From positions 1 to 27,916 of the IMG/VR virus record IMGVR_UViG_3300032193_000551: a stretch of DNA of 27,916 bases, one strand, 5' to 3'. A model generated the notes under the pieces. The model ran no database searches. It had not been told where the DNA came from and saw only the letters and a list, made by a program, of their open reading frames with translations. This document shows, one piece after another, positions 1 through 27,916 of the stretch. The position numbers and the translations under genes are program-made. This DNA is from a virus. Position 1 is the stretch's first letter; every line of letters starts with the position of its first letter.

Positions 1-274
1 CTCTCGTAAAACCCATCTCCAGGAATTTCCTCGCCATGTCCATACCAATGAAGTCTCCTTTGGCTTTAAATCCAAGGAACATTGAGTATATCTCAGCAGA
101 AGAGTTGCGAGCAGCAGCTTCATCTACAAATCTCCAATGAGCGCAAATATTGTTAGTGTAAGGGCGTACCAATAGCACTCCTTGTTCTCCCCTTCCAATA
201 CGATAAAGTTTGCGAGTCTCTGGATCTGTGAAGTCAAGGTCCTCATAAGGAAGTTCATAACAGAATTCAAGCAT
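1..274 (-). CDS. DUF4385-like protein, N-terminal part (runs off left edge)
   Basis: An open frame starts at ATG 274 and runs through the left edge, giving 91 visible residues; the protein is cut off by the window. It begins MLEFCYELPYEDLDF. The stretches LYRIGRGEQGVLLVRPY, HWRFVDEAA and GDFIGMDMARKFLEMGFTR match what I remember of the DUF4385 family, which is found in bacteria and in T4-like cyanophages and has no established function. The start is supported by an in-frame TAG 25 bases upstream (299-301), with no other good start between. There is no ideal Shine-Dalgarno close to the ATG: an AGGA lies about 20 bases upstream. It follows the oxygenase gene after 45 non-coding bases, one of the two real gaps in the window, and may have its own promoter there. 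The family call is by motif memory only. Confidence 0.75.
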   Translation of the reverse strand, partial: MLEFCYELPYEDLDFTDPETRKLYRIGRGEQGVLLVRPYTNNICAHWRFVDEAAARNSSAEIYSMFLGFKAKGDFIGMDMARKFLEMGFTR

Positions 275-295
275 GGTGGGTTGCTCGCTGACGCT

Positions 296-323
296 ATCCT
301 ATCATACTGCCCGCGACTGTCAA
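296..323 (-). promoter_or_regulatory. Candidate sigma70-like promoter for the DUF4385-like gene
   Basis: On the minus strand a perfect TTGACA (323-318) is followed after 16 bases by TAGGAT (301-296; 4 of 6 matches to TATAAT). The -35 box overlaps the TGA stop of the oxygenase gene upstream. The start codon of the next gene is at 274, leaving room for a short leader. It sits in one of only two intergenic gaps in the window. The sequence match is seen directly; promoter activity is inference, and the weak -10 box keeps confidence low. Confidence 0.3.
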
Positions 324-916
324 CCCCTAGGCGGAAAATTCTTCCTCAGGTAGTAGTCTAATGGTGTGACTCGCCAGACTATTGACGTGCGATAGACATG
401 TGGTACGGTGGGTGCCAGTCCTCTGTGCGGATGCTTTGATGGTAGAACAATGATTCTGCCTGGTACATACTCATGCTCCTCAACAATATGCTCGCCATCT
501 TTATCTGTCAACTGGAATTGTCCACCCCATGAACTGTCCCACTCAGGGTTGGTCATCATCAGGAGTGTAATATCATTTGGATCTGCACTATCTGTGTGAG
601 ATGTACCATCAAATCCCATGTATTGCACGTTCAAACCAATCTGATTGCATAGAAAGTATGCACTGAGCACCTCTTCTAGACGCTCAAGAATATTGAAGAA
701 TGGTTCTACCTTCTCATGGCATGTATTGATTCTATTAATACCATTGCCACGTTGAAATAGTTTACATCCCAAGAGTTTATGCGATCCTTTCAACTCATAT
801 GGCCATGTAGTTCTGTTAGCAATATTATTATATGAGAGCGGGATTTCACCAATGTGCCCTGCTATTTGATGTAGATACAGTTGATCAAACTGATCGTCAA
901 GAATTTTGCATATCAT
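320..916 (-). CDS. 2OG-Fe(II) oxygenase (prolyl-4-hydroxylase-like fold)
   Basis: 198 aa. The double-stranded beta-helix iron site is readable: H107-T-D109 (in SHTDSADP) and H164 (in LPSKHPHRGLAP), followed by R176 (YRTSIVWR) where this superfamily binds the 2-oxoglutarate carboxylate. DSSWGGQFQL at 127-136 is the usual WGGxL beta-turn, and VPGRIIVLPS leads into the distal histidine. These enzymes use O2 and 2-oxoglutarate to hydroxylate protein, nucleotide or small-molecule substrates; the substrate here is unknown. No signal peptide or membrane segment is seen, so it should act in the host cytoplasm. It overlaps the upstream oxygenase gene by 20 bases, which suggests translational coupling, and is the last gene before the 45-base gap at 275-319. 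The fold and metal site are confident; the substrate cannot be read from sequence. Confidence 0.85.
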   Translation of the reverse strand: MICKILDDQFDQLYLHQIAGHIGEIPLSYNNIANRTTWPYELKGSHKLLGCKLFQRGNGINRINTCHEKVEPFFNILERLEEVLSAYFLCNQIGLNVQYMGFDGTSHTDSADPNDITLLMMTNPEWDSSWGGQFQLTDKDGEHIVEEHEYVPGRIIVLPSKHPHRGLAPTVPHVYRTSIVWRVTPLDYYLRKNFPPRG

Positions 917-1484
917 TTTGTTCAGTAATTTTGATATTATATGCTACAGAGATTCTATCTCGTGTTGATAAATTCTCCTCAACATAGTGTACAAGATGTG
1001 ATGGAAAGAAATAACCTGTACCTGGCACAGGGTCAAACTTATGCTCTAATCTAATATTAGCAAAGAACTTTGTTTGCTCTGCTTGTGATGGACCTTGATG
1101 TGGTTTCTGAATACACAGAGATCCAGAGTCCTCATCTCCCTGCAAATAATATACACCAGTCCAATGACAATCATGGACATGAGGTAGATGATATGCTCCA
1201 GGTGGATTGACATTAGCAAACATGTTACCAAGATATATTGATAACTTCTGCACTGGGTCTAAATGATTGACCACAAAATTATGAAACTCCTTGAAGATAG
1301 CAGAACTCAGTTCAGATAGTTCTGGGTATTTCTCCAGATGATTCTTCTGCCATCCTCCTCTATTTGATAGACGATCAGACTTCTCCTCGCTATCTCTCAG
1401 TTTGTAGAGATACTCGATGACTGGTTCGTTAAGTTGTTCGTAGTTGTCAAATTTGTATTCATGTACGAAATCACCAAGTATCAT
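897..1484 (-). CDS. 2OG-Fe(II) oxygenase, TIGR02466/2OG-FeII_Oxy_5-like
   Basis: 195 aa. The segment PHVHDCHWTGVYYL (101-114) matches the HxH...SGVYYL signature of the TIGR02466 / 2OG-FeII_Oxy_5 group of putative oxygenases. It is followed by GTGYFFPSHLVHYVEEN (155-171) with the distal H166, and by RDRISVAYNI with R177 as the likely 2-oxoglutarate anchor. GSLCIQKP lies between, where the family has a short strand. The metal triad is less clear than in the neighbouring oxygenases: H102, H104 and D105 are all candidates for the first two ligands. The start codon overlaps the stop of the upstream gene as ATGA, a standard coupled junction, which fixes the start at 1484. No signal peptide or membrane helix is visible. 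Substrate unknown. Confidence 0.8.
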   Translation of the reverse strand: MILGDFVHEYKFDNYEQLNEPVIEYLYKLRDSEEKSDRLSNRGGWQKNHLEKYPELSELSSAIFKEFHNFVVNHLDPVQKLSIYLGNMFANVNPPGAYHLPHVHDCHWTGVYYLQGDEDSGSLCIQKPHQGPSQAEQTKFFANIRLEHKFDPVPGTGYFFPSHLVHYVEENLSTRDRISVAYNIKITEQNDMQNS

Positions 1485-2347
1485 TCTACTCTCTCAAAAT
1501 CTATAACAACAAATGTATAAAGTTTCTTGTTTACTAACTCACCACCACTCCATTTAAATTTAATAGAAAACTGTTGGTGTACTGGACTATTTGTCCTACA
1601 ATATTCTACCTCTTCCGAGGTCAAAAGTCCAGCATCTTGCATTCTTTGGAAGTATAGATTCTTTCTATTCAAATAAGAATCAGTATTACCACCAGAAGCA
1701 TACAATTCTGATTGGAAGAATGGACTGACAAGTTCGATTGATACAGTGTCATTTACTGCATCAAATTGAATACGAATGGGTGACTTGAATGATGTGGTAG
1801 CATCTGCTTTCTCATCTTCAAACTCAGCAAAACTTAGATTAACAAAATGCTTTACTTTATCAATTTCAGGAAGATCGAAATAATCAAGAACATTAGAGTT
1901 AGGACGAAATAGTGTAACGTACTTTGATACACTACCATCAGTAGTAAAAGATACACCTTCTAGTCCAAAGTCCAATGGTTCCTGCCTAAGTTCTGTCATC
2001 TTAGCAGGTTCTTGTGTACCTAGAGCACCATATAATGCTTCAAACATATCACCTCTTAAGTTACCATAATCAAGAGAGTGATATGCATGATACGACAAAT
2101 CTTCAGCAAATGTATTATCTGCTGAAGTAATCCATAGACCAGTTGTAGATTTTAAAATAGAGTCAGGAATATATCCAATCTTAGCACGACTCTTGCAAAA
2201 CTCATAGAAATCAGTGAGTTTGTATGATACTTCCGTTACAAGTAATTCTGGTTTGATGTACTCATGTGGAATGTAACGATGATAGTTGATCATGCCACTT
2301 CCAATGACATGTTCTTCGGCACCAATGTAATGATCTTCGTATGACAT
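1481..2347 (-). CDS. Conserved-looking phage protein of unknown function
   Basis: 288 aa, acidic, without signal peptide, membrane segment or obvious repeats. I do not recognise a family. The N-terminus is rich in aromatic residues and histidine (EDHYIGAEEHVIGSGMINYH). The middle, about residues 130-185, looks like alternating beta strands, and the C-terminal half ends in strand-like segments (QQFSIKFKWSGGEL, YTFVVIDFE). No HxD...H...R iron-site series can be traced, so I do not call it an oxygenase despite its neighbours. It starts 2 bases after the stop of the small gene at 2350 and its TGA overlaps the ATG of the next oxygenase, so it is made as part of the same translation chain. A structural or enzyme-partner role is possible but not supported by sequence. 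Confidence 0.65.
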   Translation of the reverse strand: MSYEDHYIGAEEHVIGSGMINYHRYIPHEYIKPELLVTEVSYKLTDFYEFCKSRAKIGYIPDSILKSTTGLWITSADNTFAEDLSYHAYHSLDYGNLRGDMFEALYGALGTQEPAKMTELRQEPLDFGLEGVSFTTDGSVSKYVTLFRPNSNVLDYFDLPEIDKVKHFVNLSFAEFEDEKADATTSFKSPIRIQFDAVNDTVSIELVSPFFQSELYASGGNTDSYLNRKNLYFQRMQDAGLLTSEEVEYCRTNSPVHQQFSIKFKWSGGELVNKKLYTFVVIDFERVE

Positions 2348-2349
2348 GA

Positions 2350-2688
2350 TTATCTATTGTGATATTCGATACCGCCATTTGGACCATAGACTTCTGCTAG
2401 AATGTAGAAGTCTGGGTCTCCATCACTAGGATTTCTCGGAAAGTTACCAGCATAATCTTCTGCTTCATCAATTGAATCAAACTCAACAAAAATAATCTCA
2501 TTGTTTAGAAGACCAGTGAATACATCATGATGAAGAAGCATCTTGTAAGTATCATATACTTGATCTCTCTTTGCTTCATCAGTAATAGCTCGTGGTCCTA
2601 CATTACGTAGTACAAGAGTTGCTTTCTCTCGTCCAGCAATGTAGTTCTCTACAATAGTTTGATATTCAAATACCTGATGGTTGTTCAT
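2350..2688 (-). CDS. Small hypothetical protein
   Basis: 112 aa from ATG 2688, which overlaps the TGA of the upstream oxygenase gene as ATGA. A longer version would have to begin at a TTG (2706) and overlap by 22 bases, so the ATG is preferred. The protein is acidic in its second half. EIIFVEFDSIDEAEDYAGNF (about 68-87) followed by DFYILAEVYG reads as strand-helix-strand, compatible with a small alpha/beta (ferredoxin-like) fold. This is inference from the hydrophobic pattern only. No catalytic motif is seen. It lies between an oxygenase gene and the unknown gene at 1481 with a 2-base gap, so it is co-translated with them. No function can be assigned. Confidence 0.65.
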   Translation of the reverse strand: MNNHQVFEYQTIVENYIAGREKATLVLRNVGPRAITDEAKRDQVYDTYKMLLHHDVFTGLLNNEIIFVEFDSIDEAEDYAGNFPRNPSDGDPDFYILAEVYGPNGGIEYHNR

Positions 2689-3215
2689 TTTAGTTCTAGT
2701 TTCCAAGCAACAGAGATACGTAGACCAGTGAAAATCCTAGATGTTTCTTCTGCCCAATGAGGAATGATTCCTGGGAATATAATTGCCTTATTGGGTTCTG
2801 GTACAACAAAGTGGTGTTTAATACCATCATCAGTAGGAAACTTAAAACAAGTTTTGCCTCCCCATTCTACATTCCACTGATCCATAGGATAATATAACAA
2901 CGTTCGACCACGATGATTCTGAGAATCTTGATGGGGATAACCCTTCATACCAAATGTGTGACCGTTGGCGTATACACGCTCAAAGTTAAATTGGAGTCCA
3001 GTTTTTGACTCAATCTTATTTAGGAGATACTCATTAAAGAACTTGTACTTACTCAGTGACATCAACCACATAGGGATTTGATTTGTTTTAGACATATCAC
3101 TTTTATGTCCCCATGCCCACAACCCATTGTTAAGTTCTCTTTGGATTGCTTGGTGGTCTAGTTCACTGAAAAAGTTTTTATATTCTACTACATCGTCAGG
3201 ACTATATTGTGGCAT
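2685..3215 (-). CDS. 2OG-Fe(II) oxygenase
   Basis: 176 aa, a compact single-domain enzyme. The iron ligands are H95-Q-D97 (GYPHQDSQNHRG) and H153 (FPGIIPHWAEE), with R166 in GLRISVAWK as the 2-oxoglutarate carboxylate partner. WNVEWGGKTCFKF (114-126) is the typical WGG turn, and PNKAIIFPGIIPHWA is the strand leading to the distal histidine. The cytoplasmic reaction would be 2-oxoglutarate-dependent hydroxylation of an unknown substrate. The layout resembles phage prolyl-hydroxylase-like enzymes more than PiuC or TIGR02466 types, so it belongs to a different subgroup from its two oxygenase neighbours. The ATG at 3215 overlaps the TAG stop of the PiuC-like gene by 14 bases; the first residues (MPQYSPDDVVEYKNFFS) look like a normal helical N-terminus. 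Confidence 0.85.
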   Translation of the reverse strand: MPQYSPDDVVEYKNFFSELDHQAIQRELNNGLWAWGHKSDMSKTNQIPMWLMSLSKYKFFNEYLLNKIESKTGLQFNFERVYANGHTFGMKGYPHQDSQNHRGRTLLYYPMDQWNVEWGGKTCFKFPTDDGIKHHFVVPEPNKAIIFPGIIPHWAEETSRIFTGLRISVAWKLELK

Positions 3216-3843
3216 TAGCTCTAATCAAATTACATCTAATAGTTTCAAGTCTACCACGCATTGGCGCATTACCCACATCCATGAGAACTTTAGACAAGTC
3301 TACAATGATCTCACGATTGCTAGCATCATCTATCATAGAATTCATCCACCATGTAATGACACGACGCTCACCAGATGTCACAGGTTTAACTCTATGATGC
3401 AGTCCTGTGTGGTAGATTACTGCATCACCAGCATTTAATTTGAACTCCTGTGTGGTATCACCAACTTTAATTTCTAGTTCTCCACCTTCATACTCACCAG
3501 GATCGTTCAAGAATACAGTTACACTGTAATCTGTCCTCATCTGATCTAGGATAAAATTATCATAGTGCCAATCATAGTGCATCCCCTCAGTATATTTGAG
3601 GAAGTTTGGATGTGTATGACCCTTAGGCAAGAAGAGATAATTTAACTTCTGATCAGAAGCAATCTGCTTATCCATCAACTGCACCATCGATGGGTAATGT
3701 ACCTCATCTAAGATCTGTTGATTGTGCTTTACTTTCTTATCACTAGATCCAGACCAGGAACCATCAGTGAATACACAGAATTCGTAGAAATCATTAATGT
3801 TGTTCACAACCCCTTGGGGCAACATATTATAAGTGTGGATCAT
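3202..3843 (-). CDS. PiuC/YbiX-type PKHD hydroxylase (2OG-Fe(II) oxygenase)
   Basis: 213 aa. Close agreement with the PiuC/YbiX family: FLKYTEGMHYDWHYDN (81-96) with H93-Y-D95, then RTDYSVTVFLNDPGEYEGGE (103-122), LNAGDAVIYHTGLHHRV with distal H150, and VTSGERRVITWW carrying the 2-oxoglutarate-binding arginine (R160 or R161). The bacterial relatives are Fe(II)/2OG hydroxylases linked to iron uptake, but their substrate is unsettled and the phage substrate is unknown. Start: a longer frame reaches ATG 3894 but would overlap the upstream gene by 50 bases with a low-quality leader (MKSLISLTSLNSC). ATG 3843 lies one base after the upstream TAA and fits the packing seen elsewhere, so it is preferred. 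No signal peptide is seen. Confidence 0.9.
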   Translation of the reverse strand: MIHTYNMLPQGVVNNINDFYEFCVFTDGSWSGSSDKKVKHNQQILDEVHYPSMVQLMDKQIASDQKLNYLFLPKGHTHPNFLKYTEGMHYDWHYDNFILDQMRTDYSVTVFLNDPGEYEGGELEIKVGDTTQEFKLNAGDAVIYHTGLHHRVKPVTSGERRVITWWMNSMIDDASNREIIVDLSKVLMDVGNAPMRGRLETIRCNLIRANATI

Positions 3844-3844
3844 A

Positions 3845-4792
3845 TTAGTCAGTAGGCAGGAATTTAGCGAAGTTAAACTTATCAAAGACTTCATCTAACT
3901 TCAGTTCTCTTGCAAGATCTAAGATCTTTCTGTCAATAGGTCTGAAGTTAGCATCATATGTCTCAAGATAGTTAATGAGATTAAGTTGCGTTTTTGATAC
4001 GAAGTCTACGGATACTTCAAAGTCATACTTTTCAAATTGATCATCAGTAGACAAATATTCTACATCACGATTAGGGTATTTTTCAAGATACTTTCTAGGA
4101 TCGATAGGATACTTTAATGTTTGAATGAACTTAAACATTTCAAAGTTATCATCAAACTCCTCGCGTGGGTTATCAGGTAACAGATCTCTCAATCTCTGTC
4201 TCCAGGTTGCCCAATCTGCTTTCTCTCCATCATATTTGACTGGAGTATCTGGCAAGACTCTAAAATCAGAGTATAGTAGCATCTTATGGATTTCATCCAT
4301 CTTCTTGTACCACTTCTGATCGTAGTAGTAATCAAGTTGCTCTAAGTTTAATTCTCTTGCTTTCTCAAGAATCTCATACTCATGCGCTTCTTTCTGAATG
4401 ATTACAACTGTATTGATGACATCATACAATGTCTTCAGATCAGCAACATCGCCTTGCTTATAGTTGTATGGTGTCCAATAAGAAGTTTGTGTAGAGAAGT
4501 CAAACTTCATTTTCTTTCTCTGACACAAGTATTTGTCATTGTTATACAACAACAGGTGCTCAATCTCATCCTTACCAGGATCATGCCACTCAGCTGAGAT
4601 AGCAGGTAAGACTACATCATTCCATGCTTTTTCATCAATAAATGTAGTCTTACCACCAAGAGCAATACCACCGAGAGTAACTGCTTTCTCTTTGAAGTTC
4701 AGTTCCATGACAGATTCTTGGGGTCTAATAGTATTAGCCCAATACTCTCTCACCTCATCTTCGGTTGGTTGTTGATAGAAATATTCTGCCAT
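3845..4792 (-). CDS. Probable tail-fibre assembly chaperone (Phage_tail_APC-like motif)
   Basis: 315 aa, acidic, cytoplasmic, no membrane segment. Residues 169-205 read HKMLLYSDFRVLPD, then TPVKYDGEKADWATWRQ, then RLRDLLP. This matches the hallmark of Phage_tail_APC/tail-fibre assembly proteins: LLxxSDW..LPDxP......W..YRQ.LRDLP. Such proteins assist folding or trimerisation of tail fibres and are usually encoded beside them. The N-terminal part (about 30-100) looks beta-rich; the C-terminal 110 residues are helical and charged and I do not recognise them. The protein is longer than typical chaperones of this kind. It starts at a TAATG overlap with the upstream oxygenase gene and ends one base before the PiuC-like gene, so it is embedded in the oxygenase cluster. 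The motif is seen; the chaperone role is inferred. Confidence 0.6.
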   Translation of the reverse strand: MAEYFYQQPTEDEVREYWANTIRPQESVMELNFKEKAVTLGGIALGGKTTFIDEKAWNDVVLPAISAEWHDPGKDEIEHLLLYNNDKYLCQRKKMKFDFSTQTSYWTPYNYKQGDVADLKTLYDVINTVVIIQKEAHEYEILEKARELNLEQLDYYYDQKWYKKMDEIHKMLLYSDFRVLPDTPVKYDGEKADWATWRQRLRDLLPDNPREEFDDNFEMFKFIQTLKYPIDPRKYLEKYPNRDVEYLSTDDQFEKYDFEVSVDFVSKTQLNLINYLETYDANFRPIDRKILDLARELKLDEVFDKFNFAKFLPTD

Positions 4793-5445
4793 TAGGGAAC
4801 CTTGATATACCAGCCAGTCAAAATATATTTATCTTGGGTGAACACTGTATTGCCTTTATGTACATGTGTCATACTCGCTGGCCAGATACAAACTGTTCCT
4901 GCAGTAGGTTGAATTCTTCTACGTTGATACAAAAACTCAGTCTCTGCTTCGCCTTCTGGCATATCATTTAGATAGATCGCCCACACAAGTTCTCTAGCAT
5001 GGTGTCCAAATCCAGAGTTTTCATAATGCCACATGTGATAACCACCACCAGGCGGTGTCTTTTGCATCTTACAATCTTCTGAGATAAACTTATTCATCTT
5101 CAGTTGATCGTACTTTTTAATATAGTGCTGCACACATGCAGTCAGATACTGGTTTGCCTCGTAATTCAAATGCTGATTTGAATAGTTCAGCAACATAGAC
5201 TCATCTTTTCTACCAAGACTACCTTGCTTAAACTGTTGTGTGCCATCCATGAACTCCATTTCTTCTGGGTCAGGATTCTCAACCAAAGAACTTTGGGATC
5301 TAATATCTTCAAAGAATTCAATAAATTTATCACATCTAGACTTTGGCATAAAGTTAGGCCAAAGACCAATAAAATCTTTAAATTCAAACTGCGTGATATT
5401 TTCATCCTCCATCAACTCAAGAGGACGAATAGGTTGCACTGCCAT
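4792..5445 (-). CDS. 2OG-Fe(II) oxygenase with HxE iron motif
   Basis: 217 aa. The stretch GGGYHMWHYENSGFGHHAR (133-151), then LVWAIYLND, EAETEF, GTVCIWPASMTHVHKGN and KYILTGWY has the order of a phage/cyanobacterial 2OG-Fe(II) oxygenase group. The first ligand pair appears as H140-Y-E142 rather than H-x-D, the distal ligand is H194 or H196, and K206 stands where many relatives use arginine for 2-oxoglutarate. The usual GGET turn is altered to EAET. Whether HxE is normal for this group or a change in this phage cannot be told from one sequence. A Shine-Dalgarno-like GAGG lies about 7 bases before ATG 5445, after an 8-base gap from the collar gene. Its TAA overlaps the chaperone ATG (TAATG). 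Substrate unknown. Confidence 0.8.
   Translation of the reverse strand: MAVQPIRPLELMEDENITQFEFKDFIGLWPNFMPKSRCDKFIEFFEDIRSQSSLVENPDPEEMEFMDGTQQFKQGSLGRKDESMLLNYSNQHLNYEANQYLTACVQHYIKKYDQLKMNKFISEDCKMQKTPPGGGYHMWHYENSGFGHHARELVWAIYLNDMPEGEAETEFLYQRRRIQPTAGTVCIWPASMTHVHKGNTVFTQDKYILTGWYIKVP
4826..4833 (-). promoter_or_regulatory. T4-late-promoter-like octamer GATAAATA
   Basis: Minus-strand GATAAATA matches the T4 late consensus TATAAATA at 7 of 8 positions. It lies near the 3' end of the HxE oxygenase gene, about 33 bases before the chaperone ATG at 4792. T4-like cyanophages are known to use this motif for structural genes. In AT-rich DNA one such match can arise by chance, and no transcript data are available. 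Confidence 0.25.
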
Positions 5446-5453
5446 AATTTACC

Positions 5454-7160
5454 TCAGTATGCTTTAATAATATACTTGACTCGGTGGTATTTAGTCAATA
5501 GGGGAATGGTCTGTTCTGGCACCAAAGAAGGAGTTGGAATGACAACTTTAGATACATTCAATTCAAATGTTGCTTCGTTAGCAGTCAATGCCAACTCAGT
5601 TGAAGAGAAGGCGATTGTAGTTGTTTCATTCAGAGCAAGTCCACCCGCACCTGTTCCAGGTCCATTATCATTTCCCCATCCATAAACATTAGCGGCATCA
5701 CCAAAGTCAGATCCTTGTTGAATATAATGTGAGTGTGATTTTAATGTGCCAGGACTATAAACTTTTACATTCGCATCTACATTATTACACAGGACGCCAG
5801 CAGTATATCTGTTACCTCCAGGAAGACCAGGAACAGTGTTCTGAGGATCTCCAGGCCAATAGTTATTAAATGTAGCGTTAAATTCTCCACCAGGAGAAAC
5901 AACACTATTATAACCAATCTGAGGATAAGTTGTATCTCTAATATCTGTTTCACTGATACCATAGAATGCACCACCAGTAGGAGGAGCACCCCAAGGAACC
6001 CAACCAACTGGGACCTGATCTGCCTGTCCACTGATTACACTATGTTCGTGTGCAGGAACAGAAACAATGTTACTTGCAACAGGACCAATATCTGCAAAAG
6101 TATTACCAGTAATATCATATGTAATGTTACCAGTAATGTTGTCAGAACCAGACGTTACAAGAGTTCCCAGTTTAAAGAATTTACTATCATTACCACCAGT
6201 AAAACTTGTAACCGAATCAACTCTGACTATTGTATCAGCAGCACTATTATTAGCATTCCAATAATCTGTAGAAAGGAAATCTCCTACTTGGTATCCATTT
6301 CCAGGATCTAAAATCGCATCAATACGTATTATAGTATCATATGTTCCACCACCAACAGCAGATGGATATGCTTCATATGTAATTCTCATTCTACAACCAC
6401 TTCCACTACCACCAACCATGTCTTCATCTCTGGTTACAGAATCTGTTGGACCAGACAATAATTGTCCAGCATCTGCTCTATATGAATTCGCACCTAAAAT
6501 TGATGGGAAGTAAGTGTTAGAACCACCACCATCACCACCAGTTGGAGCTTGAGTTCCATTTGAATTAACATAGTCATTAGACCAGAATAAAGCAAATGTT
6601 ATTACTCCTCTAGTAGAACCTGTAGTACCACTATATACTTGTTCGTCTGGTGGATCTCCCTGGGCATCAATCTTTTTGATGTACCAGTTTCCTCCCATAG
6701 AACCAGCAGTAAAACCATCCCCAGATCCACTAGATGCTGGATCAGGAGCATTGACTGTGGTTAGAATAGGAGAAGCAGCAGAGTTACCATCTACGTTTCC
6801 AGTACCATGCAATCTTCTATTTCTGTAATTAGGAAGATTGAAAGTTCCTGAATATGTTTTGGTGTTTCCACTGATTGTTTTTGCACCATTACCACCATAG
6901 GTGTTCTTGATATTATCCCACAAATCTGGATAATCAGCAACATTTAGAGTTCTTCCATCACACTCAATCCACCCAGGGAATCTTGAATCTAAATTACCAT
7001 CTAGATCTCCCCAGTTTCCGTTCTTATCTCTAAAGACGGACATAACAGTGCCAAGAGACATGCCATCCAGTTTTTTATTTCTGACACTATACCAGTGTCC
7101 TGGTTGGATATTATCAGCACTATCATACGTAGTGACTGTCCAAGAAGTAGTATATGACAT
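5454..7160 (-). CDS. Tail-collar-domain fibre protein with large insertion
   Basis: 568 aa. Residues 36-115 hold a phage tail collar domain: LGTVMSVFRDKNGNW, FPGWIECDGRTLNVADYPDL, NTYGG and FNLPNYRNRRL. Residues from about 120 to 365 are an insertion absent from the other two collar proteins here, including DPGNGYQVGDFL (285-296), a strand motif common in cyanophage structural proteins. Two His-x-His pairs (371-373 and 476-478) resemble metal-binding pairs of T4 gp12 and gp37. The C-terminus YHRVKYIIKAY parallels YIIRAY and EYIIKF of the other collar proteins, so the three are paralogues with a shared ending. It should be a virion protein of the baseplate or tail fibre, possibly touching the receptor. 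The ATG lies one base after the stop of the 1226-aa adhesin gene, with GGAT close in front. Confidence 0.8.
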   Translation of the reverse strand: MSYTTSWTVTTYDSADNIQPGHWYSVRNKKLDGMSLGTVMSVFRDKNGNWGDLDGNLDSRFPGWIECDGRTLNVADYPDLWDNIKNTYGGNGAKTISGNTKTYSGTFNLPNYRNRRLHGTGNVDGNSAASPILTTVNAPDPASSGSGDGFTAGSMGGNWYIKKIDAQGDPPDEQVYSGTTGSTRGVITFALFWSNDYVNSNGTQAPTGGDGGGSNTYFPSILGANSYRADAGQLLSGPTDSVTRDEDMVGGSGSGCRMRITYEAYPSAVGGGTYDTIIRIDAILDPGNGYQVGDFLSTDYWNANNSAADTIVRVDSVTSFTGGNDSKFFKLGTLVTSGSDNITGNITYDITGNTFADIGPVASNIVSVPAHEHSVISGQADQVPVGWVPWGAPPTGGAFYGISETDIRDTTYPQIGYNSVVSPGGEFNATFNNYWPGDPQNTVPGLPGGNRYTAGVLCNNVDANVKVYSPGTLKSHSHYIQQGSDFGDAANVYGWGNDNGPGTGAGGLALNETTTIAFSSTELALTANEATFELNVSKVVIPTPSLVPEQTIPLLTKYHRVKYIIKAY

Positions 7161-7161
7161 A

Positions 7162-10100
7162 TTATCCGACTGTTATTGAAATGGCGACTGAAGTACCTAA
7201 TGATGCACTACTTTGTATTCTGAGACGTAAGGTCTCCCCATTATTTATTGATCCTGCTGTAACCCAGAGTCCACCATTGATCTGCATTTCTCCACCTGTA
7301 ATGGCAATTGGAGATGGTGAGGTGATACCAAATATTTGTACAACATTACTGTATATGAGAGTATTTGGTGGTTGATTATCTTTATTGATGAACGTAAATG
7401 CATCAGGTACAATATCACCAGTAGTAGTTGTTACAACTTTCCAATCATCAGATAATTGAGTTGATGGTGAATTGCCTATAGTGACTGTAGTAGAAACTTC
7501 ACCGCCAGGTTCTGTACTAGATTGTAACCTGAGTTGTAATGTACCATTAGGACCAATTGATCCAACAGTATCCCATGTGCCACCATCAACTCTTAATTGT
7601 CCAGGTGGCGTAACAATAACATTTGTTGGTACATTGATACCTGTAATGGTGAGTGCATCACTCTCAACAAATGTATTTGCAGGTTGATCAATCTTATCAA
7701 CAAAATCAAAGAAGTCAGGGTTATCATCTGCTACAGTAACGTTAGTAACATTCCAAGGAACAAGTGGACCTGTTCCAACCTGAACACCTGTATTGATAGA
7801 ATCACCAAGAACATCACTAGTAAGAACTCGTAGTCTCAATCCATCACCGTTATCAATCAACTTAGCAGCAGCAGACCACTCACCATCATTAACAGAACTC
7901 TCAGCACCATTTAATGGAACATTAACGTTACCAACAACATTAAGACCAGTAATAGTGACTTCATTACTTAAAACATAAGATTCAAGTGGAGCATCAACAA
8001 CATCTTCAAATGCAAATGTATTTGGTATATTTGCTGGTTGTACTTTCGTGGTAATAGTAAATGTACCACTTGTTACTCCAACAGCAATGGATGATGTTTT
8101 TGCTGTGGCATACAAGTTTGACGATTCCATCCTGACTTGGAGAGTATCACCACTCACTACACCAGTAATAGAATCAGATGTATATGCACCACCATTAAGT
8201 GATAACTCTGCTCCATTAGTACAGAAAGCAGTAACAGGTATATCTAATCCACTCAGAGTAACAACATTGGATTCATACATGGTGGACAATTCTGCATTTT
8301 CAACAGAATCAAAACCAAATACATCTGCAACATCATCAGGTGCTTCAACTTCTACAGTTACTTCTGCCTGAGAAAAAGCACCACCAGAAGCAACAGTCAA
8401 CGTATATGTTGTTGTTACCGCTGGAGATAGAATAGTTAGGAACTGATCTCCAACTTGTACAGTACCAATGCCTTGGTCAATTTCTGCGGTAGATGCTGTC
8501 TCATTACCATTGAATAATGTACTCCAACTTAAGACAACTGGGTCTCCTTCCTGAATAGTAGTTGATGGTGAGTCATCATTCGCTCTGAAGTATGAAATAG
8601 ATGGAGGAATTGTGAAACTAAGAATACCATATCCATTGTTATTATTGGTGCTTTGTGAAGAGAAAGCAAAATAAGCAGGATCATATTTCGATCCTCCACC
8701 ACCACCAGACGAACCACCAAAACTTTTATCAACACCAGCACCACCGCCGCCACCAGCGCCAGCGCCTCCACCACCACCGCCGCCTCCGCCGCCGTCTCCA
8801 CCACAGTTAGCACCACCGCCGCCAGTAGCAGGATTAATAGCAGCACTAGCACTAGTTCCACCACCAGAACCAGCACCATTAGTGCAGCTGCGTTCCCAGG
8901 AACCGCCGCCGCCACCGCCGCCTCCACCAGACACAGCAATCCAGGTTCCACCTAGAGATGCTCCACTTGCAGCGCCACCACCTCCGCCAGATCCTGACCA
9001 TCCACCACCTTGACTATCTCTTCCACCTGCTCCACCAGCAGCAGCACCACCGCTACCACCACTACCGCCAGGTTTGTTTCCAGGAGATCCAGAGGCACCA
9101 TTGCCTCCCTGTCCACCAATCTGTAAACTAACTGTTAAAGTATTAGCTGGTGGTAAAATTTCTAATACTTGTACTCTACCACCAGCACCACCACATCCTC
9201 CACCACCAGCATCAGATCCACCAGATCCACCACGACCAGCAGCAATAGTTAAGAATGCATTTTCTGATCCTGCTGGAATAGAAACAGTATGATTTCCTAC
9301 ACCATAGGTAAAGGTAGTTTGTGGGTTTGGAATGATGGTGTCAAAACTATATCCAGATATTGGTGCATAGAAAATAATACCATCAGGATCAGTAAAAAGT
9401 GCATTAGTAGTGTATACCCATTCTCCAGTTGAAACTACAGACCACATAGTATCTGCACCATTTGTCCATCCATATATTGTTTTAACTCCCACAGGTAAAG
9501 TTGCTAACTGTGCTGCAGTTAGTCCATTTACCAAATTAGGATACACATATCCAATCACACCACTGTATGGTTTAGGACCACCCAATGCATCTCCATCATC
9601 ATTATCGACAAGAGGAACAGTGAGAGGTGGTTGTCCAGTTGCTACACTAAATGCTTTACAAATTTCTCCTTGATCTACATATCCAGGATAAGTTACTGCA
9701 TTTGGAGGATCTCCTGCTTCATCACAGAAATGATCACCCGTTGTTGCATTATAGTAACGGTGTACTGAGATAACATTATATGTTGTTGTTATCACAGTGT
9801 CACCAGGATCTTCACGTACAATAACTACAACTCTAATGGTATCAGTAGTTGTTCCACCAGGACCAATAGCGGTGATTGTATAATCTGTTGATGTTGTAGG
9901 AGCTACAACTTGTGTGCCTGTAGCAGGAATAGCAGCACCATTTAGAGTAATACTAGTAGGTTCATCTCCAGGAGCAGCAGTAACTTGCCACGATAATGTA
10001 GTAGATCCTTCGCCTTGAATAATTACAGCAGGGTTAGATTCAAACTGAATTGTTGGTGGGTCACCAGAATCATATGAAATATAAAAATAACCATCATCTC

Positions 10101-10842
10101 TATTTTCAGGGATGTTTGATTCATCAACAATAGCACAAGTTGGAACTGCTAGATCATTATAATATCCTCCTCCACCTTGACCTGCTGCTCCAGGAATATG
10201 ATTACCTGCAAACTGAGCACCACCACCATTACCTTTAGGTACTCCACCACCACCTCCACCAGATCCACCATTAGCAGAAGTGCTACCATTACCACCAAAA
10301 CCTCCAATACCACCACCAGTAAAGTTAGTAGTAAGATCAGTTCTATATGCAGGAACTTGTCCACCATAATCAACAGCACTACCACCACATCCTCCACTAC
10401 CACCAGCAACAGCAATAACAGTACCAAGATCAACAGCAACTAGAGCGGATGCTCCGCCACCACCAGATCCACCACCAGCAGTTACCCATGTTTCTGCACC
10501 TGGCGCTTGACCTCCAGGTCCACCATCATAATAACCACTACCACCTGCAGCACCAGCATCATATCCATAATTACTAGTTCCCACTAATCCGTCATCACCA
10601 AGGTAAACAGTAATAGTTTGACCACCAATAACTCCAGGATCCAAACTTCCAGTCATATACTGCCCTTGAGGTGCAGTTTGTGGTGGAGATGCAGTTAATG
10701 GTTTTCTAGGGTCAACATAAGTTCCACCCAAAGCATTACCACCTTTCGCACCACGAAGTATAAAACTGACGTTAGTAGCATTTGCTGGAAACAAAAATGT
10801 ATGAGTTCCAGGTGTAGTAAATTCGTATGTCTGAGTTGCCAT
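7162..10842 (-). CDS. Modular adhesin: two glycine-rich domains plus four Ig-like repeats
   Basis: 1226 aa, largest of three tandem paralogues. Residues 1-260 form a first glycine-rich domain that opens like known Gly-rich tail proteins (GTHTFLFPANATNVSFILRG). Residues 263-343 look Ig/PKD-like. Residues 355-400 (VHRYYNATTGDHFCDEAG) resemble the YRYYN..TGDHFYT repeat of DUF5648-type proteins. A second glycine-rich domain spans about 510-745 and is almost pure Gly/Ser/Ala in places. Then come the shared linker (YFRANDDSPSTTI, 751-763) and four Ig-like repeats at about 839, 939, 1040 and 1144, ending SITVG. Polyglycine-rich folds are known in T-even gp38 adhesins that bind host receptors, so a receptor-binding tip is a reasonable inference. 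No signal peptide is seen, as expected for a virion protein. Start and stop overlap both neighbours tightly. Confidence 0.8.
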   Translation of the reverse strand: MATQTYEFTTPGTHTFLFPANATNVSFILRGAKGGNALGGTYVDPRKPLTASPPQTAPQGQYMTGSLDPGVIGGQTITVYLGDDGLVGTSNYGYDAGAAGGSGYYDGGPGGQAPGAETWVTAGGGSGGGGASALVAVDLGTVIAVAGGSGGCGGSAVDYGGQVPAYRTDLTTNFTGGGIGGFGGNGSTSANGGSGGGGGGVPKGNGGGAQFAGNHIPGAAGQGGGGYYNDLAVPTCAIVDESNIPENRDDGYFYISYDSGDPPTIQFESNPAVIIQGEGSTTLSWQVTAAPGDEPTSITLNGAAIPATGTQVVAPTTSTDYTITAIGPGGTTTDTIRVVVIVREDPGDTVITTTYNVISVHRYYNATTGDHFCDEAGDPPNAVTYPGYVDQGEICKAFSVATGQPPLTVPLVDNDDGDALGGPKPYSGVIGYVYPNLVNGLTAAQLATLPVGVKTIYGWTNGADTMWSVVSTGEWVYTTNALFTDPDGIIFYAPISGYSFDTIIPNPQTTFTYGVGNHTVSIPAGSENAFLTIAAGRGGSGGSDAGGGGCGGAGGRVQVLEILPPANTLTVSLQIGGQGGNGASGSPGNKPGGSGGSGGAAAGGAGGRDSQGGGWSGSGGGGGAASGASLGGTWIAVSGGGGGGGGGSWERSCTNGAGSGGGTSASAAINPATGGGGANCGGDGGGGGGGGGGAGAGGGGGAGVDKSFGGSSGGGGGSKYDPAYFAFSSQSTNNNNGYGILSFTIPPSISYFRANDDSPSTTIQEGDPVVLSWSTLFNGNETASTAEIDQGIGTVQVGDQFLTILSPAVTTTYTLTVASGGAFSQAEVTVEVEAPDDVADVFGFDSVENAELSTMYESNVVTLSGLDIPVTAFCTNGAELSLNGGAYTSDSITGVVSGDTLQVRMESSNLYATAKTSSIAVGVTSGTFTITTKVQPANIPNTFAFEDVVDAPLESYVLSNEVTITGLNVVGNVNVPLNGAESSVNDGEWSAAAKLIDNGDGLRLRVLTSDVLGDSINTGVQVGTGPLVPWNVTNVTVADDNPDFFDFVDKIDQPANTFVESDALTITGINVPTNVIVTPPGQLRVDGGTWDTVGSIGPNGTLQLRLQSSTEPGGEVSTTVTIGNSPSTQLSDDWKVVTTTTGDIVPDAFTFINKDNQPPNTLIYSNVVQIFGITSPSPIAITGGEMQINGGLWVTAGSINNGETLRLRIQSSASLGTSVAISITVG
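7165..8604 (-). repeat. C-terminal Ig-like cassette, copy 3 (in the 1226-aa protein)
   Basis: Residues 747-1226: linker module YFRANDDSPSTTI...EIDQGIG followed by four repeats of roughly 85-100 residues. Each repeat follows the pattern F.F.D..(8-12)..SN.VTI.GI......NG...NGG.W.....NG..L.LR..SS......V.IG. The same five-part arrangement ends the two paralogues upstream, at 10845-12335 and 12836-14326. Repeat n of one gene resembles repeat n of the others more than its own neighbours, which shows duplication of the whole cassette and not internal expansion. Confidence 0.85.
7242..7249 (-). promoter_or_regulatory. T4-late-promoter-like octamer AATAAATA
   Basis: Minus-strand AATAAATA matches TATAAATA at 7 of 8 positions, about 82 bases before the ATG at 7160 of the third collar gene and inside the last Ig-like repeat of the adhesin gene. 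It is a chance candidate in AT-rich DNA and is listed only because the octamer is the known late-promoter core of T4-like phages. Confidence 0.18.
8608..9315 (-). repeat. Second glycine-rich tract (low-complexity coding repeat)
   Basis: Encodes residues of about 510-745 of the 1226-aa protein, with glycine runs up to nine long. On the plus strand it appears as CCACCACCGCC-type triplets. Part of it (8740-8930) uses many GGC codons (GCC on the plus strand), which makes it locally more GC-rich than the rest of the window. The ends keep beta-strand-like segments (NHTVSIPAG, GYGILSFTIP), as expected if a Gly-rich core is inserted into a beta sandwich. Confidence 0.75.
10152..10765 (-). repeat. First glycine-rich tract (low-complexity coding repeat)
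   Basis: Encodes residues of about 27-230 of the 1226-aa protein: repeated GG-x-G and SGGGG blocks broken by short strand-like pieces (VTAGGG, VIAVAGGSG). Glycine codons here are mainly GGT and GGA (ACC and TCC on the plus strand), in line with surrounding genes and unlike the GGC-rich part of the second tract. Confidence 0.75.
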
Positions 10843-12833
10843 TATCCTATCGTAATGCTCATGGTTTTGGGCGTAGATAATGTAGGTGCAGTAAGAATTC
10901 TCAACTGCAACGTTTCACCATTGTTAATGTTGCTAGATGTAATCCAGCTACCACCATTGATTCTAAACTCTCCATTTGTAATAGTAATTGGAGATGGAGA
11001 TGTAATACCCGAAATCAAAACAGTATTACTACTGATATAGGTGCTTGGTGGTTGATCAGTCTTATCAACAAAGTAAAATGCATTTGGTATAATATCACCA
11101 GCAGTTGTGGTAAATACTCTCCAAATGTCACTCAATGATGTCAGTACACTGTTTCCAATGGTGACATTAGTATTTACCTCACCACCAGGGTCAGGACTAG
11201 ATCTCAACCTAATTTTTACTTGCTGATTGTTAATAACTGTTGTAGATGGTCCATATAATGTTGTTGCACCACTGATAGGATCAAATATAATAATTTCAGC
11301 GAGAGGATTGGTACAGACAATATTAGTGGGAACATTAATTCCTGAGATAGTTACATATTCACTCTCAACTAAACTATCTGCGGGTTGATTGATTTTATCA
11401 AGGAAATCAAAGAAATCAGGGTTATCATCTGCTACGGTGACATTGGTTACAGTCCACTCTCTTGCAGCACCATCACCAACTGTAATAGTTGTAGTTTTTG
11501 CATCACCAAGAATATCACTTGTAAAGACTCTCAACTGTATTTGTTGACCATTAAACATTGACTTAGCACCATTACTCCATGCTCCCCATGAAATACCATC
11601 ATTAATTCTGCTTTCAAACTCTGGATTACTTGGTGCAGTAACACTAGTATCACCAGTAATACCAGTAATAGTTACAGTATTACTCTCCACATAACTAAGA
11701 ATTGGAGCATCAATAACATCAATAAATTCAAAATCATTTGGAACATTATTACCAAGAGATTTTGTTGTAATATTCCATGGTGCTGATGTGGCACCAACGG
11801 TCATTTCTGTTGTTTTTAACGTTGCATTTGTAGCAGAGGAGACCATCTTTAGTCTAATTGTGTCACCATCACATACTGTTCGTGTATCAGTGGAGTAAGC
11901 ACCTCCATTAATAGAAAAAGTGGCACCATTTGTTGCAAATGCATCTTGACATACTGCTAATCCACTGATTGTAATTTCTTCAGACTCATATTCTTGTGAC
12001 AATTCAGCATTAACAATAGATGCAAAGGTAAATTGGTCTGGTTCATTATCAGGTGCTTCTACAATAACACTGACATCCTGAGTTAGTGGACCTGTAGATC
12101 CAGTGATTGATAATCTATATGTAATATCTGTTGTTGGAGCTGGTACAAGAGGAATAGTTCCAGAATCAATAGTACATCCAGGAATTAAAGTTACATCTCC
12201 AATGCCTTGGTCAATACTAGCAGTGTATGCGGATGTTTGACCATTCCACAGTGTTTCATATGTTAACGTGCAAGGATCTCCTCTTGTAATAGTAGTAGAT
12301 GGTGAATCATCATTTGCTCTAAAATATTGAATATTAGTTGGTGGATCAACTGCTACAAATGACAAGTCAACTTGATAAAAACAAGACTCATCATGAAATA
12401 AACTATCTCTGGTTGTAAAATCTACTGTTAATGTATTGGTAGTTCCAGCAGGAAGATAGAATGGTCCAGGTTGATTCTGTGTAATAGTTACAGGAGCAGT
12501 TCCACAACCTTGTCCACCACCTGACGCTGCCGCAGTATAAATCACACCACTAATTTCTGGTCCAGAAACAGACAATGTAATTGCTTCATATCCAGGGTCT
12601 TGTGCCTCACCTCTTCCAGCAAGTGCGACTGACATATCATAATTAGGTCCAGGAATAATAGTTGCAGTTGCTGTACCAGATTGTGTGCTACTATTAGATC
12701 CACCGCAGTTACTTGATCTTTCTAAGTTGAACCTAAGTCTAGTTCCTGCACCATTTCCATTGTCAGAAATGACCCATCCTCCAGATGATACGCCACTTTG
12801 AGTAGTGCTCCAAGTAATATTAACGACTGCCAT
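10842..12833 (-). CDS. Modular adhesin/tail-fibre paralogue with four Ig-like repeats
   Basis: 663 aa. The N-terminal domain (1-165) is unique to this gene: cysteine-containing and rich in Ser, Thr and Gly, without a match I recognise; WVISDNGNGAGTRLRFNLE and GYEAITLSVSGPEISG look like beta strands. Then comes the shared linker (IQYFRANDDSPSTTI at 168-182, with SIDQGIG) and four Ig-like repeats starting at about 264, 364, 471 and 582, ending SITIG. The repeats are of the type found in many bacterial surface proteins. No signal peptide is present, so this is most likely a virion appendage. It is joined to both neighbours by TAATG overlaps in which the last Gly codon (GGA) and stop form AGGATAATG. 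Role in host binding is inferred from architecture and neighbours. Confidence 0.75.
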   Translation of the reverse strand: MAVVNITWSTTQSGVSSGGWVISDNGNGAGTRLRFNLERSSNCGGSNSSTQSGTATATIIPGPNYDMSVALAGRGEAQDPGYEAITLSVSGPEISGVIYTAAASGGGQGCGTAPVTITQNQPGPFYLPAGTTNTLTVDFTTRDSLFHDESCFYQVDLSFVAVDPPTNIQYFRANDDSPSTTITRGDPCTLTYETLWNGQTSAYTASIDQGIGDVTLIPGCTIDSGTIPLVPAPTTDITYRLSITGSTGPLTQDVSVIVEAPDNEPDQFTFASIVNAELSQEYESEEITISGLAVCQDAFATNGATFSINGGAYSTDTRTVCDGDTIRLKMVSSATNATLKTTEMTVGATSAPWNITTKSLGNNVPNDFEFIDVIDAPILSYVESNTVTITGITGDTSVTAPSNPEFESRINDGISWGAWSNGAKSMFNGQQIQLRVFTSDILGDAKTTTITVGDGAAREWTVTNVTVADDNPDFFDFLDKINQPADSLVESEYVTISGINVPTNIVCTNPLAEIIIFDPISGATTLYGPSTTVINNQQVKIRLRSSPDPGGEVNTNVTIGNSVLTSLSDIWRVFTTTAGDIIPNAFYFVDKTDQPPSTYISSNTVLISGITSPSPITITNGEFRINGGSWITSSNINNGETLQLRILTAPTLSTPKTMSITIG
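10845..12335 (-). repeat. C-terminal Ig-like cassette, copy 2 (in the 663-aa protein)
   Basis: Residues 167-663. Mosaic resemblance: the linker (SIDQGIG) and repeat 3 (VADDNPDFFDF) are closest to the 1226-aa paralogue. Repeat 2 (FESRINDG, then GAW) is closest to the 699-aa paralogue. The repeat 1-2 junction (NNVPNDFEF) differs from the PA-IPNTF form shared by the other two. Confidence 0.85.
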
Positions 12834-14932
12834 TATCCTATTGTAATACTAACGGTTTTATCTGTACTTACTACTGCTGGACTTATCATTCTAAGTTTTA
12901 CAGTATCTCCATTACTTACATTACCTGTAAATGCCCATGCACCACCATTAACAGATGCTTGACCATTGGTAACATTAAATGGAGATGGTGATGTAATACC
13001 TTGGATTATAATAGTATTACTCTCAACATATGTATTAGGGACTTGATCGTCTTTATCAATAAAGTAGAATGGATCAGGTATAATATCACCAGATGTAGTT
13101 GTAGTAATTCTCCATGTGTCTGATAGACTTGCATTGACAGAATTACCAATCGTGACAGTTGTTTCTACTTGACCAGCAGGATCAGGACTAGATGTTAGAC
13201 GAACTGATATTGTCTGATTATTAGTAATAGTTACAGGAGATGGATTATATGGTCCACCATCGACAGAAATAGTAGCACCATTTGATGTTGATACTAATGT
13301 TGGAACATTAATACCTGTAATAGTAAGTGTATTGCTGTCAATTGGAGTTGATGGTGGTTGGTCTACCGCATCAGTAAATTCAAAGTAGTCTGGTACACTA
13401 TCAGATACAGTTTGATTAGTGACACTCCACGATGCAGGAGCACCTGCACCAACCGTAATAGTTGTAGTCTTCGTATCTCCTAAAATATCACTAGTAAGAA
13501 CTCTTAATTGCAACTTCTGTCCATTTGCAATAGTTTTAGGATCTGCATTCCATGGTCCCCACCCAGTTCCATCATTAACTCTACTCTCAAAACCAAATAA
13601 AACTGCACTAGGAGCGGTTACAATAGCGTCAGTAGTAATTCCAGTAATAGTAACTTCATTGCTCTGCACATAAGATTGCAATGGAGCATCTATAACGTCA
13701 TTAAATGTAAATGTGTTTGGTATTTGTGCAGGTTCAGATTTAGTTGTAATCTTGAATGTAGTGGTATAACTACCAATTGTTACTGATGCAGTTTTTAGCG
13801 TTGCAAACAATGCAGATGACTGCATCCTTAATTGTAAACTCTGTCCGTTACCAATTGTTCCAGCAGTTGTAGTAAAACCACCACCATTAATGGACATCTG
13901 TGCTCCATTAGTAACAGAAACAGGAACAGCAACTTCTAATCCACTAATTGTTACTACATTACTAGAATATACTTGTCCCAGTTCTGCTTCTGTGATGGAA
14001 GAAAAAGTAACTGGGTCTGGGTCATTATCAGGGACCAGCATTTTAATGGTAATGTCTCTGGTTAATATGCCAGAATTACCATTAACTTTTAATCTATATG
14101 TTGTCTCTGCTGATGGACCAGGGTTTAGAGTATAACTACCACTCAAAAGACTTCCAGATGGAATAGAATAAATTTGCGTCTCTGTGCCACCATTTACAAG
14201 GTAAATCTGTCCACTAGTAGCCCCTTGGAAATTTCCTAATTGTGTGCTCCAAGTAAATGTTATTGGATCCCCAGGAATAATACTATGGGTAGGGAAATCA
14301 TCATTTGCACGGAAATATTGAATATGTGTTGGAACCTCACCATAGATACGTATTCTAGAAATAGCATATCTATCACCAGCATTTACATTCTGTTCATATA
14401 CACCACCACTACCAGCAAATTCTGGTTGAGCGACACTATAAGCATAAAACTCCCACAAGAATAATCCACGATTTGCAGCAGGAATTTGTACAGTTACAGT
14501 AAACCAATTTCCGCCACCCTGAACATCTGGAAATGTATATCCACCATCTCTACCAGAATATGCGACAAGTGTTGGTGCAGTGCTACCACCACTAGAACAC
14601 TTAAGATATAGAGATTCTCCATTATTGTTAGGTCTCTCTCCACCATTATAATCATCACCAACAATAACATCAATGATCATGTACTCCATAGAGGTAGTAT
14701 TCATCAACCATTGAGCAGACCTGTTGACAACGTAGAAGGTACTGCCAAATGTACCAAAACTTAGATGCTTTGTACCAACGTTGTTTTGAAATCCACCAAG
14801 TTCTCCAGTTCCACAAGCACCAGAAACTCCATAACAACTATTATAGATAGCACAACCATCCAGATAATCATTTACTCCATCAAAGTCCCAAGATCCTTGC
14901 CCTGGTAGAAGTGTGTAGATTAATTCTGCCAT
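12833..14932 (-). CDS. Modular adhesin/tail-fibre paralogue with unique N-terminal domain
   Basis: 699 aa, first of the three tandem paralogues in transcription order. The N-terminal domain (1-198) is unlike those of the others: it contains WDFDGVNDYLDG, a cysteine-bearing stretch (CAIYNSCYGVSGACGTG) and predicted beta strands (YMIIDVIVGDD, NWFTVTVQIP, RYAISRIRIYGE). This could be a jelly-roll or lectin-like carbohydrate-binding domain, but that is only inference. The shared linker begins at HIQYFRANDDFP (203-214), followed by four Ig-like repeats starting near 304, 404, 513 and 619 and ending VSITIG. No signal peptide is seen. The gene begins 2 bases after the stop of the short collar protein and its TAA overlaps the next ATG. 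Probably a tail-fibre component exposed to the host. Confidence 0.75.
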   Translation of the reverse strand: MAELIYTLLPGQGSWDFDGVNDYLDGCAIYNSCYGVSGACGTGELGGFQNNVGTKHLSFGTFGSTFYVVNRSAQWLMNTTSMEYMIIDVIVGDDYNGGERPNNNGESLYLKCSSGGSTAPTLVAYSGRDGGYTFPDVQGGGNWFTVTVQIPAANRGLFLWEFYAYSVAQPEFAGSGGVYEQNVNAGDRYAISRIRIYGEVPTHIQYFRANDDFPTHSIIPGDPITFTWSTQLGNFQGATSGQIYLVNGGTETQIYSIPSGSLLSGSYTLNPGPSAETTYRLKVNGNSGILTRDITIKMLVPDNDPDPVTFSSITEAELGQVYSSNVVTISGLEVAVPVSVTNGAQMSINGGGFTTTAGTIGNGQSLQLRMQSSALFATLKTASVTIGSYTTTFKITTKSEPAQIPNTFTFNDVIDAPLQSYVQSNEVTITGITTDAIVTAPSAVLFGFESRVNDGTGWGPWNADPKTIANGQKLQLRVLTSDILGDTKTTTITVGAGAPASWSVTNQTVSDSVPDYFEFTDAVDQPPSTPIDSNTLTITGINVPTLVSTSNGATISVDGGPYNPSPVTITNNQTISVRLTSSPDPAGQVETTVTIGNSVNASLSDTWRITTTTSGDIIPDPFYFIDKDDQVPNTYVESNTIIIQGITSPSPFNVTNGQASVNGGAWAFTGNVSNGDTVKLRMISPAVVSTDKTVSITIG
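12836..14326 (-). repeat. C-terminal Ig-like cassette, copy 1 (in the 699-aa protein)
   Basis: Residues 203-699. Same layout as the other two cassettes, but the linker lacks DQGIG (it has VNGGTETQIYS), and repeat 3 begins VSDSVPDYFEF in place of VADDNPDFFDF. The repeat 1-2 junction (PAQIPNTFTF) is shared with the 1226-aa paralogue. Confidence 0.85.
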
Positions 14933-14934
14933 TG

Positions 14935-15807
14935 TTAGAATTTAATGATGTATTCAACAAGAACAAATGGTTGGATACTCTCTGGTAATTCAGTTACAGT
15001 CTTAGTAGAAACATTAATAGTTGTCTGTAAATTGTCTGCAGGGACATTAAATGTGTTAAATGAATATGCAAAGTTGTTAGTATAGTCTGCAGAAGTTGGC
15101 CAACCTACTTTATGTTGGTGACGGGAAGTTTCAGTGGTAGTTGGGTTACCAGAAGTCTCTAGAGAGTGACCAGCAAATACATTCAATGTTCCATCACCTT
15201 TACCATCAGCACCAACCCTAAAGTTACCCGTATAATTTAAAACTCTGGTGTTTGCATCGTGACCATGAGCTTGGAAATTACTTTGATCAAGGATTACTTC
15301 TGACATCAATTTATCTTCAGGTGGGGTAAATTTCGTACTTCCCAACAAAGGAAGATCATTTTGACCAATAACAGTAAAATTACCAGAATAATCAATAGTA
15401 GATTGATTACCAATATTAGATGTTACATCAACTTCAGATCCAACACGTTTCTTTCCAGCAAAATTCTCTGTTTGAGTTTGCAATAGTGTAAGATCACTAT
15501 ACTGTCCCGACGCAAGACCTGGCTTAAGATATTTTGATCCTAAATCAGGTAATTGGAATTGATCTTCAGATATTGTCTTTTCTGGTTTCCTAAACTTTGA
15601 CGCATCACCAGTACCTAACAATGCAGCAAGTTCTGGATACTCAGATGCGGGCAAGATAGATCCATCACACCTTAAAAATCCAGCGGGAATTTGTGATCGC
15701 CAAGTGCTATCTAAAGGATCATTTGCAAGTGGCAATGTTGTAGTATACACTTGAATACTACCAATAATACCACCGTATTTTGATTTTTCTCTTGCGTAAT
15801 TTGCCAT
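14935..15807 (-). CDS. Tail-collar-domain fibre protein (short)
   Basis: 290 aa. Collar-type N-terminal part: GGIIGSIQVYTTTLP (12-26), IPAGFLRCDGSILPASEYPEL (40-60) and FQLPDLGSKYL (84-94). These match the pattern of the other two collar proteins (GWIECDGR..., GWLICNGQ...). Two His-x-His pairs, 181-183 (QAHGHD) and 230-232 (SRHQHK), and the ending VLVEYIIKF are also shared features. It would be a small baseplate or tail-fibre protein. Its ATG overlaps the TAA of the 414-aa collar gene (TAATG), suggesting the two are made in step and may form parts of one structure. The domain call is by motif; its exact place in the virion is not readable. Confidence 0.75.
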   Translation of the reverse strand: MANYAREKSKYGGIIGSIQVYTTTLPLANDPLDSTWRSQIPAGFLRCDGSILPASEYPELAALLGTGDASKFRKPEKTISEDQFQLPDLGSKYLKPGLASGQYSDLTLLQTQTENFAGKKRVGSEVDVTSNIGNQSTIDYSGNFTVIGQNDLPLLGSTKFTPPEDKLMSEVILDQSNFQAHGHDANTRVLNYTGNFRVGADGKGDGTLNVFAGHSLETSGNPTTTETSRHQHKVGWPTSADYTNNFAYSFNTFNVPADNLQTTINVSTKTVTELPESIQPFVLVEYIIKF

Positions 15808-17051
15808 TAGTATGCTCTGATGATGTACAGACAGATTAGTGATGGAGTTGCGGGATTAACATTAACATTGAATGCTTTATCAATGTTATCTGGAACAACA
15901 TTAGAAATCACGTTAACATTAGTTGTCGTTGGTAGTCTCTGATTAGCAAGATCAAAGAATACTTCAAATGGTTCATGTTGGTGTGGTTCGATAATAACGT
16001 CTCTACCTGCAATACCTGTAGTTTGATTAAAACTAATAGCATCTCTATTAAATAAAGTTTTTGTAAACGCTACAGCATCACCACTACTAGCAGCACCTGG
16101 GTCCCAGTTTCTAACTGGAATAGTAGTAGTGCTACCACCACTCATGTGTAGTAGAGTATCACCATTCAAGAACTGTTCGTCCATACTATAAGATGGGGGA
16201 AATCCTTGATTTGCACAAATCAAATAAGAATCATCACCAAACCAGTTTGCAATAGGAGAACCTTTCACTTCGTTTGCTTTCAAGTTAAATGTTGGGTTCT
16301 CACCACCAACGTTACAGATAAAAACTCCAGGTTGTCCACCACCAAATCCTTGCTGACTAGTATACTGAATTTCTAACTGTGCTTGAACCTTACCATAATC
16401 AAGTTCGTCAAAGTTAGCACGAGAAATACGATAATTAACTTCTCCCCATGCAGCAACACCTGCTCCAGGTTTCAATCCACTAGATCCACCCTGATAAATG
16501 GTATCAAAAGTCTCAGTGTGACTATGAATACTCGTATGCTTTCTGCCAAGTTTTCTAGCAGAAGTATATACTGTTTTTGCACCAAAAGTATCATTTAGAG
16601 TAGCACCAGTTAATTTGCCAAGAAAATCATTTTCTGGTGTATATGCGAAATTAATGTCGGTATATGCGCTAGTAGGAGCACCAGCAGAGTTATCAGTATC
16701 AGGACCAATCAAAGATGTAGTAGTGCCCTGTTCTACCAGAGCAGCTAATGCAGTTGTAGTATCAATATCATTACTATTATCAAAATACGATGCTTCAATA
16801 TCAACCAGTCCTCTCTGATTGATATTTGGTAAGAATATTCCTCCACTATAGTTTGGAAACGTACCAGCTAAATTATCTCCACCATAATTATCACCCATCA
16901 TTTGAGTCAAAAGTGGGTAGTCACCTGCTTCAATCCTCTGTCCATTACAAATTAACCAACCAGGAGGAATGGCAGTCAAGTCGCCGCCCCATGGCATGAT
17001 GGTGCCAATGGCGGCGGCAGTCATAGTTTTTAGTGTTCCGTATGTTGCCAT
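15807..17051 (-). CDS. Tail-collar-domain fibre protein
   Basis: 414 aa. The N-terminal collar domain is the clearest of the three: AIGTIMPWGGDLTAIPPGWL (14-33), CNGQRIEAGDYPLL, GDNYGGD and GIFLPNINQRGL (71-82). The middle is fibre-like and beta-rich. His-x-His pairs are at 176-178 (IHSHTE) and 357-359 (PHQHEP), of the kind that hold Fe or Zn in T4 tail fibres. It ends LICLYIIRAY, like its paralogues. ATG 17051 follows 48 non-coding bases after the giant gene, with no classical Shine-Dalgarno but an A-rich leader; the next residues (MATYGTLKTMTAAAIG) are a normal soluble N-terminus. It opens the run of tightly packed genes to its left. Confidence 0.85.
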   Translation of the reverse strand: MATYGTLKTMTAAAIGTIMPWGGDLTAIPPGWLICNGQRIEAGDYPLLTQMMGDNYGGDNLAGTFPNYSGGIFLPNINQRGLVDIEASYFDNSNDIDTTTALAALVEQGTTTSLIGPDTDNSAGAPTSAYTDINFAYTPENDFLGKLTGATLNDTFGAKTVYTSARKLGRKHTSIHSHTETFDTIYQGGSSGLKPGAGVAAWGEVNYRISRANFDELDYGKVQAQLEIQYTSQQGFGGGQPGVFICNVGGENPTFNLKANEVKGSPIANWFGDDSYLICANQGFPPSYSMDEQFLNGDTLLHMSGGSTTTIPVRNWDPGAASSGDAVAFTKTLFNRDAISFNQTTGIAGRDVIIEPHQHEPFEVFFDLANQRLPTTTNVNVISNVVPDNIDKAFNVNVNPATPSLICLYIIRAY

Positions 17052-17099
17052 GTTTTTTCGTCGATTTTTGGCGGAAAAATTTATTCAGAATATATGGAA
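17052..17099 (-). promoter_or_regulatory. Intergenic gap after giant gene; weak late-promoter-like box
   Basis: This 48-base gap is the longest non-coding stretch in the window. On the minus strand AATAAATT (17085-17078) matches the T4 late core TATAAATA at 6 of 8 positions and lies 27 bases from the ATG at 17051. A-runs and T-runs (CGACGAAAAAAC, AAATTTTTCC) are present, but I find no stem-loop stable enough to call a terminator. Its placement in front of a whole block of fibre genes makes it the best place to look for a late promoter. Confidence 0.25.
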
Positions 17100-20000
17100 T
17101 TAGATTTCCATTAACCACCAACCTTGTAGGTTGCTAGGAATACCAGATGGTTGACCGTTGTTCAGTGATGCACCAGCATATACAAGACCGAATGCAGCAT
17201 TAGGTGTGGTAACGATCAGTTCACCACCGTCATATCCAGCAAGGTTGACTCCCTGAATAGCATTTGAGGTGTTTGTAGAATCACCAGCAACTGGGATACC
17301 ATCAGGTGCTCTGAAGATCAATCTTACATTATAAGTCAAAGCGCCACCAATGTCTACAATTCTCATCATGTCACCAGTTGATGCCTGAGCAGGAAGTTTG
17401 ATGACGAGATCACCAGATGCTTTGGTGAAGTAGTTAATGTTAGGTGCCATGACACCAGCATCACCAGATACAGTAGAGACATACTCCCATCTTCTAGCAC
17501 CCGTAGGACCGAAGTAGTAGTCAACTCCACCTAGATCAATTGTTCCATTGTTATTTACACCGAATCTCAAAGTGCTTCCATCGTTGACTGTGAGATCTCC
17601 ACCATTCAATTCAACATCACCTGCGAAGAGGTTGGTTCCAGATCCTTCAGTCTCGATAACACCAGCAATCGTTAGGTTGCCACTGCCATTGATAAACTCA
17701 AGGCGTCTTCCAGTTCCTACATTGTCATTGACAAGGATGTCACCACCATTCATGGTAAGTGTTCCAGTGGCTCCTTCGACCATGAACTCAGTAAATCCAG
17801 CACCAACGCTTAGATCTCCAAGTAGTTTGGTATCACCATCAGCAGCATCAACTTCAAACGTTACGTTAGTACCATCAGTGATGGTTAGTTTTCTATCGTT
17901 GTTAGAAGTAGTACCAGTGAGTAGGATGTCATTTCTGACTTCAGTTGGACCTTCAATTGTGGTCTGACCTGTGGTAGATAGAACCTCAAAGACTGTGAAT
18001 GCTGTTGGTTCAGCACCATCATTTACTCTCAGACCCTGAATATTATTAGCGTCAGAAGCAACAGAATCAACGTTGAATAGTTCAGTGTCAGATAGTCTTA
18101 GAATATCAGTTGGGTTGATTGAACCACCAAACTCTGCGGTAGTGATTGTTACAACATCTAGAGCAGTTCCATTAGGAACAACACTGGTGGTGTAACTTAC
18201 ATTTTCCTGCTTGGTAAGTTTAGTGATTGGGCAGTTGTCAGGATGATCAACTCTCAGAGTAGTTCCTTCTTGTCCTCTCTCAACCTCAATTCTGATACCA
18301 TCAGGATCAATGCTAGTATCAGTGATCGATGGGTTAAGAATATCAACAACTCTTACAATTTCACAGAATGCCTGATCATCTACCTGTTCTCTATCGATTA
18401 GGATTAAATCACCGATTAGAATATCAGCAGCACCAATGGGTTCATTTAATGGTAAGAAATATGTATTAGTAGCAGCATTCTCAATGAAAGTTGGTCCACC
18501 CCACTGTGTATTACCTTGGGAGTCGATCGACTTATTAATTTCAACACGCTTGTAGATGTCAATGTTGAGGTTAGCTAGACCACCAATTGGGTGTGACTGT
18601 ACAGATGTACCGAAGATACCTCTAGTTGCTGTGATATTACCAGCAGACAGACCACCAAATAGTGTGATGTTACCATCAACTCTTTCAGATGCCTTAACAT
18701 ATAGACTGTTGTTGATCGTTGTTGTACCTGCGTCAGCAGAGATTGATAAGGTAGACGCTGTACGGCAGAGGTCAACTTCATTAGATCCACCAGAAGCACT
18801 AAACAACTCCAGTCTTGGAGTGAATGAATACATCCTGGTAGTACCTGTAGAAGGTGTACCAATCTGTAGGTCTCCATCAACTTTCAGTCTTGCGTTACGG
18901 ATGTTGAATAGTGAGTTTGGATTAGCAAACGCACCACCCATAAAGATCTGTGAGTTATATGCAACGTTGCTAGCAACTGTACCGATATCAACTACAGAGT
19001 TCTGTGAGTTGCTGTGGATATAAAGCAGTGAACTACCAGCATCATCACCAATCTTGACAATCTGTGATAGAGAAGAGTTACCAATGTTGATAGACTGCTG
19101 TGCTACTTCATCATAGTCATTAGCAATAGACAGTGTAACTGCCTCAGGGAATAGGTTAACATCAGTAGATGTAGGAGCAAGGGTGAATGAATTGCTTGGA
19201 GTATCAATGATACCGTTATCAATTGTTAGAGTCTGAGTGAATCTAACTTCACCATCAACAGTAAGTGTCTTGTCAAGGATAGCATCAGAAGAAGAGACAT
19301 TAATACCAACTCTCTGTAGATCTGTAGCAACTCTGAGTGTTGCAGTAGCGTCAGGGTTATCTCTATCACCACCAACCCAGAAAGCATTACGCTCACCAGT
19401 TGCAGTCTTAGCAATCAATGAACCTGCAGGCTCATTTAGGTAGTTCTGTACACTCTTACCTGTAATCCAAGCAGTACCAACAACATCTAGGTTTGCCTTA
19501 GGATCTGTGTGTACATCAACAAATGCTGTCTCGTATGCACTATGTGCAGAAGCAGCAACAGTGTTGATACCCAGTCTGTAATCACCAATAGTCTCAGTCT
19601 TAGTTCTCAGTGCCTCACCACCTAGAACACCAACTTCCTTCCAGTTAGCAGTAGAGAACTCCATTGTTGGAGCAGGTGTGCTACCGTTAATTGCAGAACC
19701 AGCATTAGAAACAACATTCTGCCAGGTTGGATTGGTTACAGGAGCATCTACATTACCATCACCATCGTTATCATATGATACACCAGAGACAGTCTCACCT
19801 ACCTTGATATAACAATAGGTGCCATTAGGATCAAAGTTATCAGGGATACCACCAATAACAGGACTGATGATATTAAATGTGCCGTTTAGAGTTCCAACTG
19901 GATAGAAGTTGTCAATTCTAATAGCAGAAGTTTCCCTAATGCCAAGAGAAGCGTTAGTTACCTGTACTTGGTTTACAACGTTCCAAACAATCTTGACTGC

Positions 20001-23000
20001 AGTTGTTCCATTGAACTCAATTCTAAAGATCTCTTCATTTGCAATAGCAGTGAAGTAGTTTGCATAGATCCAACCAAGTGAACCAGACCTTTCAACAGAG
20101 TCACCTTTGAATAGAATGTCACCATCTTGTGGTAGTACAAACTGAGAAGATGTACCATACTTAACATACTGCTTACTATCGAGTGCAGATCCACCTAGAC
20201 CAGCACTGTATAGAGTAGACTGGTTAGGAGTTACGTTAGAAGGTGTTGGACCTTGAAGTTCTAGTGCAGTGTGTGTCTGGAACTTATAAGACTGTCCATT
20301 CTTTCTAGCGTTGAGGATGAACTGTGCTGCCTTAATTTCATTCTTACCAATGAAGATGTCACCGCTCTGACGTGGAGCAAATGCAGTTCTATCAAGGGTA
20401 GGATCATTTGCAGAACCATCAGGATTCTCTAGATCAACGTTAGAAAGAATAATCAGTGGAGAATCTTGTAGGGTTAGATCACTATTATTAACGTTGATTG
20501 TGACTGGTGAGTTGAAGTTGCTTACCAGTTCTCCTTCACCACCGTTGACTGTAATATTCTGGTTGAATGTTACAGGAACCTCGAAGGTGGTAACGAGTGA
20601 ACTGATATCATCCTCATCATCATCAGAGTCAATCAGTGCTGCTCTTTCTAAGAACTCTTCCTCACCAGTGATAGCATTGATCTTACGGTTACCAATGTAT
20701 AGTTCACCATTGGAGTTAATACCCGTGTAGAAGACGATACCACCGTCTTGACGCTTCGCCTGAGCATAGTAGTCCTGAGTCGCTGTTAGGACGATCTCCT
20801 GACGTGCTGGGAGACCTGTGGAGTAGTTACCAGGACCGAAACCAAGGTATTCAAACGTGTGGTTACCAGCACGAGCGATAGATGGTCTGCGAAGTTCAAC
20901 GTACCACTTCTGGTCAACAAATACCTCACTGTCGCCAGCAAGAGGAATCTGTCTATCTTCAGCACCAGCAGAAGCATTACCTTCCTGTGCTGCGATAGCA
21001 TTGTCACCAGTGAAAGTGTTACGAGTAAATGCAGGAGTTTCGATTAGATCAAGGACAGATTCTTTAGTCATCGAAGACTTAGAATCGTTAGTTCTAACCA
21101 AACCATGTACATAGTTATCAGCAGCAGAGTATGTTGCTGGTGGATCAATTAGACCCTGTGCATATGCTTTCTCACTGCTGGTTGTACCTGCATGTGTGAA
21201 CCAATATGGATCGTTCTTATAGTTCTGTGGATACAGATAAGAAATTGGTTGAGAGAATTTGAAGTTGCGGAAGTTGTTTTGGTTACCAGCACCTAGAGGC
21301 AGTGGTGAGATGTTACCACGGATAGCAGTTAGATAATAGATACCATCTTGCTGCTGTGGAATACGACGTTGTAGCGTCTCGATGTCAAAGATGTAGAAGG
21401 TGTCATCAATCTCACCAGCATCCTCAACAGAAGCAACAACGTATCTGTTCTCTGATCCATCTTCCTTGATAATATCACCAGGGGTGACAGTATATACAGG
21501 TGCTCCATTCTGCTTGTAGAATAGGTCATCCTCGCCTTTCTCAATTAGTCTCTTGAGTGGTAGAGACTTACCCATATCTGGATCATCTAGGAGGTCAGCA
21601 TAAATGCCACCCTGCTGGAATCTGGTGTTAGCATATGGGGAGAAGATTAGGTTACCATCAATGGTATCACCCTTAATGATTAGGTAGTGATCAGATCCAA
21701 CGTTAGTATACGCATGAACATATGCAGAACCAGAACTATAACCAGACCATGTAATGTAGTGTGGATCAGTAGGAACACCGCTACCGATAGACTTATTGAT
21801 TTCAAACAGTCCACCCTGAGGAGCGGTGATCTTAACAGTTCTGAATGAAGAACCATTTAGTGCAAGGATCTCTGGGTTTGGTTCGTAATCATATACGTTA
21901 AGTTCTAGGTAAGTATCACCATCGAGATCTCTTAGTCTACCTGACTGTACAGTCATGGTGACATTGTTGTCTGTAGTGATTCTCTTTCTGTAGTCAATAC
22001 CAGCACCAGTAATGTCTCTACGGTATGGATCGTAGGCATTATTGATAGTTCCTAGGTTTTGGATGATCTGATTACTGGTCCATCCAATTCTTTCACCTGG
22101 GTTTCTATCGTTCTGGAAGAATGCATCGGACTTGAAGTTGCCAGGTGCAGGCTTCAATAGGATTCTCTGAGGTCTTAGTCTACGTGTAGAGTCAGTCCTT
22201 GTCTTAAGAACGAATCCATTGATAGGATCTCTAACACCCTCAAGATAGTTAGGAATGACATAACGAATCTTATATGTTCTGTCATCTTTATCTCTGTTAT
22301 CTTCCTGACGTTGATAGAAGGAATCGTTAGTCTTAGGATCAGGAGATGTACGTACATCACCATTGTATCCAATTCTCCAGAGGATACTTTCTCTTCTAAC
22401 ATCCAGTGCATTTGCATCACTAGAAGTATCCTTGACCTTGATATACCATCTACCAGTCTCACTGTTAGAGTATTCTAGTCCTCTTGGGTCGAATGCAAAT
22501 GGAGTCTGTGCCTTGTTAGCATAAGCAACGAACTGTGCATCACTTAGTTGCTGGAAAGTGATTCTATTTGTGTCATTGATTGCATCTGCATGAGTCTTAT
22601 AGATGCAGAATACTTTGTTTGGTTTGTCTAGACTGACAACATAACGTGTATAGAATTCAAACTCTGGGTTGAGTCTACCAGTTTCATCTGCAACACCAGC
22701 AGTAGAATCATTCTGGTTTGCTAGTGCATTGTCACCTTGTAGATTTGCTGCAAGTAGTGGTAGTGGGGTAGATTCATCAATCTTTCTGAAGAATACTCTT
22801 TGAGGTGTGGTGCTAGCGTTAGGAACATCAAAGATGTGTGCAACGTTAGCAACAATACCACCAGTAACTGCAGTTCCACCAGCAACAGCAACATCTAGTT
22901 GACACTTATAGGTGTCAAGATCATACTTCTCATCGAGTACAAACTTGTAGATATCGATTTCTACGTTCTCATCAATCGTATCAGATTCAGATGAGTAAAG

Positions 23001-26000
23001 GTAGATACCAGCAGCAGCATTTGCTTTGGTCTCTGCAAGCATAATCTTAGTCTGATCACTGCCATCAAATAGAGCAGTACCAGAGTAATCGTATGGAGCA
23101 GTCTTTCTACCAGGAGCAATTACATAGTAAGTTCTGTTGGTTTCAAATCCGTTAGGTAGTCTTACCAAACGCTTATCAACCTCAACATACTTACCTGCCT
23201 CAGCATCCCAGCGTGGACGTGGTACAAGTCTTACAGCAGTACCAGTCTCAAACTTATGGGGGTTAGGTGAACCAGTGCCATCAATATCAATCGTGAAGAC
23301 GGTTGATCTGGTTGCATAATCAGAGGAGGTTGCAGTTGCTTCTACGAGGTCAACAGAACCAATACCATTGTTAATGATAGTGGTGATGTTATCGATTAAA
23401 GTATCAACAGCAGATGCTACACCAGCACACTCAGGATAACCTGCGTTGCTAGTAGAGATTGAAGGATCAGTTGTAGGTAGAGTGTCTGCCCACTGTCCCT
23501 TCTCTAGGGTAAAGTAAAGAGTGATGTTGTTGCCACCAGGACCGATGACAGGAACAGTAGCACCAGTGTCTAGTCTGGCATTCTCTACACCAAGTTCAAT
23601 CTGTGTGCTACCAATCTTCTTCTTGATATAAGTATTTTCAGGGATGTTGGTGTAGATTGGGTTTCTATTATCAAGTAGTTGAGCATCAACGCTAAAGTCA
23701 TTAGGATCATACTGCTCAACTCTCATGCCAATGGTTAGACCAGTGTTGGTTCCAACATCAATAATTGCACTACCATTTGTTAGTACACAACCATTTACCT
23801 GAGTGGTATGGTTACGTAGAGCAGAGATGGAAAGATGTCTGATTGCATCCCATGCATCTAGAGTCTCGTTCTTCTCACCATCAATATACTCTAGGTTGTT
23901 ACCAATGAAGTATGCTTCACCAGCCTGGATAGTGTTGAGGTTGCCACCAAAACGCAAGTCATTGATAACTGCGTCAGTAATAATACCAACGTCTCTGTAG
24001 CACTTGGAGATCTGTGCATTAACAGTGAAGTCTCCAGATGTGACAGGAGGAAGACCAGTTAGCGATGAAGATTCGATCGCATCTACAATGATGTCAGTTA
24101 GAGTATGGATTGTTCCTCTTACGTTAGCACAATCCCAGTTACCATTGTTAACTGCAGGGACACCATCTAGGTTACCAGCATACAATGCATCGATCATTAG
24201 ACCGACTAGGTTATCAATGGTGTTAAGAACATCAGAGCAGTTGCCCTCAACATATGTTGTTGGTTGTGCAGGTACAGTTCTTGTAATACCACTGAGGTTT
24301 CCTACACCAGCATCAGTTCCAATAGCCTGAGTGATAATACCGAAGAGAGTATCAAGTGCTGCTTCAATATTAGAACAGGTTGGATTGTTTGTATCAAGAA
24401 TAATGGTAAGGTCTCTGGTCTGTGCTTCATCACCTGTAGGCGTCCAGTTAGTTGGGATGACTACGATGTTACGCATAACATCAATAGCAATATCCTTTGC
24501 CTCAGCAAAGACTCTTGCTGCCTCATCACGCTCTTCATCTAGGAATGAAGTAATTGCCTCACCATTGAAGATGTTAGTTACATAGATTTCACCAGAGTCA
24601 TATGCTTTATGATTACCACCAAACTTAAGGTTGTATAGTAGTTCATCTAGTACGTTGTAAACATCATCTAAGCAATCTTGCTCAGTCTGACCAGGGCGAG
24701 GTGTCCAACCAAGAGTTCCAGTAGGATTCCAACTATATTGAGTGTTGGAATATACATCCTTCATGCGCTCATATGCTTCCTTAGCAATGAACTTCTTGTT
24801 TGCTGTAATCAGGTTGAATGCATCAGCATGACTATCAGAAACAATAGCAGGATCACCAGCAGCATCTAGAGTGATAGTTAGATCAGTGTTTGCAAGTTGA
24901 TTGTTAACTGCAAGGTTCATCTGATCCTGCAGTTTATTCAATGCAATGATAGTCTCTGATACTTCACCATCAACACCATTTGAAATGAGAGAGTTATTGT
25001 TGAAATACTCTTCAATAGCAGCAAGTGAATACTCATTACCACCAAACCAGAGGTCTTGTGCAACAGCATCAACAATCAATCCAAGGTCACGCTCACACTT
25101 AGTTGTGCTACCACCAGGGAATACAAATGATGGGTTGTATGCTTGAATTGCAGCAATAGCAGCACTGATCATGTCTGCTTTGTTTGCTTGAATTAGGTTG
25201 CGAGCATCCTTATAGCGACCAGCAAGATTATCAGATGCACCACCAGTAACTCTTAATGCATTAGTTGCAGCAGCAATGAATGTGTGAGCAGACTGTGGTA
25301 GGTGCTGCACTGCGTTTGCAGTAGCACTTACAAATTGGTGAGTGGATCCAGAAGCAGTGCCACCATCACCAACATTAATAGTGATTGATGTAGCAGTTAC
25401 CGAATCAATAGTGATCGACTTACCTGCCCAAGGATCTTGACCAGGGCGAGGATATGTATGCTGAGTTGTAAATCCGTCTTGATCACATGTAAATGTAAAT
25501 GAATTATCTGCAAGAACAACACCCTCACCAGGAGTTAGTGTGTGAGCACCAATGGTGATTTCCATATCACCTGTTGCTGCATTGTAGTCTGCAGCAGATG
25601 GTTGCCATACTTGATCAGCAGCAGAAGCACCAACATTTACAGTAAGTGTGGTGTCAGTTACACTAATAACAGATAGTGTTGTATTTGCTGCTGGGTCAGT
25701 TGCACGAGGATATGTCTTTTGTGACTGGTTGCTATCCATGTCACAAGTAAATGTAAATCCATCTACAGTCAACTCAACTTCATTAGAAGTTGTGAAGTTA
25801 TGGTTGCCAATGGTTACAGTAAACAGACCCGTTGCAGGATCATATGTTGCATCGCTAGGAGTATAGTATGAGTCCTGAGTATTTGCAGGGTCAACAGTAA
25901 CAGTAGTATCAGTTACTGTCAATAGGTTAGCAATTGCTAGTTTGCAGAGATCACGAGCTCTCTTGAATGCAAAGACAGCAAATCTTTCTTCGCCAACTAG

Positions 26001-27916
26001 ACCATTTGCTAGTGGTGTTCCATCTGGATTGAAGTAGAACTTAGTAGCGTTGATGATATTGCTGTTACCACCATCTCTGAGGTCTTCTGCAATAGCATCA
26101 ACAATATGTCCGATGTCACGCTTACACTTAGTCTCATCGTTACCAGCAAGGAACTGAGCGTTGTTCTCACCAGCAGGACCAAATGCAGTATACATTGAGT
26201 TGTATGCTGAGTCAATAATCTCATCTCTGTTAGAGAGAATTAGATTACGAGCATCTTGGTAACGGTTAGACTCTGGATCTAGACCAGGGTTAACATATGA
26301 AATCTGCTGAAGATTTGGGTACTTCTCTAGAACATATCCAAAGACTTCTTCTTGGAAGAATGTTCTGTTTGCCTCGATGAGGTTAGCAGCGTCAAGAGAA
26401 AGGTTGTCAATTGTACCACCAGAAGGTGCAAGAATATCTGGTTTAGCAATATACTTGATGAAACCAGATGGTTCTAGTTCTGCACTGTACTGTTGATCAT
26501 CACCATCGTATGCTTTTTCTAACTTGGTGTAGATCAATTCACCCTGTCTTGCACCTAGTCTGTATCCATCAATAGATACAGCAGGACGCTTGGCAGGATT
26601 TAGTGCGTCATCATTAGAATCTAAGTATAGTCTAGTATTGTTGTATACTAGAGTTCCAAACGACTCGGTTTGGATACCCTCAACACCCTTGAGCATAGCA
26701 GGGATGTTGAATGGATAGTAGTTAATCTTCTTATCGGTTGTCTCAATCGCCTGTGGTGGGATGATAGAGTCAATGTATCCACCCTTGTCACTGTTGAATG
26801 CAAATCCTTTGTGACCGATTGCGTGTAGTGAGGTGTTACCGAAGTTGGAGTTAGAGTTGGTGATCGACATGTCACCACCCGACTCCATCAGGAAGTGATC
26901 AGCGAAACCAACAGCGAAGATAGAAACGTTCTGGATGAATGCATCTTCAGATGCACGAACGTGGAAGTTACGCCACTCATCTTTCCAGAAAGAATCACCC
27001 TTGGTGTGATAAGGGATGCTATCAAATGCATCCTTAAGTGATGCTTGATTGAATGTATTGGTGAACTCGTCGTAACGGATGAATGCTCTGTCGTCCTTCT
27101 GGAGTGAAACACCCGTGTACTGCGCGATAACCATGGACTTAAAGCCTGTTGCCTTAAGACCATTTGCCCAGATTCCGCAAATACCCCAGGTAGAGCGGAT
27201 AGAGCAGTTAAAGACATACGGAGATGCGGATTCAACTGAGTCAACTTCCGCGAGAGTCAGTGCGTTCTGTCCTAGTGCAGGAGAAGAAGTAATGTCAAGT
27301 ACATCGCCAGGAGAAATACCACTAGCACCTGCGTTAGAACCAGGACCAATGGTAGATACTACTTCACCAAATACAAAGTAAGTGAACTTTCTACCATCTG
27401 TTGGGTCGATAGTAGCAATGTTAAAGGTTCCCTCTAGTTTGTCATCAATGTCTGTGTTGAGAACAGCAACAGACTGACCAGCAAAGTAACCGTGATCAAC
27501 CTTAGTTGTTACAGTAACTCTTACGTTAGAACCAGGGATAGCAGGGTCAGATGTAGCATCGTCAAACTGTAGACTTTCGATTGCTCTAGAGTCAGACAGT
27601 GGACCTACAATTCTGTTCTCCTGAACTCTTACATCAAACTCTCCAGGTTGGTTGATCTGAGGTTGGAATGCAGAGAATGCCCTTGCAATCTTTCTATAGA
27701 GGAGTTGCAGTTCTTCTTTGTCTGCATACTCGAATACAGTTAGTTTGTGGTGAGAGTAGTTAGGAGCAGTCTTCTTAGTGAAGTCATCCTTAGAATAGTA
27801 TACCTCACCGCTAGGTACAGCAGCGTTAGGGTTGTAGAGAGGAGACAGTGAAGTTGTCTCACCGTCCTTAATGGTGAACTGCCAGAAGTAACAACCACCA
27901 GTTACATTGAAGATAG
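17100..27916 (-). CDS. Giant virion structural / tail-fibre protein, 5' end beyond window
   Basis: At least 3604 aa. The frame from TAA 17100-17102 is open to the right edge; translation of 27135-27916 gives 260 further codons without stop or start codon, reading as normal protein (for example KDGETTSLSPLYNPNAAVP and ASPYVFNCSIRSTWGICGIW just before ATG 27134). The upstream part thus belongs to the same protein. Right to left it contains DARNLI...CxRD...DA...DL..GGN repeats, two FTFTCD...YPR repeats, short C-x-x-V...L...I repeats, a long mixed region, and a fibre-like C-terminus (about 17100-19280) of strand-turn units such as GDLTVNDGSTLRF, ending QGWWLMEI. Such huge proteins with these repeats occur among cyanophage virion proteins. 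It should form part of the tail or a long appendage; the precise position is unknown. Confidence 0.8.
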   Translation of the reverse strand, partial: IFNVTGGCYFWQFTIKDGETTSLSPLYNPNAAVPSGEVYYSKDDFTKKTAPNYSHHKLTVFEYADKEELQLLYRKIARAFSAFQPQINQPGEFDVRVQENRIVGPLSDSRAIESLQFDDATSDPAIPGSNVRVTVTTKVDHGYFAGQSVAVLNTDIDDKLEGTFNIATIDPTDGRKFTYFVFGEVVSTIGPGSNAGASGISPGDVLDITSSPALGQNALTLAEVDSVESASPYVFNCSIRSTWGICGIWANGLKATGFKSMVIAQYTGVSLQKDDRAFIRYDEFTNTFNQASLKDAFDSIPYHTKGDSFWKDEWRNFHVRASEDAFIQNVSIFAVGFADHFLMESGGDMSITNSNSNFGNTSLHAIGHKGFAFNSDKGGYIDSIIPPQAIETTDKKINYYPFNIPAMLKGVEGIQTESFGTLVYNNTRLYLDSNDDALNPAKRPAVSIDGYRLGARQGELIYTKLEKAYDGDDQQYSAELEPSGFIKYIAKPDILAPSGGTIDNLSLDAANLIEANRTFFQEEVFGYVLEKYPNLQQISYVNPGLDPESNRYQDARNLILSNRDEIIDSAYNSMYTAFGPAGENNAQFLAGNDETKCKRDIGHIVDAIAEDLRDGGNSNIINATKFYFNPDGTPLANGLVGEERFAVFAFKRARDLCKLAIANLLTVTDTTVTVDPANTQDSYYTPSDATYDPATGLFTVTIGNHNFTTSNEVELTVDGFTFTCDMDSNQSQKTYPRATDPAANTTLSVISVTDTTLTVNVGASAADQVWQPSAADYNAATGDMEITIGAHTLTPGEGVVLADNSFTFTCDQDGFTTQHTYPRPGQDPWAGKSITIDSVTATSITINVGDGGTASGSTHQFVSATANAVQHLPQSAHTFIAAATNALRVTGGASDNLAGRYKDARNLIQANKADMISAAIAAIQAYNPSFVFPGGSTTKCERDLGLIVDAVAQDLWFGGNEYSLAAIEEYFNNNSLISNGVDGEVSETIIALNKLQDQMNLAVNNQLANTDLTITLDAAGDPAIVSDSHADAFNLITANKKFIAKEAYERMKDVYSNTQYSWNPTGTLGWTPRPGQTEQDCLDDVYNVLDELLYNLKFGGNHKAYDSGEIYVTNIFNGEAITSFLDEERDEAARVFAEAKDIAIDVMRNIVVIPTNWTPTGDEAQTRDLTIILDTNNPTCSNIEAALDTLFGIITQAIGTDAGVGNLSGITRTVPAQPTTYVEGNCSDVLNTIDNLVGLMIDALYAGNLDGVPAVNNGNWDCANVRGTIHTLTDIIVDAIESSSLTGLPPVTSGDFTVNAQISKCYRDVGIITDAVINDLRFGGNLNTIQAGEAYFIGNNLEYIDGEKNETLDAWDAIRHLSISALRNHTTQVNGCVLTNGSAIIDVGTNTGLTIGMRVEQYDPNDFSVDAQLLDNRNPIYTNIPENTYIKKKIGSTQIELGVENARLDTGATVPVIGPGGNNITLYFTLEKGQWADTLPTTDPSISTSNAGYPECAGVASAVDTLIDNITTIINNGIGSVDLVEATATSSDYATRSTVFTIDIDGTGSPNPHKFETGTAVRLVPRPRWDAEAGKYVEVDKRLVRLPNGFETNRTYYVIAPGRKTAPYDYSGTALFDGSDQTKIMLAETKANAAAGIYLYSSESDTIDENVEIDIYKFVLDEKYDLDTYKCQLDVAVAGGTAVTGGIVANVAHIFDVPNASTTPQRVFFRKIDESTPLPLLAANLQGDNALANQNDSTAGVADETGRLNPEFEFYTRYVVSLDKPNKVFCIYKTHADAINDTNRITFQQLSDAQFVAYANKAQTPFAFDPRGLEYSNSETGRWYIKVKDTSSDANALDVRRESILWRIGYNGDVRTSPDPKTNDSFYQRQEDNRDKDDRTYKIRYVIPNYLEGVRDPINGFVLKTRTDSTRRLRPQRILLKPAPGNFKSDAFFQNDRNPGERIGWTSNQIIQNLGTINNAYDPYRRDITGAGIDYRKRITTDNNVTMTVQSGRLRDLDGDTYLELNVYDYEPNPEILALNGSSFRTVKITAPQGGLFEINKSIGSGVPTDPHYITWSGYSSGSAYVHAYTNVGSDHYLIIKGDTIDGNLIFSPYANTRFQQGGIYADLLDDPDMGKSLPLKRLIEKGEDDLFYKQNGAPVYTVTPGDIIKEDGSENRYVVASVEDAGEIDDTFYIFDIETLQRRIPQQQDGIYYLTAIRGNISPLPLGAGNQNNFRNFKFSQPISYLYPQNYKNDPYWFTHAGTTSSEKAYAQGLIDPPATYSAADNYVHGLVRTNDSKSSMTKESVLDLIETPAFTRNTFTGDNAIAAQEGNASAGAEDRQIPLAGDSEVFVDQKWYVELRRPSIARAGNHTFEYLGFGPGNYSTGLPARQEIVLTATQDYYAQAKRQDGGIVFYTGINSNGELYIGNRKINAITGEEEFLERAALIDSDDDEDDISSLVTTFEVPVTFNQNITVNGGEGELVSNFNSPVTINVNNSDLTLQDSPLIILSNVDLENPDGSANDPTLDRTAFAPRQSGDIFIGKNEIKAAQFILNARKNGQSYKFQTHTALELQGPTPSNVTPNQSTLYSAGLGGSALDSKQYVKYGTSSQFVLPQDGDILFKGDSVERSGSLGWIYANYFTAIANEEIFRIEFNGTTAVKIVWNVVNQVQVTNASLGIRETSAIRIDNFYPVGTLNGTFNIISPVIGGIPDNFDPNGTYCYIKVGETVSGVSYDNDGDGNVDAPVTNPTWQNVVSNAGSAINGSTPAPTMEFSTANWKEVGVLGGEALRTKTETIGDYRLGINTVAASAHSAYETAFVDVHTDPKANLDVVGTAWITGKSVQNYLNEPAGSLIAKTATGERNAFWVGGDRDNPDATATLRVATDLQRVGINVSSSDAILDKTLTVDGEVRFTQTLTIDNGIIDTPSNSFTLAPTSTDVNLFPEAVTLSIANDYDEVAQQSINIGNSSLSQIVKIGDDAGSSLLYIHSNSQNSVVDIGTVASNVAYNSQIFMGGAFANPNSLFNIRNARLKVDGDLQIGTPSTGTTRMYSFTPRLELFSASGGSNEVDLCRTASTLSISADAGTTTINNSLYVKASERVDGNITLFGGLSAGNITATRGIFGTSVQSHPIGGLANLNIDIYKRVEINKSIDSQGNTQWGGPTFIENAATNTYFLPLNEPIGAADILIGDLILIDREQVDDQAFCEIVRVVDILNPSITDTSIDPDGIRIEVERGQEGTTLRVDHPDNCPITKLTKQENVSYTTSVVPNGTALDVVTITTAEFGGSINPTDILRLSDTELFNVDSVASDANNIQGLRVNDGAEPTAFTVFEVLSTTGQTTIEGPTEVRNDILLTGTTSNNDRKLTITDGTNVTFEVDAADGDTKLLGDLSVGAGFTEFMVEGATGTLTMNGGDILVNDNVGTGRRLEFINGSGNLTIAGVIETEGSGTNLFAGDVELNGGDLTVNDGSTLRFGVNNNGTIDLGGVDYYFGPTGARRWEYVSTVSGDAGVMAPNINYFTKASGDLVIKLPAQASTGDMMRIVDIGGALTYNVRLIFRAPDGIPVAGDSTNTSNAIQGVNLAGYDGGELIVTTPNAAFGLVYAGASLNNGQPSGIPSNLQGWWLMEI
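23365..24379 (-). repeat. Short Cys-anchored helical repeats, four copies, within giant protein
   Basis: Four units begin with Cys and share C-x-x-V/I-x-x-x-(I/L/V)-(D/H)-x-L-(hydrophobic)-x-x-I. Approximate positions are 24323-24379 (CSNIEAALDTLFGIITQAI), 24172-24240 (CSDVLNTIDNLVGLMIDAL), 24072-24131 (CANVRGTIHTLTDIIVDAI) and 23365-23430 (CAGVASAVDTLIDNITTI). The first three are spaced about 120-150 bases apart; the fourth lies about 640 bases further on. Confidence 0.7.
23902..26257 (-). repeat. DARNLI...CxRD...GGN repeats within giant protein
   Basis: Units of about 75-85 residues: (D)A.NLI.AN...I...A......, then CxRD.G.I.DA...DL..GGN, then Y/YF. Copies lie at about 26025-26257 (CKRDIGHIVDAIAEDL), 24993-25207 (CERDLGLIVDAVAQDLW), 24579-24823 (degenerate: CLDDVYNVLDELLYNL) and 23902-24020 (second half only, CYRDVGIITDAVINDLR). 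A lone first half (ANRTFFQEEVFGY) sits near 26340-26390. Two FTFTCD repeats are inserted between copies 1 and 2. Confidence 0.75.
25355..25869 (-). repeat. Tandem FTFTCD...YPR repeat (two copies) within giant protein
   Basis: Two adjacent units of about 85 residues at 25615-25869 and 25355-25611. They share PS.A.Y..ATG....TIG.H, then FTFTCD.D, a TYPR motif, a DP turn and TIDSVT/SVTDT...(V)NVG. The same unit is familiar from many cyanophage and environmental virion proteins. The two copies differ at many residues, so the duplication is old or diversified. Confidence 0.75.

Follow-up and report, generated by a model that had tools for sequence, protein, structure and literature searches.

A predicted prolyl-hydroxylase-like 2OG-Fe(II) oxygenase lies between the last tail fibre gene and the tail-assembly chaperone in a cassette conserved in many genera of the Kyanoviridae. 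The arrangement suggests that these phages may alter the chemistry of the fibres with which they bind their hosts. Our preferred reading, at roughly even odds, is a module for tail-fibre maturation, in which the oxygenase, an HxE-type enzyme (H), would hydroxylate a fibre or adhesin held by the chaperone. 2OG oxygenases are among the commonest unexplained 'metabolic' genes of marine phages, and the fixed order of fibre, hydroxylase and chaperone provides a concrete, testable substrate class for at least one of their clades. If this is true, cyanophage host range depends partly on oxygen-, iron- and 2OG-dependent fibre chemistry, and annotation of the cassette HxE clade under host metabolism or DNA repair is wrong.

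The window, the whole stretch of 27,916 nt analysed here (IMG/VR record IMGVR_UViG_3300032193_000551, positions 1 to 27,916), is by its gene order and closest relative a fragment of a T4-like cyanomyovirus (Kyanoviridae). The closest relative, Sf-CH1b, is collinear with it and has a chaperone and H of 68-74% identity. A sequence-only reading had placed five oxygenases around a probable chaperone, downstream of fibre and adhesin genes, and all of these genes were recovered on the minus strand in one gapless operon. The first operon gene in the window is a giant fibre/adhesin gene (17100..27914; 3604 aa in the window, 5' end cut), whose Sf-CH1b orthologue is annotated as a short tail fibre protein, and it is followed by two Collar-domain fibre genes (15807..17051, PF07484 2.5e-12; 14935..15807, PF07484 9e-9). 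Three adhesin-like proteins without a Pfam match follow: a repeat-containing structural protein whose Sf-CH1b orthologue is called an IPT/TIG-domain protein (12833..14932), another whose repeats resemble those of its neighbours (10842..12833), and a glycine-rich repeat-containing protein (7162..10842). The last Collar-domain fibre gene, gp12-like (5454..7160; PF07484 1.8e-10, phrog_4924 2e-80), encodes a protein ending in ...KYIIKAY, and its stop is 8 bp from the start of H (4792..5445). Then come the chaperone (3845..4792), oxygenases F (3202..3843) and E (2685..3215), a small protein D (2350..2688), protein C (1481..2347), and oxygenases B (897..1484) and A (320..916). Orthologue alignments indicate that F probably starts at 3843 and not at 3894 as in the ORF first read, and that the 118-aa gene D probably starts at about 2688. 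The window contains no T4-type late promoter TATAAATA, and a promoter scan gave nothing above shuffled sequences.

The position of H is strictly conserved. In 87 of 87 orthologues with at least 400 bp of downstream sequence, which apart from the isolates were selected by the oxygenase and not by the chaperone, the chaperone directly follows H with a gap of -34 to +10 bp. The ORF upstream of H is at least 356 aa long in 70 of 71 loci and is mostly a fibre. The same order is found in the annotated isolates S-PM2, Syn1, S-CAM1, S-CAM4, ACG-2014e, ACG-2014h, Sf-FP1, S-RSM4 and Sf-CH1b; in S-PM2 and Syn1 the chaperone is followed by F and E. H is also the best-conserved cassette gene: the copies of nine isolates are at least 45% identical to that of the window, whereas the chaperone is only 20-30% identical in all isolates but the closest. 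In 77 fully covered loci the oxygenases are nested: F never occurs without H, E never without F, and C never without H. The core of H, F and E is present in 50 of these loci, and the five-oxygenase version in 7 loci, all close relatives of the window and including Sf-CH1b. The five-oxygenase arrangement is therefore not due to chance. The sequence-only reading is nevertheless supported only in part: distinct oxygenases, the chaperone, a conserved cassette and a prolyl-hydroxylase-like leading enzyme were all found, but the idea of five enzymes serving one dedicated chemistry is not supported in that form, since the conserved set is H, then F, then E, and B and A are lineage-specific additions.

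Oxygenase tandem runs are common in this phage family, with eight such genes in one S-RSM4 cluster, so that the strict order of fibre, HxE gene and chaperone is more notable than 'five together' alone. These runs would also fit a conserved neighbourhood without functional link, in which oxygenases gathered by tandem recruitment at a low-turnover operon end. Lineages lacking the HxE enzyme have B- or F-like 2OG types at a distance downstream of D, and the 2OG superfamily is not enriched near fibres when counted by cluster. In eight complete genomes, 17 of 47 2OG clusters lay near fibre-like genes compared with 23 after random shifts, a null biased towards long genes; counted per gene, the excess was weak (37 of 87 versus 25, p 0.001), and a general enrichment was dropped as a claim. 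Such a neighbourhood is unlikely because H, the most strongly conserved member of the set, lies upstream of the chaperone, within the fibre-chaperone pair, and the operon end is elsewhere. The HxE genes of the cassette do fall into roughly a single clade, so the order could simply have been inherited along with a neighbour that is useful but unrelated in function. Cyanophage 2OG genes also occur away from fibres, and H paralogues adjoin CP12, gp3/uvsY or neck genes, so that the independent movement named as refuting the sequence-only reading is seen in part; it was not seen for cassette H, which had the chaperone beside it in all 87 loci. The few bacterial homologues of H are in unrelated gene contexts.

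H (PF13640 3e-8) is a predicted prolyl-hydroxylase-like enzyme. Its active site HxE...H...K (H140, E142, H196, K206) is 100% invariant in 98 sequences, and the many further invariant residues, among them R79, D81, K126, R151, W155 and R177, are expected for a specific substrate. A PDB profile search with H returned prolyl 4-hydroxylases (P4H) only (2e-7). The predicted model (pLDDT 86.7; alignments for the structure models were built from the window and IMG/VR loci only) has the P4H-type double-stranded beta-helix fold. Prolyl hydroxylases ranked first in both Foldseek and VIA-align, and all 50 of the 50 matches listed were of this kind. VIA-align gave Z 18.5 to PHD2 (rmsd 3.1, 192 residues aligned), Z 18.3 to P. 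putida P4H and Z 17.7 to an algal P4H with a (Ser-Pro)5 peptide, and the chlorella virus P4H 5c5t was the second Foldseek match. We call H P4H-like and not a canonical P4H because HxE, invariant in the 98 sequences, replaces the HxD carboxylate ligand. The model is also close to 4iw3 (Z 18.0), the structure of a bacterial P4H bound to EF-Tu, an example of a P4H-fold enzyme that binds a host protein. The oxygenases might then act late in infection on host proteins, such as a translation factor, a ribosomal protein or a surface protein, and have no more than late expression in common with the fibre operon. The many similar oxygenases in unrelated places of these genomes fit such a role, which we consider somewhat unlikely; it leaves both the fixed place of H between fibre and chaperone and the H>F>E nesting unexplained.

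The five oxygenases are distinct, with pairwise identities of 18-29%, and profile searches gave Pfam or NCBIfam matches for all of them, although the Pfam match of E is below the cut-off. The Fe-binding HxD/E...H and the 2OG-binding Arg/Lys are present in H, F, E and A; B is the exception. F is of PiuC/YbiX type (PKHD): it matches NF003974 at 3.6e-44 (150.9 bits, cut-off 143), stays below the cut-offs of other PKHD sub-models, and matches PF13640 (1.7e-16) and the PDB entries 3dkq (4e-22) and 9qn1, PiuC (2e-20). F residues H110, D112, H167 and R177 (numbered from the 3894 start) are invariant in 75 sequences. In the WGG-type enzyme E, the residues H95, D97, H153 and R166 (HxD...H...R) are invariant in 61 sequences. 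Invariant catalytic residues rule out a pseudoenzyme reading for H, F and E. PHROGs and RefSeq carry E under the mistaken name 'DNA endonuclease V'. The second WGG-type enzyme, A (PF13640 6e-7), has H107, D109, H164 and R176 or R182, and is found only in the close relatives of the window (7 loci). B matches TIGR02466 (70.7 bits, cut-off 62.5) and PF13759 (1.5e-14); in the window copy H102 and H166 are retained, but HxH stands in place of HxD, so that the carboxylate ligand is missing.

E matches PF13640 at 4.6e-5 and the FlmC-type 2OG model at 4e-17, but E (62.8 bits) and A (23.4 bits) do not reach the FlmC family cut-off of 240 bits; on these scores both appear related to the FlmC family without being members. 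The FlmC name could point to enzymes that produce or alter a sugar or other small molecule destined for attachment to the fibres, as in a FlmC-like role in glycan modification, and carbamoyltransferase-type genes occur near oxygenases in related phages. We regard this as highly implausible, given that a glycosyltransferase was not found in the window cassette and that the predicted fold of H is of peptidyl hydroxylase type. Auxiliary metabolic functions have also been suggested. Cyanophage 2OG-Fe(II) oxygenases have been read as metabolic or repair genes (Sullivan 2010, PMC3037559; S-SCSM1, PMC9602691); PMC3037559 proposes roles in altering the 2-oxoglutarate level and nitrogen signalling (NtcA) and in DNA repair, and metabolic or repair readings recur in PMC9602691, PMC9964418 and PMC9146016. 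For the cassette these roles are distinctly improbable: H and F group with peptidyl and PKHD hydroxylases, the cassette is without any DNA-repair gene, and bulk 2OG use requires neither five divergent enzymes nor a fixed place.

The proposed chaperone identity of 3845..4792 is supported by a phrog_4697 match (1.3e-56). Against PF16778 (Phage_tail_APC) the window copy scores 16.7 bits, below the cut-off of 26.6, but 5 of 11 family members match this model, the best at 2.5e-13. We therefore assign the gene, from these profiles, to the PF16778 / phrog_4697 type. D (phrog_4883) occurs at 75 of the 77 covered chaperone loci and stays with the chaperone even where oxygenases are lacking; S-WAM2, for example, has the chaperone and D but no H. 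Searches of Pfam and PDB brought no convincing match for D, and homology to the chaperone was not detectable. Collar fibres track the chaperone: three Collar genes were counted in each of the 10 genomes with a chaperone and none in the 6 genomes without one. Cassette H had the chaperone beside it at every locus with enough flanking sequence, but the reverse does not hold: 56 of 148 chaperone loci are free of oxygenases, and fibres too occur without them. The IMG/VR scan for chaperones used a single protein, the chaperone alignment being too divergent for a profile search. From end to end, the last fibre differs little in HxE-positive sister lineages (L147, L163) and HxE-negative ones (L157, L162, L148), and no HxE-dependent feature was found between the last fibres of these lineages. 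Pro/Gly composition of the last fibres differs between the groups but is confounded by ancestry.

Distinct oxygenases, a chaperone neighbour, a conserved cassette and a prolyl-hydroxylase-like leader make peptidyl hydroxylation a reasonable reading. In the proposed maturation module, the cassette genes would be co-expressed late with the fibres, and H would hydroxylate a fibre or adhesin residue with 2OG, Fe(II) and O2, proline being the first candidate, followed by Asn, Asp or Lys. The chaperone, together with its small partner D, may hold the chain during hydroxylation, and F and E, present only alongside H, may act on the same or neighbouring chains. Because relatives without the modification keep the same fibre type, it is probably not a folding requirement but an adaptive tuning of the fibre, in stability, in receptor binding or as a handle for a further step.

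An unexpected observation was the predicted prenyltransferase-type (ABBA/PT) barrel of C. Its AlphaFold model (pLDDT 85.2) matched 7fhf in Foldseek (1.9e-5) and 7fhe in VIA (Z 14.1), and all 50 of the 50 VIA matches listed were ABBA-type prenyltransferases (Z 14.1 to 11.8). The phrog_4851 family is matched by 29 of 36 C members, and no K/R on a barrel strand, as a basic diphosphate-binding site would have, is conserved above about 70% in a divergent alignment of 53 C sequences, which tilts somewhat against a catalytic role. It is a doubtful further step that peptidyl hydroxylases, chaperone and PT-barrel protein together decorate receptor-binding fibres, by hydroxylation and possibly prenylation or other conjugation; if true, this would be a chemical tuning of host binding beyond the amino-acid code.

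No published account of the fibre-oxygenase-chaperone arrangement was found, and papers class such oxygenases with auxiliary metabolism or DNA repair. The cyanophage 2OG 'AMGs' share with the cassette enzymes the superfamily and T4-GC clusters (240, 28, 166, 101), but the fibre-chaperone linkage and the nesting are not described in the available parts of PMC3037559 and PMC9602691. C resembles the ABBA/PT-barrel prenyltransferases NphB, AmbP1, KgpF and PatF in its predicted five beta-beta-alpha repeats, which align over 214 residues, but identity is about 10% and no conserved basic cluster was found. The window chaperone has the D(W/F)..LPD...R..LRD-type motif of phage tail-assembly chaperones and likewise follows a fibre operon; it differs in an extra N-terminal part, in its companion D and in the oxygenase inserted between fibre and chaperone. 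F passes the curated cut-off of the PiuC/YbiX family model and matches PiuC structures, but is phage-borne and downstream of a tail chaperone, and shorter forms of about 160 aa occur in some phages (S-CAM4, ACG-2014e). H shares its predicted fold with the prolyl 4-hydroxylases of Bacillus (3itq/5hv0) and P. putida (4j25/4iw3), PHD2 and vCPH (5c5t), together with the H...H...K ligands, the Lys 10 residues past the distal His, and a peptidyl hydroxylase architecture. It is distinguished from them by HxE in place of HxD and by its setting in a fibre-chaperone operon, and the chlorella virus vCPH is a precedent for a viral enzyme of this family.

The window derives from a T4-like cyanomyovirus, recorded as an IMG/VR virus fragment. 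Of the named phages, Synechococcus phage Sf-CH1b is the closest to it (68% for the tail-assembly chaperone, 3845-4792; 74% for the HxE-type oxygenase H, 4792-5445), and the two are collinear across this region. From 17051 down to 320 on the minus strand, which carries all the main genes, no gap between genes exceeds 9 bp, and the order is two collar fibres, three adhesin-like proteins, the last collar fibre (5454-7160), H, the chaperone, the PiuC/YbiX-type oxygenase F (3202-3843), the WGG-type oxygenase E (2685-3215), the small protein D (2350-2688), protein C (1481-2347), the TIGR02466/PF13759-type oxygenase B (897-1484) and a second WGG-type oxygenase, A (320-916). A is separated from the next gene (DUF4385) by a 45-bp gap that has a sigma-70-like site at 323-296. 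The sequence-only reading, which described five distinct oxygenases contiguous with a chaperone 3' of fibre and adhesin genes, was borne out as an observation. At their C-termini, the collar fibres (5454-7160, 14935-17051 and homologues) have the conserved ending ...P.L..Y..VKYIIKAY in common, whether or not the phage carries the oxygenases; this ending is a candidate chaperone or trimerisation site.

The five oxygenases share 18-29% pairwise identity and fall into separable subfamilies, and their catalytic residues were checked in orthologues. H140, E142, H196 and K206 of H (98 sequences), H110, D112, H167 and R177 of F (75 sequences) and H95, D97, H153 and R166 of E (61 sequences) are each conserved at 100%; A has H107, D109, H164, R176 and R182, in a set of only seven sequences. 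B keeps two histidines in an alignment that takes in more than one subfamily, and because HxH...H replaces HxD...H, its sequence suggests that the metal site may be unusual, possibly three-histidine. Several 2OG oxygenase genes carry the annotation 'DNA endonuclease V' (phrog_274, RefSeq phage records), namely 2685-3215 in the window, 16390-17386 in L010, 24214-24702 and 26549-27034 in L099, and 7219-7698 in L100; these genes match the 2OG oxygenase domain, and the label is a propagated misannotation. The profiles phrog_2297 'DNA endonuclease' and phrog_3531 'ferrochelatase' also overlap 2OG oxygenases.

Profile searches gave no match for the window copy of C. Five beta-beta-alpha repeats are seen in its model (pLDDT 85.2), for which ABBA prenyltransferases are the top PDB hits (Foldseek 1.9e-5; Z 14.1 and rmsd 3.5 over 214 residues). 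BFVD structures of its phage homologues also match but, being predictions themselves, do not count as independent experiments. Conservation of C did not reveal the cluster of basic residues that a prenyltransferase enzyme should have. We treat C as having a predicted prenyltransferase-like fold, which is surprising in a phage tail operon.

An H profile scan of IMG/VR, with the best 80 of 594 confirmed stretches kept and isolates added, gave 90 H orthologues. The chaperone came next after H in all 87 with at least 400 bp downstream (gap -34 to +10 bp), in a sample skewed towards relatives of the window's H. An upstream ORF was detected for 71 of the H genes, and in 70 of these it reached 356 aa or more, typically about 1000. 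The reverse search found the chaperone in 59 phage records; S-WAM2 and Sf-FR1 have the chaperone and D with H absent at that place. A scan with the S-WAM2 chaperone added 62 loci, mostly without H, and seven with H at the same position. The chaperone also occurs without H, which is present at 92 of 148 chaperone loci. Among 77 loci with enough downstream sequence, which share ancestry and so are not independent counts, 47 have H-F-E-D-C, 21 have D only and nine have other patterns; F was never found without H, E without F, or C without H. A is limited to seven loci. In 16 complete genomes, the ten with the chaperone carry three Collar-domain genes each and the six without it carry none. Therefore, the chaperone is part of the collar fibre system, and the oxygenases are optional additions. 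The earlier interpretation is partly supported: the real core of the cassette is the HxE enzyme with the chaperone, and the number five is not the point.

The 2OG superfamily is abundant, with 7-17 genes per genome in many contexts in the eight genomes studied in full. In these genomes, a placement test gave weak 2OG enrichment near fibre-like genes per gene and none per cluster. In the tree, the cassette HxE genes form approximately one clade (support 85/90) within family T4-GC 240, other members of which are located elsewhere; two rows labelled 'non' inside the clade come from contigs that stop shortly past H. By this phylogeny, the clade entered the fibre-chaperone pair about once and then stayed, and its relatives elsewhere did not. 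The fibre link proposed here is therefore limited to the cassette HxE clade. Paralogues of H elsewhere show that this enzyme type can work outside the fibre-chaperone context. Runs of five to eight different 2OG oxygenases occur in S-RSM4 (L100 3735-10598; 88.7-95.6 kb), not far 3' of an 8.7-kb tail-fibre gene, and in P-RSM4 (L098 10341-14407), past several hypothetical genes behind a fibre, with one annotated leprecan-like. A tryptophan-halogenase (PrnA-like) gene adjoins a 2OG oxygenase gene in pelagiphage HTVC008M (L095 597-2556) and in L244 (7965-10088), a contig that looks gammaproteobacterial by sequence; HTVC008M also has genes annotated as the curli parts CsgF, CsgG and CsgB (L099 7562-9557).

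Sullivan et al. 2010 (PMC3037559) put forward 2OG/NtcA and DNA-repair roles. Subsequent papers counted 9 (PMC9146016), 10 (PMC9964418) and 24 (PMC9602691) 2OG oxygenase genes per genome, termed AMGs. No description of the fibre-oxygenase-chaperone order was found in the open-licence literature. The available part of the S-SCSM1 virion proteome names no 2OG enzyme among virion proteins, as expected because these are enzymes and not structural parts; unlike the window, S-SCSM1 lacks this chaperone type.

Fibre hydroxylation is the best explanation of the cassette, held at about even confidence. H would hydroxylate a fibre peptide, and from gene order alone we infer that the target lies in a fibre. 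Evidence against it comes from the best natural test: sister lineages with and without H have a last fibre that is nearly identical throughout, so the fibre can exist and evolve in the absence of H. That leaves three possibilities: the modification serves as adaptive tuning of the fibre, the target is another operon protein, or the link is non-functional. As to the chemistry, the AlphaFold model of H (pLDDT 86.7) matched only prolyl hydroxylases among the 50 structural matches listed (PHD2, Z 18.5; P. putida P4H, 18.3; algal P4H with (Ser-Pro)5 peptide, 17.7), a chlorella virus collagen prolyl hydroxylase ranked second in Foldseek, and the PDB sequence-profile search gave only prolyl 4-hydroxylases (2e-7). 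These matches make a peptidyl substrate likely, with proline as the first candidate. Lys sits 10 residues past the distal His in H, and collagen P4H has the same arrangement. HxE is unusual for the P4H family, yet it is invariant among the H orthologues; elsewhere among 2OG enzymes, clavaminate synthase and VioC, for example, have it.

Follow-up and report, generated by a model that had tools for sequence, protein, structure and literature searches.

Little is understood of how marine cyanophages select their hosts and how they carry more than one receptor-binding protein. The nearest known system to the locus described here is the gp12 locus that encodes the short tail fibre in Kyanoviridae (S-PM2, S-H9-2, Syn1), represented by phrog_4924; gp12 of S-H9-2 and S-PM2 contains full Ig-like repeats. 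In T4, the receptor-binding part of gp12 lies at the C-terminus. Chaperone-usher pili and TasA assemble by donor-strand complementation, where a domain of Ig-like or similar fold lacks a strand that the N-terminus of the neighboring subunit can supply. The fibre of the T5-like phage DT57C consists of two proteins, LtfA and LtfB, where T5 has one (available part of PMC4728585), and several joined receptor-binding proteins per phage are described for DT57C and for the tail spikes of Ackermannviridae (available parts of PMC4728585 and PMC11414711). In cyano- and pelagimyophages, the available part of PMC7029224 describes a host recognition cluster: within the structural region, a variable island encodes tail fibres and carbohydrate-binding domains.

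Here, we analyzed a window of 27,916 nucleotides, comprising positions 1 to 27,916 of the IMG/VR virus record IMGVR_UViG_3300032193_000551, which carries an array of three adhesin genes next to a tail-collar gene. The virus is a virus of marine cyanobacteria, and, judged by its homologies, the locus is a split variant of the gp12-like short tail fibre system of T4-like cyanophages (Kyanoviridae). On balance, we favor the reading that the adhesins are interchangeable and would dock on the short tail fibre, each through completion of a split Ig domain.

Three adhesins with a common stalk

The three adhesin ORFs lie on the minus strand at 12833-14932 (699 aa), 10842-12833 (663 aa) and 7162-10842 (1226 aa), with start and stop overlapping between neighbors. 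The array and its surroundings contain the following features:

14333..14932, minus strand: residues 1-200 of the 699-aa adhesin, its head; relatives have a conserved head of this type in first position
13079..14332, minus strand: linker Ig-like domain and complete Ig-like repeats 1-3 of the 699-aa adhesin
12836..13078, minus strand: repeat 4 of the 699-aa adhesin, without strand G; residues 619-699 correspond to HMM 1-83 of 101
12342..12833, minus strand: residues 1-164 of the 663-aa adhesin, its exchangeable head; replaced in 20371_000069
11088..12341, minus strand: linker Ig-like domain and complete repeats 1-3 of the 663-aa adhesin
10845..11087, minus strand: repeat 4 of the 663-aa adhesin, without strand G; residues 583-663 correspond to HMM 1-83
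8611..10842, minus strand: head region in the 1226-aa adhesin, with an extra linker-type Ig domain besides two glycine-rich parts
7408..8610, minus strand: linker Ig-like domain and complete repeats 1-3 of the 1226-aa adhesin
7165..7407, minus strand: repeat 4 of the 1226-aa adhesin, without strand G; residues 1146-1226 correspond to HMM 1-83
7110..7154, minus strand: strand-G segment at the collar protein N-terminus, residues 3-17; HMM 86-100 (E 3.3 alone) and G-strand matrix
5454..7160, minus strand: 568-aa tail-collar protein (gp12-like short tail fibre), the proposed socket; Pfam Collar, phrog_4924
14935..15807, minus strand: 290-aa tail-collar protein, upstream of the array
15807..17051, minus strand: 414-aa tail-collar protein, upstream of the array

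One HMM detects three complete repeats and a shortened fourth in each adhesin. The C-terminal part of the 699-aa protein is 51% identical to that of the 663-aa protein (506 columns) and 46% identical to that of the 1226-aa protein (520 columns), and the stalks of the three window copies share 30-65% identity segment by segment, while mutual matches of the N-terminal parts are weak. HMM and pairwise matches thus agree with the earlier note, made from this DNA alone, that the three proteins have a linker and four Ig-like repeats in common and unlike N-termini. In the predicted model, the linker is itself an Ig-like domain.

The 568-aa protein matches PF07484 (Collar) with E 1.8e-10 and phrog_4924 with E 2.1e-80, and phrog_4924 also matches all three adhesin stalks (E 7.4e-29 to 2.1e-38). 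Most near relatives lack an insert that spans residues about 185-322 of this protein. In the window and its clade, repeats and collar are separate polypeptides with a stop codon between them. A megablast search of the locus against phages gave no match.

Head exchange and gene number in related viruses

Exchange of heads on a common stalk, proposed in the earlier note, is borne out by several relatives. In contig 20371_000069, the gene-2 head is replaced, with junctions at the gene-1 stop and at the repeat 1/2 boundary; the new head shares 78% DNA identity with a head in phage S-H9-2, whose proteins neighboring that head match at 33-49%. It is the DNA identity that makes the replacement clear; in AU tests of this contig, the old grouping was not rejected for linker plus repeat 1 (p=0.14), with p=0.15 for the linker alone and p=0.031 for repeat 1. 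A 663-type head occupies the last position in L053/L054, the first and last copies are fused into one gene in 47562_005341, and L080 has a single adhesin gene, the number per locus ranging from one to three among relatives. Judging from these loci, related viruses have clearly swapped, deleted and reordered heads, with crossovers located in the homologous stalks. The relatives include cases of exchange and loss as well as close relatives that keep all three heads, namely 25483_000098 (near-copy 25668_000032) and 35135_002002. Sf-CH1b, whose host is Synechococcus WH8102, is a relative in culture.

Several of the exchange cases are each represented by a single metagenomic contig. A recent transfer of the 663-type head into 17783_000788 (88% compared to 64-71% for most neighbors) was dropped because the trees of this head and of c414 agree in their order.

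A Pfam search of the heads gave no match, and a sequence search against solved structures returned none that was credible. The model of the 699 head, with low pLDDT (35-82), resembles reelin/MAM/CBM-type jelly rolls (Z 9-10.8; best match 3a7q, 3.3 A over 135 residues). Foldseek with whole models matched Ig strings only, and the structural matches listed for the 663 model do not extend to its head. A glycine-rich head shared by J2 and W3 was not shown by BLAST; both heads are glycine-rich.

The N-terminal domains could be the virion-attachment end and the collar a distal receptor binder as in T4 gp12, with the stalks carrying the collar tip outward. In line with this, the T4 protein binds its receptor C-terminally, the collar protein has a variable insert, and the heads are well conserved among close relatives, where head conservation equals or exceeds that of the stalk, unlike a fast-evolving receptor-binding tip. 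First-position heads of relatives are 48-84% identical to the 699 head. However, the heads are unlike between the three copies and have been exchanged between distant phages, and one has a predicted jelly roll similar to carbohydrate-binding folds, which makes this orientation unlikely. We infer receptor binding by the heads, their orientation on the virion, and the physical docking considered below.

A split Ig-like domain at the adhesin/collar boundary

All three adhesins end after strand F of repeat 4 (HMM position 83 of 101). Within the window clade, adhesin ends fall at HMM position 80-84 of 101 in 60/60 rows, with overlapping loci on one contig tallied apart and open-ended ORFs counted at their closed end only. 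The collar N-terminus matches HMM 86-100 in 21 rows; the N-terminal list has 35 rows, three of which were left uncounted as chance-like (L039, L043 at 16152 and L044 at 13639, E 4 to 47), and nine collar genes of the clade are below the HMM cut. By HMM, the strand-G match alone is not significant (E 0.7-24). A G-strand matrix and alignment to the continuous domain of single-chain relatives, which runs across the break in L027, L042, L044, L082, L083 and others, show that the collar N-terminus is homologous to the missing strand G.

Further complementary break points are found at 22/23 in L082 and at 47-52 / 48-54 in other cyanophages; each of the three falls within a predicted loop. Where the domain is split in the middle, the end of the adhesin half (the plug) overruns the break by a few positions, giving a small overlap. 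Profile-profile comparison yielded E 1.5e-6 for repeat columns 8-50 and E 1.3e-9 for columns 48-85. The collar half (the socket) is present in 49 of 50,697 phage records, at 49 places, and the plug half at 143 places in exactly the same 49 accessions; a socket query from L030 matched 8 records, and a plug query from L044 matched none in phages. The plug was not seen in six of 30 adhesin C-termini (four Sf-FR1, one L042, one L043), and the end is conserved in a chosen set of 26 aligned C-termini, which excludes these six and two of L082. AlphaFold predicts the incomplete repeat 4 as a monomer with fair confidence, which counts against docking; on the other side, repeat 4 without G has lost strand A and has a shortened F in the 663 model, and the strands listed for the 699 model are alike.

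Two other arrangements were rejected. A pilus-like chain, with each adhesin N-terminus completing the previous adhesin, is at odds with N-termini unlike strand G (strand-G scores of -20 for 699, -6 for 663 and -10 for 1226, compared to 5.2 for the collar; a score of 5.3 at residues 15-26 of the 290-aa collar protein is taken as chance). A programmed frameshift or readthrough fusing 1226 and 568 was discarded since frame offset and spacing vary between relatives.

In the favored docking model, the short tail fibre encoded by the locus would take up interchangeable adhesins, in each of which a string of Ig-like domains bears an N-terminal binding head. As in donor-strand complementation, the first strand (G) of the collar protein would complete repeat 4, which is open, and one collar socket would accept any of the three adhesins. 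Each head is flanked by homologous stalk, with the previous repeat 4 on one side and its own linker and repeats on the other, so that heads could be swapped by stalk recombination, which would exchange, delete and reorder them with the docking end untouched.

Complementary halves arise automatically when a gene splits, so that complementarity alone is no proof of contact. Ordinary modular tail-fibre evolution would accept head exchange as real and treat the break between repeat 4 and the collar as a relic of fission, with the adhesins attached to the virion in another way. Module exchange in fibres is well known, and the split clade is a single one (84/93), so that one event could suffice. This explanation nevertheless seems rather unlikely given three different break points, half-domains kept across long divergence with an end conserved in the aligned C-termini, and identical record sets for socket and plug.

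A wider version of the docking model, to which we give slightly less than an even chance, is that split-Ig trans-complementation is how T4-like cyanophages assemble the short tail fibre: each genome would have a single gp12-like socket for which one to six plugs compete, and a fibre, if trimeric, might bear up to three different adhesins. The break would have moved at least twice and remained complementary, and the stalks would serve as a platform for head recombination. If docking is true, a half Ig domain provides a simple rule to recognize adhesins in cyanophage genomes, explains how a single fibre could serve unlike heads, and singles out a small interface open to a structure or deletion test. 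The anatomy of the array also explains how gain, loss and exchange of heads between distant phages could leave assembly intact.

Patchwork similarity among the three stalks

The earlier note had attributed a patchwork of motifs to recombination or gene conversion among the copies. The motifs it quoted (DQGIG, VADDNPDFFDF, FESR(I/V)NDG, PA-IPNTF) are all found in the window copies, where similarity clusters slightly more than shuffling gives, with p=0.005 for the 112 runs, p=0.026 for the segment chi-square, p=0.008 for the longest run between 663 and 1226, and p=0.035 to 0.64 for the remaining five statistics. This patchwork is weak and old: pairwise agreement at fourfold sites of 26-63% and a longest identical DNA stretch of 20 bases indicate that no recent conversion occurred in the window. 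Among 29 stalks of relatives, three partial ones included, relaxed forms of the linker and repeat-3 motifs each occur in 23 and that of the repeat 1-2 junction in 17, and the FESR(I/V)NDG insert is the one shared novelty (2/29, both in the window). Judged by this distribution, the motifs mostly reflect shared ancestry, and they were dropped as proof of conversion.

Segment trees (partial stalks N9, M9 and D2 excluded) gave branching orders that are not uniform across the stalk, as the earlier note anticipated, and conversion of repeat 2 in full between 699 and 663 was rejected (p=0.018). What stood of the claim is a finer signal: short patches lie closer to the paralogue than to the orthologue (in W, 25 windows compared to 9.9 in column shuffles; p 0.005, 0.010 and 0.005 in W, A and B), so that old small-scale conversion among the stalks is likely. 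The PHI test was not specific and was set aside: apart from the stalks, it was significant in single-copy c414, h315 and the 699 head and in one of two c568 sets, and not significant in c290 and ox217. As the main process, gene conversion between the tandem copies within one genome is improbable: although the weak clustering, the paralogue-like patches and the grouping of L025/L026/L053/L054 stalks by lineage in the whole-stalk tree (99/99) fit it, synonymous sites in the window are diverged and identical runs short, in W, A, B and C the second and the third copies cluster by position (100/100 and 100/99), and the motifs are mostly ancestral.

Comparison with known systems

S-H9-2 and S-PM2 have the gene order of the window, with collar proteins, three 'virion structural protein' genes, gp12/collar and a 2OG-Fe(II) oxygenase, and stalks and collar of the window match phrog_4924 as in the Kyanoviridae gp12 locus. 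There, the collar carries the repeats and the split is in the middle of the Ig domain, whereas in the window the adhesins carry the repeats and the split precedes the last strand. A search of the open-access literature for split-Ig docking in phage fibres found nothing. The available parts of PMC4728585 and PMC11414711 do not describe Ig-domain complementation, as proposed for the window, for LtfA/LtfB of DT57C or the Ackermannviridae tail spikes; likewise, the host recognition cluster is presented in the available part of PMC7029224 without the cassette anatomy or split domains that are present in the window. As in donor-strand complementation of pili and TasA, the acceptor is an Ig-like domain without a strand, and the N-terminus of the partner is homologous to that strand. 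In contrast to those systems, the putative pairing here involves different phage-fibre proteins, several plugs per socket and three break points.

Organization of the adhesin locus

The sequence studied is an entire IMG/VR virus record (27,916 bases), which carries on its minus strand, in gene order:

3344-aa structural protein
414-aa and 290-aa collar proteins
7162–14932, three adhesins of 699, 663 and 1226 aa
568-aa collar protein, a gp12-like short-tail-fibre protein
320–5445, run of eight genes

The three adhesin ORFs do share a linker and four Ig-like repeats (the stalk) behind dissimilar N-termini (the heads), as claimed in the earlier note, and all motifs quoted there are present. All three stalks and the collar protein match phrog_4924 ‘short tail fiber protein’, and the top match of the 663-aa adhesin among annotated phages is the cultured Synechococcus phage Sf-CH1b (45% identity over 76%). 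AlphaFold models of the 663-aa and 699-aa adhesins (mean pLDDT 82.6 and 77.7) predict a head followed by a row of Ig-like domains; the modelled 699 head resembles, with low confidence, reelin-repeat, MAM and carbohydrate-binding jelly rolls (Z up to 10.8). A 33% relative of this head is found in L059 (S-MbCM6, 6001–6402), in a PA14-domain protein at a different locus of other cyanophage genomes. At 8611–10842, the 1226-aa protein exceeds its nearest relatives (1063–1065 aa) by about 160 residues in the head region, and the heads of these relatives include an additional linker-type Ig domain.

Five of the eight genes past the 568-aa collar have Sf-CH1b counterparts with the annotation 2OG-Fe(II) oxygenase, dioxygenase or prolyl 4-hydroxylase, and the run keeps its order in relatives. 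The collar protein itself contains an insert of about 138 residues (~6195–6608) that is absent from most near relatives and takes another form in the Sf-CH1b type, and represents a second variable site at the locus. In relative L044 (15067–20452) the gp12-like gene appears to be in two ORFs (663 and 994 aa), compared to one ORF of at least 1819 aa in L030.

An Ig-like domain is split between adhesin and collar

All three adhesins end in SIT(I/V)G. In repeats 1–3 this motif is followed by a short turn and strand G, whereas in repeat 4 the protein ends there. The collar gene starts one base past the stop of the last adhesin, and its N-terminus, MSYTTSWTVTTYDSAD, is highly conserved. In relatives where the collar is fused to the repeats (e.g., L082 and L044), the alignment is continuous across the break. 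Scoring of 500 ORF N-termini with a strand-G matrix returned members of the 568-aa collar's family at all top 15 positions. Collar genes with the split fall into a single clade, which comprises 17 of 28 rows (84/93).

Scanning 512 proteins with a repeat HMM of 101 positions revealed three break points among cyanophages, all within predicted loops. In the class of the window, 60 adhesin ends fall at HMM positions 80–84 and the collar starts at 86 (21 rows); nine more collar genes of this class lie below the HMM cut, yet score with the strand-G matrix. Both adhesins of L082 end at position 22 and its gp12 starts at 23, while in other cyanophages 15 adhesin ends map to 47–52 and ten gp12 starts to 48–54. 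By profile comparison, 26 chosen adhesin C-termini correspond to repeat columns 8–50 (probability 90%, E 1.5e-6; plug half) and gp12 N-termini to columns 48–85 (probability 96%, E 1.3e-9; socket half). The C-terminal residues of the plug extend a few positions beyond the break, and in six of 30 listed adhesin C-termini no plug is seen (four Sf-FR1, one L042, one L043).

In cyanophage S-PM2, gp12 carries the socket half at its extreme N-terminus and is preceded by three ‘virion structural proteins’, each with the plug half at its extreme C-terminus. A search of the phage collection found the socket half in 49 records, once in each, and the plug half at 143 places in 49 records (one to six per record), with the same accessions in both lists when compared by eye; since a large share of the records come from strains of a single phage, the number of independent cases is far below 49. 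Distant cyanophages (L058, L030, L037, L040, L043, L044 and L047) share a conserved adhesin ending, roughly D(I/V)(D/E)IPVEIK then W(Q/K)(N/S)(V/L)R(E/Q/S)I, a usable signature for adhesin genes.

Judging from these sequences, the adhesins would dock on the collar or gp12 by completing the split Ig domain. The docking end would be separate from the heads, so that recombination could be free in the latter. The opposite orientation, with the collar distal, is a serious rival. Gene fission as the source of the split halves accounts for their complementarity, but leaves unexplained why half-domains not expected to fold on their own are retained, why several adhesins of a genome have one break point in common, and why records with one half also have the other. 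All three points would be explained if docking completes the domain. A programmed frameshift joining adhesin and collar is unlikely, because the stop-to-start offset at their boundary varies among relatives. In L027 (10894–15489), a single 1531-aa ORF immediately following the 290-aa-type collar gene unites the collar with four repeats and an N-terminal part rich in glycine, and a separate adhesin is absent; this single chain is a natural covalent version.

Heads are exchanged between genomes

The proposed swapping of heads on a common stalk is seen between genomes. Comparing genome C (20371_000069) with A (25483_000098) and B (35135_002002), DNA identity is just 44–45% in the gene-2 head and 81–94% in the rest of the locus; within the gene-2 stalk it is 44–72% in the linker and repeat 1, and 73–98% from the start of repeat 2 onward. 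The left junction of the replacement is the gene-1 stop codon. The new head matches gp134 of cyanophage S-H9-2 (protein 67% over 112 residues, DNA 78% over 294 bases), with 33–49% identity between the neighbouring proteins.

Genomes J (L054) and K (L053) carry a 663-type head in the last position (62% and 58%). Their linker clusters with other 663-type linkers (93/93), but their repeat 1 with stalks from the lineage to which J and K belong. A tree with both held in the 663 group was rejected on repeat 1 (p=0.0015) and on repeats 2–4 (p=0.004), whereas repeat 2 by itself did not reject it (p=0.38).

Genome F (47562_005341) has a single adhesin gene. Over its first 330 columns this gene clusters with the first gene of genome E (06868_000090; 100/99), and grouping with E's second gene was rejected (p=0.0014). 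Over the last 172 columns it sides with copies in last position (92/95); placing it with E's first gene was rejected (p=0.003), while pairing with E's second gene alone was not the best tree, yet was not rejected (p=0.30). Such a composite would be expected after a deletion between two stalks. Three adhesin genes are present in the window, A, B, C and J, two in E and in the L025, L026 and Sf-CH1b types, and one in F and L080.

Counting against head exchange, heads are at least as conserved as stalks, and A and B keep all three. Of the two observations named in the earlier note as contrary to its reading, close relatives with three intact genes exist in A and B, but the segments do not all branch in one order.

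Patchwork among the stalks of the window

Of the informative three-way sites, 196 in all, 663/1226 is favoured by 77, 699/663 by 71 and 699/1226 by 48, with fewer runs than in shuffles (p=0.005) and differences between segments (p=0.026). Agreement at fourfold sites among the window copies is 26–63%, and their longest stretch of identical DNA measures 20 bases. Most of the quoted motifs are old, judged from relatives. A tree of whole stalks (26 rows, after omission of three partial ones) clusters the copies from the window and from the three genomes nearest to it by position (second 100/100, third 100/99), and all first-position copies group together (81/83).

Small, old conversions among stalk copies are nevertheless likely, since 25-codon windows in which a paralogue is closer than the orthologue outnumber those in column shuffles: 25 against 9.9 in the window studied here (p=0.005), 19 against 6.9 in A (p=0.010) and 34 against 10.1 in B (p=0.005). 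The conversion among neighbouring copies originally read from the patchwork therefore probably holds for such minor events; given the grouping by position and the old motifs, it is not the main process.

Comparison with known fibre systems

Searches of an open-access paper library turned up no account of phage fibres docking through a split Ig domain. Head exchange and multi-adhesin fibres are already known (PMC4728585).
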